Source: Streptomyces milbemycinicus (GTDB lineage: Bacteria > Actinomycetota > Actinomycetes > Streptomycetales > Streptomycetaceae). Taken from it: a DNA stretch of 64,000 nt. Made by a program: the position numbers and the translations under genes. Below are positions 1 to 64,000 of the stretch, one piece after another. The first letter of the stretch is position 1, and each line of letters opens with the position of its first letter. Under the pieces are notes generated by a model that had not been told where the DNA came from, made no database searches, and was given only the letters and a program-made list of their open reading frames with translations. The stretch covers positions 1 through 64,000 of the forward strand of contig NZ_MUNE01000251.1 in NCBI RefSeq assembly GCF_002154605.1, in the 5' to 3' direction.

Positions 1-85
1 GGGCGTGGGGGGAACACCACTCACGGGGGGAAGCCTCCTTGCTCCATGATTGCGGTCTGCGTGCAAGTCAACCCAGTGCACTTCG

Positions 86-103
86 ATCAGTCAATCGACT
101 GAT
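86..103. promoter_or_regulatory. Perfect inverted repeat, candidate operator
   Basis: ATCAGTC and GACTGAT form 7-bp perfect arms around AATC, followed by an AT-rich stretch (tttaaattta). It lies in the non-coding leftmost 178 bases, downstream of the LacI-type gene. The short arms and the AT-rich flank look more like a regulator binding site for a gene lying to the left of the window than a terminator. The target is unknown. Confidence 0.4.
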
Positions 104-178
104 TTAAATTTAGCCACGGTGTCTGCGCGGTGTCTGCCGCGGCGTCCGCCACGGCGACGGCGACAGGACGGGCGCGGA

Positions 179-1183
179 TCAGGAAGACGCGCGTACCACA
201 AGGCGCGGCACGATCACCGTCTCGCGCGCCTGGGCGCCGGTCATCAGTGCGGCGACCTGCTGCACCGCCGCCCGGCCGAGGAGTTCCTTGTCGACCAGCA
301 GGGTGGTCAGCGGTGGGTCCACCAGCCGGCTGAGGGTCAGCCCGTCACAGCCGACGAACGCGCAGTCCTCCGGCACGCTCACCCCGCGGTCGCGGGCGCG
401 ACGCATGGCGCCGATGGCGATCAGGTCGTTGTACGCGAGCACGGCCGTCGCCCCGAAACCGGTGTCCAGTACGTCGTCCATGGCCGCCGCGCCACCGTCG
501 AGGGAATTGGCGGCCGGGAACACCCACCCCCCGTCGGCGGGCAGCCCGCATTCCGTGGCGGCCCGGAGGAACAGCGAGTGCCGGGTGCCACGGTCCCCGG
601 CGTCCGGGCGCCCGCGGTCGTCGAGCATCGCGATCCGGCGGTGGCCACGCTCGACGAGATGGCCGACCGCCTGGCGCATCCCGGTGGCGAAGTCGATCCG
701 TCCCCCGCTCACCGCCGGCGGCCGGTGCTCGTTGTCGAGCAGCACGAAGGGCATACCCGAGCGTTGGATGAGCTCGATGTCGGCGGGGTCGAGCAGAAAG
801 GCGACACAGGCGTCCACATGGTCCACCACGGTCGCAGCCACCGCGCTCTCGCGTTCCAGAGCGGACCCGGTGCTGTAGATGGCGACCTGCCAGCCGCGCT
901 CGTCGGCCGCCGACAGCACGCCGGAGACCACCTCGGGGAAGAAGGGGTTGAGCACATCCGCGATGACGAGGCCCAGCGTGGTGAGCCCCGGGCCGACCAT
1001 GCCGCGGGCGAACCGGCTCGGGCGGTAGCCCATGGCCTGGGCCACCTCCAGCACCCGCTGGCGCGTGGTGGGGTCGATCTCCGGTTTGTCGTTGACCGCG
1101 CGGGAGACGGTCTACCGGGACACCCCGGCCGAACGCGCCACGTCGTCGATGGTGATACGGCGCGACCTGGCGTTCGGGGGCAC
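179..1183 (-). pseudogene. LacI-family transcriptional regulator with in-frame amber stop in the DNA-binding helix
   Basis: Reading from GTG at 1183 gives a typical LacI N-terminus: RRITIDDVARSAGVSR, then TAG (plus-strand cta at 1112-1114), then TVSRAVNDKPEIDPTTRQRVLEVAQAMGYRPSRFARGM. The stop falls inside the helix-turn-helix, exactly between the two V-S-R blocks of the family signature. The downstream periplasmic-binding-like sensor domain is intact (ADVLNPFFPEVVSGV, ending near 179). Reinitiation at GTG 1054 could give about 291 residues with no DNA-binding domain. The gene is divergent from the GH29-GH28 pair, so it was probably their local repressor, now inactivated (or the TAG is a sequence error). 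LacI repressors usually respond to the sugar released by the neighbouring glycosidases. Confidence 0.82.
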
Positions 1184-1231
1184 GGCCCCACCCCTCTCTC
1201 CCTCTCCCCACCCCGCGGACGTGGCGCACGA

Positions 1232-1388
1232 GAGCGCTCACGGATGCGCTCCCGCCACGATCATCGCTGCGGCGACGACGGGCGTCAACGGATCGCATCC
1301 GCGTAACATCCCGCCGTTTCACGCATATTGACACAGCGGGCGAGTGGGCCGGACAGTGCTCCATGAACGCTCACGGGAACGTTCACGG
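1232..1388. promoter_or_regulatory. Three copies of a LacI-operator-like 12-mer
   Basis: GAGCGCTCACGG at 1232-1243, GAACGCTCACGG at 1365-1376 and GAACGTTCACGG at 1377-1388 share the pattern GARCGYTCACGG. The core GAACGTTC or GAGCGCTC is palindromic with a central CG, as expected for LacI-family operators. One copy lies in the divergent region near the regulator, and two lie in tandem just upstream of the Shine-Dalgarno sequence of the GH29 gene, where bound repressor would block expression. A possible -35 element (TTGACA, 1328-1333) lies between them. Confidence 0.55.
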
Positions 1389-1398
1389 AGGACAGGAC

Positions 1399-4380
1399 AT
1401 GCCCACGCTGAGGATCCCGCTCCGCCCCCTACGCATCCGAGCAGCCCGAGCAGCCCGAGCCGCGCGCAGTTGGTGGCGCACCCTGTGCGCGGCACTCGTA
1501 CTCGCCCTGGCCGTCGGCCTTCTCACCGCCCCCGCGGCCGACGCCGAGGTCCAGCATCCGCGGCAGGAGTGGCTGCGCGCGTCCACCGCCGGCCTCTTCC
1601 TGCACTGGGGCATGTTCACCCACCCCCGCCACCTCGACTGCGCCGAATGGGAGCGCGATGTCACCGAGGGCGGCTGGAGCGCCGACTACTGGGTGGACGA
1701 GGCACGCAAGCTCGGCGCCTCGTACATCGTGCTCGCGACCTTCCACAGCAGGCTGGGCTACGCCCGCCCCTGGCCCTCGAAGATCCCCGGCAGCTGTGCC
1801 ACCGAGCGCGATCTGCTCGGCGAACTGGTCGCCGCCGGCAAGGCCAAGGGCGTAAACATCATCCTCTACATGACCGACGACCCGCAGTGGCACAACGAGT
1901 CAGGCACCGAGACGCTGGACTCGGCCGCCTACTCCGCGTACAAGGGCCGGCAGGTCGACCTGACCACCCGCCGCGGCTTCGGCATGTTCAGCTACGACCT
2001 GTTCTCCGAGGTCATGGATAACTACCCGGATCTATCGGGCTTCTGGATCGACAACGACAACGAGTACTGGGAGGAAAAGGGCCTCTACGAGCAGATCCGC
2101 GAGCGCCGCCCTGACTGGCTGCTGAGCAACAACAACGAGGACACGCCGATCATGGACACGGTCAGCAACGAGCAGAAGACCGGCATGACCCCGGCGTACG
2201 ACTACCCCGCCGCCGTGACCGTCCCCATGCCACGGCTGACCGAGGCCGACTACAAGCTGCCGACCACCGGCGACTGGTGGTACGACGGCGGCGACCACCA
2301 GGTCGACGCCCGGCTCAGCACCGGCCGTTACATCACCAACGCCGGGTCCTCCATCAAATCGCTCATGGCCGAAACACCGATGGTGAACGGAAAACTGCCG
2401 CCACAGCAGGAGGAGTTCAACGACTTCATGGGCCGGTGGGTCGAGCCCATCCGGGAGTCGGTGTACGGAGTCGAGGGCGGCGGCTATATGTACGGCGGTA
2501 TGCAGCCCGGCTTCTGGAACGACGGTGCCCACGGCGTGGTCACCGTGGGCCGGGGCGAGGACGGCGACCGCACCCAGTACGTACACGTGGTCACGCGGCC
2601 GCGGACCGACCTGCTGCGGCTGCGCGACAACGGGTACACCGTGCGCCGCGTCACCGACCTGCGCACCGGCGAGGCGATGCGCTTCAGCCAGTCCGGTGGC
2701 CACCTGTCCATCCTCGGCATCCGCGACTGGGATCCGTACGACACGGTGTTCAAGGTCGAAACCGACGGCCGTCAGCCCTACTACAAGCAGTCCGGCGTCG
2801 ACGCCACCGCCTCGTCCGCGGGCGCCGGACACCCGGCGGGCGACCTCGCCGACGGAAACCACGAGACCTACTGGGACAGTGACGGCGAGCTGCCCGTCTC
2901 CGTCACGCTCGACCTCGGCGCGCGCAAACACGCCACGGCGCTGGCGGTGAACCAGCGCGAATGGTCCCCGACGCACGCACGGTCGTCCTTCGGCCGCCCC
3001 GAGGACTCCGCGCGCATCAAGGACTACCGCATCTACGCCAGTGGCGACGGCAAGCGCTGGACGCAGGTGCGCGCGGGCGCGCTGCGCAGCGCCCGCGGGA
3101 TGCAGACCATCGACATCGGTGACCACGACGCCCGCTATCTCAAGCTGGAGGTGCGCAGCCTGTGGGGCGGCCCGCAGGCGCCGGAGTTCTTCAACCAGCT
3201 GCGCATCGACGAGATCCAGGTGGCGTACGGCCGCCCGAAGCCCACCCGCACCCCGCTGCCGCTGGAGGCCGAGGCGCGGGAGAACCGGCTGACGGGCGCG
3301 GCCCGCTCCGTCGAGTGCGGCGCCTGCTCAGGCGCGCGGCGCGTCGTCGGCCTCGGTGGGGGCCTGAGCAACTCCGTGACGTACCGCGATGTCCGGGCCC
3401 CCGAGGACGGCGACTACCGGCTCCAGCTGGACCACACGGCGGCTGCCACCTCCTCCCTGTCCGTGAGCGTCAACGGCGCGGCGCCGGTCGAGGTGCCCGT
3501 CGTCGCGAACAACCCCGACAGGGCAGGAGGGGCGCCGGAGAGCACGGCGGTGTCCGTGCCGCTGAAGGCCGGCGCCAACACCGTACGGATCTTCTCCACG
3601 GCCGCCCGCGGTCCCGGCCTCGACCGGATCGCGGTCGCGCCCCTGCCCCCGGCCTCGTACACGCCCAAGACCACGCTCACCGTCCGGCCGCACGGTCTGC
3701 AGTGGGTCGGCCCCGGCCGGCGGTCGATCACCGTCACGGCGTCGCTCCGGCTCGACGACGACGAACAGCTCGACGGCGTCAGCCTCGCCCCGCGGCTGCC
3801 GGCCGGCTGGACCGCGGACGGCGGCCCGGTCACGGCCCGCTCGCTACGGCTCGGCCAGACGCTGACGGGCAGCTGGACCCTCACCTCGCCACCCGGTCAG
3901 GACGCGGGCTCGCCCGACATCCCCGTCACGGCGGACTTCACACTGCTCGGCCGGCAGAAGTCCGTCTCGGACCCCGTCCGGGTGCGGCCGCTGCCCGACG
4001 GCCGGATCTGGGCGCGCGAGGCGGAGGACTCGGCCAACCAGCTCGGCAGTACGGGCATCACGAGCTGTGGACCCTGCTCCGGGGCCGAGAAGGTGCGCAA
4101 CATCGGCGGCAGCGAGCGGGCTGCCGTGACCTTCCCCGACGTCGTCGTCCCCGACGGCGGGCAGCGCACGCTCTACCTCGACTACACGGTCAACGGCACC
4201 CGCTCGTTCCATATCAGCGTCAACGGCGGCCCGCCGACCGTGGTGACGGTGACCGACACCGGGAACACCACCCCGCGTACGGCCTCCGTCCCCGTCACCC
4301 TGAAACCCGGCGCCAACACGATCAAGATCTCCAACGCCACCGAGTCCGCCCCGGACCTCGACCGGATCTCCCTCGGCTAG
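1399..4380 (+). CDS. Secreted GH29 alpha-L-fucosidase-like glycosidase with F5/8C and two CBM-like domains
   Basis: Predicted extracellular enzyme of 993 residues. ATG at 1399 is preferred because GGAGG precedes it by 8 bases; an in-frame ATG at 1363 has none. An arginine-rich signal peptide ends near APAADA (residues 1-50). The catalytic part has the GH29 motif GLFLHWGMF and a candidate nucleophile in SGFWIDND (Asp near 218). A discoidin-like F5/8C domain follows at about 455-610, then a CBM35/6-like module (SVECGACSGARRV), an alpha-galactosidase NEW3-like module, and a second CBM-like module (TSCGPCSGAEKV). Both CBMs share C-G-x-C-S-G-A. GH29 enzymes hydrolyse terminal L-fucose; the substrate here could differ. 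It is the first gene of an operon with the GH28 gene 10 bases downstream, and is probably controlled by the divergent LacI-type gene. Confidence 0.82.
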   Translation: MPTLRIPLRPLRIRAARAARAARSWWRTLCAALVLALAVGLLTAPAADAEVQHPRQEWLRASTAGLFLHWGMFTHPRHLDCAEWERDVTEGGWSADYWVDEARKLGASYIVLATFHSRLGYARPWPSKIPGSCATERDLLGELVAAGKAKGVNIILYMTDDPQWHNESGTETLDSAAYSAYKGRQVDLTTRRGFGMFSYDLFSEVMDNYPDLSGFWIDNDNEYWEEKGLYEQIRERRPDWLLSNNNEDTPIMDTVSNEQKTGMTPAYDYPAAVTVPMPRLTEADYKLPTTGDWWYDGGDHQVDARLSTGRYITNAGSSIKSLMAETPMVNGKLPPQQEEFNDFMGRWVEPIRESVYGVEGGGYMYGGMQPGFWNDGAHGVVTVGRGEDGDRTQYVHVVTRPRTDLLRLRDNGYTVRRVTDLRTGEAMRFSQSGGHLSILGIRDWDPYDTVFKVETDGRQPYYKQSGVDATASSAGAGHPAGDLADGNHETYWDSDGELPVSVTLDLGARKHATALAVNQREWSPTHARSSFGRPEDSARIKDYRIYASGDGKRWTQVRAGALRSARGMQTIDIGDHDARYLKLEVRSLWGGPQAPEFFNQLRIDEIQVAYGRPKPTRTPLPLEAEARENRLTGAARSVECGACSGARRVVGLGGGLSNSVTYRDVRAPEDGDYRLQLDHTAAATSSLSVSVNGAAPVEVPVVANNPDRAGGAPESTAVSVPLKAGANTVRIFSTAARGPGLDRIAVAPLPPASYTPKTTLTVRPHGLQWVGPGRRSITVTASLRLDDDEQLDGVSLAPRLPAGWTADGGPVTARSLRLGQTLTGSWTLTSPPGQDAGSPDIPVTADFTLLGRQKSVSDPVRVRPLPDGRIWAREAEDSANQLGSTGITSCGPCSGAEKVRNIGGSERAAVTFPDVVVPDGGQRTLYLDYTVNGTRSFHISVNGGPPTVVTVTDTGNTTPRTASVPVTLKPGANTIKISNATESAPDLDRISLG

Positions 4381-4390
4381 GAGTCAGGCC

Positions 4391-5818
4391 ATGCACCCGA
4401 GACCTTCCCGCCGCTCCGCGCTGCGCACCGGCGGTCTGCTGGCGGCAGGCGCGCTGCTTCCCCTCCTGCCCACGGGTCACGCATACGCGGCTGCCGCCCC
4501 GTACACCGGGGCGTGGAGCCCGGTGCCGAAGATCCTGGCCCGGATCAGGCCGCCCGCCTTCCCCCGCCGGACCTTCACCATCACCGACTACGGCGCGGTC
4601 GGCGACGGGCAGACGATGAACACCGAGGCGTTCCGGGCCGCCATCGCCGACTGCCACCGCGCCGGCGGCGGCCACGTCCTCGTCCCCGAAGGGCGCTTCC
4701 TCACCGGCGCGATCCATCTGCGCAGCGGCGTGGACCTGCACGTCACCGAGGGCGCCACCATCGCCTTCAGCCCCGATCCGCGCGACTTCCTGCCGGTGGT
4801 GTTCACCCGCTGGGAGGGCACCGAATGCTACAACTACTCGCCCTTCATCTACGCCTACGGTGAGCGCAACGTCGCGGTCACCGGTCCCGGCACACTCGAC
4901 GGGCAGGCGCGGCTCGGGCCGTGGGAGAGCTGGTACCGCACCAGCGGACCGCAGGGGCCCGACCAGAGCCTGCTGCGCCGGATGGGATCCGCGGGCGTGC
5001 CGGTGGCCGAGCGTGTCTTCGGCGACGGCCACTATCTGCGGCCGAAGATGGTGCAGTTCTACCGCTGTCGCAATGTCCTGGTCAGCGGCCTGACCATCGT
5101 CGACCCGCCGATGTGGACCGTGCACCCCGTGCTGTCGACCAACGTCACCGTGCGCGACATCACGGTGGACAGCACGCTCTACAACACCGACGGATGCGAC
5201 CCGGAGTGCTGCTCCGACGTGCTCATCACCGGCTGTCGTTTCAACACCAACGACGACTGCGTCGCCGTCAAGTCCGGCCGCGACGAGGACGGCCACCGCG
5301 TCGGCGTGCCGAGCCGGAACATCGTCGTACGCGACTGCCGGTTCTCCGGCCGCTGGGGCGGGATGACGGTCGGCAGCGAGATGTCCGGCGGGGTGCGCGA
5401 TATCTTCGCCGAGAACTGCGAGATCAACTCACCGGACTTTCCCGGCCGCTACCCCGTCAAGCACGCGCTGTACGTCAAGGCGAGCAAGAAACGCGGTGGC
5501 TGTATCGACGGTGTGCACATCCGGAACTTCACCGGGCAGAACGTCGAGCGCGAGGCGGTGTTCGTGAACATGAACTACAACGGTGGCGAGGGCGGGACAC
5601 TGCCGGTGTCCGTACGGAACATCCACATGGACCGGATGGAGATCGACGGCGCCCGCGCCGTACTGCAACTGGTCGGCCTGGAGACCGACCATCTGCGGGG
5701 CGTCAGCCTCTCCCGCTCCACGTTCACCGGCATCCTCAACCCCGACAGCATCGCCTACACCGACGAACTGACCTTCCGACGGGTCTACGTCAACGGTCAG
5801 GAGGTGCCGTACCCCTGA
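4391..5818 (+). CDS. Tat-exported glycoside hydrolase family 28 (polygalacturonase-like)
   Basis: 475 residues. A twin-arginine signal (PSRRSALRTGGLLAAGALLP) precedes a right-handed beta-helix enzyme. The GH28 landmarks are present: YNTDGCDP, NTNDDCVAVKSG (acidic catalytic triad), WGGMTVGSEMSGG, where the usual GHG is WGG, and KHALYVKASKKRGG in place of the RIK region. Members cleave alpha-galacturonic linkages or related rhamnogalacturonan and xylogalacturonan bonds. It follows the GH29 gene closely, so the two were probably transcribed together for pectin or side-chain degradation. The 3' end overlaps the convergent PucR-type gene by 22 bases. Confidence 0.87.
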   Translation: MHPRPSRRSALRTGGLLAAGALLPLLPTGHAYAAAAPYTGAWSPVPKILARIRPPAFPRRTFTITDYGAVGDGQTMNTEAFRAAIADCHRAGGGHVLVPEGRFLTGAIHLRSGVDLHVTEGATIAFSPDPRDFLPVVFTRWEGTECYNYSPFIYAYGERNVAVTGPGTLDGQARLGPWESWYRTSGPQGPDQSLLRRMGSAGVPVAERVFGDGHYLRPKMVQFYRCRNVLVSGLTIVDPPMWTVHPVLSTNVTVRDITVDSTLYNTDGCDPECCSDVLITGCRFNTNDDCVAVKSGRDEDGHRVGVPSRNIVVRDCRFSGRWGGMTVGSEMSGGVRDIFAENCEINSPDFPGRYPVKHALYVKASKKRGGCIDGVHIRNFTGQNVEREAVFVNMNYNGGEGGTLPVSVRNIHMDRMEIDGARAVLQLVGLETDHLRGVSLSRSTFTGILNPDSIAYTDELTFRRVYVNGQEVPYP

Positions 5819-6891
5819 TTGACGCCTGCCCGACCAGAAGATGGGGCGGATCGATCCCCGTGGTCGAGTAGCCGCCACGCGGTGAGGGCGAGCCTGGCCC
5901 GTGTCAGTCCGGTGGGCTCGGTGAGTTCGATGTCCAGGGTCTTTCCGAGCTGTTCGATGCGGCGGGCGACGCTGCTGTGGTGCAGGTGGAGAAGGTCAGC
6001 GGCGCGGCGCAGGGAGCCGGTGACGCAGTAGGCGTCCAGAGTCTCCAGATCTTCTGGGCTGCCGGCGATTCGGGCGATCCCTGCCACGTCGGCGTTGTTG
6101 CGCAAGGCGTCCTGAGGTATCTCGGCCAGGAGCGCCACTGCGCCCAAGTCGGTGTAGCGGATGACAGGTTCGCGCGGGTTGGTGAAGCGCAGGGCGGTGC
6201 GGGCTTCCTGCCAGGACTGGTCGGGGCTGTCGGCGGCGCCGATGCCCGCGCGTACGCCTGCCGGAAACCGCGCCCGGTCCACGGTGGTGGCCAGGATGAC
6301 GCCGACGTCGGCAAGTGGTGCCGCCTTCACCGGGCGGGCTGGGCAGATCAGGCCGCCGATCTGGTCGAGCGGGAGCTGCGCCCGTACGGCGACGACGCGG
6401 ACCGGCAGGTCGGCGGCGAAGCCCAGGAGGCGTAGCGCCCGTGCTCTGGCCGCCTCGTCGCTGTCGGAGCTGATCACCAGTTCGACGAGGGCGGGGTCGG
6501 CCATGGTGGTGCGGGCCGGGCCGTACCGCTCGACGGCCGCGGCGGTGGCGATGGCGAGCCGGTCCAGCAGCACTTCGTCGAGCGGGTCGGGCGGGCCCGG
6601 GCGTTCCAGCCACACCGTGCCGATCTCCTCCTCGTCGAGTGTGATCGGCGCCGTGGTGGACGCGGGTGACGGCGGGTTGGACGCTTCCGTGCCCTCGGGT
6701 GAGACGCGGATCGCCCGCCCCGTGCCGTGGAGCCGCATCCCGGCCACACACTCGGCCAGGCCCGCCGAGGCCCGGGCGAGCGCCGGGAGATCCACCCGTC
6801 GGCGCATCAGCGTGTCGTAGAACGCGACGATGCGGATCGCGCCGTCGACATACGAATCCAGTCCCGAGAGCCGTACGGCCAATGCCTCCAT
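5797..6891 (-). CDS. PucR/CdaR-family transcriptional regulator
   Basis: About 364 residues from ATG 6891 (MEALAVRLSGLDSYVDGAIRIVAFYD). Longer starts would run into the divergent esterase gene. The C-terminal PucR-type helix-turn-helix is clear: LDAYCVTGSLRRAADLLHLHHSSVARRIEQLGKTLDI. The N-terminal sensor part is not a recognisable PAS or GAF domain. Family members are activators or repressors of catabolic or morphological genes. Divergence from the esterase gene across an 85-base gap suggests it controls that gene. Confidence 0.8.
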   Translation of the reverse strand: MEALAVRLSGLDSYVDGAIRIVAFYDTLMRRRVDLPALARASAGLAECVAGMRLHGTGRAIRVSPEGTEASNPPSPASTTAPITLDEEEIGTVWLERPGPPDPLDEVLLDRLAIATAAAVERYGPARTTMADPALVELVISSDSDEAARARALRLLGFAADLPVRVVAVRAQLPLDQIGGLICPARPVKAAPLADVGVILATTVDRARFPAGVRAGIGAADSPDQSWQEARTALRFTNPREPVIRYTDLGAVALLAEIPQDALRNNADVAGIARIAGSPEDLETLDAYCVTGSLRRAADLLHLHHSSVARRIEQLGKTLDIELTEPTGLTRARLALTAWRLLDHGDRSAPSSGRAGVNQGYGTS

Positions 6892-6976
6892 GGCAAGACG
6901 GTAGCGCCGATCGGTGCGTGATCGGGGCAGGATGCGCGACGGATGGCGGCTGATCTCGAGCGCGCCGACGGTGAGG

Positions 6977-7882
6977 ATGGCCGACATGGATCCCGAACTC
7001 GAAGCATTCATTCCCCTTCTCCCGCACATCGACATGAACGACCCGGTCACCGCACGTAAGAACTTCGCCGAGCGTGCTGCCGCGCGGCCCGCGCCGGACA
7101 CCGCGAACATGGAGGTCGAGGACCGCACGGTGTCCGCCGATCCGGATGTGGCAGTGCGGGTCTACCGCCCGCACCAGGCCCAAGGCGCCATCGTCTGGCT
7201 GCACGGCGGCGGACTTGTCATGGGTGACCTGGACACCGAGCACCATTGGGCCGCCCATATCGCCGACGGTTCCGGCGCGGTGGTGATCTCGGTGGATTAC
7301 CGCCGGACCCCCGAGCATCGGTTCCCGGCCGCCCTGGACGACGCCTACGCCGTGCTGGCCTGGACGGCCGAGCACGCAGCCGAACTCGGTATCGGCCCGG
7401 AGCGGATCGCGGTCGGAGGGCACAGTGCCGGCGCGGGGCTTGCGGCCGCGGTGGCGTTGCGGGCGCGTGACCAGCAGGGGCCGCCGATCTGCTTCCAATT
7501 GCTCAACGAGCCCGGGCTCGACGACCGGCAGGAGACGTGGTCGCAGCGGCACTTCACCGATACGCCCTGGCAGGACCGCGACAAACTCGCCGCGGTGTGG
7601 CGGCACTACCTGGGCTCCCAGCCCGCCACCCCGTACGCCGCCCCGGCCCGGGCCACCGACCTGTCGGGCCTGCCACCGGCCTACATCGCCACCGCGGAGT
7701 TCGACCCGCTTCGCGACGAAGACATCGACTACGCGCTGCGCCTGCTGCAGGCCGGCGTGTCGGTCGAGCTGCACCAGTGGCCCGGCACCTTCCACGGGTC
7801 ACTGGCGATCCAGTCCGCCGAGGTGTCTCAGCGGCAGATCGCCACGCTCGTCGCCGCCCTGCGCCGTGCCCTGGCCGAGTGA
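6977..7882 (+). CDS. Alpha/beta hydrolase fold-3 esterase (HSL/acetyl-esterase family)
   Basis: 301 residues from ATG 6977, preceded by GGTGAGG; ATG 6986 is an alternative. Hormone-sensitive-lipase family motifs are complete: oxyanion motif WLHGGGLVMGD, nucleophile GGHSAGAGLAA, acid in EFDPLRDEDIDYA, and histidine in WPGTFHG. It should hydrolyse short-chain esters in the cytoplasm, substrate unknown. Thirteen bases separate it from the ABC pair downstream, so the three genes may be one operon. An esterase next to a siderophore-like transporter could act on an imported ester siderophore, which is inference. Confidence 0.86.
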   Translation: MADMDPELEAFIPLLPHIDMNDPVTARKNFAERAAARPAPDTANMEVEDRTVSADPDVAVRVYRPHQAQGAIVWLHGGGLVMGDLDTEHHWAAHIADGSGAVVISVDYRRTPEHRFPAALDDAYAVLAWTAEHAAELGIGPERIAVGGHSAGAGLAAAVALRARDQQGPPICFQLLNEPGLDDRQETWSQRHFTDTPWQDRDKLAAVWRHYLGSQPATPYAAPARATDLSGLPPAYIATAEFDPLRDEDIDYALRLLQAGVSVELHQWPGTFHGSLAIQSAEVSQRQIATLVAALRRALAE

Positions 7883-7894
7883 GGTCATGGGGCG

Positions 7895-9733
7895 ATGACC
7901 ACCACCGACCTTGCCCAGGCGAGGGAGCAGTCCGCGCCATCACCGGATGCCGATTCCGGGGCGGGACAAAGCGTGACACAGCTGCTGCGCCCTTACCTCC
8001 GGAGTTTCGCCGCCGTTGTCATCCTCCAGGTCATCGGCGCTGTCGCGGGTCTGGCACCGCTGCTGGCGGTCGTCGAACTGGGGCGCGTTCTGTTGCCGCC
8101 CGGCCCGGTCGATCACGGTCATGTCCGGATCGTCGTGATCGCGGGCGCGGTCGGCTTGTTCGTGCGACTGCTGTTCACGGCCGCGTCGTCGGCAATCGGG
8201 CATGTTCTCGACGGCCAGGTGCAACTGTCGTTTCGACGAGCTCTGGCCGCGCGGCTGGGGCGCGTGCCGATCGGCTGGTTCTCCCGGCGCCGGACCGGCG
8301 AGCTGGCAAAGGTGGTGGGGGAGGACGTCAGTGCCGTGCACCCGTTCATCGCCCACACCCCCGGCGAGCTCGTCTCCGCCTTCGTGGTACCGCTGGTGTC
8401 GCTGATCTACTTGTTCACCATCGACTGGCGGCTCACGCTGATCACGCTGATACCGGTGGTGCTCGCAGTGGCGCTGGTCCCGTTGATGATGACCCCGACC
8501 CGGCTGCGTGAACAGGAGGAGTTCGACGGGTCCTTGGGGCGGATTTCGAGTTCGGTCGTCGAGTTCGTGCAGGGTATCTCGGTGGTCAAGGTGTTCGGCG
8601 GATCCGGGCGCGCCCACCGTAAATTCCGCACGGCCGCAGACGATTTCGTCGGCGTCTTCTACCGGTGGGTGCGCGGTGTCTCCGGAATCGCCGCGGGGAT
8701 GCAACTGGTGCTGTCGCCGCCGTTCGTGCTGCTGGTCGTGCTGATCGGCGGTGCGGCTCTGATCACGACCGGTGGCATGGCCCCGGCCGATCTGCTGCCC
8801 TTCCTGCTGCTCGGACTGGGCCTGACCGCTCCGGTGGCGGCCCTCGGCCACGGTTTCGACGATATGCAGGCCGCCCGGCGTGCGGTCGGCCGGATCCGGG
8901 ACGTGCTCGAGGTGCAGTCGCTACCGGAGCCGGCGCACCCGGTCGCACCACAGGGTCACCGGGTGGAACTGCGTGACGTTCGATTCGGTTACGAAACCGA
9001 TCATGAGGTGCTGCGCGGGATCGACCTGGTGCTCGAGCCGGGGACGGTCACCGCGATCGTCGGGCCGTCGGGAAGCGGAAAGTCCACGCTGGTTCAGCTG
9101 TTGCCGCGGTTCTTCGACCCGACCCACGGTTCGGTCGTCCTGGGCGGTGTCGATCTGCGCGAACTCGGCAGCCGGGAGCTCTACCGGATGGTCTCCTTCG
9201 TCTTCCAGGACGTTCGCCTGCTCCGCGCGTCGGTCGCGGACAATATCGCGCTGGCAGTACCGCATGCCGACCTCGATGACGTGGTTCGCGTCGCCCGGCT
9301 GGCGAATATTCATGATCGAATTCTCGAGCTGCCACGCGGATACGAGTCGGTGATCGGTGAGGATGCCGGACTGTCGGGCGGCGAGGCACAGCGGATCTCG
9401 ATCGCACGCGCACTGCTCGCCGACGCGCCCGTTCTGGTGCTCGACGAGGCGACCGCCTTCGCGGACCCGCAGACCGAACAGGCGGTGCGCAGGGCCCTGG
9501 CGACGCTGGAGGGCGAGCGGACCATTGTGGTCATCGCCCATCGCTTGGAGACGGTCGCCGACGCCGACACCGTCGTCATGCTGGCGAGCGGGTCGATCGT
9601 CGAGCGCGGCAGGCCCGCCGAACTGCTGGCACAGAACGGAAAGTTCGCCGCGTTCTGGCAATCCCACCGATCGGCGGTCGCCGACGAGACCGAAACCCAC
9701 GGTGGCGTGCTGCAAGGAGACGAGCCCCGATGA
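7895..9733 (+). CDS. ABC transporter, fused permease and ATPase (IrtA/YbtP-like half)
   Basis: 612 residues. The N-terminal ABC-exporter-type membrane domain covers roughly residues 25-330, and the nucleotide-binding domain has Walker A GPSGSGKST, signature LSGGEAQRISIARALL and Walker B VLVLDEAT. It overlaps the next gene by the ATGA at 9730-9733, so the two halves are translationally coupled and probably heterodimerise. The closest general resemblance is to the exporter-fold siderophore importers (IrtAB, YbtPQ), but no siderophore-interacting reductase domain is present. Direction of transport cannot be decided from sequence. Codon use here seems less GC-biased than in neighbours, hinting at a separate origin. 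Confidence 0.85.
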   Translation: MTTTDLAQAREQSAPSPDADSGAGQSVTQLLRPYLRSFAAVVILQVIGAVAGLAPLLAVVELGRVLLPPGPVDHGHVRIVVIAGAVGLFVRLLFTAASSAIGHVLDGQVQLSFRRALAARLGRVPIGWFSRRRTGELAKVVGEDVSAVHPFIAHTPGELVSAFVVPLVSLIYLFTIDWRLTLITLIPVVLAVALVPLMMTPTRLREQEEFDGSLGRISSSVVEFVQGISVVKVFGGSGRAHRKFRTAADDFVGVFYRWVRGVSGIAAGMQLVLSPPFVLLVVLIGGAALITTGGMAPADLLPFLLLGLGLTAPVAALGHGFDDMQAARRAVGRIRDVLEVQSLPEPAHPVAPQGHRVELRDVRFGYETDHEVLRGIDLVLEPGTVTAIVGPSGSGKSTLVQLLPRFFDPTHGSVVLGGVDLRELGSRELYRMVSFVFQDVRLLRASVADNIALAVPHADLDDVVRVARLANIHDRILELPRGYESVIGEDAGLSGGEAQRISIARALLADAPVLVLDEATAFADPQTEQAVRRALATLEGERTIVVIAHRLETVADADTVVMLASGSIVERGRPAELLAQNGKFAAFWQSHRSAVADETETHGGVLQGDEPR

Positions 9734-11445
9734 TTCGAATGCTGCTGCGTGTGCTGGGCCGCGAGTACGCCCAGCCGATGCGTCGCACCGTGGCCCTGAT
9801 GACGACGACCGCGATAGCCGAGGGTCTGTCCTACGCACTGCTGGTTCCCGTGCTGCGGGCACTGCTCGGGGACACGCCCGGAGATGCCTGGCCCTGGCTG
9901 ATCGCGTTCGGGACCGCGGTCGCGGTCTACACGGCGCTGCGCTATATCAGTGATCTGTCCGGTTTCCGCGTCGGGTCCGCGCTGTTGCGTGGTATGTACC
10001 ACCGTCTCGGCGATCATCTGGCCCGATTGCCCATCGGCTGGTACAGCGCAGGCCGCCTCGGGGAAGTGTCCGTCCTGGCCGGCCGAGGCGTCCTGCAGGC
10101 GATGGCCGTGATCGCGCATCTGCTGGCACCGTTCATCTCCGCCTGTGTGACTCCCCTGACGATCGTTGTCGTGATGCTTGCCTTCCAATGGCAAATGGGG
10201 CTGGCGGCGTTGGTTGCCGCACCGATCGTGGCGGCGATCCAGATCTGGACGGGACGCTCGATGGCCGCAGCCGATGCGGAGCGCTCCGAACGCGACCAAG
10301 AGGCCACCGGGCGGGTCATCGAATACCTCCAGGCCCAGCCGGTGCTGCGAGCCGGCGGCCGGACCGCCGAACGCTTCCGGTTGCTCGACGACTCGCTGCA
10401 GGAAGTCCAGCGCGCGTCCCGCCGTTCCACGCTGGCGTCACTGCCTGGTGCATTGGGTTTGACGCTCGCGGTGCAGGCGATGTTCACCGTGTTGTTGGTC
10501 CTGGGCGCCTACCTCGCGCTCGGCGGGAATATCGGTGCCGCAGAGATTTTGACGATCCTGGTGCTGGCCGCCCGCTGCGCGGATCCGCTGCTGTCGCTGT
10601 CGGATATCGGCGGCAAACTCCGCGGCGCGCGTTCCGTGCTGGCGAGACTCGACACGGTATTGCGCACCGAGCCGCTACCGGAAGCTTCCGAACCGATCCA
10701 GCCGGTACGCCATGACCTGGAGTTCGAGTCCGTCGCATTCCAGCATGGCGGCCGCACGGTGATCGACAACGTGTCGTTGTCCGTGCCGGAGGGACAGCGG
10801 CTCGCCGTTGTCGGACCGTCGGGTGCGGGCAAGAGCACATTGCTGCAGTTGCTCGCGCGCTTCTACGACGTGGACGCGGGCGCGGTGCACGTGGGGGGTG
10901 TGGACGTGCGCGCGATCAACACTGAGGTGTTGATGGCGCAGATCGCCATTGTCTTCCAGGATGTCTATCTCTTCGACGGCACGATCGAGGAGAACGTGCG
11001 TCTGGGCCGTCCCGACGCCGACGAAGCCGAGGTACGGGCGGCGGCGACCGCGGCGCGGTTGGACGACGTGATCGAGCGACTGCCCGGCGGATGGGCGACG
11101 AATGTCGGCGAGGGCGGGGCACTGCTGTCGGGTGGTGAGCGCCAGCGTGTCGCGATCGCGCGAGCGCTGCTGAAGAATGCGCCCATCGTGCTGCTGGACG
11201 AGGTGACCTCCGCACTGGACCCGGTGAACGAGGCGGCCGTCCACGAGGGCATCGAGCGCCTGATGGCAGGCCGGACTGTGGTGATGGTGGCGCACCGGAT
11301 GCGGACCGTCCGGCGCGCCGATCGCGTCGTCTTTCTGGACGGCGGCCGGATCGTGGAGGAAGGCAGCCACGACGAGCTGCTGCGCCGCGGTGGACGCTAC
11401 GCCGACTTCTGGAATATTTCCCTGACACCGGCAGCGAGTGAATGA
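9730..11445 (+). CDS. ABC transporter, fused permease and ATPase (IrtB/YbtQ-like half)
   Basis: 571 residues, second half of the coupled pair. Membrane domain about 1-330; ATPase domain with GPSGAGKST, LSGGERQRVAIARALL and IVLLDEVTSALDP. Both halves keep apparently functional ATPase motifs. Its start codon overlaps the stop of the preceding gene. It ends 10 bases from the convergent GlxA-type gene. Drug or lipid export remains possible for this fold. Confidence 0.85.
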   Translation: MIRMLLRVLGREYAQPMRRTVALMTTTAIAEGLSYALLVPVLRALLGDTPGDAWPWLIAFGTAVAVYTALRYISDLSGFRVGSALLRGMYHRLGDHLARLPIGWYSAGRLGEVSVLAGRGVLQAMAVIAHLLAPFISACVTPLTIVVVMLAFQWQMGLAALVAAPIVAAIQIWTGRSMAAADAERSERDQEATGRVIEYLQAQPVLRAGGRTAERFRLLDDSLQEVQRASRRSTLASLPGALGLTLAVQAMFTVLLVLGAYLALGGNIGAAEILTILVLAARCADPLLSLSDIGGKLRGARSVLARLDTVLRTEPLPEASEPIQPVRHDLEFESVAFQHGGRTVIDNVSLSVPEGQRLAVVGPSGAGKSTLLQLLARFYDVDAGAVHVGGVDVRAINTEVLMAQIAIVFQDVYLFDGTIEENVRLGRPDADEAEVRAAATAARLDDVIERLPGGWATNVGEGGALLSGGERQRVAIARALLKNAPIVLLDEVTSALDPVNEAAVHEGIERLMAGRTVVMVAHRMRTVRRADRVVFLDGGRIVEEGSHDELLRRGGRYADFWNISLTPAASE

Positions 11446-11454
11446 GTCGGCGCC

Positions 11455-12429
11455 TCAGCTGCTCGGTTGCGTGCCGCTGGTGTGACGGCCGAAGGAGCGG
11501 CGGTAGGCGGCCGGCGTGGTGTGCACCATGGCGTGGAAGCGTCTGCGGAGGTTGGCTGCTGAGGACAGGCCGACCCTGGTGGCGATCGTCTCCACGGGGA
11601 GGTCCGTCTCCTCCAGGAGGGCGCGAGCCGTCATGACACGCTGCTGGAGCACCCACCGGCCGGGGCTGGTGCCGAGCTGGTCGGCGAATCTCCGGGCAAG
11701 GGTTCGCGGTGAGATGTTGGCCTGTGCGGCGAGGTCGCTGGTGGTGAAGGGCTCGTGCAGCCGCTCGGTGGCCCAGTCGAGGATGGGGGCCAGGGACTCG
11801 GGCGGGCGGTCGGCGCGGGGTGGAGCGGCATACTGCAGCTGCCCGCCCTCGCGATGCGGCGGCATGACCATGTGCCGGGCGATCTGCGCGGCGTGGGCCG
11901 CGCCGTGGTCGGTTCGGGCCAGGTGCAGGCACAGGTCGATGCCGGCGGCAGTGCCCGCGCTGGTGGCGATGTCGCCCAGGTCGATGTAGAGGGTGTCGGG
12001 CTCGACCTGGATGTCGGGGAAGCGGGCGGCGAGTTCGGCGACCATCCGCCAGTGGGTTGTCGCCCTGCGGTGGTCCAGCAGTCCCGCCTGGGCGAGGAGG
12101 AAGGCGCCGGAGCAGATCGCGGCGATGCGGGCGCCGCGCCGGTGGGCCTGCCGCACCGCGTCGATCACCGCGGGCGGGGCGGGCTGTTCGCCGTGCTGCC
12201 AGCCGGGGATCACCACCGTGTCCGCGGTCCCGAGGTCCGGCAGTCCGCGGCTCACCGCCATGTCGTAGCCGGCCAGGGTCGGTACGGCGCCCGGGTGCTC
12301 TGTGCACACGGCGAACTCGTAGCGAGTGGGTAGACCTGGTCGGCTCATGCCGAAGACCTCGGCGGCGCACGCCAGCTCGAACGTGGACTGCGGCGGCAGG
12401 ACCAGGGCGACCACCCGGTGAACACTCAT
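11455..12429 (-). CDS. GlxA-family regulator (DJ-1/PfpI domain plus AraC HTH)
   Basis: 324 residues from ATG 12429 (MSVHRVVALVLPPQSTFELACAAEVF). The first half is a DJ-1/PfpI fold (DTVVIPGWQ, ICSGAFLLAQAGLLDHRRATTHW); the second half is an AraC-type double helix-turn-helix (RFADQLGTSPGRWVLQQRVMTARALLEETDLPVETIATRVGLSSAANLRRRFH). In Streptomyces such proteins regulate nitrogen, stress or secondary metabolism. It is divergent from the cupin gene across 70 bases. Confidence 0.9.
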   Translation of the reverse strand: MSVHRVVALVLPPQSTFELACAAEVFGMSRPGLPTRYEFAVCTEHPGAVPTLAGYDMAVSRGLPDLGTADTVVIPGWQHGEQPAPPAVIDAVRQAHRRGARIAAICSGAFLLAQAGLLDHRRATTHWRMVAELAARFPDIQVEPDTLYIDLGDIATSAGTAAGIDLCLHLARTDHGAAHAAQIARHMVMPPHREGGQLQYAAPPRADRPPESLAPILDWATERLHEPFTTSDLAAQANISPRTLARRFADQLGTSPGRWVLQQRVMTARALLEETDLPVETIATRVGLSSAANLRRRFHAMVHTTPAAYRRSFGRHTSGTQPSS

Positions 12430-12478
12430 GGCAGAAAAGTATCCGCCGGCGTCATTCCTGACACTGGGCCGAGGCAGG

Positions 12479-12493
12479 ATCGTCCGCGACGAT
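12479..12493. promoter_or_regulatory. Inverted repeat ATCGTC-CGC-GACGAT in the GlxA/cupin intergenic region
   Basis: Perfect 6-bp arms around CGC end 6 bases before the cupin start codon, where a Shine-Dalgarno sequence would normally sit. It is a candidate binding site for the divergent GlxA-type regulator or an RNA hairpin limiting translation. Confidence 0.4.
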
Positions 12494-12499
12494 TGGCTC

Positions 12500-12823
12500 A
12501 TGCCGAAAGAGTCCAGTGATGTTCAGATCCTGCACGTTGACGAGGTCGAACCGGTGGAGGTCGTTCCCGGGATCGTTCGGCGGCGCCTGCCGGCCACGGA
12601 GTGGGCGCGCGGGTGGATGTACGACTTCGCTCCGGGGACGGAGTGGCCCGAGGTGGATGTGCACGAGGGCGAGGAACGCTATTACGTGGTGTCGGGGGAA
12701 TTCATCGACCGAGGGCAGCGCCTCGGGCCGGGCAGTTATGTGGTGTTCGCGCCCGGCAGCACGCACCGCCCGCGTACGGAGACCGGCGCACGCATGATCG
12801 GAATCAGCATCCTCCCCCGCTAG
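12500..12823 (+). CDS. Small cupin-domain protein
   Basis: 107 residues from ATG 12500 (MPKESSDVQILHVDEVEPVEVVPG). A single cupin barrel with metal-ligand-like residues in DVHEGEERYYVVSGEF and a distal FAPGSTHRPRT. Similar proteins are dioxygenase-like or small-molecule binding. No convincing ribosome site is visible. It is paired with the divergent GlxA-type regulator. The last 20 bases overlap the 3' end of the convergent MFS gene. Confidence 0.75.
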   Translation: MPKESSDVQILHVDEVEPVEVVPGIVRRRLPATEWARGWMYDFAPGTEWPEVDVHEGEERYYVVSGEFIDRGQRLGPGSYVVFAPGSTHRPRTETGARMIGISILPR

Positions 12824-14111
12824 CCGGCTCGCCGTCGCGCGCCGACCGCAGGGTGCCGGCAGTGCTGGATCTTGGCGCGCCACCCTGGTGGGGCTGATCG
12901 CCGGTATCGCCGCGGCTTTCGCCGTGGTCGGCGGATCCCTCGTGCGTGGCGGGTGTCCACCGGATGCGCGTACCGCACAGGGACACCACGGCCGCCGAAG
13001 CGGCCACGACACCCAGGCCCCACACCAGACTGCTGGAGTTCGCCACGAAGCCGATGACCGGGGGACCGGCCAGCAGGCCCGTCGTGCCCATGGCGGCGAC
13101 CAGGGCCAGAGCGTCCGGGCCCTGCTTGGCCGCCGCGACATAGACGCAAGGGGTCACGGCCGCGATGCCGAGGCCGACGCAGGAGAACCCGATCAGGGCC
13201 GGAATCACACCGCCACTCAGCAGGGCGAGGGCCAGCCCCGTCCCGGCCAGGGCGCTGCCGAGGACGACGACCCGCCCGTCGCCCCAGCGCTCGCGCCAGC
13301 CGTCGGCGAACAGCCGGGCCAGCACCATCATGCCCGAGACGACGGCGATCCCCAGGGGCGCCAGCTGTGCCGACGCCTTGACGACATCCGTCATATAGAG
13401 GGCCGACCAGTCGTTGATGGCGCCCTCGGTGACGGTGCCGAAGACCATGGCGCAGCACATCCACAGCGTCATACGGGTCGGCAGGGACCATCCGCTGCGG
13501 CTCTTCGTCTCGTCCCGCTTCTCCTCGGCGGCCTCGTCCTCCGTCAGCAGCCCGGTCCGGGCGTACGCGAACAGGAGCAGTAGGACGACGGCGGCCATGC
13601 CGAAGTGCACGGCGACCGTCGAGGTCACCGCGTTGACGCCGGAGGCCAGGAGGGCGGCGAGCAGCGAGCCGCCGCTGAACGTCGCGTGCAGTTTGGCCAT
13701 GGCGTTGCGCTTGTGCCGGACTTCGAGTGCGGCGCCCTGTGCGTTCATGGCGACGTTCAGACAGCCCACGAGCACTCCGTCGCAGCACACGACGGCCAGG
13801 GCGACGGGGTAGTTCGGCGCCACGGCCAGGGCGATGAGTACCAGCGTCAGGCCCAGGGCCGACAGGAGTGCGAGGCGCTGTGAGCCCAGCCGCCTCATCA
13901 GCACCGACACAAGAGGGAACGACACACTCGCGCCGACCCCCGCGGCCATCAGGAGAAAGCCCACCTCCGCGGCCGTCAGGCCGAGATCGGCCTTGAGGGC
14001 GGGGATGCGCGAGGCCCAGGTGGCGTACTGGAAACCGAGGGAGCAGAACAGCGCGGCGATCGCCAGTTGGCTCCGGTAGAAGGGATCTCGGACCCGCGGT
14101 ATATGGATCAA
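12804..14111 (-). CDS. MFS transporter, last gene of the PhyH operon
   Basis: 435 residues, 12 predicted membrane segments, resembling the YbjJ-like branch of the major facilitator superfamily (FCSLGFQYATWASRIPALKADLGLTAAEVGFLL). A central loop (EDEAAEEKRDETKSRSG) separates the halves. The start is probably TTG 14111, overlapping the GNAT stop as TTGA; no ATG lies nearby. As the final gene of an operon of small-molecule enzymes it is a good candidate for product export and self-protection. Confidence 0.82.
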   Translation of the reverse strand: MIHIPRVRDPFYRSQLAIAALFCSLGFQYATWASRIPALKADLGLTAAEVGFLLMAAGVGASVSFPLVSVLMRRLGSQRLALLSALGLTLVLIALAVAPNYPVALAVVCCDGVLVGCLNVAMNAQGAALEVRHKRNAMAKLHATFSGGSLLAALLASGVNAVTSTVAVHFGMAAVVLLLLFAYARTGLLTEDEAAEEKRDETKSRSGWSLPTRMTLWMCCAMVFGTVTEGAINDWSALYMTDVVKASAQLAPLGIAVVSGMMVLARLFADGWRERWGDGRVVVLGSALAGTGLALALLSGGVIPALIGFSCVGLGIAAVTPCVYVAAAKQGPDALALVAAMGTTGLLAGPPVIGFVANSSSLVWGLGVVAASAAVVSLCGTRIRWTPATHEGSADHGESRGDTGDQPHQGGAPRSSTAGTLRSARDGEPASGGGC

Positions 14112-14650
14112 GCCTGCTCCTCCTGCGATGACGTGCCATGAGCGGACACGCCGGACGGCACCGCCCTCGACATGTAGATGACGTCCGGGCCGTAGCCGTC
14201 CGGGGGGACGACCTCCTGGTGGGCGGTGAAGCCACGCGCCGACCAGTACGTCGCGCTGCCCCCGACGGCCACCAGCGAGATCTGCTCGTACCCATGTGCC
14301 CTGGCCGATGCGGTGAGGTGGCGCAGCAGGCGCCGTCCCAGCCCTTTGCGCCGGAAGTTCTCCGCGATGACCAGGTCGTGCAGATGCAGATTGGTGGACG
14401 GGTACGCGGTCTCCTCAGGCCGTTCCAGGTCCGGGTACCGGTACATCGGATAGGGCAGCGCCAGTGCATAGCCCACGAGCCGGGGGCCCACCTCCAGCGC
14501 GCGGCAGGTGGCCGGCGACACCCGCGCGCGGGATTCGAGCGCCACCCGTCCCTCGGACAGGCCGAGGCCGGTGTAGGCGTGGGACTCCAGCGCCGCGATG
14601 CCGTCCCAGTCGTCGTCCGAGATGTGGCGGATGCGCACCTCGTCGTTCAT
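14108..14650 (-). CDS. GNAT-family N-acetyltransferase
   Basis: 180 residues from ATG 14650 (MNDEVRIRHISDDDWDGIAALESHAY). The acetyl-CoA pyrophosphate loop is visible: LVIAENFRRKGLGRRLLRHLTASARAHG. It overlaps the upstream decarboxylase gene by ATGA and the MFS gene by TTGA. In context it could acetylate the amine made by the decarboxylase, either as a biosynthetic step or as self-protection. Confidence 0.87.
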   Translation of the reverse strand: MNDEVRIRHISDDDWDGIAALESHAYTGLGLSEGRVALESRARVSPATCRALEVGPRLVGYALALPYPMYRYPDLERPEETAYPSTNLHLHDLVIAENFRRKGLGRRLLRHLTASARAHGYEQISLVAVGGSATYWSARGFTAHQEVVPPDGYGPDVIYMSRAVPSGVSAHGTSSQEEQA

Positions 14651-15885
14651 CCGCCACCCGTCTTCCCGGACCCGCCCGTGGCGCCGCCGTCGATGCAGGT
14701 GTAGGGGAGCGGGCCGAAGCCGTTGAAGCCCTGGGTCGTATAGCTGATCGCGTACGCCCCGCAGGACAGCACCCAGACCGGGTCGCCCGACGCCAGCGCC
14801 TCGGGCACCTGGACCAGGCCGTCCTCGTGGGAGTAGGCGTCGTCGCTGTCGCAGGTGGGTCCGGCCACGACGGCGGGCACATGGCGGGTGCCGGGGCCGC
14901 CGTGGGTGGGGAAGACGAGCGGGTACTGCAACTCGTCCATCTCGTACAGGCCGTTGAACTTTCCGCAGCTCAGATACAGCCAGTACTGGCGCCGCCCGTC
15001 GGGTCCCTGCCGCGCGGACAGCCGGGACACATGGGCCCGGATGGCCCCTTGTCCGGCGACGAGATAGCGGCCCGGCTCCACGACGAAGCCGAGGTGGTGG
15101 CCGCCGATGGTGCGCAGGTGGGCCATTCCCTCCCGGATGACGGCGAACAACTTGTCGATCGGGGGATCGAGCGGTCTGCCGTGTTTGTCGAGATACCCCG
15201 GGACAGGGAGGCCGCCGCCGAGGTTGATGTGGTCCAGGGCGATCCCGCGGCGGTCCAGGGCGGCCAGGACGTCCGCGAGGCGTTCGAAGGCGTCGCGCCA
15301 GGCCTCGGGTGTCATCTGCTGCGAGCCGACGTGTACGGAGAGGCCGGAGGGCACCAGCCCCAGCTTCCGCGCCGTTTCCAGAATGGTCACCGCGTCGGCG
15401 GTCGAGCATCCGTACTTGCCGCTCAGCTCCCAGAGCGCTCCCCGGGTGTCGGTGGAGAGCCTGCAGAACACCCGGGCGCCGGGGGCGTGTTCGGCGATGG
15501 CCGCCACGTCCTCCAGGCTGTCGGTCGCGAAGTCCCTGATGCCGAGCCGATGGGCGTCGGCGATGTTCCGGTCGGACTTCACGGTGTTGCCGTAGTGCAC
15601 TCTGCCGATCGGCACACCCGCCCGCAGCGCCTGTTCCATCTCCGGGACGCTTGCCGCGTCGACCCCGGCGCCCGCCCCGGCCAGCCGGGCCAGCACCTCG
15701 TCGACCGGGCAGGCCTTCATCGCGAAGCGGACGGCGACCCCGGGCAACTCCCGGAGCAGGGACTCGTAGCGCTCCTCGATTCCGGTGAGGTCGAAGACGA
15801 TCCGGTCGTCGGCGGTGGCCGCGAGCGCGGCGGACAAGGGTGTGCCCGCTACAGGCTCTATGCCTGCTGTTCCTTCGTGCGTCAT
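14647..15885 (-). CDS. Fold-type III PLP decarboxylase (ornithine/lysine/diaminopimelate type)
   Basis: 412 residues from ATG 15885, overlapping the upstream stop as ATGA. The PLP lysine is K57 (RFAMKACP); phosphate-binding and active-site motifs are HVGSQ (185-189), GGG (223-225), EPGR (270-273), GPTCDSDD (Cys345) and the C-terminal GFNGFGPLPY. CDSDD replaces the common CDGxD of ornithine decarboxylases and diaminopimelate decarboxylases. It should remove the alpha-carboxyl of a basic, possibly hydroxylated, amino acid to give an amine. Its position between an unknown protein and an acetyltransferase argues against a housekeeping polyamine role. Confidence 0.88.
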   Translation of the reverse strand: MTHEGTAGIEPVAGTPLSAALAATADDRIVFDLTGIEERYESLLRELPGVAVRFAMKACPVDEVLARLAGAGAGVDAASVPEMEQALRAGVPIGRVHYGNTVKSDRNIADAHRLGIRDFATDSLEDVAAIAEHAPGARVFCRLSTDTRGALWELSGKYGCSTADAVTILETARKLGLVPSGLSVHVGSQQMTPEAWRDAFERLADVLAALDRRGIALDHINLGGGLPVPGYLDKHGRPLDPPIDKLFAVIREGMAHLRTIGGHHLGFVVEPGRYLVAGQGAIRAHVSRLSARQGPDGRRQYWLYLSCGKFNGLYEMDELQYPLVFPTHGGPGTRHVPAVVAGPTCDSDDAYSHEDGLVQVPEALASGDPVWVLSCGAYAISYTTQGFNGFGPLPYTCIDGGATGGSGKTGGG

Positions 15886-17207
15886 CGTGACCTTCGACCC
15901 GGATGTCCCGGAGCCTGCACGAGGGCGGTGTCGCGGGCCGCCCGTATCAGCGCCTCCCACGTCTCGATCAGCAGGGCGAAGTCGGCGATGTCGCTCTGCG
16001 CCTCGTCGAGCAGACGCTCGCGGCGCGACGCCAGGAAGGCGGCGAAGGTGGCGTATCTGCCGCCGAGCTTCCGGTACGCGGCCTCGATGGTGTCGAGGCG
16101 CTGGACGTTCTCCGCCCGGTCGAGCAGGGTGCTCTTCCTGGCCAGCTCGGCGATGGCGGACGCCCGCACCTGACCTTGACCGTCGAGGAGCGTTTCGCCG
16201 GCCTCGGCCATCTCGTCGTAGAGGAAGTTGAAGTAGAGCATCGACAGGAAGAACTTGGCGAACCGCAGCTGGTAGGCCATGAACCCCGGGTCGGTGCGGC
16301 GTTCCCCGGTGTAGAAGTTCACGATGTGGCGGTTGTGCAGTACGCCGGGCAGCGCGGCGGCGTGGACCAGGTGGATGAGGAAGTAGTCGCTGCCGATGGT
16401 GTCGGTCGCGGGCGGCAGCGGCACTCGTTCATGCACCTGGTGGAAGCTGATGTTGCACATGTCCACGTGCATGGGGTCGACGACGGTCAAGGTCGTCCGG
16501 TCTCCGGTGAACGGGCCGGTCCTGGGCCCTTGGAAGGACTCCTCGACGAGTTCCCGCTTCTGCTCGTCCGACCAGTGGCCGGGCGCCCACAGGCCGACCA
16601 CGTCGTAGTAGACGTCCGGGTCGAGCCGGCGGATCTCGTCGATGTCCACGGACAGCTCACCCAGGAAGGAGCCGGCCACCATCGCCACCCGCTTGTGGGT
16701 GTTTTCGGGAGCGAGCACCGTCTCACCGACACCGTGCGCCGCGTCGGCCGCACGCTTGCCGAGCGACAGAAGCTCCTGGTGGACGGGGAACACGGTCTCG
16801 CCGCGCAGCACCTGGTAGCGGCTGTCGGAGTCCCTGCGGTGGACGGATTCGCATCCGAGGGCCACGGCGATCAGGAACGCGCGGTTGGTACAGGCGCCGT
16901 AGGAGAGCCCGGCCGGAAGCATGAGGTCGAGCAGCAGCTCATGCTTGGTGTGCTCGGTCCGGTGGATCACCCGGCGCAGAAAGTCGCGCTGCTCCGCCTC
17001 GTCGAGGTGGCGGACGAAAACGCGCGGCAGCCCGTGCGCGGAGCGCAGGGCCCGTGCGTGTTCCCGATACGCGTCGGAGGAGTCCAGGACGAGCAGATGC
17101 ACCTCGACGTCGAAGTGCGCGGCCGCGTAGGCGGCCTCCTCACCGATGGCGGTGACCATCGCAGGGCACGCCCGGTTGGTGGGGAGTGTCAGGCAGATGC
17201 GTCGCAC
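15882..17207 (-). CDS. Uncharacterised protein, possible GT-A-like fold (may be the family named DUF6271)
   Basis: 441 residues from GTG 17207 (VRRICLTLPTNRACPAMVTAIG). This start gives a 19-base overlap with the PhyH gene. No signal peptide or membrane segment. The N-terminus alternates strands and helices as in GT-A glycosyltransferases (EVHLLVLDSSD near 35-45), followed by NRAFLIAVALGCESVHRRDSDSR, where D126-S-D128 looks like a metal-binding DxD. Other recognisable stretches are NTHKRVAMVAGSFLGELSVDI, WAPGHWSDEQKRELVEESF and VDPMHVDMCNISFHQVHE. I recall similar actinobacterial proteins annotated as DUF6271 but cannot confirm that here. A nucleotide-sugar or nucleotidyl transferase activity is inference only. 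Confidence 0.7.
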   Translation of the reverse strand: MRRICLTLPTNRACPAMVTAIGEEAAYAAAHFDVEVHLLVLDSSDAYREHARALRSAHGLPRVFVRHLDEAEQRDFLRRVIHRTEHTKHELLLDLMLPAGLSYGACTNRAFLIAVALGCESVHRRDSDSRYQVLRGETVFPVHQELLSLGKRAADAAHGVGETVLAPENTHKRVAMVAGSFLGELSVDIDEIRRLDPDVYYDVVGLWAPGHWSDEQKRELVEESFQGPRTGPFTGDRTTLTVVDPMHVDMCNISFHQVHERVPLPPATDTIGSDYFLIHLVHAAALPGVLHNRHIVNFYTGERRTDPGFMAYQLRFAKFFLSMLYFNFLYDEMAEAGETLLDGQGQVRASAIAELARKSTLLDRAENVQRLDTIEAAYRKLGGRYATFAAFLASRRERLLDEAQSDIADFALLIETWEALIRAARDTALVQAPGHPGRRSR

Positions 17208-18262
17208 GCTACTTCCCCGCCGCTTCGGTCGCCTTGGTTGACGTTTTTCCCGTCCCACGAGGTGAGCCCGAGCAGCTTGGCGCCCAGGTCGCTCAGCGTG
17301 GCGGTGTCGTACCTGAGGGCTTCGGGCTTGTCGGCGTCGCCGAGCAGGGTGCCGTTCCAGGTCGGCGTGGTGAGGTGGCGCCATGACTCGACCCGTGAAC
17401 GCCGCAGCTCCTCATGGGATTCGAGGGCGGGCATCATCGCGAGGTACTGGACCGCCCGCACACCGTTCTGCGAGGTGTTGGGCGCCACTCCATGGGCCAG
17501 CAGCCCGTTCCAGATGAGCAGGTCCCCGGCCTCGAGTTGCGGCCGTACGACGGGCATCTCGGCCCGGTCGATCTTGGGCCGGATCGGATCGCGGTCGGCC
17601 GGCTGGAGCGTCCGCCACTGGTCGAACCGGTGGAACAACTCGGGGCAGCACTGGAAGCCGCCGAGCTCCGGCTCGGTGTCATGGAGGGCGATGATGCCCT
17701 GGACCCGCTGCGGCAGCACACTGAGCGTGGTGTCGACATCCCAGTGCAGTGTGATGTCGAACCCCCGCTCCGTGGGGGCGATCAGGGCCCGGTCGCGGTT
17801 CTTGACGTTCGGCGGGTTCAGGTTCAGCCGGTCCAGGCTGACCCACAGTTCCTCGCAGTCCCATACGTCCACGAACGCGTCGTAGACCCGCTGCGTCTGG
17901 CGGCTGTCCCAGATGAGCTGGTGGTGGTACGCCTCGACGAACCCGTAGATGTGCAGCTCACGGTCCAGGTCGGAGCGGTACTCGCGGTCCTGGTACCAGG
18001 TGTCCGGGCGGCCGGGGTCGAGCCCCTGGAAGTCCCAGGTGAAGTCCAGTAACCGGCGCGCGGCCGAGGCGGGGATCGCCTGCTTCACCACGACGTAGCC
18101 GTAGGTCTGCCAGAAGGCGAAGTCGTCCTCGGACAACACGCGCAGCTGGTGGGTCTTGGTGAGGTCCCGCAGCTGAGTCCGGGCGAGGTATGTCTCGCCG
18201 TCCGAGCTGAAGTAGGGGACGTCCGAGGGGGATCGGTACAAGTAATGGTCGGGCTTTGGCAT
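17189..18262 (-). CDS. PhyH-family Fe(II)/2-oxoglutarate dioxygenase, first gene of the five-gene operon; contains a TTA codon
   Basis: 357 residues from ATG 18262, with GGAG 6 bases upstream. Facial-triad residues are visible: H173-W-D175 (ITLHWDVDTT) and distal H257 (NGLLAHGVAP), with R269 (NGVRAVQY) to bind 2-oxoglutarate. PhyH enzymes hydroxylate or otherwise oxidise small molecules, often amino acids, in natural-product pathways. Codon 71 (18050-18052 on the plus strand) is TTA, which Streptomyces translates only when the bldA tRNA is made. As the first gene of a chain of overlapping reading frames, it would make the whole operon sensitive to bldA. Confidence 0.88.
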   Translation of the reverse strand: MPKPDHYLYRSPSDVPYFSSDGETYLARTQLRDLTKTHQLRVLSEDDFAFWQTYGYVVVKQAIPASAARRLLDFTWDFQGLDPGRPDTWYQDREYRSDLDRELHIYGFVEAYHHQLIWDSRQTQRVYDAFVDVWDCEELWVSLDRLNLNPPNVKNRDRALIAPTERGFDITLHWDVDTTLSVLPQRVQGIIALHDTEPELGGFQCCPELFHRFDQWRTLQPADRDPIRPKIDRAEMPVVRPQLEAGDLLIWNGLLAHGVAPNTSQNGVRAVQYLAMMPALESHEELRRSRVESWRHLTTPTWNGTLLGDADKPEALRYDTATLSDLGAKLLGLTSWDGKNVNQGDRSGGEVACDASA

Positions 18263-18409
18263 GCAGTGCTCCAAAACTGAAAACTCTCCGTCGCAGACCG
18301 CGAACAGTGCCGTGTCCGCCGGGCCTGCTGATGACGAAGACAGGACGGCGTCAGATGCCGGAGCGTAGTGTCCGCTGCGCTCCTTGGTGGACTGACGCCT
18401 TCATAAAAA

Positions 18410-18421
18410 TGGACTAGACCA
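18410..18421. promoter_or_regulatory. DasR-responsive-element-like site 1
   Basis: TGGACTAGACCA matches 11 of 12 core positions of the known DasR element (TGGTCTAGACCA). It lies just downstream of the minus-strand TTGACA, inside the candidate promoter of the PhyH operon. DasR is the GntR-type repressor released by glucosamine-6-phosphate derived from N-acetylglucosamine. Confidence 0.6.
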
Positions 18422-18518
18422 TATACGTTGTCAACAAGGGAATCCCCTAGTGCTGTTGGCCGAAGCCCACCGCGTGGACCGCTCCTTGACACCGGTGATT
18501 CGACTGGGCGAGTATCCG

Positions 18519-18532
18519 TTGGTCTGTACCAA
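18519..18532. promoter_or_regulatory. DasR-responsive-element-like site 2
   Basis: TTGGTCTGTACCAA is a near-palindrome matching 10 of 12 core positions of the DasR element. It sits immediately downstream of the plus-strand candidate promoter of the GH3 gene, a position expected for repression. A beta-N-acetylhexosaminidase gene is a natural DasR target. Confidence 0.6.
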
Positions 18533-18599
18533 AGATCATCGATGTCGTGGGCGGCGTCGGTGTTATCGGTGTGTTGGCGCTCTTCGAAAGGCGTGATCG

Positions 18600-20111
18600 A
18601 TGTCCACCAGCAAGCCCGGCACGGACCTGCGACGACTCGCACTCTCCGTCCTGCAACCGGGGTTCGTGGGCACGGAGGCGCCGGAGTGGATCCTGCGTGA
18701 CATCGGTAACGGCCTGGCGTCCGTCGTGATCTTTTCACGCAATATCGAATCCCCGGACCAGCTCGCCCGGCTGACCGCGCAACTCCGCGCCGAGAACCCG
18801 TCGTTGATCGTAGCGATCGACGAGGAGGCCGGTGATGTCACCCGGATCGAGTCCGCGACCGGCTCCACCCGTCCCGGCAATCTCGCCCTCGGGACGGTGG
18901 ACGACACCGAGCTGACCGAGTCCGTCGCCGCCGATCTGGGCCGCCAACTGCGTGGAGCGGGCATCAGCCTGAACTTCGCGCCCACCGTGGACGTCAACTC
19001 CAACCCGGACAACCCCATCATCGGGGTCAGATCCTTCGGGGCGGACGCCAAAACGGTGTCCCGGCACGCCGCCGCGTGGATCAAAGGACTCCAGTCGGCC
19101 GGGGTCGCCGCCTGCGCCAAACACTTCCCCGGCCATGGGGACGTCGCCGTCGACTCCCACCACGGCCTGCCCAGTTACGACGCCGACCTCGACCGGATCG
19201 CCGCACAGGCCCTGCCGCCGTTCCGCGCCGCGCTGGACGCGGGGGTCCGCGCGGTCATGAGCGGCCACCTGCTGGTGCCCGCCTACGACCTGGATCTGCC
19301 CGCCACCCTCAGCCGCCGAATCCTCGACGGCCTGCTGCGCCAGGAGCTCGGATTCGACGGGCTGATCGTCACCGACGCCATCGAGATGGGGGCAGTCGCC
19401 GACCGCTACGGGATCGACGCGGCCGCGGTGCGCGCCGTCGCCGCCGGGGCCGACGCCGTCTGCGTCGGCGGGGAGAGCGCCGAGGAGGCCACCGCCCAAC
19501 TGCTCGCCACCGCCCTCGTCGACGCCGTGGCCGCCGGGGAACTCGCCGAGGAGCGGCTGGCGGAGGCGTCGGAGCGGGTCCGGGCGTTCGCCGAGTGGTC
19601 GACGGAGCTGGGCCGGTCCGCCCCGGCCGGTGCGGTCGACGGCGCCATCGGCTTCGTCGCCGCCCGCCGGGCCATCCGTATGACCGGCTCCGTAGCGGGG
19701 TCGCTGCCCCTGGCCGCGCCGCCGCATGTGGTGGAGCTGGTGCCCGCCACCAACCTGGCCATCGGCAAGGAGACCCCCTGGGGCGTCGCCGCACCGCTGA
19801 GCGAACGGCTTCCCGGCACGACCTCCGTCCGGATCCACCCGCAGGAGTTGCGGACGCGGGCAGCCACTCTGGAGGCGTCCGCGCTGACCCCCGCCTCCGG
19901 ACGTCCGCTGGTGGTCGTCGTCAGGGATGCTTCCCGGCACCCGTGGATGGGCGGCGCCCTGACGGACCTCGTCACCGCGCGCCCGGACGCGATCGTCGTG
20001 GAGATGGGCCTGCCGGGCGCCACCGCCCCCGGCGCGGTGCACATCTCCACCCATGGCGCGACCACCGCGTCCGGGGTGGCCGCGGCGGAGGTCCTTGCGG
20101 GGACGAGGTAG
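18600..20111 (+). CDS. Glycoside hydrolase family 3, NagZ-like beta-N-acetylhexosaminidase
   Basis: 503 residues. The GH3 signature of the NagZ branch is present: KHFPGHGDVAVDSHHGLP (K174-H175 and the catalytic D185-S-H187 loop), and the nucleophile is D259 in IVTDAIEMGAV. A second, non-catalytic domain extends from about 340 to the end, longer than single-domain NagZ. No signal peptide, so it is probably cytoplasmic, releasing GlcNAc from imported muropeptides or chitin fragments, or acting as a phosphorylase as some His/Asp-loop members do. The two DasR-like sites upstream fit a role in amino-sugar recycling. Confidence 0.88.
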   Translation: MSTSKPGTDLRRLALSVLQPGFVGTEAPEWILRDIGNGLASVVIFSRNIESPDQLARLTAQLRAENPSLIVAIDEEAGDVTRIESATGSTRPGNLALGTVDDTELTESVAADLGRQLRGAGISLNFAPTVDVNSNPDNPIIGVRSFGADAKTVSRHAAAWIKGLQSAGVAACAKHFPGHGDVAVDSHHGLPSYDADLDRIAAQALPPFRAALDAGVRAVMSGHLLVPAYDLDLPATLSRRILDGLLRQELGFDGLIVTDAIEMGAVADRYGIDAAAVRAVAAGADAVCVGGESAEEATAQLLATALVDAVAAGELAEERLAEASERVRAFAEWSTELGRSAPAGAVDGAIGFVAARRAIRMTGSVAGSLPLAAPPHVVELVPATNLAIGKETPWGVAAPLSERLPGTTSVRIHPQELRTRAATLEASALTPASGRPLVVVVRDASRHPWMGGALTDLVTARPDAIVVEMGLPGATAPGAVHISTHGATTASGVAAAEVLAGTR

Positions 20112-20142
20112 GGCCCCGCGCGCCACGGCCCGTACGCGGGCG

Positions 20143-21033
20143 CTACGAGGACTTGCCCCGGGCCGATGTGTTGATGAGCTCGTCGGCGACCCACCGTGCC
20201 ACGTTGACGGGGTAGGGCGTCGACAGTCCGAGGACGATGTGCAGGAAGCCGGCGTCGATCGCCTCGCCGATCGCGTCCCGGGTGGCGCCGGGCCGGTCGT
20301 ACGAGACGGGCAGGTGGATCGAGCGGGTGATCGAGGCGGGGTCGCGACCGATCTCGGCGCAGTAGCGGTCCAGCAGCGCACTGCGGCTCACGACGTCGTC
20401 GATGTCGCCTCCGGGGATGTTCCACAGATCGGCGTGTTCGGCGGCCACGCGCAGTGTCGGGGCCGAGCGTCCGCCGATGAGGATCGGCGGATGGGGGCGC
20501 TGGACGGGTTTCGGGTTGCCGAACGCCCCGGTGAGCTGGTGGTAGGTGCCGTCGAAGTCGAACGGCTCCTGCTCGGTCCACAGCCGCCGGATCACCGTAC
20601 AGGCCTCGGCGAGGCTCCCCACGGCGTGCGCGGTGTCATGGAAGGGCAGGCCGTGTGCCGCGTACTCGCGGTGGGCCGCGGGAGGGCTGGGGCGTGAGCC
20701 GACGCCGATGCCGAAGTCGAGCCGTCCACCGGAGACGATGTCCACGGTCGTGGCGATCTTGGCCAGCATCGCGGGCGGCCGGAACCGGTTGCTGGTCACC
20801 AGCAGGCCGAGCCGTAGCCGTCGGGTGTGGGCGGCGAGGGCCGAGAGCAGTGTCCAGCCCTCGTACGTCGGTCCGTTCGGGTCGCCGCCGATCGGCATGA
20901 GGTGATCGAACAACCAGGCGTGCTCGATCTCCGGGATGGTGTCCGCCTCGCACCAGACCCGCAGGACGTCGTGGTAGTCGACCTGCATGGGGGCGGTCAT
21001 GATGCCGAAACGGGGTCGGGGTGTATGCGGCAT
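20143..21033 (-). CDS. LLM-class F420-dependent oxidoreductase
   Basis: 296 residues from ATG 21033 (MPHTPRPRFGIMTAPMQVDYHDVLRVW). Luciferase-like barrel with typical segments: AWLFDHLMPIGGDPNGPTYEGWTLLSALAAHTRRLRLGLLVTSN, TVDIVSGGRLDFGIGVGSRPS and PHPPILIGGRSAPTLRVAAEHADLWNIPG. Such enzymes use reduced F420 or FMN on unknown small molecules. It lies 25 bases downstream of the aldo/keto reductase on the same strand and is probably co-transcribed with it under the TetR-type regulator. Confidence 0.88.
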   Translation of the reverse strand: MPHTPRPRFGIMTAPMQVDYHDVLRVWCEADTIPEIEHAWLFDHLMPIGGDPNGPTYEGWTLLSALAAHTRRLRLGLLVTSNRFRPPAMLAKIATTVDIVSGGRLDFGIGVGSRPSPPAAHREYAAHGLPFHDTAHAVGSLAEACTVIRRLWTEQEPFDFDGTYHQLTGAFGNPKPVQRPHPPILIGGRSAPTLRVAAEHADLWNIPGGDIDDVVSRSALLDRYCAEIGRDPASITRSIHLPVSYDRPGATRDAIGEAIDAGFLHIVLGLSTPYPVNVARWVADELINTSARGKSS

Positions 21034-21058
21034 GGAGCTGTTGATCCTTTCCGGACGG

Positions 21059-22078
21059 TCAGCGGCGCCGCAGCGACGGGTCGAGCAGCGCGGGCGGAGT
21101 GTCGTGCTTCTCGTGCGCGGCCAGGTCGACACCGGGCGCGACGATCGCGTCGATGGCGTCGAGCACATCGGCCGAGAGCACGGTGTCGGCGGCGGCGAGT
21201 TGCGTGTGCAGATGGTCCAGGGTGCGGGGGCCGATGAGCGCGCTGGTCACGGCGGGATGCGCGGTCACAAATCCGAGTGCGAGCTGGATCATGGTCAGAC
21301 CGGCCTCTTCGGCGACTTCGGCCAGCCGCTCGACGGCGTCGAGCCTGGCCCGGTTGGCGGGGATGGTGGTGTCGAAGCGTTCCGGCATGAACGTCGAGCG
21401 GCTGGTGGCGATCTCCCGGCCCTCGCGGATCGCGCCCGACAGCCAGCCCGAGGCCAGCGGGCTCCACACCAGCACACCGAGCCCGTACTGCTCGGTCACG
21501 GGCAGCACATCGCTCTCGATACCGCGCTGCAGGATCGAGTAGCTGGGCTGCTCGGTGACATAGCGGCTCAGGTGGTGCTCGCGGGCGGCCCACTGGGCCT
21601 GCACGATGCGGTATGCGGGAAACGTCGAGGAGCCGAAGTGGCGGATCTTTCCGGCACGCTGGAGGTCGGTGAGCGCCGACAGCGTCTCCTCGTCGCTGGT
21701 GTTCGGGTCCCAGCGGTGGATCTGGTAGAGATCGACATGGTCGACACCGAGCCGGCGCAGGCTGTTGTCCAGTTCGGTGACCAGCCAGCGGCGCGAACTG
21801 CCCCGATGGTTGCGCTCGTCGCCCATCGGCATGCCCGCCTTCGTGGCCAGCACGATGTCGTCGCGGCGGCCGGCGATGGCCTTGCCGACCATCTCTTCCG
21901 ACTCGCCCGCGCTGTACATGTCGGCGGTGTCGATGAGGTTGATCCCGCCCTCGAGAGCGGCATCGACGATGGCGGTGGCCTCGTCCTGGGTGGTGCGCCC
22001 GATCCTGCCGAAGTTCATGGCGCCGAGTGCGAGAGAGCTGACCTGCACACCGGTGCGGCCCAAGGTGCGGTACTGCAT
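21059..22078 (-). CDS. Aldo/keto reductase
   Basis: 339 residues from ATG 22078 (MQYRTLGRTGVQVSSLALGAMNFG). The catalytic tetrad region is present (DTADMYSAGESEEMVGKAI with Asp and Tyr; VLATKAG with Lys; VDLYQIHRWDPN with His), as is the NADPH-binding C-terminal part. The YajO/YdhF-type branch reduces aldehydes and ketones with broad specificity. Divergent from the TetR gene with a double palindrome between, so likely induced by a toxic or reactive carbonyl compound. Confidence 0.9.
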   Translation of the reverse strand: MQYRTLGRTGVQVSSLALGAMNFGRIGRTTQDEATAIVDAALEGGINLIDTADMYSAGESEEMVGKAIAGRRDDIVLATKAGMPMGDERNHRGSSRRWLVTELDNSLRRLGVDHVDLYQIHRWDPNTSDEETLSALTDLQRAGKIRHFGSSTFPAYRIVQAQWAAREHHLSRYVTEQPSYSILQRGIESDVLPVTEQYGLGVLVWSPLASGWLSGAIREGREIATSRSTFMPERFDTTIPANRARLDAVERLAEVAEEAGLTMIQLALGFVTAHPAVTSALIGPRTLDHLHTQLAAADTVLSADVLDAIDAIVAPGVDLAAHEKHDTPPALLDPSLRRR

Positions 22079-22171
22079 GACTGTGTTCCTCCACTGCGGA
22101 TGAAGCGTGGCGGTTTCGCGTGATGACAATGCGTGGTTTGGAAGCCGGGTCCCCGCTCTGGCATCATGAGC

Positions 22172-22218
22172 AAGCGGAACCTCGTTCCGGAAAAACGATA
22201 CGGAACGTTGTTCCGCTT
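22172..22218. promoter_or_regulatory. Double TetR-type operator between the aldo/keto reductase and tetR genes
   Basis: Two near-identical palindromes, CGGAACCTCGTTCCG (22175-22189) and CGGAACGTTGTTCCG (22201-22215), have centres 26 bases apart. The whole block is itself an inverted repeat: AAGCGGAAC at 22172-22180 mirrors GTTCCGCTT at 22210-22218. This matches TetR dimers binding side by side and silencing both divergent genes. Confidence 0.75.
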
Positions 22219-22302
22219 TACAAGTCCGGTCATGGCTCGGCAGCGATTCGGCAGTGGGCTTGGCGGCGGCTCGGCAGTCTCTGCAGTGGAAGGAGCGGTG
22301 CG

Positions 22303-22896
22303 GTGAACGACAGCGACGGGGGCGCGGGACGCGCGGCCCGGTCCAAGCGGGCGGACGCCCGGCGCAACGAGGAGACCCTGCTCGACGCGGCCGCCGCGGT
22401 CTTCGTGGCGTCAGGCGTGGAAGCGCCTGTACGTGACATCGCGGCCAAAGCCGGCGTCGGGGTGGGCACGATCTACCGCCACTTCCCGACGCGAGCGGAT
22501 CTGATCATCGCCGTCTACCGGCACCAGGTCGAGGCATGCGCCGAGGCCGGTCCTGCCCTGCTGGCGAGCAGCGCGACCCCGCACGCCGCGCTGGGGCAGT
22601 GGATCAACCTCTTCGTCGATTTCCTGGTCACCAAGCACGGACTCGCCGCCGTGCTGCAGTCCGACAACGCGGGCTTCGAGACGCTGCACGCCTACTTCCT
22701 CGACCGCCTCGTGCCCGTGTGCACCCAGCTGCTCGACGCCGCGGTCGATTCCGGCGAGATCCGATCCGACGTGGAGGCCATCCAGCTCATGCGCGGCGTC
22801 GGAAACCTCTGCATCGGCGCCGAGCACAACCCCCACTACGACGCACGACGACTGGTCGAACTCCTCATCGCGGGGCTGCGCCTGCCGCCTGGGTGA
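22303..22896 (+). CDS. TetR-family transcriptional regulator
   Basis: 197 residues from GTG 22303, preceded by GGAGCGG. N-terminal TetR helix-turn-helix: ETLLDAAAAVFVASGVEAPVRDIAAKAGVGVGTIYRHFPTRADLIIAVYRHQ. The ligand-binding half resembles the YcdC/SbtR-type C-terminal domain. It probably represses itself and the divergent aldo/keto reductase operon through the palindromes at 22175-22215. Its stop lies one base from the stop of the convergent lipoprotein gene. Confidence 0.9.
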   Translation: MNDSDGGAGRAARSKRADARRNEETLLDAAAAVFVASGVEAPVRDIAAKAGVGVGTIYRHFPTRADLIIAVYRHQVEACAEAGPALLASSATPHAALGQWINLFVDFLVTKHGLAAVLQSDNAGFETLHAYFLDRLVPVCTQLLDAAVDSGEIRSDVEAIQLMRGVGNLCIGAEHNPHYDARRLVELLIAGLRLPPG

Positions 22897-22897
22897 C

Positions 22898-23602
22898 TCA
22901 GGCGGTGCCGGGCGCCGCCACGGTCAACGCATAGTCCACTGCGACCGTGAAGTCTGCGGACCTGCCCCGGATTTTCAGCGTGTGCTTCCCGGCCTTGAGC
23001 GGGGGCAACTGAACCCACAGCCCGCACCCCGTCCCGCTGAACCGGCCGCTCGAATCGGTCACGGGGTTTCCGGGCGCGGCCGTCCCCGTGATCGTCGTCC
23101 CGAGGTAGCGATCCGGGCTGATGTCCCGGCCGTCCAGGCTCGCCGTGCCCGAGGCCGTTTCCATGAAGTCGGCGCAGTCCGCCGGGCCGCCCACGAGGTT
23201 GATGAGGGGAAAGGCGACGGGACGGCCACTTGGCACGGTGCAGGTCCGTTCGGCCTGCCCGCCGAAGGTCCCGGCCAGAAACCACACATCGTCCGGCTGG
23301 TTACGGTGGCACGACCGCCCGTCCTCGTCGGCGACCGGGTTCGTCGACGTCTCTTCCGACGCCGCCCATGTCCACCACCGCCCCTGCAGATCCGCGGGGG
23401 AGAGCCGGGTGGCGGCCGGTGCCGAGGGCGAGGAAGCCGAGGGCGACGGTGCCGATGGGGAGGGCGCCGCTGACGTCCGCTGCGGTTCCGATGGCCGGTC
23501 GGACTCAGCGGCCCGCGATCCGCTGCCGCCCCCTCCACCGCATCCGGCGACCGCGACCACCGCCGCGGCGGCGACCCCTATCCATCCCGTCCGGCTGCTC
23601 AT
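22898..23602 (-). CDS. Secreted lipoprotein of unknown function
   Basis: 234 residues from ATG 23602. A short signal peptide ends in lipobox VAGC (MSSRTGWIGVAAAAVVAVAGC), followed by a Gly/Ser/Pro-rich linker (about 22-65) and a folded part of about 165 residues starting LSPADLQGRWWTWAASEETSTNPVADEDG. Several cysteines (SCHRNQ, RTCTVPSG, ADCADFM, TGCGLW) suggest disulphides. No recognised enzyme motif; the WWTW...NPV start and the beta-rich C-terminus (GKHTLKIRGRSADFTVAVDYALTV) look like a carbohydrate-binding or periplasmic sensor protein, which is uncertain. Confidence 0.7.
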   Translation of the reverse strand: MSSRTGWIGVAAAAVVAVAGCGGGGGSGSRAAESDRPSEPQRTSAAPSPSAPSPSASSPSAPAATRLSPADLQGRWWTWAASEETSTNPVADEDGRSCHRNQPDDVWFLAGTFGGQAERTCTVPSGRPVAFPLINLVGGPADCADFMETASGTASLDGRDISPDRYLGTTITGTAAPGNPVTDSSGRFSGTGCGLWVQLPPLKAGKHTLKIRGRSADFTVAVDYALTVAAPGTA

Positions 23603-23660
23603 CCCCTCGCTCCTCTCAGGCACCGGACACGATATCCCGGCGTGGCGACGCACGGAGAGC

Positions 23661-23682
23661 CATTGTCGTAATGTTGACAATG
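23661..23682. promoter_or_regulatory. Inverted repeat CATTGTC-N8-GACAATG, GntR operator candidate
   Basis: Perfect 7-bp arms with an 8-base spacer lie 49 bases before the GntR gene, and the right arm overlaps a TTGACA -35 (23674-23679) with TAACAT at 23701-23706 as a possible distant -10. TTGT/ACAA half-sites are usual for FCD-type GntR proteins, so autoregulation is likely. Confidence 0.55.
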
Positions 23683-23730
23683 ATTCCAACATGCTCAAGT
23701 TAACATTGCGACATTGGGGAGGTTGAGATC

Positions 23731-24399
23731 ATGGGTGAAACGGGCAAAGTGTCCCCGGCGCGGCGTCGTGGTCTTGCCGAGGAGGTGGCGGACCAGATCC
23801 GGGAGGCGATCTTCAACGGAGCCTACGCCCCTGGTGCGCAGCTGCGTGAGGTGGAGCTGTCGGGCGTGATGGACGTCAGCCGTGGCCCCGTGCGGGAGGC
23901 GCTGCGGATCCTGGAGCGCGAGGGCCTGGTCCGGTGTGCCTGGCACCGCGGCACGGTGGTGACCACCCTGTCGTCCGAGGATGTGGCGGAGCTGGAGAGT
24001 CTGCGCGGCGCGCTGGAGCGGCTGGCCGTCGAGCGGATCATCGCTCATGCCTCGGAGGAGGACTTCGTGTCCCTGGAGAAGGTGGCGGGGCTGATGGAGC
24101 GGGCGCGGGACGAGCACGAGATGGTCCGTCTGGACATTGGATTCCATGACGCGGTTTTCGCCACTGCCGGCCATCAGCGTCTGGCGGAGGCGTGGGAGGC
24201 CATCCGCTGTCAGGTCCATCTGTTTCTGCTGACCCGGATCGGTCACAGCACCGAGGGCTACCTCACCCGGGTCCCCGAGGAGCACCGCGAGCTCGTCGCC
24301 GCGCTGCGGTCGCGTGATGTTCAGGGCGCGCTCGACCTGTTCGCCGCCCACCGCCGCGTCGCCGTCGACGTGGTCAGCGCGGAGCGCGTTCCGGGCTGA
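23731..24399 (+). CDS. GntR-family regulator, FCD/FadR branch
   Basis: 222 residues. N-terminal winged helix (EEVADQIREAIFNGAYAPGAQLREVELSGVMDVSRGPVREALRILEREGLVRC) and an all-helical FCD ligand domain with metal-ligand-type residues (DIGFHDAVF, EEHRELVAALRSRD, FAAHRR). FCD regulators sense organic or sugar acids, so it could act on the sugar-acid genes farther right, but nothing in the immediate context proves a target. ATG 23731 has GAGG upstream. Confidence 0.88.
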   Translation: MGETGKVSPARRRGLAEEVADQIREAIFNGAYAPGAQLREVELSGVMDVSRGPVREALRILEREGLVRCAWHRGTVVTTLSSEDVAELESLRGALERLAVERIIAHASEEDFVSLEKVAGLMERARDEHEMVRLDIGFHDAVFATAGHQRLAEAWEAIRCQVHLFLLTRIGHSTEGYLTRVPEEHRELVAALRSRDVQGALDLFAAHRRVAVDVVSAERVPG

Positions 24400-24448
24400 C
24401 CCGCGTCTCGTCCCCGCGACCGGTGACGGTCAGCCGGGCTGGGCGGTC

Positions 24449-24480
24449 CGTCAAACCTTGACGCTCGTCGGCATTCGACG
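24449..24480. promoter_or_regulatory. Two adjacent inverted repeats upstream of the ArsR-type gene
   Basis: CGTCAA-ACC-TTGACG (24449-24463) and CGTCG-GCATT-CGACG (24466-24480) are perfect palindromes side by side, 50 to 80 bases before the start codon. The first contains a TTGACG -35-like element. ArsR/SmtB dimers usually bind such short palindromes over their own promoter. Confidence 0.5.
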
Positions 24481-24529
24481 GGCGTCGTACTATGACCTGA
24501 ACACGCAGAAGTCGCTCCAAGGAGTCGCC

Positions 24530-24880
24530 ATGGCCCGCCCCCGCTCCTCTTCACGGACGGTGGAGCACCCTGCCATGGCGGAGGTCTCGTTGCAGCAGGT
24601 GCTGGACGCCCTGGTGGATCCGGTGCGGCGCGCCGTGGTGTCCCAACTGGCCCGCGCCGACGAGGACATCAGCTGCGGCACCTTCGATGTGTCGGTGTCC
24701 CGGTCCACGCTGACGCACCACTTCAATGTGTTGCGGGAGGCGGGGGTGATCCGGCAGTACTACGTCGGGACAACGAAGATGAACACGCTCCGCACGGACG
24801 AGATGGAGGGGCGCTTCCCGGGCCTGCTGTCGGCGCTGGTGGCCGCATCCGCCCCGGAGACAGGCGTCTCCGCCCGCTGA
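24530..24880 (+). CDS. ArsR-family transcriptional regulator
   Basis: 116 residues from ATG 24530, with AAGGAG 6 bases upstream. Winged helix of the ArsR type: VLDALVDPVRRAVVSQLARADEDISCGTFDVSVSRSTLTHHFNVLREAGVIRQYYVGTTKMNTLR. A single Cys in ISCGTF and no clear CxC metal motif suggest a non-metal ligand or a thiol switch. Next to the GH78 gene but with its own promoter region; target unknown. Confidence 0.87.
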   Translation: MARPRSSSRTVEHPAMAEVSLQQVLDALVDPVRRAVVSQLARADEDISCGTFDVSVSRSTLTHHFNVLREAGVIRQYYVGTTKMNTLRTDEMEGRFPGLLSALVAASAPETGVSAR

Positions 24881-24924
24881 GACATCCGGTCGCAGTCGCT
24901 TCCGGACAGTCGCTGCGCAAAGCA

Positions 24925-25058
24925 TTGACACGATTCAACTCTGACGCGACAGTGAACGTCGCTGCTTCCGGGCGCCAAAAGTGTCCACCGTTGTCGTGTA
25001 GCACTCACATGGGTGTGCGGGTGTGAGTCGCAGTGCGCCCAGTGATTGAATCGTTTCA
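24925..25058. promoter_or_regulatory. Two opposed LacI-type operator candidates upstream of GH78
   Basis: TGACACGATTCAA (24926-24938) and, on the other strand, TGAAACGATTCAA (plus 25046-25058) agree at 12 of 13 positions. The sequence with central CG and TGA/TCA ends is typical for LacI-family repressors. The first copy overlaps a TTGACA -35 at 24925-24930. No intact lacI-type gene is nearby, so the regulator must be elsewhere in the genome. Confidence 0.5.
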
Positions 25059-25120
25059 CGTCGCGGATAGGTGCAGCCCTGCCCTGCTCTTGCCAAGCCC
25101 TCCTCACCCGGGAGACGCAT

Positions 25121-28100
25121 GTGATCAGCAGAAGGAACCTCCTCGGCACCGCCACCGCTGCGGGCCCCGCCCTGACGGGCCTGACCGCCCTCGCGGCAAC
25201 CACCGGGAAAGCCGAGGCAGCCGAGCCCGGATACGGCGGGCTCCGGGTCGAGAAGACCACCGTGGAATACGCCGACCGCCCGCTCGGTCTGGACGCCCCG
25301 CACCCTCGCCTCAGCTGGCAGCTCGGCTCGGACCGCCGCAACCAGTCGCAGAGCGCGTACCAGCTGCGCGTCGCGACCTCCCCGGGCCGGATCGGCGCCC
25401 CGGACGTCTGGGACAGCGGCAAGGTGAGCTCCCACCAGTCCGTTCTGGTCCCGTACGACGGCCCGAAGCTGCGCGCCCGGACCCGTTACCACTGGGCCGT
25501 CCGGGTCTGGGACGGCCAGGGCCGGCCCTCGCCCTGGAGCGAGCCCACGTGGTGGGAGACCGGGCTGGGCACCGAGGACGAGGGGGCGGCGAGGTGGGTC
25601 GCCGCGCCGGACACGGTGACCCGGGGCCCCGACCTGGCCAAGGCCGACTGGGTCTGGTACCCCGAGGGCGACCCGGCCTCCAGCGCGCCCGCCGGGACCC
25701 GGTACTTCCGGGGCTCCCTCGACGTGTCCGGAAGTGTGCGGCTCGCCCGTCTGGCGCTGGTCGCCGACGACGGGTTCACCGCATGGGTCAACGGCACCGA
25801 GATCGGGGGGCGCGCTCCCGTTCAGGAGAACTGGCGCCATCCGGTGGTCGTCGATGTCACCGCCCTGCTCCGCGAAGGGGCCAACACCATCGCCGTCGCC
25901 GCGGTCAACGCCTCGTCGAGCCCCGCCGGACTGCTGGGTGTCCTGGAGCTGACGGACACGGACGGTGTCCGTTCCCTCACCACCTCCGCCGCCTGGAAGG
26001 CCACCGACACGGAGCCGTCCGGTGACTGGCACCTGCCCGCATACGACGACGGCGGCTGGGCCGCCGCCAAGGTGCTCGCCCCGTGGGGCGGCGGGCCGTG
26101 GGGCAGGGTGCGGGCGGCGCAGCGGCCCGCCCTGGTGCGCCGCGACTTCCGGCTCGCCGCGAAGCCCGTCGCGCGGGCGCGGCTGTACTCGACGGCACTC
26201 GGGCTGTACGAGGCCGAGATCAACGGCCACCGCGTCGGCCGGGACCAACTCGCCCCCGGCTGGACCGACTACCGCAAGCGCGTCCAGTACCAGACGTACG
26301 ACGTCACCGATCTGCTCCGGCACGGCGCCAACGCCATCGGCGTGATCCTCGCCTCCGGCTGGTACTCCGGCAGCGTCGCGTGGTTCGGGCAGGAGCTGTA
26401 CGGCGAGCGGCCCGCCCTACGGGCGGAGCTCGAGGTCACGTACGCCGACGGCAGCACCGACCGCGTCACCGCCGACACGCACTGGCGCTGCGCCACGGGC
26501 CCGATCCTGACCGCCGACCTGATGGCCGGAGAGGAGTACGACGCCCGGCTGGAAGTGTCCGGCTGGTCCTCTCCCGCGTTCGACGACTCCCTCTGGCAAT
26601 CCGTCGACGTGGTGCCGGCCGACACCACATCCGCCGTGTCCGTGGTGGCCCAGACGGATGCCCCGGTCCGGGTGGCGAGGGAGCTGGCCGCCGTCCGCGT
26701 CACCGAGCCCAAGCCCGGTGTGTACGTCTTCGACCTGGGCCAGAACATGGTGGGCTCGGTGCGGCTGCGGGTCCGTGGCGAGGCCGGGCGGACCGTGCGG
26801 CTGCGCCACGCCGAGGTCCTGGACAAGGACGGCATGCTCTACACCGCCAATCTGCGCACCGCCCAGGCGACCGACTCGTACACCCTGAAGGGCTCGGGGA
26901 CGGAGACGTTCGAACCGCGCTTCACCTTCCACGGCTTCCGCTATGTCGAGGTCACCGGCTATCCCGGCACCCCGGACACAAAGTCCGTCACCGGGCGCGT
27001 CATGCACACCGGAGCCCCCTTCACCATGTCGTTCACGACCGATGTGCCGATGCTCGACCAATTGCACCGCAACATCACCTGGGGCCAGCGGGGCAACTTC
27101 CTGTCCGTCCCCACCGACACTCCGGCCCGCGACGAACGGCTCGGGTGGACCGGGGACATCAATGTGTTCTCCGCCACCGCCGCCTACACCATGGAATCCG
27201 CCCGCTTCCTCGCCAAGTGGCTCCGGGATCTGCGCGACGGGCAGTCCGACGCCGGGGCGTTCCCCGATGTCGCGCCCCGTATCGGCAACCTCGGCGAGGG
27301 CACGGCCGGCTGGGGCGACGCCGGCGTCACCGTGCCGTGGAACCTCTACCAGGCCTACGGGGACCGGCAGATACTGGCGGACAACTTTCCCGCGATGCGG
27401 GCCTGGATCACGTATCTGGAGCAGCACAGCAGCGGCTGTCTACGGCCCGCGGAAGGATACGGCGACTGGCTCAACGTGGCCGACGAGACCCCCAAGGACG
27501 TCATCGCCACCGCGTACTTCGCGCACAGCACACAGCTGGTCGCCAAGGCCGCGAGGGTGCTGGGCCACGACCCCGCGCCGTACGACACGCTGGCCGCGAA
27601 GGTCCGCGAGGCGTTCAACCGGGCGTATGTGTCCGCCGACGGCACCGTCAAGGGCAACACCCAGACGGCTTACGTCCTGGCGCTGTCCATGGACCTGCTG
27701 CCGGACAGCGCGCGAACACCCGCCGCCGAACGGCTCGTCGAGCTGATCCGAAGCAAGGACCGGCATCTGTCCACCGGCTTCCTCGGCACCCCGCGCCTGT
27801 TGCCCACGCTCACCGCCACCGGCCACACCGACGTCGCCTACCAACTGCTGGAACAGCGGACGTTCCCCTCCTGGGGATATCAGATCGACCGGGGCTCGAC
27901 GACGATGTGGGAGCGCTGGGACTCCCTCAGACCTGATGGGAGCTTCCAGGATCCCGGTATGAACTCGTTCAACCACTACGCCTACGGCTCCGTCGGCGAG
28001 TGGATGTACCAGAACATCACCGGCATCGGCATGGGCGAGCCCGGCTTCCGCAGCATCGTCATCCGGCCCCGCCCCGGCGGCGACGTACACGAGGCGAACG

Positions 28101-28336
28101 GGCGCTACGACTCTCTCTACGGCCCGATCACCACACGGTGGACGCGGGCGAATGACGGCGCGTTCACGCTGGACGTGTCCGTGCCGGTCAATACGACCGC
28201 CGAGGTATGGCTGCCGGCCGCCACCTCCCGGGCCGCGTCCGGGATCAGCCACGCCGGGGCGACCTTCCTGCGCCTCGACGATGGCTGCGCCGTCTACGGC
28301 GTGGGCTCCGGCCCGTATCGCTTCACCGCCCCTTGA
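25121..28336 (+). CDS. Tat-exported GH78 alpha-L-rhamnosidase
   Basis: 1071 residues from GTG 25121, preceded by GGGAG. A Tat signal (ISRRNLLGTATAAG...KAEAAEP) precedes the multi-domain GH78 architecture: N-terminal fibronectin-like part, lectin-like domains (WVAAPDTVTRGPDL...; ADTHWRCATGPILTADLMAGEEYDAR), then the (alpha/alpha)6 barrel with catalytic segment PTDTPARDERLGWTGDINVFSATAAYTMESARFL, GSTTMWERWDSLRPDG and FNHYAYGSVGEWMYQNITGI. It releases terminal L-rhamnose from pectin or plant glycosides outside the cell. Probably repressed by a LacI-type protein through the two upstream sites. Confidence 0.9.
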   Translation: MISRRNLLGTATAAGPALTGLTALAATTGKAEAAEPGYGGLRVEKTTVEYADRPLGLDAPHPRLSWQLGSDRRNQSQSAYQLRVATSPGRIGAPDVWDSGKVSSHQSVLVPYDGPKLRARTRYHWAVRVWDGQGRPSPWSEPTWWETGLGTEDEGAARWVAAPDTVTRGPDLAKADWVWYPEGDPASSAPAGTRYFRGSLDVSGSVRLARLALVADDGFTAWVNGTEIGGRAPVQENWRHPVVVDVTALLREGANTIAVAAVNASSSPAGLLGVLELTDTDGVRSLTTSAAWKATDTEPSGDWHLPAYDDGGWAAAKVLAPWGGGPWGRVRAAQRPALVRRDFRLAAKPVARARLYSTALGLYEAEINGHRVGRDQLAPGWTDYRKRVQYQTYDVTDLLRHGANAIGVILASGWYSGSVAWFGQELYGERPALRAELEVTYADGSTDRVTADTHWRCATGPILTADLMAGEEYDARLEVSGWSSPAFDDSLWQSVDVVPADTTSAVSVVAQTDAPVRVARELAAVRVTEPKPGVYVFDLGQNMVGSVRLRVRGEAGRTVRLRHAEVLDKDGMLYTANLRTAQATDSYTLKGSGTETFEPRFTFHGFRYVEVTGYPGTPDTKSVTGRVMHTGAPFTMSFTTDVPMLDQLHRNITWGQRGNFLSVPTDTPARDERLGWTGDINVFSATAAYTMESARFLAKWLRDLRDGQSDAGAFPDVAPRIGNLGEGTAGWGDAGVTVPWNLYQAYGDRQILADNFPAMRAWITYLEQHSSGCLRPAEGYGDWLNVADETPKDVIATAYFAHSTQLVAKAARVLGHDPAPYDTLAAKVREAFNRAYVSADGTVKGNTQTAYVLALSMDLLPDSARTPAAERLVELIRSKDRHLSTGFLGTPRLLPTLTATGHTDVAYQLLEQRTFPSWGYQIDRGSTTMWERWDSLRPDGSFQDPGMNSFNHYAYGSVGEWMYQNITGIGMGEPGFRSIVIRPRPGGDVHEANGRYDSLYGPITTRWTRANDGAFTLDVSVPVNTTAEVWLPAATSRAASGISHAGATFLRLDDGCAVYGVGSGPYRFTAP

Positions 28337-28338
28337 GA

Positions 28339-28381
28339 TGGCGCTCGCCCGGGCAGAGGACGGCGGCCCGGGCGAGCGCCA
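28339..28381. terminator. Strong bidirectional hairpin between GH78 and acyl-CoA dehydrogenase genes
   Basis: A 16-bp perfect GC-rich stem (28339-28354 with 28366-28381) and an 11-base loop lie between two convergent stops. No U-tract, as usual for Streptomyces terminators. Confidence 0.75.
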
Positions 28382-28405
28382 CCTCCGAGAGCGGGCCGAC
28401 GATCC

Positions 28406-29569
28406 TCATTTCAGCCCTCCTCGCTTGACGAGCTGAGCCGCGATCACATTGCGCTGGATCTCGTTGGTGCCCTCACCGACGATCATCAGGGGCGCGTCGC
28501 GGAAGTAACGCTCCACGTCGAACTCGGTGGAGTAGCCGTAACCACCGTGGATACGGACGGCGTTGAGCGCGATCTGCATGGCGGTCTCGGAGGCGAACAG
28601 CTTCGCCATGCCCGCCTCCATGTCCACGCGCCGGCCCGCGTCGGCCTCGCGCGCCGCGTACAGGGTGAGCTGGCGCGCCGCGGTCAGCGAGGTGGCCATG
28701 TCGGCGAGGTAGTTGCCGATCGACTGGTGTTTCCAGATCGGTGTGCCGAACGACTCGCGCTCCTGCGCGTAGGCCAGCGCGTCCTCGAACGCCGCCCGGC
28801 CGACCCCGAGCGCACGGGCGGCGACCTGGAGCCTGCCGGTCTCCAGTCCCTTCATCATCTGGGCGAACCCCTTGCCCTCGACACCTCCCAGCACAGCGTC
28901 GGCCGGTGCCCGGTAACCGTCGAAGGAGAGCTCACAGCTCTCCACACCCTTGTAGCCGAGCTTGGGCAGATCGCGCGAGACCGTCAGACCGGGCCCGTGC
29001 TCGGCCAGCAGGATGGAGATGCCCTGGTGCGCGGGGGTGGCATCGGGGCCGGTCTTGCACAGCAGGGCGATGAGCTGGGAGCGGCGGGAGTTGGTGATCC
29101 AGGTCTTCGAACCGCTGACCACATAGCCGTCCGCCTCCCTGTGGGCGACGGTGCGCATGGCCTGGAGGTCGGAGCCGCCGCCCGGCTCGGTGAGCGCCAT
29201 GGTGGCCCGGATCTCGCCGGTGGCCATCCTCGGCAGGTAGTGGCGTTTCTGCTCCTCGGTGCCGAAGTGCAGCAGCAACTTGGCGACGACGGTGTGGCCG
29301 CCCATCGCGCCCGCCAGGCTCATCCAGCCGCGGGCGAGTTCTTCGGTGATCAGGACGTAGCAGGGGGTGGAGACGGGGGTGCCGCCGTACTCCTCGGGGA
29401 CGGCGAGCCCGAAGATGCCGAGCTGCTTCATCTGCTCGATCAGGGCCTCGGGGTAGGTGTTGGCGTGTTCGAGGGCCTGGACGACCGGTTTCACGTCCTT
29501 GTCGACGAAGTCGCGCACCGTACTGACGATGAACTGCTCGTCCTCGGACAGGATATCGAGGGTGCTCAT
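28406..29569 (-). CDS. Acyl-CoA dehydrogenase
   Basis: 387 residues from ATG 29569 (MSTLDILSEDEQFIVSTVRDFVDKDVKPV). FAD-dependent family signatures: ALTEPGGGSDLQAMRTVAHREADGYVVSGSKTWITNS and the C-terminal IHGGYGYSTEFDVERYFRDAPLMIVGEGTNEIQRNVIA, where E of VGEGT is the likely catalytic base. It oxidises an acyl-CoA at alpha-beta. Within the cluster it could form an unsaturated dicarboxylyl-CoA (for example methylsuccinyl-CoA to mesaconyl-CoA). It lies 44 bases after the CoA-transferase gene on the same strand; a homologue also occurs in the Pseudomonas itaconate operon. Confidence 0.9.
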   Translation of the reverse strand: MSTLDILSEDEQFIVSTVRDFVDKDVKPVVQALEHANTYPEALIEQMKQLGIFGLAVPEEYGGTPVSTPCYVLITEELARGWMSLAGAMGGHTVVAKLLLHFGTEEQKRHYLPRMATGEIRATMALTEPGGGSDLQAMRTVAHREADGYVVSGSKTWITNSRRSQLIALLCKTGPDATPAHQGISILLAEHGPGLTVSRDLPKLGYKGVESCELSFDGYRAPADAVLGGVEGKGFAQMMKGLETGRLQVAARALGVGRAAFEDALAYAQERESFGTPIWKHQSIGNYLADMATSLTAARQLTLYAAREADAGRRVDMEAGMAKLFASETAMQIALNAVRIHGGYGYSTEFDVERYFRDAPLMIVGEGTNEIQRNVIAAQLVKRGGLK

Positions 29570-29613
29570 GCTGTGAGGCTCCTGGAAGACGCGGAGTGTG
29601 CGGACCGGGCGGA

Positions 29614-30798
29614 TCAGATGACGTGCTCGGCCCGGAGGGTGTCGATATCGGCTGCGCTGTGTCCCAGCCCGGCGAGGATCGTGTCGGTGTGCTCGCCGAC
29701 GGCCGGGACCGCGTCCATACGGGGGGTGACCCCGGCGAGGTCCACGGGCGGCAGCAGCGCGGGCACCACGGCCCCCGGGATGCGTACGTCGCGCCAGCGG
29801 CCCCGGGCGTCCAGTACGGGATGGCCGAGGAACTGCTCGACGCTGTTCACCCCCGCGTTGGCGATGCCCGCCGCGTCCAGCAGCTCCATCGCCTCCCCGC
29901 TCGCCAGGGTGCGGAACCGCTCGGCCACGATCGCGTCGAGCTCCTGGCGATGGGCCACCCGGGCCGGTCCGGTGGCGAACCGAGGGTCGTCCACCAGCTC
30001 CGGCCGGTCCAGGAACCGCTCGCACAGCGCGGTCCACTCCCGCTCGTTCTGGACGGAGAAGAGGACTTCCCCGCCGTCGGCGGCCGGATAGGCGCCGTAC
30101 GGGGCGATGGTGGCGTGCCGGGTGCCGAGTCGTGGCGGCTGGGTTCCGCCGTGGCGGGTGTAGTACGCGGGCTGGCTCAGCCACTCGGCCAGCGCCTCGA
30201 ACAGGGACACCTCCACGGGACGGGCGATGCCGCTGGTCGCGCGGGTGAAGAGCGCGGTGAGGATCCCCGAGTACGCGTACATCCCGGCCGCGATGTCGGC
30301 GATCGACACCCCCACCCGGGCGGAGCCGTGTTCGTTGCCGGTGAGCGAGACCAGACCGGTCTGGCACTGCACCAGCAGGTCGTACGCCTTCCGGTCGGCC
30401 CACGGCCCGCTGGTGCCGTAGCCGGAGATGGTGCACGGGATGAGGGTGGGGTGGCGCTCGGTGAGGGCGTCCGCGCCCAGGCCCAGCCGGGTGGCCGCGC
30501 CCGGCGCGAGGTTCTGCACGAACACATCGGCCTCACCCAGCAGCCGCTCCAGGATGTCCCGGCCGCGCGCCGACTTCAGGTCCAGGGTCAGGGATTCCTT
30601 CGACCGGTTGAGCCATACGAAGTAGCTGGACTCGCCGTGCACCGTGGTGTCGTACCGGCGGGCGAAGTCGCCCCCGCCCGGGCGCTCCACCTTGATGACC
30701 CGGGCGCCGAGGTCGGCCAGCTGCCGGGTGGCGAACGGGGCCGCCACCGCCTGCTCGACGCTGACGACGGTGATGCCGGAGAGCGGCGGCTCGGTCAT
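29614..30798 (-). CDS. CaiB/BaiF family (type III) CoA-transferase
   Basis: 394 residues from ATG 30798 (MTEPPLSGITVVSVEQAVAAPFATRQLADLGARVIKVERPGGGDFARRY). The catalytic Asp is expected in KAYDLLVQCQTGLVSLTG, and VSLFEALAEWLSQPAYY is typical. Such enzymes move CoA from succinyl-CoA to a dicarboxylate; the itaconate and mesaconate CoA-transferases belong here. It is divergent from the LysR gene with dyad symmetry between, so likely the regulated first gene of the minus-strand pair. Confidence 0.9.
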   Translation of the reverse strand: MTEPPLSGITVVSVEQAVAAPFATRQLADLGARVIKVERPGGGDFARRYDTTVHGESSYFVWLNRSKESLTLDLKSARGRDILERLLGEADVFVQNLAPGAATRLGLGADALTERHPTLIPCTISGYGTSGPWADRKAYDLLVQCQTGLVSLTGNEHGSARVGVSIADIAAGMYAYSGILTALFTRATSGIARPVEVSLFEALAEWLSQPAYYTRHGGTQPPRLGTRHATIAPYGAYPAADGGEVLFSVQNEREWTALCERFLDRPELVDDPRFATGPARVAHRQELDAIVAERFRTLASGEAMELLDAAGIANAGVNSVEQFLGHPVLDARGRWRDVRIPGAVVPALLPPVDLAGVTPRMDAVPAVGEHTDTILAGLGHSAADIDTLRAEHVI

Positions 30799-30875
30799 GG
30801 GCGACCTCCAGACGGCTGACCAGGACATGCTCCGTGACATGGCCCGTCACACCCGATCCCCGTGTTCCGAGCCCA

Positions 30876-30898
30876 GTGTCATCATGGACACTCATGAT
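30876..30898. promoter_or_regulatory. Overlapping inverted repeats, LysR-type binding site candidate
   Basis: ATCATG-gacact-CATGAT (30881-30898) and GTGTC-atcatg-GACAC (30876-30891) overlap in the 165-base divergent gap. The ATC/GAT ends 12 bases apart fit the T-N11-A type core bound by LysR regulators. Confidence 0.6.
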
Positions 30899-30963
30899 GT
30901 TGTTCGTGAAATAGCAATCTGTGATGCGGCCATGCCGGGTCAGGATGGCAGGGAGCGCGGGCG

Positions 30964-31917
30964 GTGGACGTCAAACAACTCAAGGCACTCGTCACGGTCG
31001 CCGAGGTCGGCAGCGTCACCCGGGCCGCGGAGCTGCTGCATCTGGTGCAGCCCGCGGTCACCCGGCAGATCCGCACCCTGGAGCAGGAGCTGGGCGTCGC
31101 CCTCTTCGAGCGGACCCGGCAGGGCATGCGGCCGACCGGGGCCGGCGCCATCATGGTCGACCGTGCCCGCCGTGCGCTGAATGAGCTGGAGCGCGCCCGT
31201 GTCGAGGTCCAGCCGACCCCGGGCGTGGTGACCGGCATCGTCACCGTGGGCCTGCTCGAGAGCACCACCGAGCTGCTGGCGGAGCCGTTGGTGTCCGCGC
31301 TCGCCCGCGACCATCCCGGGATCGAGCTGCGCCTGATGACGGCGTACTCCGGACACCTCCAGCAGTGGCTGGACGACGGCGACCTGGACCTGACGCTGCT
31401 CTACAACCTGGCCGGCACCCCGTCGCTGAACGTCCGCCCCCTGGTGCGCGAGCATCTGTGGGTGGTCGCGCCCCCGTCCGAGGGGCTGCGCGGCGATCGC
31501 CCCGTCCCCTTCGCGCGGGTCGCCGAGCATCCACTGGTCATGCCCGCGGCCGGACACGCCCTGCGCAGCCTGATCGACGGGGCCGCCGGCCGGGCCGCGG
31601 TCGAGATGGACATCGTCGTGCAGACCAACTCCATGCCGGTGCAGAAACAGCTCGTCCGGGCCGGCCACGGCTGGACCGTCCTGCCGGGGGTGGGCATCGC
31701 CGAGGACGTGGCCGAGGGCACGCTGAGTGCGGCCCCGCTGTGCGACCCCGACGTATGGCGCTCGATCGTCCTGGCCACACCGCGCAACGGGCGGACACCA
31801 CCCGCGGCCGAGGTCGTCGCCCGGGAGCTGGTCCGGCATATCGCCTCGGCCGTACACCAGGGGCGATGGCCCTCTGCCCAGCTGCACGCGCAGATCGACC
31901 GCACCGACGACACATGA
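30964..31917 (+). CDS. LysR-family transcriptional regulator
   Basis: 317 residues from GTG 30964. Winged helix (KQLKALVTVAEVGSVTRAAELLHLVQPAVTRQIRTLEQELGVALFERTRQGMRPTGAG) and a substrate-binding effector domain. It is probably the activator of both divergent arms of the catabolic cluster; the Pseudomonas itaconate operon is likewise controlled by a LysR protein. The inducer would be the substrate or its CoA ester. The hydrolase gene follows after 79 bases. Confidence 0.9.
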   Translation: MDVKQLKALVTVAEVGSVTRAAELLHLVQPAVTRQIRTLEQELGVALFERTRQGMRPTGAGAIMVDRARRALNELERARVEVQPTPGVVTGIVTVGLLESTTELLAEPLVSALARDHPGIELRLMTAYSGHLQQWLDDGDLDLTLLYNLAGTPSLNVRPLVREHLWVVAPPSEGLRGDRPVPFARVAEHPLVMPAAGHALRSLIDGAAGRAAVEMDIVVQTNSMPVQKQLVRAGHGWTVLPGVGIAEDVAEGTLSAAPLCDPDVWRSIVLATPRNGRTPPAAEVVARELVRHIASAVHQGRWPSAQLHAQIDRTDDT

Positions 31918-31996
31918 CGTCCGCGGGTAAGGGAAATGCCCGCCGGACAGCCCGGTGAGAACCGGACAGCTCAACCAGGAAAGGCAAGAAACCCGC

Positions 31997-32821
31997 ATGG
32001 CACCCACCGACAGCCACCAGCCGAACGGCCACGCCCGCGCACTGGACGGCACCCTCCTCGCCTATCAGCGCCAGGGCACCGGACGGCCGCTGGTGCTCCT
32101 GGCGGGCCAGGCGAACAACCACCACTGGTGGGACGGCATACGGGCGGATTTCCACGCCACGCACACCACCCTCACCATGGACTGGCGTGGCACGGGGGAG
32201 AGCGGCAAACCCGATGAGCCCTACTCGACGCAGGGCTTCGCCGACGATCTGATCGCCGTCCTCGACCACCTGGGCATCGACCGCGCGGACCTGTACGGGA
32301 CCTCCATGGGCGGGCGGGTCGCCCAGTGGGTCGCCGCCCGCCACCCGGAGCGGATCCGGCGGCTCGTCCTCGGCTGCACCTCACCCGGCGGACCCCAGGC
32401 GACGGAACGCGACATGGCGGTGCGGCGCTCCCTGGCCCAGGCCGACGCGCGGGCGGCGAGGGAAGCGCTGATCGACCTCATGTACACCCCGGCCTGGCGC
32501 TCCGGACACCCCGGGCCCTATAAGACCCTCGGCGACCCCGCCATGCCGCCGCACGCCCGGCGGCGCCACCTGGTGGCCAGCAATGAGCACGACGCCTGGG
32601 ACGCACTCCCGCTGATCAGCGCACCCACCCTGATCCTGCACGGAGCGGAGGACCGGCTCACCCCCGCCGCGAACGTACCGCTGCTCGCCGCCCGCATCCC
32701 CGGGGCGCGTACCCACATCTTCGAGGGCGCCCGGCACGGATATTTCGAAGAGTGCCGCTCGGCGGCCGGGGCGATCGTGGCGTCGTTCCTGGCGGAGCGG
32801 GAAGGCCCGGACGACGTGTGA
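31997..32821 (+). CDS. Alpha/beta hydrolase
   Basis: 274 residues from ATG 31997, with AGGAAAGG upstream. Complete catalytic residues: nucleophile in YGTSMGGRVAQW, acid in LHGAEDRLTP and His in EGARHGYFEE; oxyanion region LAGQANNHHWWDGI. It resembles the 3-oxoadipate enol-lactonase/BioH-like group. Could open a lactone or hydrolyse a thioester or ester in the dicarboxylate pathway, which is inference from its position between LysR and the decarboxylase. Confidence 0.85.
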   Translation: MAPTDSHQPNGHARALDGTLLAYQRQGTGRPLVLLAGQANNHHWWDGIRADFHATHTTLTMDWRGTGESGKPDEPYSTQGFADDLIAVLDHLGIDRADLYGTSMGGRVAQWVAARHPERIRRLVLGCTSPGGPQATERDMAVRRSLAQADARAAREALIDLMYTPAWRSGHPGPYKTLGDPAMPPHARRRHLVASNEHDAWDALPLISAPTLILHGAEDRLTPAANVPLLAARIPGARTHIFEGARHGYFEECRSAAGAIVASFLAEREGPDDV

Positions 32822-32932
32822 GTCTCATGCCACCACGGCATGTGGCCATCACCGCTTTCTATTGTCCAATCCCAGCCATCAGCGCACATGATGTGGGGCG
32901 ACCGAGCCGACCGAGCAGTGGAGTCGCAGCGG

Positions 32933-33469
32933 ATGACCCAGACCCATGCACCGGCGCCTGCGTGGCAGGAGGCCGTGTTCACCGCCCTGAAGAAGCGCGG
33001 AGTCCAGCAGATCGCCTACGTTCCCGACTCCGGACACTCCCATGTCATCAGGGAGGCCCAGCGGGACCCCGCCATCCACGACGTGGTGCTGACCACCGAG
33101 GAGGAGGGTGTCGCCGTGGTCAGCGGGGCGTGGCTGGGCGGGCAGCGGGCGGTGCTGCTGATGCAGAGCAGCGGCGTGGGCAACTGCGTCAACATGTTCT
33201 CGCTGCCGCAGATGGCCCGGTTCCCCTTTCTGGCGCTGGTGACGATGCGCGGCGAGTACGCCGAGTTCAATCCGTGGCAGGGCCCCATGGGCCGCACCAC
33301 CCAGCAGGCCCTGGAACTCATGGGCATCACCGTCGTACGGGCCGACACCCCGGAGCAGGTCGAGGACACCGTCGAGGCGGCTCTGGACTCGGTGTTCGAG
33401 GCGGGTGAGCGCGTCGCCGTGCTGCTCGGACAGAAGCTGATCGGCCGCAAGAAGTGGGAGCGCCACTGA
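32933..33469 (+). CDS. ThDP-dependent decarboxylase, PYR-domain subunit (sulfopyruvate/phosphonopyruvate decarboxylase alpha-like)
   Basis: 178 residues from ATG 32933. The N-terminal pyrimidine-binding domain alone: VFTALKKRGVQQIAYVPDSGHSHVIREAQ, conserved Glu in VLTTEEEGVAVVSGAWLGGQRAVLLMQSSGVGNCVNMF, ending GQKLIGRKKWERH. Stop and the next start overlap as TGATG, so the two subunits are made together. Split PYR/PP enzymes of this kind are known for sulfopyruvate decarboxylase (ComDE); single-chain relatives act on phosphonopyruvate. No partner genes for coenzyme M or phosphonate metabolism occur here, so a different 2-oxo acid is likely. Confidence 0.85.
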   Translation: MTQTHAPAPAWQEAVFTALKKRGVQQIAYVPDSGHSHVIREAQRDPAIHDVVLTTEEEGVAVVSGAWLGGQRAVLLMQSSGVGNCVNMFSLPQMARFPFLALVTMRGEYAEFNPWQGPMGRTTQQALELMGITVVRADTPEQVEDTVEAALDSVFEAGERVAVLLGQKLIGRKKWERH

Positions 33470-34068
33470 TGACCGCCACCGACACCACTCCACGCCTGGA
33501 GCGGCGCCGCTTCGTCGCCGATCTGATGGCTCGCATCCCCGAGGACACCCTGGTGGTCACCGGCCTCGGATCGCCCGGCTACGACGTGTTCGCGGCCGGC
33601 GACCGCCCCGGCACCTTCTATCTGTGGGGCGCGATGGGCGCCGCCGCCCCGCTCGCCCTCGGCCTCGCTCTGGCCCGGCCCGAGCGCCCCGTACTCGCGG
33701 TCACCGGCGACGGAGAACACCTCATGGGCATCGGTGCGCTGGCCACCATCGGTGCCGAGCTGCCGCCCAACCTCACCCTCGTCATCCTGGACAACGCCCA
33801 CTTCGGCGAGACCGGTATGCAGCCCAGCCACACCGGCCTGGGCACCGACCTCGTCGCCGTCGCCCAGGGCTTCGGCATCCGCGACGCCGTACGGATCGCC
33901 GACCCCGCCCGCACCGAGGACCTGGCCGCCCGCATCCGGGCGCGCGCCGCCACCACCTACGCCCAGGTGCTCATCGACACGGACGAGCCGCCGCGCGCCC
34001 TCCCGCCGCGTGACGCCGTGGCCAACAAGAACTCCTTCCGCGCCACGCTGGGCCTGACCACCTTCTGA
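33469..34068 (+). CDS. ThDP-dependent decarboxylase, PP-domain subunit (beta-like)
   Basis: 199 residues. The ThDP pyrophosphate and Mg-binding motif is visible: VTGDGEHLMGIGALATIGAELPPNLTLVILDNAHFGETG (GDG...N). FYLWGAMGAAAPLALGLALARPERPVLAVTGDGE is the usual lead-in. Coupled to the PYR subunit. Its presence within an itaconate-like cluster is not part of the known pathway and marks this cluster as different. Confidence 0.87.
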   Translation: MTATDTTPRLERRRFVADLMARIPEDTLVVTGLGSPGYDVFAAGDRPGTFYLWGAMGAAAPLALGLALARPERPVLAVTGDGEHLMGIGALATIGAELPPNLTLVILDNAHFGETGMQPSHTGLGTDLVAVAQGFGIRDAVRIADPARTEDLAARIRARAATTYAQVLIDTDEPPRALPPRDAVANKNSFRATLGLTTF

Positions 34069-34146
34069 CCGGACGCGGCCGTGTGCCGCTCACCCACCGG
34101 GCCCCCGCTCACCTGAGGGCCGTTGAGCCGTACGCAAGGACAGAGC

Positions 34147-35031
34147 ATGCCAGCCACCCCGCCCCCGATCGGCTCCTACGTCACATCGTGGCGCCCCGCC
34201 CCGGTCACCGAGGAGGACCCCCTGAACCCGGGTCCGGTCGGCGCCGTGTCCGCGCTCCTCGATCTGTCCGACCCGGTCGCCGGAGCCGGAAATCCGCTGC
34301 CACCCCTGTGGCAGTGGTTCTACTTCCTGCACTGGCCCGCCCAGCACGAGCTGGGCGCCGATGGCCATCTGCGTGACGCCCGCTTTCTGCCGCCCATCCC
34401 CGACCGGCAGCGCATGTTCGCCGGGGGACGCTGCGAGATCAGCGAACCGCTGCGCCTCGGCGAGCCCACCGAACGCGTCAGCAGCCTGAGCGCGGTGACA
34501 CCCAAGCAGGGCCGCACCGGTGAGCTGCTGTTCATCACCGAGCGCCAGGAATTCCGGCAGTCCGGCCGCCTGTGCCTGGTCGAGGAACAGGACATCGTCT
34601 ACCGCTCGGGCCGCGGCCCCGCCGGAGCGCACCCGACCGCACTCGACGACCAGGCCACCGCCACGGCCGAGGACCCGTGGCGGCTGAGCCTGCAACCCGA
34701 CCCCACGCTGCTGTTCCGGTTCAGCGCCCTGACCGCCAACGCGCACCGCATCCACTACGACGCCCCGTACTGCCGCGACACGGAGGGCTATCCGGGCCTC
34801 GTCGTCCACGGCCCGCTGCTGGCCCTGCTCATGCTCGAACTGGTCCGCCGCAACGCCCCCGAGCGCCGCGTACGCACGCTGTCCTACCGACTGCGGCGAC
34901 CGGTCTTCGCCGGTGAGCGCATCCTGGCCGACGGCGCTGCCGCCGACGGGCGGGCCGAGCTCCGTATCGCCACCCATCGGGAGGCACGGCACGCCACCGC
35001 CGAGGTGACGTTCGCATGCCGCCAAGACTGA
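34147..35031 (+). CDS. MaoC/HTD2-type hydratase, itaconyl-CoA or mesaconyl-CoA hydratase-like
   Basis: 294 residues from ATG 34147, with AAGGA 7 bases upstream. Double hot-dog protein: an N-terminal FAS1-type dehydratase-like half (PPLWQWFYFLHWPAQHELGADGHLRDARFLPPIPDRQRMFAGGR) and a C-terminal half with the catalytic motif FRFSALTANAHRIHYDAPYCRDTEGYPGLVVHGPLLALLMLEL. This is the signature of itaconyl-CoA hydratase (Ich) and mesaconyl-C4-CoA hydratase, which add water to give citramalyl-CoA. The lyase gene starts 17 bases later. Confidence 0.87.
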   Translation: MPATPPPIGSYVTSWRPAPVTEEDPLNPGPVGAVSALLDLSDPVAGAGNPLPPLWQWFYFLHWPAQHELGADGHLRDARFLPPIPDRQRMFAGGRCEISEPLRLGEPTERVSSLSAVTPKQGRTGELLFITERQEFRQSGRLCLVEEQDIVYRSGRGPAGAHPTALDDQATATAEDPWRLSLQPDPTLLFRFSALTANAHRIHYDAPYCRDTEGYPGLVVHGPLLALLMLELVRRNAPERRVRTLSYRLRRPVFAGERILADGAAADGRAELRIATHREARHATAEVTFACRQD

Positions 35032-35047
35032 GCGGGAGGGAGGGGGC

Positions 35048-35947
35048 ATGAGCGCCCCGAACGGCGGCCGTTCGAGCCCGGCCACGGACCACCTCACCAC
35101 GGCGCGCACATGGCTCTTCGTGCCCGGACACCGGCCCGACCGCTTCGACAAGGCGGCCTCCTCCGGCGCCGACCTGGTCATCATCGACCTGGAGGACGCG
35201 GTCCCCGCCGCGGACAAGGACCGCTCCCGTGGCCATGCCGCCGCCTGGCTCGCCCGCGGCGGCCGGGCGGTCGTACGGATCAACCCGCCCGGAACCCCCT
35301 GGTTCGAGGCCGATCTGCACACGGCCGCCGACCACGGCTGCCCGGTGCTGGTGCCCAAGGCGGAGGACCCGGCCGTGCTCGCGGGCATCTCGGTCCGCAC
35401 GGCCGGGCGCTGTCCGCTCGTCGCGCTCATCGAGACGGCCCTCGGAGTGGAACGGGCCCGTGAGGTGTGCGCCGCCCCGGGCGTCGTCCGGGCCGCCTTC
35501 GGCAACGTCGACCTCGCCGCCCAGCTCGGCGTCGCCCACGACGACCACATCGCGCTGGCCCACGCGCGCTCGCGTCTCGTGCTCGCCTCGGCCGCGGCCG
35601 GCGTCCGGCCACCGGTCGACGGTGTCACCACCGCCGTGCGGGACGCGGAAGCGCTCGCCGCCGACGTCGCCCACGCCCGACGCCTGGGCTTGACCGGAAA
35701 GCTCTGTGTCCACCCCGCACAGCTCGGGGCGGTCGCCGACGGACTCACCCCGTCCGAGAGCGAGGTGCGGTGGGCGCGCGCCGTCCTGGACGCGGGTGAG
35801 GCGGTCACCACGGTCGACGGGCAGATGGTCGACAAACCGGTCCTGGCCCGCGCGCGGCGCGTACTGGCGCAGCGGGCTACCGGAAACTTTTCGGGCCTGT
35901 CCACCCCTAGATCCTCATCGCGACCGGGTGCCTTCGAATCGTGCTGA
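35048..35947 (+). CDS. CitE/HpcH-type lyase, citramalyl-CoA or malyl-CoA lyase-like
   Basis: 299 residues. TIM-barrel CitE family: RTWLFVPGHRPDRFDKAASSGADLVIIDLEDAVPAADKDRSR, metal ligand Glu in LIETALGVERA and Asp in AAFGNVDLAAQLG, and KLCVHPAQLGAV. In itaconate degradation this enzyme splits (S)-citramalyl-CoA into acetyl-CoA and pyruvate. The RIN of VVRINPPGTPW is also typical. Last gene of the plus-strand arm of the cluster; the AT-richer tail (TGNFSGLSTPRSSSRPGAFESC) is probably non-conserved. Confidence 0.88.
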   Translation: MSAPNGGRSSPATDHLTTARTWLFVPGHRPDRFDKAASSGADLVIIDLEDAVPAADKDRSRGHAAAWLARGGRAVVRINPPGTPWFEADLHTAADHGCPVLVPKAEDPAVLAGISVRTAGRCPLVALIETALGVERAREVCAAPGVVRAAFGNVDLAAQLGVAHDDHIALAHARSRLVLASAAAGVRPPVDGVTTAVRDAEALAADVAHARRLGLTGKLCVHPAQLGAVADGLTPSESEVRWARAVLDAGEAVTTVDGQMVDKPVLARARRVLAQRATGNFSGLSTPRSSSRPGAFESC

Positions 35948-35991
35948 GAAGGCACAGCTCAGACGGTCATCGGTGAATGCAGGAAGGGGAG

Positions 35992-36050
35992 TTCCTTCCG
36001 GAATAATTCCGGAAGGAAGCGTTGACGTTGTATCGGTCTCGCAGCATACT
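35992..36050 (+). promoter_or_regulatory. 27-bp perfect palindrome directly upstream of a consensus-like promoter
   Basis: TTCCTTCCGGAAT and ATTCCGGAAGGAA (35992-36004 and 36006-36018) are exact mirror arms around a single A. Four bases later comes TTGACG (36022-36027), then a 17-base spacer and CATACT (36045-36050), a good vegetative-type promoter for the deacetylase gene starting at 36100. A further direct repeat, GCTATCGAT, occurs at 36062 and 36074 in the leader. The palindrome could bind an activator or repressor, or serve as a hairpin terminator for the upstream lyase operon. Confidence 0.65.
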
Positions 36051-36099
36051 CCGCAGCGATCGCTATCGATTGCTATCGATCCGCGCTCAAGGAGGAAGA

Positions 36100-36840
36100 A
36101 TGCTCGGAAACGCGCGCAACCGCTTACGGATCACGCTCATCGCCGCGGCCACGGCCGCCATGGCGGCGTTCTCAATGGCTGCCTCCCCGGCGGCGGCCTC
36201 CCTGGCGGCCACGCCTGGTGCGGCACACACCGACGCGGCCTGGGCCAACTGCCCCAACGGATACGTGGGTCTGACGTACGACGACGGACCGAACCCCGCA
36301 TCGACGCAGGCGCTGCTGGGCGCTCTGCGGGCGGGCGGGGCCAAGGCCACCTTCTTCATCTGGGGGCAGCACGCCGAGCAGTACCCGGACCTGCTCAAGG
36401 CCGAGCAGTCGGCGGGTATGTGGATCGCCAACCACACCGCCACCCACGCCCACCTCACCCAGATCGGCGAACCGGCCGCGTACAACGAGATCGCCACCGC
36501 CCAGAACACCATCAAGCGCATCACCGGACAGTCCCCCACCCTCTTCCGGCCGCCTTACGGGGAGACCAATGCGCAGGTCAAGGCGGACGCGGCCCGTCTG
36601 GGGCTGACCGAGGTCCTGTGGAGCGTGGATTCCCAGGACTGGAACGGCGCCGGCACCCAGCAGATCGTCCAGGCCGCCGCCACCATGCGGGCCGGCAGCA
36701 TCATCCTCATGCACGACGGTGGTTACCAGACCACCGTCAGCGCCGTGCCGCAGATCCTCAGCGGGCTCGCCGCCCGGGGGCTGTGCCCCGGACGGATCAC
36801 CGCCGGAGCCGGCGGTGGCGCGGTCGTGACCGCTCCCTGA
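36100..36840 (+). CDS. Secreted polysaccharide deacetylase (CE4, NodB domain), TTA codon 9
   Basis: 246 residues from ATG 36100, with AGGAGGA upstream. Sec signal peptide of about 40 residues (ITLIAAATAAMAAFSMAASPAAA). NodB motifs: TYDDGPN, NHTATHAHL (metal His pair), RPPYGE, WSVDSQDWNG and ILMHDGG. CE4 enzymes remove N- or O-acetyl groups from chitin, xylan or peptidoglycan. Codon 9 (36124-36126) is TTA, placing synthesis under bldA control and suggesting expression late in growth. It has its own promoter with the large palindrome and no co-directional partner. Confidence 0.92.
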   Translation: MLGNARNRLRITLIAAATAAMAAFSMAASPAAASLAATPGAAHTDAAWANCPNGYVGLTYDDGPNPASTQALLGALRAGGAKATFFIWGQHAEQYPDLLKAEQSAGMWIANHTATHAHLTQIGEPAAYNEIATAQNTIKRITGQSPTLFRPPYGETNAQVKADAARLGLTEVLWSVDSQDWNGAGTQQIVQAAATMRAGSIILMHDGGYQTTVSAVPQILSGLAARGLCPGRITAGAGGGAVVTAP

Positions 36841-36941
36841 GCCCGTCGCCGACCGAGCCGACACCGGGTCAGATGAACCGGTGGCCGCGGAAACCTTAAC
36901 AAGCGGCCACACCTGCCGCGTTCTTGTCGTATGTTGCACGG

Positions 36942-37097
36942 ATGAGCTCACATGATTTGGAGCCCCGAACTCCGTCCACACTGGTCGGCAAGATAGACAG
37001 CGCCCTGGCGGTGCTGATCATCATCGGGATCGCCTACGGGCTGTACTGGTTGGTTTCTGCCCTCGTCTCGTCCTACATAGGGTTCTTCACCGGATAG
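36942..37097 (+). CDS. Small single-span membrane protein
   Basis: 51 residues: a polar start (MSSHDLEPRTPSTLVGKIDS) followed by one hydrophobic segment (ALAVLIIIGIAYGLYWLVSALVSSYIGFF). Codon use fits a real gene only moderately and no clear Shine-Dalgarno is present, so it may be leaderless or not a gene. It sits alone between the deacetylase and IclR genes. No function can be assigned. Confidence 0.45.
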   Translation: MSSHDLEPRTPSTLVGKIDSALAVLIIIGIAYGLYWLVSALVSSYIGFFTG

Positions 37098-37249
37098 GCG
37101 TGTCGAGTCGGCCCTGGTCGCGGGGGGCGAGGGCGACCTCGTAACCCTCGCGGCCGGGGCTCCGGGTGACGGCGGCGCCCGGGCGGGGGTCTGCGCCGGT
37201 GAACCCATGCCGGATGGTCGAACGGCGGCGCTCCGCGATGTAGTCTCAT

Positions 37250-37272
37250 TGATTGATACCGCGTTTCAATCA
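37250..37272. promoter_or_regulatory. Inverted repeat TGATTGA-N9-TCAATCA upstream of iclR-type gene
   Basis: Perfect 7-bp arms (37250-37256 and 37266-37272) end just before the ribosome site GGAGG at 37275. The position means a bound dimer would block initiation, the expected autoregulation for IclR proteins. Confidence 0.6.
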
Positions 37273-37282
37273 CGGAGGCTGT

Positions 37283-38071
37283 ATGACCTCGCCCGCCACC
37301 ACCTCCTCTGTTCTCGGGCCGGGCTCCGGCGCTCTGGACCGCGGTCTGGCCATCCTCGACCACATGGCTGTGGCCCGCGCATGCTCCACCCAGGACCTCG
37401 CCGCGGCGCTGGGGCTCAGCCGCAGTACCGCCTACCGGCTGGTCGACCGCCTTGTCGAGGGCGGCTGGCTCGCCGTGGAGCAGGGGAGCGGGCTGTTGCG
37501 GCTCGGGCCTTCGGCCACGCGACTGGCCTCCGCGGCGGTGGGCTCGACGGATCTGACCGCCACGGCGATGCCGATCATCTCCCGACTGATGCGGGAGACC
37601 CGGGAGACGGCCAGCCTCGGGGTGCCGAACGGCGTGAACATGGTGTTCGTGCATCGCGAGCGCGGTCCGCGTCCGGTGGCGGTGACGAGCGAACTGGGGG
37701 CGGGGCGGCCACTGCACTGCACCTCGCTGGGGCGGGCCTATCTGGCGGCTCTTCCGCAGCAGGCGCTGGAGGAGAAGCTGGCGGAGCTGGTGGCGTCGAG
37801 CGAGTCCCCGGTGGATGAGGATTCGGTCGGTGATCTGCGGAAGATCCTCCAGGAGACGCGGGAGCGCGGCTGGTCGGAGGATCGGCGGGAGTTCGACGAG
37901 TCCAGTTGCTGCTGCGGGGCCGCTGTTTACGACCACACCGGTATGCCCGTCGCGGCGATCAGCGTCGCCGGAGTGGCGGAGCGCATGGAGCGGATCCTGA
38001 GTGACGTAGGTCCGCTGGTGGCCGAGGCGGCCGCCGAGATCTCAGCGGGCCTCGGCCACGTACGGCGCTGA
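37283..38071 (+). CDS. IclR-family transcriptional regulator
   Basis: 262 residues from ATG 37283. Winged helix (ALDRGLAILDHMAVARACSTQDLAAALGLSRSTAYRLVDRLVEGGWLAV) and an IclR effector domain (LHCTSLGRAYLAALPQQ, RGWSEDRREFDESSCCCGAAVYDHTGMPVAAISVAG). The SSCCCGAAV segment has three cysteines where most members have a single Cys. It faces the sugar-acid operon convergently and is the nearest candidate regulator of that island. Confidence 0.9.
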   Translation: MTSPATTSSVLGPGSGALDRGLAILDHMAVARACSTQDLAAALGLSRSTAYRLVDRLVEGGWLAVEQGSGLLRLGPSATRLASAAVGSTDLTATAMPIISRLMRETRETASLGVPNGVNMVFVHRERGPRPVAVTSELGAGRPLHCTSLGRAYLAALPQQALEEKLAELVASSESPVDEDSVGDLRKILQETRERGWSEDRREFDESSCCCGAAVYDHTGMPVAAISVAGVAERMERILSDVGPLVAEAAAEISAGLGHVRR

Positions 38072-38076
38072 GCGCC

Positions 38077-38109
38077 GGCCCCGTGCCGCCCCGGGGGCGG
38101 CACGGGGCC
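38077..38109. terminator. Bidirectional terminator hairpin
   Basis: A 15-bp perfect stem (38077-38091 with 38095-38109) with a 3-base loop separates the convergent iclR-type and dehydratase genes. Confidence 0.8.
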
Positions 38110-38115
38110 ATGAGG

Positions 38116-39285
38116 TCAGCGCGCCCGGACCAGGACGCTGTGGTCCTCGAGACGGTGGGCGCGTACCCATTCCTCGTCGACGGTGACCCCGATGCCGGGG
38201 CCGTCGGGGATGGCCACAGTGCCGTTCTCCGGTGTGAGAGGAGTCGCGAGGACGCCCTCACGCAGGGGGTTATCGCCCCGGTCGAATTCGAAGATCAGCG
38301 GCTCCCCGCCGGCCATGCCGAAAGGCGCCCGGGGTGTCGCCGACAGCAACTGGAGCGTCGCGGCCTGGGCGACCCCGGTGCCCCAGCAGTGCGGGGACAG
38401 CCGCAGGTTGAAGGCCGCGGCGAGCTGGCGGATGGCCTGGGCCTCGGTGAAGCCGCCGCATTTGGCCAGGTCCGGCTGGACGATGTCGAAGCGGTGCTCG
38501 GCGATGGGGTCGCGGAAGCCGTAGCGGGTGTAGAGGGCTTCGCCACCGGAGAGCGGCAGGTGTACATCGCGCAACTCGCGCCACCCGGCGCTGTCTTCGG
38601 GCGGCAGTGGCTCCTCCACCCAGTACGGGTCGAGGTCCCGTATCCGGGCCAGGGAGCGGCGGACGGTCGCGACGGTGCAGTTGGCGTTGTAGTCGACGAT
38701 CACCAGACCGTCCTCGCCCATGGCCGCGCGGGCGGCGGCCGTGCGCTGCCGGTCCTCATCCGGCGTCAGCCCGATCTTGATCTTGACGGCGGTGAAGCCC
38801 TCGGCGGCGTGGGAGGCCATCGTGTCCCGGAATTCGCCGGGGTCGCGGGTGGCGGTGACATAGCCGGAGGAGGCGTAGGCGTCGACCCGGTCATGGAGCC
38901 GACCGCCCAGAAGGTGGGCCACCGGTACGCCGAACGCGCGGGCCTGCGCGTCCCAGAGCGCGATGTCGATACCGCTGGCCGCCGCCACATGAGGGCCACC
39001 GGCGGTGAGGTGGTAGCCGAGGGAGAGCCGGTCCAGGATGCGGTCCTCCCGGATGTCGGCGGGCTGTCCCACCAGCGCCTGGGCCTGGTCGGCGAGGAAC
39101 GGGGCGATCAGCCGCGGCGGGCCGAAGGACTCGCCCCAGCCGACGGCGCCGTCCGAGGTGGTGACCTTCACCAGGGTGGCGACGCGTACCGGCAGCCGGA
39201 CCTTCGAGGCGCCGTAGCCGCCGTCCGGCAGATGGGCCTCGAGGGGAAAGGTCTCGACTTCGGTGACGACGGTTCGTGTGCTCAT
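38116..39285 (-). CDS. Enolase-superfamily sugar-acid dehydratase (mandelate racemase subgroup)
   Basis: 389 residues from ATG 39285, overlapping the SDR stop as ATGA. Active-site residues can be followed: K168-I-K170, metal ligands D198, E224 and E249, and H299 in LSPHCWGTG. This matches the mandelate racemase subgroup, members of which dehydrate aldonates or lactonise. Its operon partners are an SDR and a sugar importer, so an aldonate dehydratase acting after sugar oxidation is likely. Exact sugar cannot be read from sequence; L-fuconate, L-rhamnonate, D-xylonate and L-arabinonate are possible. Confidence 0.87.
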   Translation of the reverse strand: MSTRTVVTEVETFPLEAHLPDGGYGASKVRLPVRVATLVKVTTSDGAVGWGESFGPPRLIAPFLADQAQALVGQPADIREDRILDRLSLGYHLTAGGPHVAAASGIDIALWDAQARAFGVPVAHLLGGRLHDRVDAYASSGYVTATRDPGEFRDTMASHAAEGFTAVKIKIGLTPDEDRQRTAAARAAMGEDGLVIVDYNANCTVATVRRSLARIRDLDPYWVEEPLPPEDSAGWRELRDVHLPLSGGEALYTRYGFRDPIAEHRFDIVQPDLAKCGGFTEAQAIRQLAAAFNLRLSPHCWGTGVAQAATLQLLSATPRAPFGMAGGEPLIFEFDRGDNPLREGVLATPLTPENGTVAIPDGPGIGVTVDEEWVRAHRLEDHSVLVRAR

Positions 39286-40178
39286 GCCCGCCTTTCCAAG
39301 GTGGCGTCGTAGTCGTCGATGTTCCGCGGTGTCCACACCGGGCCGTTCTCGGTCTGCGGCGGACGGGCCTGCGCCGCCATGCCGCCGTCGACGTTGAAGA
39401 CCTGTCCGGTGACCCACTGCGACAGCTCGGAGGCGAGGTAGACCGCGCTGGTGGCGATGTCGTCGGGGGTTCCCTCGCGGTTCAAGGGGATCTGCGCGGC
39501 CCGGAAGTGGCGGGCCTGCGGGTCGGGGTCGCTGGTGTCGACCTCAACGGAGCCGGGGCGCACCGCGTTGACCCGGATGTTCCACGGGGCGAGATCGACG
39601 GCGACGGCCCGGGTGAAGGCGTCCACACCGCCCTTGACCGTGTCGTAGGGGATGTGGTTGCGGTGGGCGCGGGCGGCGGCATGGGAGCTGATGTTGACCA
39701 CCGTGCCGGGCTTTTCCGCGTCGGCGAGCGCCCTGGCCATGCGGTGGGTGGGGTGGAACAGCAGCCCCAGATTGACCCGGTGGAACTCGTCCCACACCTC
39801 CCCAGTCAGTCGCAGGAAGGGGCCGAAGGCGCGCGCGTCCACGCGTGCGTAGGCGTTGTTCACGAGGATGTCGACGAGGCCGAAGTGGCTCTCGGCGGCG
39901 GCGAACGCCTGCTCGGCGCCGGCTTCCGTGCACAGGTCGGTGACGACGGCGAGGGCGTTTCCGCCACTCGCGCGGATGTGTTCCACCGTGGCGTCCGCCG
40001 CGTCGGCCGCGGTGTCCGCGACCACGACCCGTGCGCCTTCGGCGGCGAAGCGCAGGGCGATACCCCGACCGATGTTGCGGGCGCCCCCGGTGACCAGTGC
40101 CGTCCGCCCGCGCAGCAGACCGTACCCGCGGGGCGGGCCGTCGCCGTGCTCGGCCTCGGGATCGAGGGGGTGGTTCAT
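39282..40178 (-). CDS. Short-chain dehydrogenase/reductase
   Basis: 298 residues. Rossmann motif TALVTGGARNIGRGIALRF, NNAY (replacing NNAG), catalytic S in VNISSHAAARAH and Y-x-x-x-K in IPYDTVKGG. The N-terminal 25 residues and C-terminal 25 residues are extensions beyond the core. D54-type acidic residue after beta-2 (VVADTAA) suggests NAD preference. Overlaps both neighbours by ATGA. Likely oxidises an imported sugar, or a 2-keto-3-deoxy acid, in the non-phosphorylating route. Confidence 0.88.
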   Translation of the reverse strand: MNHPLDPEAEHGDGPPRGYGLLRGRTALVTGGARNIGRGIALRFAAEGARVVVADTAADAADATVEHIRASGGNALAVVTDLCTEAGAEQAFAAAESHFGLVDILVNNAYARVDARAFGPFLRLTGEVWDEFHRVNLGLLFHPTHRMARALADAEKPGTVVNISSHAAARAHRNHIPYDTVKGGVDAFTRAVAVDLAPWNIRVNAVRPGSVEVDTSDPDPQARHFRAAQIPLNREGTPDDIATSAVYLASELSQWVTGQVFNVDGGMAAQARPPQTENGPVWTPRNIDDYDATLERRA

Positions 40179-41623
40179 GAGGTGCTTCCGTTCTCGTTCT
40201 GAGCGCTCTTGCCCTGCTGCTTGCGGTCGTACCGCTCGCGCAAGTCTTCCTCGATCTCCTCCAGAGTGCGGCCCCGGGTCTCGTGCACGAAGACCTTGCA
40301 GAAGAGGAGGCCGAGGATGTTGCCGCCGATGAAGAAGATCATGGTGTTGGTCAGGCCCCAGGCGTCACGCATGACGGGGAAGCCGAAGGTGATGCCGAGG
40401 GTGGCCAGCCAGGTGACCATGCCGGCGACGCCCATCGCCGCGCCCCGGACCCGCAGCGGGAAGATCTCGCCGAGCACGACCCAGTTCACGGGCCCCCACG
40501 TCAGGGAGTAGCTGACGAACATGATGCTCATCGCGGTGAGCATGGCGCCCGGACTCATGGCGTCCCCGCGCGAGGCCTCGTACGCCATCAAGCTCATGCT
40601 CACGGCCATCGCCGCGCTTCCGGCGAGGAACAGGAACCGGCGGCCGAGCCGGTCGATCAGCTGAAGACCGACCATGACGGAGAGGACCTTCACGGTGCCC
40701 AGGATGATCGTGAAGTAGAGGGCGTTCTCATGCGGCAGACCCAGGCTCTCGAAGATCGTCGGAGCGTAGTAGGTGACGATGTTGAGCCCGGTGTACTGGG
40801 TCAGGATCGGAATGCCGATGCCGATGATCATCGCCGGCCGGATCCAGCCGGCCAGCAGCTCGCGGCGGTGCGGGGTGTGCGTGGTCACCTCGCGGATGGC
40901 CGCGATGTCGCGGTCGGCCTCCTCGGCCGAGCGGGTGCCGGCGAGCAGCGCCCGGGCTTCCTCTTCGCGGCCGTGGAGGATCAGCCAGCGGGGGCTCTCC
41001 GGCAGCAGCTTCAGCCCCGCGATCAGGACGACGGCCGGGGCGGCTCCCGTGGCCAGCATCGTCCGCCAGTCACCGCTGCCGGACAGGGCGAGGTTGGTGA
41101 GATAGCCGAGCAGCAGCCCGGTCACGATCATCAGCTGGTTCAGTCCGGCGAGCCGGCCCCGGGTGCGGGCCGGCGCCATCTCCGACAGATAGACCGGCAC
41201 CAGGGAGGAAGAGCCGCCCACCGCGAGCCCCAGGAAGATCCGGGCGGCGATGAGCCAGGTGTTGTTCTGGGCCACCGCGCAGGCGAGGGAGCCGACGATA
41301 TAGATCAGGCCGATCACGAAGATCACGGGTCGGCGGCCGAACCGGTCGGCGAGCCGCCCGGCGACAAGGGCGCCGAACACGGCACCGCCCGCGATGCCAC
41401 CGACGATCAGCCCCGTGGTGACCGCACTGGCAGGGAAGCCCGGTGTCTTCTGGATGAAGGTCAGGGCGCCCGCGATGACGCCTGTTTCGTAGCCGAACAG
41501 AATGCCGCCGAGGGCGCCGAAGAAGTAGATCACCGCCGGGCGCGGGGAGCGCGGGTGCGGCGTTCCCGCTCCCTTCGTCGGCTGGTCTGCGGCTCTGGCA
41601 GCGGCGCTGACTGAGTTCGTCAT
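40175..41623 (-). CDS. MFS sugar porter
   Basis: 482 residues, 12 membrane segments. Sugar-porter signatures: GYETGVIAGAL, GRLADRFGRRPVIFVIGL, PESPRWLILHGREEEA, QYTGLNIVTYYAPTIFESLGL, DRLGRRFLFLAGS and VHETRGRTLEEIEEDL. Proton-coupled monosaccharide uptake (XylE/GalP type). First gene of the operon with the SDR and dehydratase. Confidence 0.93.
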   Translation of the reverse strand: MTNSVSAAARAADQPTKGAGTPHPRSPRPAVIYFFGALGGILFGYETGVIAGALTFIQKTPGFPASAVTTGLIVGGIAGGAVFGALVAGRLADRFGRRPVIFVIGLIYIVGSLACAVAQNNTWLIAARIFLGLAVGGSSSLVPVYLSEMAPARTRGRLAGLNQLMIVTGLLLGYLTNLALSGSGDWRTMLATGAAPAVVLIAGLKLLPESPRWLILHGREEEARALLAGTRSAEEADRDIAAIREVTTHTPHRRELLAGWIRPAMIIGIGIPILTQYTGLNIVTYYAPTIFESLGLPHENALYFTIILGTVKVLSVMVGLQLIDRLGRRFLFLAGSAAMAVSMSLMAYEASRGDAMSPGAMLTAMSIMFVSYSLTWGPVNWVVLGEIFPLRVRGAAMGVAGMVTWLATLGITFGFPVMRDAWGLTNTMIFFIGGNILGLLFCKVFVHETRGRTLEEIEEDLRERYDRKQQGKSAQNENGSTS

Positions 41624-41652
41624 GGTCGCCTCCTTGCGACGCCCACCCTATC

Positions 41653-41669
41653 GTCCCAACAATTGGGAA
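41653..41669. promoter_or_regulatory. Operator candidate GTCCC-AACAATT-GGGAA
   Basis: Near-perfect dyad (six-base arms TCCCAA/TTGGGA around CAA at 41654-41668) in the 135-base divergent gap between the MFS operon and the aldose epimerase. It matches the TTCCC-N7-GGGAA dyad at 45585-45601. A further GGGAA half-site is at 41685-41689. Confidence 0.6.
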
Positions 41670-41758
41670 TTGGCGTCATTCAGTGGGAAGTAGTGTATTG
41701 AAGGTAGGGCAGGACGCCCCCGGCCGCAATGGCCGGTTCATGTCGTAGGGAGCTACAG

Positions 41759-42646
41759 ATGTCACGGATTCGCATCGGCGCCGGTCGGGTGACGGCCGAG
41801 ATCGACGAGCAGGGCGCCGAGTTGTGCTCGCTGCGATACGGCACGGAGGGGCAGCCGGGGGCAACGGAACTGCTCTGGCAGGCGGAACGGGCCTGGCCCT
41901 GGCATGCGCCGCTGCTCTTCCCCGTCATCGGCCGGATGAACGGCGACCGGCTGCGGCACGACGGCACGTACTACGCCATGCCCAAGCACGGATTCGCCCG
42001 CGACAGGCGGTTCACGGTCGCGCGCCACGACGCCACCACCGCCGTCCTCGCGCTGAGGGACGACGCGGCATCTCGTCGGCTCTTCCCGTTCCCCTTCCGC
42101 CTCACGGTCGGCTACGCGGTCGAGGGCAGCCGTCTCACGGTGTCGTACTCCGTGCACAACCCGGGCCCAGGGACGCTGCCGGCGTCCCTGGGCGTCCATC
42201 CGGGCTTTCGCTGGCCACTGCCCGGCGCGACTGACAAGCGCGGCCATACGGTGCTCTTCGAACGGCCGGAACCCGCGCCCGTACGACGGGTCGAGGACGT
42301 GCTGCTGCTCCCCGAGCGGCACCCCACGCCGGTCCGCGGTCGGACACTCCGCCTGGACGGGGCCCTGTTCACCGATGGCGCCGTGATCCTCGAAGCGCTC
42401 AACAGCTCGAGCCTCATCTACAGCGCCCCTGGCTCGCCCAGGATGACGCTGAGCTGGCACGGATTCCAGCAGCTGGCCCTGTGGTCGCCGCCCGAGGCCG
42501 ATCTGCTGTGCCTCGAGCCGTGGTACGGCCTGCCCTCCCCGATCGGATCCGACGGCGAGTACGCGGCAAGCCCCGGCCAGTTCCACCTCGCGGCGGGCCG
42601 GTCACGGACGTTCGGCTTCGGCGTCGAGGTCAGTCCGGCGCGGTGA
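41759..42646 (+). CDS. Aldose 1-epimerase family protein (LacX/YeaD-like)
   Basis: 295 residues from ATG 41759. Galactose-mutarotase fold with PKHGFARDRRF, LGVHPGFRWPLPG (His and Glu-type sugar-binding region) and LCLEPWYGLPSP. It speeds alpha/beta interconversion of an imported sugar, which helps an anomer-specific dehydrogenase. Divergent from the importer operon and sharing its operator region. Confidence 0.87.
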   Translation: MSRIRIGAGRVTAEIDEQGAELCSLRYGTEGQPGATELLWQAERAWPWHAPLLFPVIGRMNGDRLRHDGTYYAMPKHGFARDRRFTVARHDATTAVLALRDDAASRRLFPFPFRLTVGYAVEGSRLTVSYSVHNPGPGTLPASLGVHPGFRWPLPGATDKRGHTVLFERPEPAPVRRVEDVLLLPERHPTPVRGRTLRLDGALFTDGAVILEALNSSSLIYSAPGSPRMTLSWHGFQQLALWSPPEADLLCLEPWYGLPSPIGSDGEYAASPGQFHLAAGRSRTFGFGVEVSPAR

Positions 42647-44141
42647 GCCGCCCGTCGACGCGCCGGGGAATCCCGGCGAAGCCGTCCCGCAGCTCTTCGG
42701 GAAGCACCTCCTGCGGCGCGTTCTGCCAGGTGACAGGGCGCAGAAAGCGCCGCACCGCGTACGGACCCACGGAGGTGTGCAGGCTGTTCGTCGACGGCCA
42801 GGGACCGCCGTGGTGCTGTGCCCAGGAGACCAGGACGCCGGTGGGAAAGCCGTTGTAGAGCAGACGGCCGGCCAGGGGCCGCAGCACGCCGGTGAGACGG
42901 CGCACCGTCTCCGTCTCATCGGCCTCGGCGTGAATGGTTCCCGTCAGCGAAGCGGGCAGCGACCGCAGAACGGCCTCCGCGCGGCCTGGCGCATAGCGGA
43001 CCACGACGGCGGCCGGGCCGAAGCACTCTCCGACGGGCTCGTCCTGAAGCGTTTCGGAGTCGATCTCGAACAGCCGCGGCGTCACCGAGAACCCGGACCC
43101 GGACGGGGCGCCGCCCTCGGCGGCCGCCATCCCGCCGGCACGGTGGCGCAACTCCTCCGTGCCGGCCTCGTACGCGGTGGCGATGCGGGAGCCCAGCAAA
43201 GTGGCGGCCGACGCCTGGTCGATGAGCCGGGCGGCCTCCGAGACCAGCGCGTTGCCCGCTTCCCCGGCCGGAACGAGGACAAGACCGGGCTTGGTGCACA
43301 GTTGCCCGGCCGAACCCGTCACCGAGGCGACGAGTCCCGCCGCGATCTCGGAATGCCGGGCCCGCGCCGCGCCCTCGGTGACGACCACCGGGTTCAGACC
43401 GGCCAGCTCACCGTAGAACGGGATCGGATCCGGGCGCGCGTTGACGATATCGAGCAGCGCCCGGCCGCCCGTGAGGGAGCCGGTGAACCCCACGGCCTTG
43501 ATGTCCGGGTGGGCGACCAGGGCGGTGCCCGCCTCCCGGCCGAACACCAGCCCCAGCAGCCCGTCCGGACCGCCGGCCGCCGCGATGGCCGCGACCATTG
43601 TCTCGAAGACCAGCCGCGACAGGGCCGGGTGGGAGTCGTGGGCCTTGACGACGACGGGACAACCGGCGGCCAGCGCCGACACCGTGTCCCCGCCCGGTAC
43701 GGAGAACGCCAGGGGGAAGTTGCTCGCCCCGAAGACCGCGACCGGCCCGAGCGGGACCAGCATGCGGCGCAGATCGGGCCCGGCGCCCATCGGCGTCTCG
43801 CCCGCGTGGTCGATCGTCGCCTCCAGGAAACCGCCGTCCTCGACGACCTCGGCGAACAGACGGGCCTGGTAGACGGTGCGGGTCAGCTCGCCGCCGAGAC
43901 GCGCCTCGGGCAGCGCGGTCTCCCGCATCGCGAGGGCGACGATCTCCGGCCGCCGGGCCTCCAGTCCGTCGGCGACGGCCCGCAGGACCGCGGCACGCAG
44001 CGGGCGGCCACCGGCCTCGTACGGAACGGATGCGGCGGTGGCGCGTTCGACGACGGCGTCGAGCTCCTTGGGGGTGGTCGCGGTCGCGACGTCGTCGACG
44101 GCGCGGCCGGTGCTCGGGTCGATGCTCTGTATGACGTTCAC
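42630..44141 (-). CDS. Aldehyde dehydrogenase, 2-oxoglutarate-semialdehyde dehydrogenase type
   Basis: 503 residues from GTG 44141 (VNVIQSIDPSTG), with AGGGA upstream. Aldehyde dehydrogenase motifs: VFGASNFPLAFSVPGGDTVSALAAGCPVVVKAHDSHP (nucleotide), FTGSLTGGRALLD, FYGELAGLNPVVV (Glu base) and VTGSAGQLCTKPGLVLV (catalytic Cys). The Cys-Thr-Lys-Pro-Gly context is typical of NADP-preferring KGSADH, the last step from pentoses or hexarates to 2-oxoglutarate. Overlaps the convergent epimerase gene by 17 bases. Last gene of the minus-strand operon that begins at 45461. Confidence 0.9.
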   Translation of the reverse strand: MNVIQSIDPSTGRAVDDVATATTPKELDAVVERATAASVPYEAGGRPLRAAVLRAVADGLEARRPEIVALAMRETALPEARLGGELTRTVYQARLFAEVVEDGGFLEATIDHAGETPMGAGPDLRRMLVPLGPVAVFGASNFPLAFSVPGGDTVSALAAGCPVVVKAHDSHPALSRLVFETMVAAIAAAGGPDGLLGLVFGREAGTALVAHPDIKAVGFTGSLTGGRALLDIVNARPDPIPFYGELAGLNPVVVTEGAARARHSEIAAGLVASVTGSAGQLCTKPGLVLVPAGEAGNALVSEAARLIDQASAATLLGSRIATAYEAGTEELRHRAGGMAAAEGGAPSGSGFSVTPRLFEIDSETLQDEPVGECFGPAAVVVRYAPGRAEAVLRSLPASLTGTIHAEADETETVRRLTGVLRPLAGRLLYNGFPTGVLVSWAQHHGGPWPSTNSLHTSVGPYAVRRFLRPVTWQNAPQEVLPEELRDGFAGIPRRVDGRLTAPD

Positions 44142-44169
44142 GGGGTGTCCCTGGCCAGGTGTGGTGCGG

Positions 44170-44679
44170 TCAGTGTTCGGTGGCGGCGTATTCGGCATCG
44201 GGATGGGGGCGCTTCACGGGCGGCTCCATGTGGTGGCCGCCCGCGGCGTAGTCGTAGCCCTGGAGCGTCACCTCGGAACGCCCGTCGGACGCCGAGGCGT
44301 AGAAGGCGCGGATCTCGGTGATCAAGCCCGTATCGGGGTCGAAGCGGTACCACTCGTCACCCCGGAGGTAACCGCCGGGCCTGGTCTTCCAGTGCGTCCA
44401 CTCGATGACGGCCTGGAAGGTCTCGGGCTCGACGACGAGGCGTTCTATGGACCAGGCGGAGCCGATGGTGAGGACCAGCCGGCGCCAGTTCTCGGCGATC
44501 GTCGTGTTGCCGGCCCACGGCCCTTCCAGGCCGGGCGGGAAGTAGTGGACCGCGTCGGGGGTGAACTGGGCGGCCATCTTGGCCACGTCGGCTTCGTTGC
44601 AGCCGTCGAAGTACGTACGGATCGTGGACTCCATCCGGGCGCGTTGCGCGGCCGGGGGAAGATCGGCGAACCGGCTCAT
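44170..44679 (-). CDS. SnoaL/NTF2-like protein
   Basis: 169 residues from ATG 44679, overlapping the RraA-like gene by ATGA. Cone-shaped NTF2-like fold: RMESTIRTYFDGCNEADVAKMAAQFTPDAVHYFPPGLEGPWAGNTTIAENWRRLV and WTHWKTRPGGYLRGDEWYRFDPDTGLITEIRAFYAS. Such proteins can be small isomerases, dehydratases or hydrolases. Conserved His and Asp residues could be catalytic. Likely part of the sugar-acid route, exact step unknown. Confidence 0.8.
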   Translation of the reverse strand: MSRFADLPPAAQRARMESTIRTYFDGCNEADVAKMAAQFTPDAVHYFPPGLEGPWAGNTTIAENWRRLVLTIGSAWSIERLVVEPETFQAVIEWTHWKTRPGGYLRGDEWYRFDPDTGLITEIRAFYASASDGRSEVTLQGYDYAAGGHHMEPPVKRPHPDAEYAATEH

Positions 44680-45461
44680 GCGCGGGCCTCCTGGGTCTGG
44701 TGTTCCGGGCGTTCTGCGTTTTCCTGGTGTTCTTGGCGGGCGGACTTCCACTCCTCGTATTCCTTCAAGGTCTCGGCGCTGGGCGGGTAGGTGCCCCACA
44801 GCGGCTGCCCGTCCCGCACCCGCTGCTGTAGCCACCCCTCCAGCCGCTCCTGCTCGACGGAGGGCTCGGCGATCTCCGCTGCGAGGGACCGCGGCACGAC
44901 GATGACCCCGTCGCGGTCGCCCACGAGGATGTCTCCCGGGTAGACCGCGACCCCCGCGCAGGCGATGGGCACATTGAGGTCGGCGACATGGAACGCCGCG
45001 GGCCGGGTGGTGGCCGTGGTGGCACGCGCATAGGCCGGGAAGCCGAGTTCGGCGATCGCGGCGCCGTCACGGAAGGCGCCGTCGGTGACGAAGCCGGCGG
45101 CGCCGCGCTTCATGGCCCGCGTCACGAGCATGTCGCCGGCCGACGCCGCCGATGTGTCGTTCCGGCTGTCGACGACCATCACCTGGCGAGGGCCCAGGCT
45201 CTCCACCGCCTCCCACTGAAGGACATTTCCGGTCCGGTAGGGGTCACCCACCGGGTCGGTGTCCTCGCGGGACGGGATGAAGCGCATGGTGAACGCCTCG
45301 CCCACGAAGCCGTCGAAACCCCCGCCGACGGGGGAGAGGCCCACGAGGAACGGCTGTCGTATCCCGCGTTTGTACAGCTGGGTGGCGAGGGTCGCGGTGC
45401 TCACCTGGCCGAGTTGGCCGAAGACGGCGCCGTCCAAGGGCGCCGATGCGTCTGGGGACAC
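44676..45461 (-). CDS. RraA-like/HMG-CHA aldolase family protein
   Basis: 261 residues from GTG 45461, with AAAGGA upstream. Family core: VMVVDSRNDTSAASAGDMLVTRAMKRGAAGFVTDGAFRDGAAIAELGFPAYAR and VYPGDILVGDRDGVIVVPRSLA. G-x-x-x-T-D-G-x-x-R-D matches the catalytic Arg and metal Asp of the class II pyruvate aldolases (HMG/CHA aldolase). A C-terminal tail rich in Glu and Gln is an extension. It could cleave a 4-hydroxy-2-oxo acid to pyruvate, a sensible end step for sugar-acid breakdown. First gene of a minus-strand operon. Confidence 0.86.
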   Translation of the reverse strand: MSPDASAPLDGAVFGQLGQVSTATLATQLYKRGIRQPFLVGLSPVGGGFDGFVGEAFTMRFIPSREDTDPVGDPYRTGNVLQWEAVESLGPRQVMVVDSRNDTSAASAGDMLVTRAMKRGAAGFVTDGAFRDGAAIAELGFPAYARATTATTRPAAFHVADLNVPIACAGVAVYPGDILVGDRDGVIVVPRSLAAEIAEPSVEQERLEGWLQQRVRDGQPLWGTYPPSAETLKEYEEWKSARQEHQENAERPEHQTQEARA

Positions 45462-45564
45462 CTGATCGTCCTTTCTGACCGCTGTGGCGCGTACGTCCGT
45501 CGGATGGGAGCGGCCACGCGGTCGCGACTGGTGTGTCGGAACGCTAACACCGCAGCACCCAAGA

Positions 45565-45601
45565 TTCCCAGTGGAAGGAACGTGTTCCCGCTCAATGGGA
45601 A
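45565..45601. promoter_or_regulatory. Operator candidates TTCCC-N7-GGGAA and TTCCCAGTGGAA
   Basis: TTCCC-GCTCAAT-GGGAA (45585-45601) is a perfect 5-bp-arm dyad, and TTCC-CAGT-GGAA (45565-45576) lies just left of it, in the 274-base divergent gap between the RraA-like operon and the organic-acid MFS gene. The first has the same form as the dyad at 41653-41669, implying one regulator for both promoters. Confidence 0.6.
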
Positions 45602-45735
45602 TCCGATGTTGTCCTTGACGCTGCCTCGGGGTGAATCTACGGTGTGTCCCGCCAGTCGATACACCATCCCATCCATTGAGACCGGAAAGTGTTCGGCTGA
45701 CTCCTGTCAATGACGACGGAAGAGACGGCTGCACC

Positions 45736-47145
45736 ATGACATCCCTGACCGGCAGTACCGATTCCCACAGCCCCGCGTCCCCGTCGCAGACCCCGAAAGC
45801 GACACCCCTCTCCAGTGCCGTCGCCAAGATCATGCGCAGAGTCATCCCGCTGTTCGCCATCATGATGATGTGCAATCAGCTCAACCGCTCCAATATCGGC
45901 TACGCGGAAAGCCATCTCGAAGCCGATCTGGGAATAGGCGCCACCGCCTACGGACTCGGTGCGGGACTCTTCTTCATCGCCTACTTCATCTTCGAGGTGC
46001 CGAGCAATCTGCTGATGAAGCGATTCGGCCCCAAGATATGGCTGTCCAGAATCTGCGTCAGTTGGGGCATCGTCTCGGCGTGCATGCTCTTCGCACAAGG
46101 GCCCACCAGCTTCTACGTTCTGCGGTTCCTTCTCGGTATGGCCGAAGCCGGCTTCGTACCCGCCGTTCTGTACTATCTGGCGACCTGGCTGCCCAACGCC
46201 TACCGGGGCCGGGCCAACGCCCGGTACGCCGTCGGCGCGCTCGTGGCGTTCTCCCTCTCGGGTCCCCTGTCGGGTCCGCTGCTGGGGATGGACGGCACCC
46301 TCGGACTCCGTGGCTGGCAGTGGATGTTCCTGGTCGAAGGGGCCATGTCGGTCGCCATCGGTGTCTTCGCCTTCTTCCGTCTCGACTCCCGGATCGAGGA
46401 CGCGAGCTGGCTCACCGCCGACGAGAAGCGCGAGCTCACCGCCGCCATCGACGCGGAGGACGCGGCGTATCTGAACCGGCACGGCGATGACCGCCCGACC
46501 TTCTGGTCCGTACTGCGCGACCCCAAGATCCTGCTGTTTGTCTTCGTCTACTTCTCGGTCCAGATGTCGATCTACGCCAACACCTTCTGGCTGCCGTCGA
46601 TCGTCCGGGACATCAAGGGCACCAACGACGTCACCGTGGGCCTGCTCTCCTCCGTGCCGTGGGTCTTCGCCATGGTCGCCATGTTCCTGCTCGCCCGGAT
46701 CGGAGACCGCACCGGCCGGCGCAAGCCGCTGCTCATCGGAGCCCTCGTCGCCGCGGCTGTCGGCTCCTACCTCGCCGCCGTCGCCTCCCCCTGGCTCGCC
46801 CTGGTGATGCTCACGGTCGCCGCCATGGGCTTCAAGAGCATCAGCCCCATCTTCTGGCCCATCGTCCAGCGCACCGTCCACCCGATGGTGATCGGCGTGG
46901 CCATCGCCGTCATCAACTCGATAGCGAATCTCGGCGGGTTTGTCGCGCCTTACGGGTTCGGGGTCGTCAAGCAGCAGACAGGGAGCACGCAGTGGGGTCT
47001 GATCGGCCTCGCCGTCTTCTCTCTCATCGCCGCACTCGCCTCCTTTCTCATCCGTGAAAACGAGGACGAGAACCCTGGCCTCTCCCGGAAAAAGGAATCC
47101 GCAAAGGCCGCACCGCAAGTACCCGCACCTCAGCTGAGAAATTGA
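45736..47145 (+). CDS. MFS transporter, anion:cation symporter (hexuronate/glucarate-type)
   Basis: 469 residues from ATG 45736. The ACS family pattern is clear: RVIPLFAIMMMCNQLNRSNIGYAESHLEADLGIGATAYGLGAGLFFIAYFIFEVPSNLLMKRFGPKIWLSRICVSWG and FYVLRFLLGMAEAGFVPAVLYYLATWLP. Relatives import galactarate, glucarate, galactonate, phthalate or tartrate. With the dehydratase gene downstream it probably brings in a sugar acid. The FAH-fold gene follows after 17 bases. Confidence 0.92.
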   Translation: MTSLTGSTDSHSPASPSQTPKATPLSSAVAKIMRRVIPLFAIMMMCNQLNRSNIGYAESHLEADLGIGATAYGLGAGLFFIAYFIFEVPSNLLMKRFGPKIWLSRICVSWGIVSACMLFAQGPTSFYVLRFLLGMAEAGFVPAVLYYLATWLPNAYRGRANARYAVGALVAFSLSGPLSGPLLGMDGTLGLRGWQWMFLVEGAMSVAIGVFAFFRLDSRIEDASWLTADEKRELTAAIDAEDAAYLNRHGDDRPTFWSVLRDPKILLFVFVYFSVQMSIYANTFWLPSIVRDIKGTNDVTVGLLSSVPWVFAMVAMFLLARIGDRTGRRKPLLIGALVAAAVGSYLAAVASPWLALVMLTVAAMGFKSISPIFWPIVQRTVHPMVIGVAIAVINSIANLGGFVAPYGFGVVKQQTGSTQWGLIGLAVFSLIAALASFLIRENEDENPGLSRKKESAKAAPQVPAPQLRN

Positions 47146-47162
47146 TCCGGGAGGGTCCACCC

Positions 47163-47987
47163 ATGCGTCTGAGTACCATCGTCCACGACGGCCGTCGAAC
47201 GCTCGCCATCGCCGAAGGGCCCGGCGACACATGGCGACTCGCCCCCGGCCACCTCCGCCTGGAAGACATCATCGCCGGCGCCCCCATCCCGGCCGGCGGC
47301 GCATCGCTGACCGCCGACGAGGTCGTGCCCGTACTGCCCCACCGGCCCGGCACGATCTTCGGCATCGGCCTCAACTACCTCGACACCATCACCGAGATGG
47401 GCTGGCCGCGCCCCAAAGCGCCGTATCTCTTCACCAAACTCTCCTCCAGTGCCATCGGCACCGGCGAGGCCATCGTCATCGACGCCGCGGTCACCCGGCG
47501 CGTCGACTGGGAGACCGAACTCGCGGTCGTCATCGGTGCCGAGGCCCGCGACATCCCCGAGGACAAGGCGCTCGATGTCGTGTTCGGCTACACCGTCGCC
47601 AATGACGTATCGGCCCGCGATCTCCAGGCCGACGACGGCCAATGGGTGCGAGGCAAGGGACTCGACACCTTCTGCCCGCTCGGCCCCGTCGTCGTCACGG
47701 CCGACGAGATCAAGGATCCGCAGGCGCTCGCCGTACGGACGTGGGTCAACGGAGAGAAGGTGCAGGACGGCACCACCGCCGACATGCTCTTCTCGGTCCG
47801 CTCGCTCATCGCCTACCTCAGCCGCTTCTTCACGCTCCGGCCCGGCGATGTGATCCTCACCGGAACCCCCTCGGGATGCGGTGACTTCATGGACCCGCCG
47901 CGCGCCCTGCGCCCCGGGGACACGGTGATGTCGGAGGTGGAGGGCATCGGCCGCCTCGTCAACCCGGTGCGGGCGGCGGGGGAGTAG
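47163..47987 (+). CDS. Fumarylacetoacetate-hydrolase-fold protein
   Basis: 274 residues from ATG 47163, with GGGAGGG upstream. FAH C-terminal fold with metal ligands in RRVDWETELAVVIGAEARDI (E-x-E) and NDVSARDLQADDGQWVRGKGLDTFCPLGP, plus ILTGTPSGCGDF. Candidate activities are 2-keto-3-deoxy-aldonate dehydratase (as in the Weimberg-type pathway, feeding KGSADH), 2,4-diketo-3-deoxy-aldonate hydrolase, or oxaloacetate/acylpyruvate hydrolase. The pairing with an aldehyde dehydrogenase of KGSADH type favours the dehydratase reading, as inference. Confidence 0.86.
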   Translation: MRLSTIVHDGRRTLAIAEGPGDTWRLAPGHLRLEDIIAGAPIPAGGASLTADEVVPVLPHRPGTIFGIGLNYLDTITEMGWPRPKAPYLFTKLSSSAIGTGEAIVIDAAVTRRVDWETELAVVIGAEARDIPEDKALDVVFGYTVANDVSARDLQADDGQWVRGKGLDTFCPLGPVVVTADEIKDPQALAVRTWVNGEKVQDGTTADMLFSVRSLIAYLSRFFTLRPGDVILTGTPSGCGDFMDPPRALRPGDTVMSEVEGIGRLVNPVRAAGE

Positions 47988-48036
47988 GGCGCACCGGACC
48001 GTTCCACCGCCGATCCGCCCTCGCTCGCGGATCGAG

Positions 48037-48096
48037 CATCAGCGCAGGCATCAACGCAGGCATCAACGCAGGCATCAACGCAGGCATCAGTTCAGG
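48037..48096. repeat. Five tandem 12-bp units before the second dehydratase gene
   Basis: Units of CATCAACGCAGG: one variant (CATCAGCGCAGG), three exact copies, then CATCAGTTCAGG, running directly into the ribosome site CAGGAG of the gene at 48113. Non-coding on the plus strand. Copy number may vary between strains and could change mRNA leader length. Confidence 0.8.
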
Positions 48097-48112
48097 CATC
48101 CAGGAGCACCTC

Positions 48113-49303
48113 ATGAGCATCGCCCCCAGCGAGTCGGTCGTCTTCAAGCCCTGGGCATCCGCCCCGGGCGAGGCGACCACCGACCGTATCCAGTCGGTCC
48201 GCCTCTCCCTCGTCAATCTGCCCCTCCACGCGCCCATCAGCGACGCCAAGGTATTGACCGGCCGCCAGAAGCCGCTCACCGAGATCGCCTTCCTCTTCGC
48301 CGAGATCAGGACCGAAGGCGGCCATGAGGGCCTGGGCTTCAGCTACTCCAAGCGCGCCGGCGGACCCGCCATCTACGCCCACGCCAAGGAGATCGCCCCC
48401 GAGCTGATCGGCGAGGACCCGAGCGACACCGGCAGGCTGTGGAGCAAGCTGGTGTGGGCCGGCGCCTCCATGGGGCGCAGCGGTGTGGCCGTCCAGGGCA
48501 TCGCGGCCCTCGACATCGCTCTGTGGGACCTCAAGGCGCGGCGGGCGGGTCTGCCGCTCGCCAAACTGCTGGGCGCTCACCGCGACTCGGTGGACGTCTA
48601 CAACACGAGCGGCGGCTATCTGTCGATGCCGATCAAGGAGGTGCTGGAGAACGTCGACCTGGCCCGGGCCCGTGGCGTCGGCGGCATCAAGCTCAAGGTC
48701 GGCTCGCCGGACCCGTCGGTCGACCTCAAGCGCGTCGAGGCGGTGCGGGAACACCTCGGCGACGACGTTCCGCTGATGGTCGACGCCAACCAGCAGTGGG
48801 ACCGGATCACGGCGACCCGGGTCGGCCGTGTTCTGGAGAACTTCAACCTCACGTGGATCGAGGAACCGCTCGACGCGTACGACGCCGAGGGGCACGCGGC
48901 CCTCGCGGCCACGCTCGACACCCCCATCGCCACGGGTGAGATGCTGACCAGCGTGGGCGAACACGCGGCGCTCATCGAGGCGGGATCGTCCGACTTCGTC
49001 CAGCCCGATGCGCCCCGGGTGGGCGGCATCACCCCGTTCCTGCGGATCGCGGCGCTCGCCGACCACAAGGGCCGGGCTCTCGCACCGCACTTCGTGATGG
49101 AGATCCACCTCCACCTGTCCGCGGCCTATCCGCGTACGGCGTGGGTGGAGCACTTCGAATGGCTGGAGCCGATGTTCAACGAGCGCCTTGAACTCAAGGA
49201 CGGTCGCATGATCATCCCGAACCGCGCCGGACTCGGCCTCTCCCTCAGCGAGCAGGCGGCCGCATGGACCACGGAGTCGGCGGTGTTCGGCAGCGGCGCC
49301 TGA
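48113..49303 (+). CDS. Enolase-superfamily dehydratase, L-talarate/galactarate dehydratase-like
   Basis: 396 residues. Complete mandelate racemase subgroup active site: K193-L-K195, metal ligands D224, E250 and E276, and H326 in LAPHFVMEIHLHLSAAYP. The order and spacing resemble Salmonella L-talarate/galactarate dehydratase. It would convert an imported hexarate, or a related acid, to a 2-keto-3-deoxy product. Same strand and likely the same operon as the MFS and FAH-fold genes, 125 bases downstream with a tandem repeat in the gap. Confidence 0.88.
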   Translation: MSIAPSESVVFKPWASAPGEATTDRIQSVRLSLVNLPLHAPISDAKVLTGRQKPLTEIAFLFAEIRTEGGHEGLGFSYSKRAGGPAIYAHAKEIAPELIGEDPSDTGRLWSKLVWAGASMGRSGVAVQGIAALDIALWDLKARRAGLPLAKLLGAHRDSVDVYNTSGGYLSMPIKEVLENVDLARARGVGGIKLKVGSPDPSVDLKRVEAVREHLGDDVPLMVDANQQWDRITATRVGRVLENFNLTWIEEPLDAYDAEGHAALAATLDTPIATGEMLTSVGEHAALIEAGSSDFVQPDAPRVGGITPFLRIAALADHKGRALAPHFVMEIHLHLSAAYPRTAWVEHFEWLEPMFNERLELKDGRMIIPNRAGLGLSLSEQAAAWTTESAVFGSGA

Positions 49304-49333
49304 GAAGCGGAAGGATGCAGGGTCACCCGAGGG

Positions 49334-51112
<1,779 letters not shown>

Positions 51113-51129
51113 GAGGATGCTCCTGTCGG

Positions 51130-51157
51130 TCGGTACATCGAAGTCGGTACATCGAAG
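51130..51157. repeat. Exact 14-bp tandem duplication in the gcl leader
   Basis: TCGGTACATCGAAG occurs twice back to back in the 70-base gap between the reductase gene and gcl, a recent slippage duplication. Confidence 0.7.
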
Positions 51158-51182
51158 AGGCGTGGGTTGTGTTGGTGCGGGT

Positions 51183-52079
51183 TCAGCGCGGGTCGCGGCC
51201 GGCCAGCCGCTCGACCCCGCGCAGCAGCGCGGAGTGGTCAAGGCCGCCGTCGCCGCAGGCACGGGCCGAGGCGACCAGCTGGGCGACCACGGCTCCCACG
51301 GGCAGCGGCGCACTCACCGCACGTGCGGCGTCGGTGACGATGCCCATGTCCTTGTGGTGCAGATCGATCCGGAAGCCGGGCTTGAAATCACGGCTGAGCA
51401 CCGCGCCCCGCTTACGGGCCAGGACGGTGGAGCCGGCGAGGCCGCCACCGAGGACTTCCAGCGCCGCCTCCAGGTCCACTCCGGCGTTCTCCAGGAACAC
51501 CACGGCCTCGGCCAGCGCCTGGAGGTGGATGGCGACCATCAGCTGGTTGGCGGCCTTGACCGTCTGTCCGGCCCCGTGCGGGCCCACATGCACGATGGTG
51601 GTGCCCAGCGCCTCGAACACCGGCCCGGCGTCGGCGAAGTCGTCCGGATCGCCGCCGACCATGATGGACAGCACGCCCTCGATGGCGCCTGCCTCTCCGC
51701 CGGACACCGGGGCGTCGAGCGTACGCAGGCCCTTGTCCCGCGCGGCGGCCGCCACCTCCAGCGAGGTCTGCGGGGTGATGCTGCTCATGTCGATCAGCAG
51801 GGTGCCGGGCGCGGCGTGTTCCAGGACGCCGCCCTCGCCGAGGACGACCTCCTTCACCTGCTGATCGGCCGGGACCATGGTGATCACGACCTCGGCGTCG
51901 GACACCGCCTCGGCGATGCTGTCGGCGCCCCGGCCACCGGCTGCGACCAGGGTGTCGGTGGCCGCACGGCTGCGGTTGTGTCCGGTGACGGTGTGTCCGG
52001 CCCGTACCAGGTTGGCGGCCATCGGGCCGCCCATGATGCCCAGGCCGATGAAGGCGATCTTCCGGGAAGTGGCACTCAT
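51183..52079 (-). CDS. glxR: Tartronate semialdehyde reductase (2-hydroxy-3-oxopropionate reductase)
   Basis: 298 residues from ATG 52079. Beta-hydroxyacid dehydrogenase signatures: [31 protein letters not shown] (NAD(P) site and substrate motif), [22 protein letters not shown], and catalytic Lys in [18 protein letters not shown] after beta-2 suggests NADPH or mixed cofactor use. Reduces tartronate semialdehyde to glycerate. Operon with hyi and gcl. Confidence 0.93.
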
Positions 52080-52148
52080 CGTAGGTTCCTTCGTGTCATC
52101 GGTGTGTGGTCGGGGTTGTCCGGGTGGTCGCGGGCGTCCCGATCCCGG

Positions 52149-52979
52149 TCAGGCGTGGCGGTCGCTGCCGCGCCGTTCGCGCGGGAGCCAGTCGAAGCTG
52201 TCCGCGGTCGGGCCCTCGGACTTGTACTCCAGGCCCACCCAGCCGGCGTAGCCCACGGCCTGGAGGTCGGCCAGCAGCCCGTCGAGGTCCAGCCCTCCCG
52301 TACCGGGCGCTCCCCGCCCGGGCGCGTCCGCGATCTGTACGTGTCCGATGCGGTCGGCGTGGGCGGCGATGGCACCGGCCACGTCGTCTCCGTTGACGGC
52401 GAGGTGGTAGAGGTCGGCCAGGAGGCGGAGGTTGCGGCTGCCGGACTCGGCCGCCACCCGGTCGATGACGGCGAGCGCGTCCGCGGCGGTGCGCAGCGGA
52501 TACGCGGGGGCGCCGCTGACCGGCTCCACCAGGACCGTGCCGCCGATGCGCTCGACGGCCTTGGCCGCCAGCGCCAGATGCTCCACCGCGAGGTCGTCCT
52601 GGTGCGCCGGGGCGACGCCGTCGAGCCGGTTGCCGTACAGGGCGTTGAACGACCGGCAGCCCAGTTGCTCACCGATCGCCACGGTGACGTCGATGTTGTC
52701 GCGGAACTCCGCTGCCCGGGCCGGCCAGGACACCAGGCCACGGTCGCCCCCGGGCATGTCCCCGGCGAAGAAGTTCAGCCCGGTCAGCCGGACACCGGCG
52801 TCACGCACCGCCCGGACGAAGGCGTCGGCCTCCGCATCCGTCGGCACGGCCGTCGCGTAGGGCCACCAGAACTCGACCGCGTCGAACCCGGCGGCCTTCG
52901 CGGCGGCCGGACGCTCCAGCAGCGGCAGTTCGGTGAAGAGGATCGACGCGTTGACGGTGTAGGGAAGTCGGTGCTTCAT
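52149..52979 (-). CDS. hyi: Hydroxypyruvate isomerase
   Basis: 276 residues. Xylose-isomerase-like TIM barrel: RLPYTVNASILFTELPLLERPAAAKAAGFDAVEFWWPY, metal Glu in GTVLVEPVSG, DLYHLAVNGDD and HVQIADAPGRGAPGTGGLD, Glu in VGLEYKSEGPTADSFDWL. Interconverts hydroxypyruvate and tartronate semialdehyde. Its start overlaps the preceding stop as TGATG. Confidence 0.93.
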   Translation of the reverse strand: MKHRLPYTVNASILFTELPLLERPAAAKAAGFDAVEFWWPYATAVPTDAEADAFVRAVRDAGVRLTGLNFFAGDMPGGDRGLVSWPARAAEFRDNIDVTVAIGEQLGCRSFNALYGNRLDGVAPAHQDDLAVEHLALAAKAVERIGGTVLVEPVSGAPAYPLRTAADALAVIDRVAAESGSRNLRLLADLYHLAVNGDDVAGAIAAHADRIGHVQIADAPGRGAPGTGGLDLDGLLADLQAVGYAGWVGLEYKSEGPTADSFDWLPRERRGSDRHA

Positions 52980-53368
52980 CAGTTCTCCCGGCCGAGGCTC
53001 TTGAGGTACGGACGCCAGCCGCCGAAGGCGGTGATCTCCTTGTGGATGCCCTTCTCCAGCTCGCCACGGCGAAGAACCATCGAGAAGGACGACGAACCGT
53101 CCTGGAGCCGGATGATGCCGAACTCCAGCTCCGGCGGCTCGGAGGGCAGCAGATGGTCGCGCAGCACCTCATCGGGGACGTCGTAGACCTCGCCGTCCAT
53201 CACGGTGTCGACGCCGGGGTCGGGCAGCAGCCCGGGGCAGGTGTCCCGGATCGAGAAGAAGCGGTAGCCGGAAGCGGTACGGGTCCGCGCCACGAGCGGG
53301 GCTCCGCGCAGGTGGTGATGGAAGGGGCCGCCCTCCATTGCCTGACCGTTGAGGAACATGCGTGCCAT
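52979..53368 (-). CDS. Small protein like the C-terminal domain of allophanate hydrolase (GGCT-like fold)
   Basis: 129 residues from ATG 53368, with AAGGAGAT upstream. FLNGQAMEGGPFHHHLRGAPLVARTRTASGYRFFSIRDTCPGLLPDPGVDTVMDGEVYDVPDEVLRDHLLPSEPPELEFGIIRLQDG resembles the AtzF C-terminal/gamma-glutamylcyclotransferase-like fold, without the amidase part. First gene of the glyoxylate operon. In purine-ureide breakdown, allophanate and glyoxylate arise together, so it may act on a ureido compound; the activity is unproven. Confidence 0.75.
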   Translation of the reverse strand: MARMFLNGQAMEGGPFHHHLRGAPLVARTRTASGYRFFSIRDTCPGLLPDPGVDTVMDGEVYDVPDEVLRDHLLPSEPPELEFGIIRLQDGSSSFSMVLRRGELEKGIHKEITAFGGWRPYLKSLGREN

Positions 53369-53768
53369 GGGGATCTCCTTCGGGAGACGAGTGGCTTCTG
53401 CGATGCGGATATTATTTTCTGCATCATGGAATAACAACCCCCCTCGCCTGCTCTCGTCTGTCGCTCCCCGCGGGCGCCTCGCGCCGCGCCCCGCCGACTC
53501 GTCGATGCTGTGGCGGGGCTCGGGTGGGAGAGTGCGTCGGTGGCGGTGAAAAGCCTTGACAGGTCCTTGAGGTGGACCTATACATCTGCCAATTGAAAAA
53601 TTGTTTCCGCATGGTGAAAAGCCTGCCTCGTCTCGTCTGCCGGCAAGGCATGTGTTGGCAAGGCATGTCCATGCGAGGCGTCCCGGCGGCACCGCACGAG
53701 ACGTGCCACCCACCCCAGACGGCCTCGCCCCATCAGCGGTGTACGGCCCGGCCCAGGAGGTTCTCGAC
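53369..53768. promoter_or_regulatory. Divergent promoter region of the glyoxylate operon and symporter pair
   Basis: 400 bases without a gene. On the plus strand TTGACA (53556-53561), a 17-base spacer and TATACA (53579-53584) form a near-perfect vegetative promoter. Just downstream, CAATT-GAAA-AATTG (53590-53603) and the overlapping GAAA-AATTG-TTTC (53595-53607) are operator candidates. Near the glyoxylate operon, TTATT (53412-53416) and AATAA (53430-53434) flank a TTTTCTGCATCATGGAA stretch, a second AT-rich dyad. Confidence 0.65.
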
Positions 53769-53969
53769 GTGAAACCCATCCATCTGCTCGGCGCGATCCC
53801 GTTCATCGGGATCCTCGGCGGGATCTTCTTTGCGAACCGGGTGACGCCCTACGTCCTCGGTATGCCGTTCATCCTCTTCTGGCTGGTCATGTGGGTTGTG
53901 CTGATCTCGGCAACCATGGCCGTCATCTACCGTCTGGACCCGGCGAACCGGGAGGAGCAGAACGCATGA
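53769..53969 (+). CDS. DUF3311 family small membrane protein
   Basis: 66 residues from GTG 53769, with AGGAGG 8 bases upstream. Two hydrophobic segments: IHLLGAIPFIGILGGIFFANR and VLGMPFILFWLVMWVVLISATMAVIYRLDP. This family almost always precedes a sodium:solute symporter gene, and here the two overlap by ATGA. Probably an accessory subunit of the symporter. Confidence 0.85.
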   Translation: MKPIHLLGAIPFIGILGGIFFANRVTPYVLGMPFILFWLVMWVVLISATMAVIYRLDPANREEQNA

Positions 53970-55462
53970 TCGCCCTCGCCATCATCTTCGTCTTCCTCCT
54001 CGCGGCCCTGGGCCTGGGCCTGCGCGCCCGCCGCGGCAGGGACATGGATCTCGAACAGTGGTCGGTGGGCGGCCGCGGCTTCGGGACGGTCTTCGTCTTC
54101 CTGCTGCTGGCCGGCGAGATCTACACGACCTTCACCTTCCTGGGCGCCTCGGGATGGGCCTACGGCAAGGGCGCACCCGCCTACTACATCCTCTGTTACG
54201 CCTCACTGGCCTACGTCCTGTCGTACTGGCTGCTGCCGGCCGTGTGGCGCTACGCCAAGCAGCACCGGCTGATCTCGCAGTCCGACTTCTTCGTCGCCAA
54301 GTTCAACAGCCCGCTGCTCGGCGCGCTGGTGGCCCTCGTCGGAGTCGTCGCGATGGTGCCCTACCTCGTCCTGCAGCTGAAGGGGCTGGGGATCATCGTG
54401 TCCGTCTCCTCCGACGGCCGTGTCTCCTCCCACTGGGCCATTGTGATCGGCACGGTGGCGCTGACCCTCTACGTGACCATCTCCGGCATCCACGGCTCGG
54501 CCTGGACCTCGGTGCTCAAGGACGTCGCCATCCTCGCGATCGTGCTGATTCTGGGCATCTACCTGCCGATGCACTACTACGGCGGCATCGGGGAGATGTT
54601 CCGGGCAGTGGACCAGGCCCACCCTCAAGCCCTCACCCTGCCCTCGAGCGGTATGAGCACATCGTGGTTCGCATCCACCGTGCTGCTGTCGGCGGTCGGC
54701 TTCTATATGTGGCCGCACACCTTCAGCGCCTCCTACAGCGCCCAGAACGAACGCGTCTTCCGCCGCAACGCCATCTTCATGCCGCTCTACCAGCTCATCC
54801 TGCTCTTCGTCTTCTTCGTCGGCTTCACCGCCATCCTGGTCGTGCCCGGCCTCAAGGGCGCCGACGCGGACCTGTCCCTGCTGCGCATCACCACCGCCAC
54901 CTTCCCCTCGTGGTTCGTCGGCATCGTCGGTGGCGCCGGGCTGCTCACCGCGCTGGTCCCCGGGTCCCTGCTGCTCATGACCTCCGCGACCTGCCTGGCG
55001 AAGAACGTCTACCGCCTCGCCCGGCCCCACACCAGCGACCGGCACATCGCCCGTCTCGCCCAGCTGCTCGTACCGGCCCTCGCCCTGATCTCCCTCTACT
55101 TCACCTTCAACGGCGGCAGCTCGATCGTCTCGCTGCTGCTCATGGGCTACGCACTGGTCACCCAGCTCTTCCCCGCCCTGCTGGCGAGCCTCGCGCCACG
55201 GCAGATCGTCACCAAACAGGGAGCGGCCGCGGGCATCGTCGTCGGCGTCACCACGGTCGCCGTCGTCACCCTCTCCGGCGTCACGGTGGGCAGCCTGCTG
55301 CCGGGGCTGCCGCAGGCGGTGAAGGACCTCAACGTAGGTGTCATCGCCCTCGTCCTCAACGCCGTGACGATGGCCGCCGTCTCCGCCGTCACCCGCACCG
55401 CGAGCCCGGCCACCGCCGTCCGCCTCCGGCCCGAATCCGAAGCCACGGCCGGCACCGGCTGA
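53966..55462 (+). CDS. Sodium:solute symporter family protein
   Basis: 498 residues from ATG 53966, 13 or so membrane segments. SSS family: DLEQWSVGGRGFGTVFVFLLLAGEIYTTFTFLGASGWAYGKGAPAYYILCYASLAYVLSYWLLPAVWRYAKQHRLISQSDFFVAKF and SAVGFYMWPHTFSASYSAQNERVFRRNAIFMPLYQLILLFVFFVGFTAIL. Divergence from the glyoxylate operon suggests uptake of a glyoxylate precursor such as allantoin, glycolate or a carboxylate. Confidence 0.92.
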   Translation: MIALAIIFVFLLAALGLGLRARRGRDMDLEQWSVGGRGFGTVFVFLLLAGEIYTTFTFLGASGWAYGKGAPAYYILCYASLAYVLSYWLLPAVWRYAKQHRLISQSDFFVAKFNSPLLGALVALVGVVAMVPYLVLQLKGLGIIVSVSSDGRVSSHWAIVIGTVALTLYVTISGIHGSAWTSVLKDVAILAIVLILGIYLPMHYYGGIGEMFRAVDQAHPQALTLPSSGMSTSWFASTVLLSAVGFYMWPHTFSASYSAQNERVFRRNAIFMPLYQLILLFVFFVGFTAILVVPGLKGADADLSLLRITTATFPSWFVGIVGGAGLLTALVPGSLLLMTSATCLAKNVYRLARPHTSDRHIARLAQLLVPALALISLYFTFNGGSSIVSLLLMGYALVTQLFPALLASLAPRQIVTKQGAAAGIVVGVTTVAVVTLSGVTVGSLLPGLPQAVKDLNVGVIALVLNAVTMAAVSAVTRTASPATAVRLRPESEATAGTG

Positions 55463-55477
55463 CCCGACCCGCCCCTC

Positions 55478-55509
55478 GGGCCGGGACCGCGTGCGGGCGG
55501 TCCCGGCCC
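55478..55509. terminator. Bidirectional terminator hairpin
   Basis: A 13-bp perfect stem (55478-55490 with 55497-55509) and 6-base loop lie between the convergent symporter and MBL-rhodanese genes. Three to four tandem copies of GTCGGCCC follow at about 55510-55533. Confidence 0.75.
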
Positions 55510-55545
55510 GTCGGCCCGTCGGCCCGTCGGCCCGGAACAGGCTAT

Positions 55546-57054
55546 CTACGAAGGGGGGACCCATGGCCCTCGTGTCATGGGCGCGGCGTGCTCGAAGGCG
55601 TCGTCGACGAGTACGACCTGGCGGCCCGCGGCGGCCAGCAGGGAGGCCGCGATCGCGGCCCGGAAGCCGCTGTGGCAGTGCACCCAGATCTCGGTGTCCG
55701 GCAGGGCTGGAAGGGTGTGGGGCAGTTCGGGCAGCGGTATGTGCCGGGCGCCGGGCAGATGTCCGCGACGCCACTCGCCGCCGTTCCTGACGTCCAGGAT
55801 TTCCATCGGCCGTCCGGCCAGGGCGGCGGCCAGGGTGGTGAAGTCCGCGCGCGGGTAGGAAGTCAGCCATCGTGGGCCCGCCCATTCCAGCGGGTTTCCG
55901 GTGGCGACGGCCGCGGGATGGTCGAAGCCGATCCGTAGGAGCTCCGTCCTGACGGCTTCCAGCTGTTCGTCGTCGGCCGCCAGCAAGGTGACCGGGGCAT
56001 CGAACGGCACCAGCCAGCCCAGATAGGTGGCGAGGGCCCCGCGGGCGTCGATGTTCACGGTGCCTCGCAGATGGGTGTGCGCGAATTCCGCGCGTGGCCG
56101 TACATCCACCACCCACTCCCCGGCCGCGACGCGGTCGGCCAACTCGGTCAGATCGGCGGAGCGGGGGGTGCCGAGGTCGGCCAGGGGTGTCGGCCCGCCG
56201 GTATTGATCGTGGCCATCCGGCGGTAGTACGTGGGGTAGGGCTCGAGGCCGGACAGGGCGCTGGAGACAAAGGCGTCCTCGTCCAGCGTGAAGACGGGAT
56301 TGGTGGCACGTTCGCGGCCGATCGTCGAACGCTCGACCGCGCCGGCCGTCGCCGCCGCACAGAAGCTCCCGAAGCCATGGGTCGGCAGGAGCACGGTGTC
56401 ATCGGGCAGCACCTCGGCGAGATGGCGGGCCGACCGGTACTGCCGACGGGCCAGTGGCTCGGCCATCCCCGCCCCCATCAGATCGGTGCGCCCGGTCGTC
56501 CCATACAGCACCGACCCCCCGGTGCAGACGAGCCGCGGCACGCCACCACGGAGTGCGAACGCATACGCCACATGATGGTCGGTGTGCCCGGGCGTGGCGA
56601 TCACCTGGATGCTCAAGTCCCCGGCCGGGATCTCGTCCCCGTCGCCCGTCCGTACGGCGTCGAAGCCCAGCTCGGGACCGGCCGGCACCACGTAGACCGC
56701 GTCCGAGTGGCGGGCCAGTTCCAGACCGCCCGTGACGTAGTCGTTGTGCACATGGGTCTCCACCACCGCGCCGAGCCGCCAGGCCCGCGAGTCGAGCACG
56801 GCGGTGATCCGCTCGATGTCACGCTGAGGGTCCACCGCGACCGCGACCGTGCCATCCGTGATCAGGTAGCTGCGATTCCCGAGGCTGAGCGTCGCGAGCT
56901 GGACGACTTCCAGATCTTCGGGCAGCGTCGCCGACGGCCGCAGCTCGCCGGCCATGACCCGACCGCCCGCCTCGGTCCGGACCGAGGCGTCGCGCTCCGG
57001 CACGGCCGCTCCGTGGCGTCGGCCGCCCGCCTCAGCCGCTGGGCTCCCGGACAC
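55546..57054 (-). CDS. MBL-fold hydrolase with two rhodanese domains (persulfide-dioxygenase-like)
   Basis: 502 residues from GTG 57054, with AGGGAG 6 bases upstream; ATG 56955 is an alternative. Metallo-beta-lactamase domain with THVHNDYVTGG, ATPGHTDHHVAY and LLPTHGFGSFC, then a first rhodanese repeat without a visible active Cys (WVVDVRPRAEFAHTHLRGTVNID) and a second with active Cys in WVHCHSGFRAAIA. Proteins of this layout oxidise glutathione or other low-molecular-weight persulfides and transfer sulfane sulfur. Stands alone on the minus strand. Confidence 0.88.
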   Translation of the reverse strand: MSGSPAAEAGGRRHGAAVPERDASVRTEAGGRVMAGELRPSATLPEDLEVVQLATLSLGNRSYLITDGTVAVAVDPQRDIERITAVLDSRAWRLGAVVETHVHNDYVTGGLELARHSDAVYVVPAGPELGFDAVRTGDGDEIPAGDLSIQVIATPGHTDHHVAYAFALRGGVPRLVCTGGSVLYGTTGRTDLMGAGMAEPLARRQYRSARHLAEVLPDDTVLLPTHGFGSFCAAATAGAVERSTIGRERATNPVFTLDEDAFVSSALSGLEPYPTYYRRMATINTGGPTPLADLGTPRSADLTELADRVAAGEWVVDVRPRAEFAHTHLRGTVNIDARGALATYLGWLVPFDAPVTLLAADDEQLEAVRTELLRIGFDHPAAVATGNPLEWAGPRWLTSYPRADFTTLAAALAGRPMEILDVRNGGEWRRGHLPGARHIPLPELPHTLPALPDTEIWVHCHSGFRAAIAASLLAAAGRQVVLVDDAFEHAAPMTRGPWVPPS

Positions 57055-57204
57055 TTCCGCTCCCTATCGACGTTCGGCAATAGGTGATTCCAGGACAACT
57101 CTCGACGCCTCGGCAGTCAACTCCGCGCGGGGCCGCTCACGCCTCGAGCCGGGCGGCCGGCGGTGCGGATCATCATCTGCCGTCGTCAGCCAGGCGTACG
57201 CCTT

Positions 57205-58365
57205 CTACGCGCCGTCGGCCTCGTTGAATCGCACGATGTCGTCCATCGTTTGGTGCAGTTTCAGCTCATCCGGGTCGGAGACGATGGCCTGTCCGACGCG
57301 GCCGTACGGTCCGGCCGGTGCGTCGGGTGAATATTGGATCTCGTCGAAGAGGAAGTTGCGCTCGAAATCCTTCTGGGTCAGGTTTCCGTCTTTGGGGCGA
57401 CGTAGAAGTAGGTACCCGTAGAAGCGGTCCGGTGCACTGCTGTCCAGTGTTTCGGTCACCTCTTCCCCGAGTGCCAGGCTGATCTCGACGTCAAAGAGAT
57501 CGACGTCGAATGTCAACTTATTGACCTGGGGAGACAGCGCCCCTGGGAGACGGATGGCACACTCACCAAAAGTCAGTCCCGATTCTTCCGTGAATGCTTC
57601 CAGGTGGAAGACGCAATCGGGCGGGTTCAGGCCGGCGAGCGCCTGCCTGGCAAGTGTCTCTGCTTGCTGGAAGAGTGCTGAATGCCGTCTCCTGTCCAGC
57701 ACATGCGCGGCCAGGACGCCGCCCTGTACGGCACTGAGTGGTGAAATGTGGTTACGGCTGATGGATGACCACCGGAGGTCGCCGTTCTTCCAGATGCCGT
57801 CGATATAGACTTCCGGGGCGTCAATGAAGGACTCGGCGACGATCTCGACATCTGACTGGCCTGAGAAAAGCTTCAAGGCCTGCGCATACTCCTCCGGCGA
57901 GCGGATGATGTTCGTACGGAGGGCGCTGGCCCCGGTCGCCGGCTTGATGACGAACGTATCCCCGAGATCGTCGGCGAGATCCGCGAACGAAATATCCCTG
58001 GATACGTACCGGCAGCGCGCTCGCTTGATCTGAGGCGGCAACTTGCTCTTCTGCAGGTACTTGTCCCGGAAGCAGAGAGTCGCCGCCGAGTCCGTATTCC
58101 CGGGGAGGCTCATCTGTTGCCGCACATAGGCTGCCCCGAATACGCCCATCTCATGGATGGTCAGCACCCCTGCTACATCATCAAGGCGAGCGGAGAGCAC
58201 GGCCCGCAATATTTCCTGGGCGTTCTCCATGTCGATGACACGCCTGAAACGCCGACCCGCCGGCGTGTTCACCGGCGCCTGCACGATATAGAAAGGCTCC
58301 AAACCTCGGCGCTGCAGTGCGTGGTCGAGACCGTCCCTATGTCCGATGACAATCATCGTCGGCAT
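57205..58365 (-). CDS. ATP-grasp domain protein
   Basis: 386 residues. N-terminal part is a pre-ATP-grasp fold (MIVIGHRDGLDHALQRRGLEPFYIVQAP); ATP-binding part includes DTFVIKPATGASALRTNIIRSPEEY, EIVAESFIDAPEVYIDGIWKNGDLRW and VFHLEAFTEESGLTFGECAIRLPGALSP, the metal and ATP motif. The last segment reads E-C-A-I-R where E-x-N-x-R is usual, so the metal-binding Asn is replaced. Base composition is less GC-rich than its neighbours. Such ligases join a carboxylate to an amine, as in dipeptide or natural-product tailoring. It is divergent from the LAL regulator, next to the PKS, and may belong to that cluster. Confidence 0.82.
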   Translation of the reverse strand: MPTMIVIGHRDGLDHALQRRGLEPFYIVQAPVNTPAGRRFRRVIDMENAQEILRAVLSARLDDVAGVLTIHEMGVFGAAYVRQQMSLPGNTDSAATLCFRDKYLQKSKLPPQIKRARCRYVSRDISFADLADDLGDTFVIKPATGASALRTNIIRSPEEYAQALKLFSGQSDVEIVAESFIDAPEVYIDGIWKNGDLRWSSISRNHISPLSAVQGGVLAAHVLDRRRHSALFQQAETLARQALAGLNPPDCVFHLEAFTEESGLTFGECAIRLPGALSPQVNKLTFDVDLFDVEISLALGEEVTETLDSSAPDRFYGYLLLRRPKDGNLTQKDFERNFLFDEIQYSPDAPAGPYGRVGQAIVSDPDELKLHQTMDDIVRFNEADGA

Positions 58366-58659
58366 TTCTTGTCTCCCCTTGTTACGGCTGGCCGAAACCT
58401 TGAGGCGAACACCGTGGCATCATTCCATGGCGATGCGGAAATGTGGCCTGTGATGTGAGCCACAAGTTGATCTCAGTAATAAGTGGCATGGGGTCGCTTA
58501 TTCCATTGCTGCATACCTGGGTGTATTAGCCCGGGCCGGCGGAGGGCGGCGAGTGGCGCTCCGCCGACGTACGAGGGCGACTCCGCCGGGACTCGAGCGA
58601 ACCCGCACACACTGCGGTCCGGAACCAGTCATGATCCGTGACAGCAGTCCTGGAGGGCC
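58366..58659. promoter_or_regulatory. Divergent ATP-grasp/LAL regulator intergenic region
   Basis: 294 bases without a gene. It is AT-richer near 58430-58510 (ttgatctcagtaataagtggcatgg). No convincing paired -35/-10 or long palindrome was found by eye. Confidence 0.4.
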
Positions 58660-61554
58660 ATGCTCATTGACCGGAGCGCTCACATAGAGCTGGCGGAGGC
58701 GACGCTTCATGAGAGTGCGGCAGGCGATTTCCGGCTGTTGGTCGCCGAGGGCGGGCCGGGGTGCGGCAAGAGCGAATTCCTGAAGCGGTTCCTGGGGATC
58801 GCGGCCGAATCCGGTGCCGTGGTCCTTGACGCGCCCGGTCTGCCCGGCGAGAGCGGCACCCCGCTCGGCCTCGTACGACGGCTGGCCGAGCACCCGGCGC
58901 TGCCGGACCGGACCCGCGAGCGGCTGCGACTCGCTCCGTCACAGGACGGGCCCCGGGCGGTGGAGCGGCTGTGCGGGGCGCTGTGCGCGCTCTCCGCGTC
59001 CGCACCGCTGGTGATCGCGGTCGACGATCTGCACCACGCGGACCAGGCGTCGCTCCGGCAGCTGCTGCATATCGCCCACCACGCTCGCTCGGCGAAGATC
59101 CTGCTGATCGGCACGGAGAGCCCGTCCGGCATGGACAGCCCGTACAGCGGCACAGAGCGCCCGTATGGCACAGAGCGCCCGTACGGTCGGGAGCGCCCTT
59201 ACGGTCGAGGCGGCGACCCGCTGCTCGGCGCCGAACTGCTGCGCCACCCCGGTTTCCGGCGCATCACGCTCGACCCGCTCGGCCCCGAAAGCGTGGCCAG
59301 GCTGGCCGCCACGCTCGGCGACCAGCCGGTGGACGGCCGCCTCGGCGCCGAGTGCTACGCACTGACCGGCGGCAATCCGCTGCTGCTGCGGGCCCTGCTG
59401 CAGGATCGGTGGGCGGTGCCGGACACCGGTGGCCGGGCGCCTCGGCCCACCGCCGGGGGACCCTTCCACCAGGCGGTGGCGGCCTGCCTGGCCCGCACCG
59501 GAACGCCCATCCGCGACGTCGCCGGCGCACTGGCCGTACTCGGGCCGTCCGCCACACCCGCGTTGCTGAGCCGACTGCTGGGACTGGACGCGACAGCGGT
59601 CGACCACGCCCTCCAGGTACTGGAGCTGAGCGGCTTGACGGATGGACACCGCTGCCGGCACCCGGTCGTCGCAGCGGCAGCTCTGGACCATCTGGACGCC
59701 GCCGACCGGCGGTTGCTGCACGAGCGCAGCGCCCTGCTGCTGCACGAGCAGGGTGCCCGGGCCACCGAGGTCGCCGACCACCTGCTGGCCGCCCAGCCCA
59801 CGGTCCCCTCCTGGGCGGTCGCCGTACTGCGCGACGCCGCCACCCAGGCCCTGGTCGACGACGACGCACCTGCGGCGATCAGGTATCTGGACCTCGCCTG
59901 CCGCGCCTGCCAGGAGCCGCCCCAGCGGGCCGCGACCCGGATCGCGCTCGCCGCCGCCACCTGGCGGGTCAACCCCTCCGCCGCCGAACACCACCTCGGC
60001 GACACGCTCGCCGACCTGCACACCGGCACGCCGACGGGCAGTGACGCGGCCCTGCTCGTACGGCTGCTGATCAGCTGTGGCCGACTGGAGGAGGCGGGCC
60101 GGGCACGGGCCCGGCTGCAGACGGCCGACCACCCCGGCAACGACCCTGACAACGGCCCCGGACCGGACCCGGGCGCGGACCCGGGCGCGGGCCCGGACAC
60201 GGACCCGGGCGCGGTGCGACCGTCGGTGGTGCACCCCTGCCCCTGGCCCATCGCGTCCGACGAGAGCCGGCCGCGGCCCTCGTCCGACACCGCCGCCCCC
60301 CGCGAGCCCTGGGACGAGACTCCCGGCCCCGGCGCGGCCGCCGCCGTCTGGGGCATCCCCGGCCCCGGCACCAGCGAGGCCGCCGCGGACGAGGCCGAAC
60401 GGCGGCTGCGCGCCTGCCCGCTGCTGGACGGCACGCTGGCGGTGGTGGCCAACGCCGTACGGACCCTGCTGCGGGCCGGCCGTACGGCCGATGCCGACGA
60501 GTGGTGCCACCGGCTGCTCAAGGAGGCGACGGCCCGGCGCTCGCCCGGCTGGCGGGCGGAGTTCCTTGCCATCCTTGCCGAGATCGCCCTGCGCAAGGGC
60601 GTGCTGACGGACGCCGAGGAGTGCGCCCGGCAAGCGCTGGCCTGCCTGCCCGGCCGCGGTGGCAGTGTGCTCGTCGGAGGTCCGCTCGCCTGCCAGGTCC
60701 ACGCCTATACCGCCATGGGCCGGTACGACGACGCGACCCGTGTGCTGCACCACCCGGTGCCGGGCGCGCTGTTCCAGAGCGTGTACGGCCTGGCGTATCT
60801 GCGCGCCCGCGGCCACTACCACCTGGCCACCGACCACTGCCGCGCCGCACTCGGCGACTTCCTGGCTGCCGGCCGTATGGCACAGCGCTGGGGCCTGGAC
60901 CACCCCGCCGTGCTGCCCTGGCGCACCGACAGCGCCCAGGCGTTCCTGCGACTCGGCGAGCGCGCCAGGGCGGCGCGGATGATCACGGAACAGCTGTCCT
61001 GTGCCCACCTGTGGAGCGATCCGCACACTCGTGGCGTCTCACTCAGGCTCCGGGCCCGGGTCGCCGCGGCGCCCGAGCGCCCGCATCTGCTCACCCAGGC
61101 AGTCGAGGTGCTGCAGCGGTCCGGGGACCGGCTCGAACTCGCCCGGGCGCTGGCCGACTTAGGTGCCGCATACCGGAGCGTCGGCGAGTCGATCCGGGCC
61201 AACAATGTGCGGCGCAGGGCGTGGCGGATGGCCGAGGAGTGCGGCGCCAAGGCGCTGTGCGACGCCATTCTGCCCTGGCAGGCGATGTGCGGCGGGGACC
61301 GGCCGGACCTCCCCGGCCGCGACCAGGGAGCGGGACTGAGCGAGTCGGAAATGCGTGTGGCCATCCTTGCCGCCAACGGCAACTCGAACCGTGAGATAGC
61401 GCTTCAGCTGTGCGTGACGATGAGCACGGTCGAACAGCATCTGACACGGGTGTACCGCAAGCTGCGCATCAGCCGCCGCCAGCAACTGCCAAAGAGTCTG
61501 ATCGGTCCGGTGGGGACACCGGCGACGGACCGCAGAGAGCTGTCCTCGCTCTGA
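58660..61554 (+). CDS. LAL-type LuxR-family regulator with TTA codon
   Basis: 964 residues. N-terminal AAA-type ATPase (Walker [11 protein letters not shown] near residues 31-40; Walker [13 protein letters not shown] near 117-128), a long TPR-like helical middle, and a C-terminal LuxR helix-turn-helix ([56 protein letters not shown]). Two low-complexity inserts are present: a T-E-R-P-Y-G repeat at about 151-186 and a Gly-Asp-Pro repeat at about 488-520. Large LAL proteins are pathway-specific activators of polyketide clusters. Codon 834 (61159-61161) is TTA, so bldA tRNA would be needed to finish translation. The PKS gene starts 58 bases downstream on the same strand. Confidence 0.92.
59110..59213 (+). 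repeat. 18-bp in-frame tandem repeat inside the LAL gene
   Basis: About five to six units of roughly 18 bases encode [19 protein letters not shown] (twice) and G-R-E-R-P-Y-G. It lies right after the ATPase beta strand KILLIGTES, so it is an expanded surface loop. Two adjacent units are identical at the amino-acid level and nearly so in DNA. Confidence 0.75.
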
Positions 61555-61612
61555 CGAGCCGTCCGAACACACCGTCCGTGATGCCACGGAGGTCCACAGG
61601 TTGGAGATACCG

Positions 61613-64000
<2,388 letters not shown>

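Follow-up and report, generated by a model that had tools for sequence, protein, structure and literature searches.

What do five overlapping genes of Streptomyces milbemycinicus build together, and which signal switches them on? Here we approach both questions through gene order, upstream sequence and predicted protein structure.

Results

A conserved operon of enzymes and a transporter

The window analysed is a stretch of 64,000 nucleotides (GCF_002154605.1, contig NZ_MUNE01000251.1, positions 1-64,000, forward strand). On its minus strand, at 12804-18262, an operon of five intact reading frames encodes a PhyH-family Fe(II)/2-oxoglutarate (2OG) oxygenase (gene 1; 17189-18262, ATG start, 357 aa; Pfam PF05721, E 6.6e-10), a DUF6271 protein predicted to be a GT-A glycosyltransferase (15882-17207, GTG, 441 aa; PF19787, E 2.2e-227), a fold-type III PLP decarboxylase of the ODC/LysA superfamily (14647-15885, ATG, 412 aa; Orn_Arg_deC_N, PF02784, E 2.1e-41), a GNAT-family N-acetyltransferase (14108-14650, ATG, 180 aa; Acetyltransf_1, PF00583, E 4.1e-11) and an MFS transporter, presumably an exporter (12804-14111, TTG, 435 aa; MFS_1, PF07690, E 5e-27). 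The junctions overlap by 19, 4, 4 and 4 bases, and coordinates, frames and Pfam labels all agree with an earlier note on this DNA, which had described five co-directional genes. A Pfam search of the five proteins found no KS, A, C or carrier domain. The finding reaches beyond the coordinates first noted, since it also takes in a promoter/operator (18410-18434, minus strand) and a divergent, plus-strand gene for a GH3 beta-N-acetylhexosaminidase-like (DasD-like) protein (18600-20111; PF00933, E 6.9e-75).

The earlier reading of these genes as one conserved operon of enzymes and a transporter is borne out by synteny: all five recur in identical order in 76 of 123 DUF6271 loci (122 other Streptomyces genomes; the window itself and four control loci, L292-L295, stand outside the 123). 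Presence of a gene meant a tblastn match at E <= 1e-8 that covered no less than 25% of the query, irrespective of frame intactness; in L077, which counts among the 76 full loci, DUF6271 is split in two. DUF6271 is present in 123 of 392 sampled genomes, and the operon is carried by about a fifth of sampled Streptomyces genomes and by related soil bacteria. A decarboxylase-based search, whose loci overlap in species with the DUF6271 census, points the same way: of the 80 best among its 137 loci, 69 match the window in both content and order and 2 more have the full set with the decarboxylase moved in front, so that 71 of these 80 carry all five; the operon is common to 8 genera among them. Gene order thus recurs well beyond one or two close strains, and neither the loci of other Streptomyces nor the decarboxylase-based loci look like scattered primary polyamine genes, the two patterns that the earlier note had named as evidence against a cluster. 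Phylum-wide sampling gave 5 positives in 396 genomes, all from a single genus, and therefore says little about spread.

PhyH and DUF6271 occur together in 119 of the 123 loci, the 4 exceptions being remote homologues. In 34 of the 123 (C-type, as opposed to the decarboxylase-containing DC-type), a condensation-domain protein replaces the decarboxylase and GNAT; the PhyH-DUF6271 block is kept, and an amino-acid:carrier-ligase-like gene usually adjoins the condensation-domain protein. The earlier note makes no mention of this sister type. Eleven other census rows comprise 2 remote homologues and 9 partial loci, 5 of which (L233, L269, L287, L288, L289) are cut by a contig end; 2 further remote homologues gave no match in the census. 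A DUF6271 tree was built from the window, two outgroups and the 109 loci in which DUF6271 has a long stretch free of stops. In it the C-type proteins group as a single clade with support 1.0 (32 C-type plus 1 unassigned), which corresponds to one change of type against a shuffled minimum of 21.

A putative DasR operator upstream of the operon

DasR is the N-acetylglucosamine (GlcNAc)-responsive repressor of Streptomyces, and dre is its site. Upstream of the operon, and conserved upstream of PhyH, lies a composite of TTGACA, 7-8 bases and the dre core TGGTCTAGTCCA; in the window TTGACA occupies 18429-18434 and, after a 7-base spacer, the core occupies 18410-18421. In S. coelicolor, DasR binds in vitro to a site that has this core (PMC4398421). 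By the full 16-base dre consensus given in the same paper, the window bases flanking the 12-mer depart from it, and agreement is confined to the 12-mer core.

The exact composite occurs once in the genome of S. milbemycinicus. Across 199 genomes it gave 31 matches (27 at the operon, 3 at dasR/dasA and 1 before a GH18-like, chitinase-like gene), against none for the reversed pattern; of the 65 genomes in this set that carry DUF6271, only 27 have it. After removal of census loci that duplicate an earlier one over the last 200 residues of PhyH, 119 remained. Allowing up to 2 mismatches, 90 of these 119 have the composite no further than 1.2 kb from PhyH, and it occurs elsewhere 20 further times in 4.79 million strand-bases. 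In a census of locus types, it marks 46 of 79 DC-type, 32 of 34 C-type and 5 of 6 other PhyH-DUF6271 loci, and in 9 more DC-type loci it precedes a co-directional GH3 gene; a block-shuffle control for this census gave 0 of 119 in 100 runs. Neither composite nor dre was found within 3.5 kb in 17 of the 79 DC-type loci and 1 of the 6 others; 2 DC-type loci offered less than 400 bases upstream.

The bare 12-mer, at one mismatch, is rare by chance upstream of PhyH (mononucleotide-shuffle mean 0.04 of 119 loci). It is not enriched in the S. milbemycinicus genome, where the reversed pattern is the more frequent of the two (29 sites, against 21), and as a genome-wide argument it was set aside in favour of the composite; the operator assignment accordingly rests on position, -35 context and conservation. 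The same genome encodes a regulator, presumably DasR by its context, that is 94% identical to the GntR/UTRA protein adjoining dasABC-like genes in locus L143. From the upstream sequence, we infer that DasR may bind here and control the operon. The small RNA scr5239, which carries the same dre core, was considered as the source of the site and rejected, as Rfam gave no match in the window at 12000-21000 up to E 0.5; in a scan of seven loci, scr5239 appears in L143 at 15877-16032, downstream of the operon.

Neighbouring genes of aminosugar use

In 54 of the 76 full loci a GH3 match is found no more than 1.6 kb upstream of PhyH, and the window's own GH3 protein scores 195.8 bits against NF003740, below the 207-bit cut-off. 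Das-transporter-like genes accompany 22 of the 76; matches to DasA, DasB and DasC are loose (27-46% where given), so these genes may include other sugar ABC transporters. Loci L143, L129 and L137 share the order regulator, dasABC-like genes, GH3, the five operon genes and nagB, with NagB above cut-off in L137 and L129.

This das-gene link could indicate a catabolic role. The operon might modify and expel, or salvage, a toxic by-product of chitin or GlcNAc breakdown, with no specialised metabolite involved. The recurrence of the operator in three dasR/dasA gaps and before one GH18-like gene would suit such a function, as would the das, GH3 and nagB neighbours. We consider it unlikely: an oxygenase, a GT-A protein, an N-acetyltransferase and an MFS transporter look like building rather than breaking, the sister type adds a condensation-domain protein with carrier/ligase-like genes, and DUF6271 is confined to 123 of 392 genomes whereas DasABC is reported from the vast majority of Streptomyces (PMC12370203).

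DUF6271 is predicted to be a metal-dependent GT-A transferase

The earlier note had asked for the 15882-17207 product to be compared with GT-A folds and had guessed that it adds a sugar or similar group. An AlphaFold2 model (pLDDT 91.6, pTM 0.92) gave a confident GT-A fold. Its closest solved structure is MtdL (Z 23.7, rmsd 3.5 over 313 residues), and comparison with rice UAM2 and with mannosyl-3-phosphoglycerate synthase gave Z 20.5 and 16.9. Foldseek returned 21 matches at E <= 0.001, among them MtdL, PcManGT, GlfT2, mannosyl-3-phosphoglycerate synthase, LH3, COLGALT1 and chondroitin polymerase. The DxD motif is D126-S127-D128. Neither these three residues nor D274 and H291 vary among the relatives (66 of 66), and all five are kept in 8 of 8 sequences that include remote ones, down to 19% identity. 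The fold and the conserved DxD fit the guess of sugar transfer and suggest a metal-dependent GT-A transferase, although GT-A folds also include non-glycosyltransferases, which counts against that reading.

A rival possibility is a GT75-type NDP-sugar mutase, whose product would be a rearranged NDP-sugar, furanosyl or other, for another enzyme to transfer. Its appeal lies in the two solved structures nearest to the model, MtdL and rice UAM2, and in the DxD and a His resembling the metal-site His of MtdL. We judge it improbable, because the alignment of the 66 sequences shows no invariant Arg between D128 and residue 249, the region of the GT75 nucleophile, because the five operon proteins include no separate glycosyltransferase, and because DUF6271 does not match Pfam RGP (PF03214), PF19787 being its sole Pfam match at E <= 0.001.

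The decarboxylase and the oxygenase

Among solved proteins the decarboxylase is nearest to lysine/ornithine decarboxylases (LODC 2plj, E 1.6e-40). Its K57, the PLP lysine, and C345-D346 of the GPTCD motif align to LODC and ODC and are at least 98% conserved in 81 sequences. ODC Asp332 holds the distal amino group of the substrate. Where ODC has this segment the alignments show a three-residue gap, and a family-conserved G-K309-F-N-G-L stretch stands in its place; a free basic amino acid is therefore not an obvious substrate. The earlier proposal of a basic amino acid precursor is weakened accordingly. A polyamine-type route, in which lysine, ornithine or arginine becomes an acetylated hydroxy-diamine and DUF6271 is secondary, would draw on the nearest solved decarboxylases and on the GNAT gene that follows, but the lost Asp332 segment, and a constant core made of DUF6271 and PhyH rather than the decarboxylase, make it the most doubtful of the accounts considered.

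An HxD...H facial triad with a 2OG-binding Arg is the signature of Fe(II)/2OG oxygenases. PhyH has both (H173, D175 and H257; R269), and H173-W-D175, H257 and R269 are invariant in 46 aligned sequences. Its model is of moderate quality (pLDDT 70.3) and resembles many 2OG oxygenases; the fold search did not narrow the substrate, with many 2OG enzymes tied at Z 16-18.

Discussion

We propose, as somewhat the likelier account, that DasR controls the operon and that its enzymes lead to an amine which is hydroxylated, glycosylated, N-acylated and exported. From the computed gene content, synteny, fold and operator sequence we infer the order of steps, the donor, acceptor and other substrates, the product and the direction of transport as follows. 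Rising GlcNAc-6P or GlcN-6P, from chitin or cell-wall turnover, would release DasR from the dre just behind the -35-like element and allow transcription. The PhyH oxygenase would hydroxylate a small acceptor, most likely an amino acid, to which DUF6271 would attach a sugar from an NDP-sugar, with UDP-GlcNAc as a first guess. The PLP enzyme would decarboxylate the amino acid, the GNAT would acylate the resulting amine, and the MFS protein would export the product. It is also possible that GNAT and MFS protein could serve self-protection instead of the final steps. Allosamidin, nagstatin and collagen-type hydroxylysine glycosylation were also weighed and, lacking evidence in their favour, were not adopted.

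A bolder extension is possible but remains tentative: that DUF6271 founds a new GT-A glycosyltransferase family placing a GlcNAc-derived sugar on a PhyH-hydroxylated amino acid, that the operon yields a chitin-induced class of secreted metabolites in about a fifth of Streptomyces, and that the second branch condenses a carrier-bound amino acid onto the same core.

The earlier note had called the cluster undescribed. This holds within the open-access literature and terms searched, where no publication matched the operon and none dealt with DUF6271, and we claim it no more widely; the GlcN-related cluster described in PMC6520443 is a different one. The TTGACA-dre composite upstream of the operon is a new observation here. 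The analysis assigns a testable activity to a domain without known function and points to a likely inducer for a small cluster that has no PKS/NRPS genes. Adding GlcNAc or mutating dasR should turn the operon on, so the missing product can be sought directly. If the proposal is true, the Streptomyces chitin/GlcNAc signal would be tied to a dedicated small molecule across a large share of the genus, beyond general antibiotic control.

Comparison with known systems

With MtdL (A201A pathway) and the plant UAM/RGP proteins, which are GT75 mutases, DUF6271 shares a GT-A fold over most of the chain with its DxD, and it has a His and an H-x-R motif similar to the metal-site His and H-x-R of MtdL. 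Identity to MtdL is 13% over the structural alignment, and the nucleophile, Arg159 in MtdL, has no evident counterpart. Phmmer with DUF6271 found no solved relative, profile-search matches (TRAF6, a phosphatase) were chance, and hhalign of the 66-sequence alignment against a two-sequence MtdL-like alignment gave no meaningful match; the relation to GT75 is therefore one of fold only. Mannosyl- and glucosyl-3-phosphoglycerate synthases likewise share the GT-A fold (Z about 14-17), at 9-16% identity and with no sequence match by phmmer or profile search. The operon decarboxylase has the fold-type III architecture, PLP Lys and GPTCD motif of ODC and of lysine/ornithine decarboxylase (2plj, 5gjm); it differs in lacking the Asp332 segment, and its C-terminal PF00278 match is below cut-off.

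The operon has the dre core of the Streptomyces DasR regulon (das, nag, chi) and the TTGACA spacing of the three dasR/dasA gaps, but the genes behind the putative dre here encode enzymes that are not known to take part in chitin use. A further related system is a PhyH-DUF6271-condensation-MFS-transketolase cluster on the S. clavuligerus megaplasmid, which has the PhyH-DUF6271 pair, an MFS gene and a dre-like site in common with the operon. It differs in giving no decarboxylase or GNAT match, and it also encodes an annotated PPTase and two transketolase subunits. Its carrier-like and amino acid:carrier-ligase-like genes do not reach the curated cut-offs.

A widespread operon with a constant core

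The five genes occupy the minus strand, in the order PhyH oxygenase (17189-18262), DUF6271 protein (15882-17207), PLP decarboxylase (14647-15885), GNAT (14108-14650) and MFS transporter (12804-14111), in a window of ~67-74% G+C. The gene junctions overlap by 19, 4, 4 and 4 bases, and Pfam upholds all five family labels, the previously unknown protein belonging to DUF6271 (PF19787); the overlapping arrangement described in the earlier note is thus confirmed. The operon is real and widespread; most likely it serves a biosynthetic pathway, is controlled by DasR and includes a GT-A enzyme of a new type. At its MFS end, a cupin (ChrR-like) gene (12428-12823) is convergent with the MFS gene and overlaps it by 20 bases, and two neighbouring ABC exporter genes encoding MsbA-like half transporters (7895-11445) overlap each other by 4.

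DUF6271 was found in 123 of 392 genus genomes, the own genome counted. Our census comprises every DUF6271 locus fetched outside that genome (123 loci, 122 genomes). The proposed search for the five-gene order in other actinobacteria finds it to be common: the full set is present in 76 of the 123 loci, always in the window's order. With the window added, the full operon occurs in 77/392 genomes, about one in five. PhyH-DUF6271 is the constant pair (119/123); the four census loci in which no PhyH match lies near DUF6271 all hold remote homologues. A condensation-domain protein accompanies the pair in 34 of the 123, and nine loci are partial, five of them interrupted by a contig end. A decarboxylase-seeded search of a species-level collection gave 137 loci, and among the best 80 of these, 71 have all five genes, 69 in the window's order and two with the decarboxylase in front. 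These 71 loci span eight genera: Streptomyces, Kitasatospora, Embleya, Actinacidiphila, Streptantibioticus, Actinocrispum, Kibdelosporangium and Actinospica. Of the other nine, three end at a contig edge (L150, L157, L174) and six have the decarboxylase in other settings. The decarboxylase of Streptomyces sp. NBS 14/10 (L098) is 93% identical to the window's.

In Kitasatospora loci L153, L154 and L161 (~450-11300), a transketolase/E1-like pair and a different PhyH gene precede the decarboxylase and DUF6271 is absent; L161 also has a ketosynthase and a carrier protein upstream. Twelve DUF6271 matches (G111 (L052), G016 and ten others) contain one in-frame TGA within the matched stretch.

A putative DasR operator

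PhyH is separated by 337 bases from a divergently oriented GH3 gene (18600-20111, plus strand). In this gap lies a candidate operator, which on the PhyH strand reads TTGACA, 7 bases, TGGTCTAGTCCA. The reported DasR consensus is A(G/C)TGGTCTAGACCA(G/C)T, and a site with the core TGGTCTAGTCCA is described as bound by DasR in vitro (PMC4398421); GlcNAc-6P or GlcN-6P is described as releasing DasR from its responsive element, dre (PMC12370203, PMC6167110).

A relaxed scan of 119 de-duplicated loci (≤2 mismatches, within 1.2 kb of PhyH) found the TTGACA-spacer-dre composite in 90, comprising 71/95 decarboxylase-type, 13/13 condensation-type and 6/11 unassigned loci, with spacers of 8 (69 loci), 7 (20) or 9 bases (1); there were 20 further occurrences outside these positions in 4.79 million strand-bases. 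Among the 79 decarboxylase-type census loci, 46 have the composite within 1.2 kb, nine more have it upstream of a co-directional GH3, seven have dre only and 17 have neither. The 34 condensation-type loci divide into 32 with the composite and two with dre only, and the six other PhyH-DUF6271 loci into five with and one without; the shuffle control gave 0/119.

The exact composite matched 31 times in 199 genomes, at most once per genome, and the reversed pattern never. By coordinates, 27 of these matches adjoin DUF6271 genes, three lie between DasR-like and DasA-like genes (control loci L292, L293 and L295), and one stands before a GH18-like gene, whose score of 26.8 bits falls short of the Pfam cut-off of 29.6. 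Because 65 of the 199 genomes carry DUF6271 and 27 composites lie beside it, 38 DUF6271 genomes are without the exact composite; the cores of several condensation-type loci differ from it. Counting against a DasR operator, the 12-mer on its own, when one mismatch is allowed, shows no excess in the own genome: it has 21 sites and the reversed pattern 29.

Das-like neighbours

Of the 76 full loci, 54 have a GH3 match no more than 1.6 kb upstream of PhyH; it runs with the operon in 34 and, like the window's GH3, away from it in 20. Das-transporter-like matches occur in 22 of the 76. Loci L143, L129 and L137, and also L055, whose contig is as long as that of L137, present, in order, a GntR/UTRA regulator, a solute-binding protein, two permeases, GH3, the five genes and nagB. 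NagB of L137 and L129 passes NCBIfam cut-offs, and the own genome encodes a regulator that shares 94% identity with L143's GntR/UTRA protein. DasD is described as an N-acetylglucosaminidase whose substrate is imported chitobiose (PMC12370203, PMC6167110). The PhyH-adjoining GH3 seems, by sequence identity, to be a dedicated DasD-like paralogue, since the median identity of such proteins to the window's GH3 is 66% (n=102), against 56% for those beside a DasC-like gene (n=8). Elsewhere in the window (1363-5818), use of plant polysaccharides is suggested by a GH28 protein and by an alpha-L-fucosidase-like protein that bears carbohydrate-binding modules.

A sister branch with a condensation domain

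In the condensation-type loci, a condensation-domain protein takes the place of decarboxylase and GNAT. Among 13 examined, 12 have a ligase-like gene of one cluster divergent from PhyH, and gene calls give a carrier-like gene in six and a PPTase-like gene in five. In S. clavuligerus a PPTase is annotated, the ligase-like protein scores 105.6 bits against NF005479 (amino acid:acyl-carrier-protein ligase; cut-off 357) and the carrier 18.7 against PF00550 (cut-off 20.8), both below threshold. Condensation-type proteins form one clade of the DUF6271 tree (support 1.0), which needs a single type change versus at least 21 with shuffled labels; one conserved core therefore seems to have received two different finishing sets. 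S. clavuligerus also has a second PhyH-DUF6271 pair (L006, 10937-13332), with no decarboxylase, condensation gene or dre-like site.

Oxygenase and decarboxylase

PhyH retains the presumed iron ligands and Arg; its fold neighbours, many of them tied, include proline hydroxylase H11, EctD and GriE. The decarboxylase retains the PLP lysine and the GPTCD motif. The earlier note had envisaged a route from a basic amino acid to a hydroxylated, acylated amine, and this interpretation stands in part: the five-gene operon is widespread, but a plain diamine route seems disfavoured because, in alignment with ODC, the Asp332 segment is missing and G-K309-F-N-G-L occupies its place (≥98% conserved in 81 sequences), which would argue for a modified or acidic substrate.

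DUF6271 and its relation to GT75

The earlier note had also supposed that the DUF6271 protein adds a sugar, a nucleotide or a group of that sort and had suggested comparing its predicted structure with GT-A folds. Our model, built from a 66-sequence alignment (pLDDT 91.6, pTM 0.92), has the GT75 mutase MtdL as top Foldseek match (E 1.2e-6). Its nearest folds are MtdL (VIA; Z 23.7, rmsd 3.5, 313 residues, 13% identity), rice UAM2 (VIA; Z 20.5, rmsd 3.8, 302 residues) and mannosyl-3-phosphoglycerate synthase (VIA; Z 16.9, rmsd 4.0, 282 residues); sequence searches of DUF6271 against GT75 yield no link.

A remote homologue lies on the Apilactobacillus kunkeei plasmid OX335123.1 (L007, 7471-17869; locus tags read pLPX), beside two ATP-grasp genes, a methyltransferase, a class IV aminotransferase, two annotated transketolase subunits, a carrier protein and a class II aaRS-like gene. 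The excerpted account of pLPX characterises it by its surface protein and makes no mention of such a cluster (PMC9648514).

D126-S127-D128, D274 and H291 are invariant in 66/66 aligned sequences and are also present in 8/8 that include the Apilactobacillus homologue (19% identity). R293 follows H291 throughout the 66, but is not retained in that homologue. In MtdL, Mn2+ is described as held by the DxD motif and His287, with Arg159 as proposed nucleophile and Asp260 as proposed base (PMC9937993); the 66-sequence alignment has no invariant Arg from D128 to D249. We read DUF6271 as a predicted GT-A transferase whose metal site resembles that of GT75 enzymes and which probably does not glycosylate itself. 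With positions paired by order and secondary structure, its H291/R293 resembles His287/Arg289 of MtdL.
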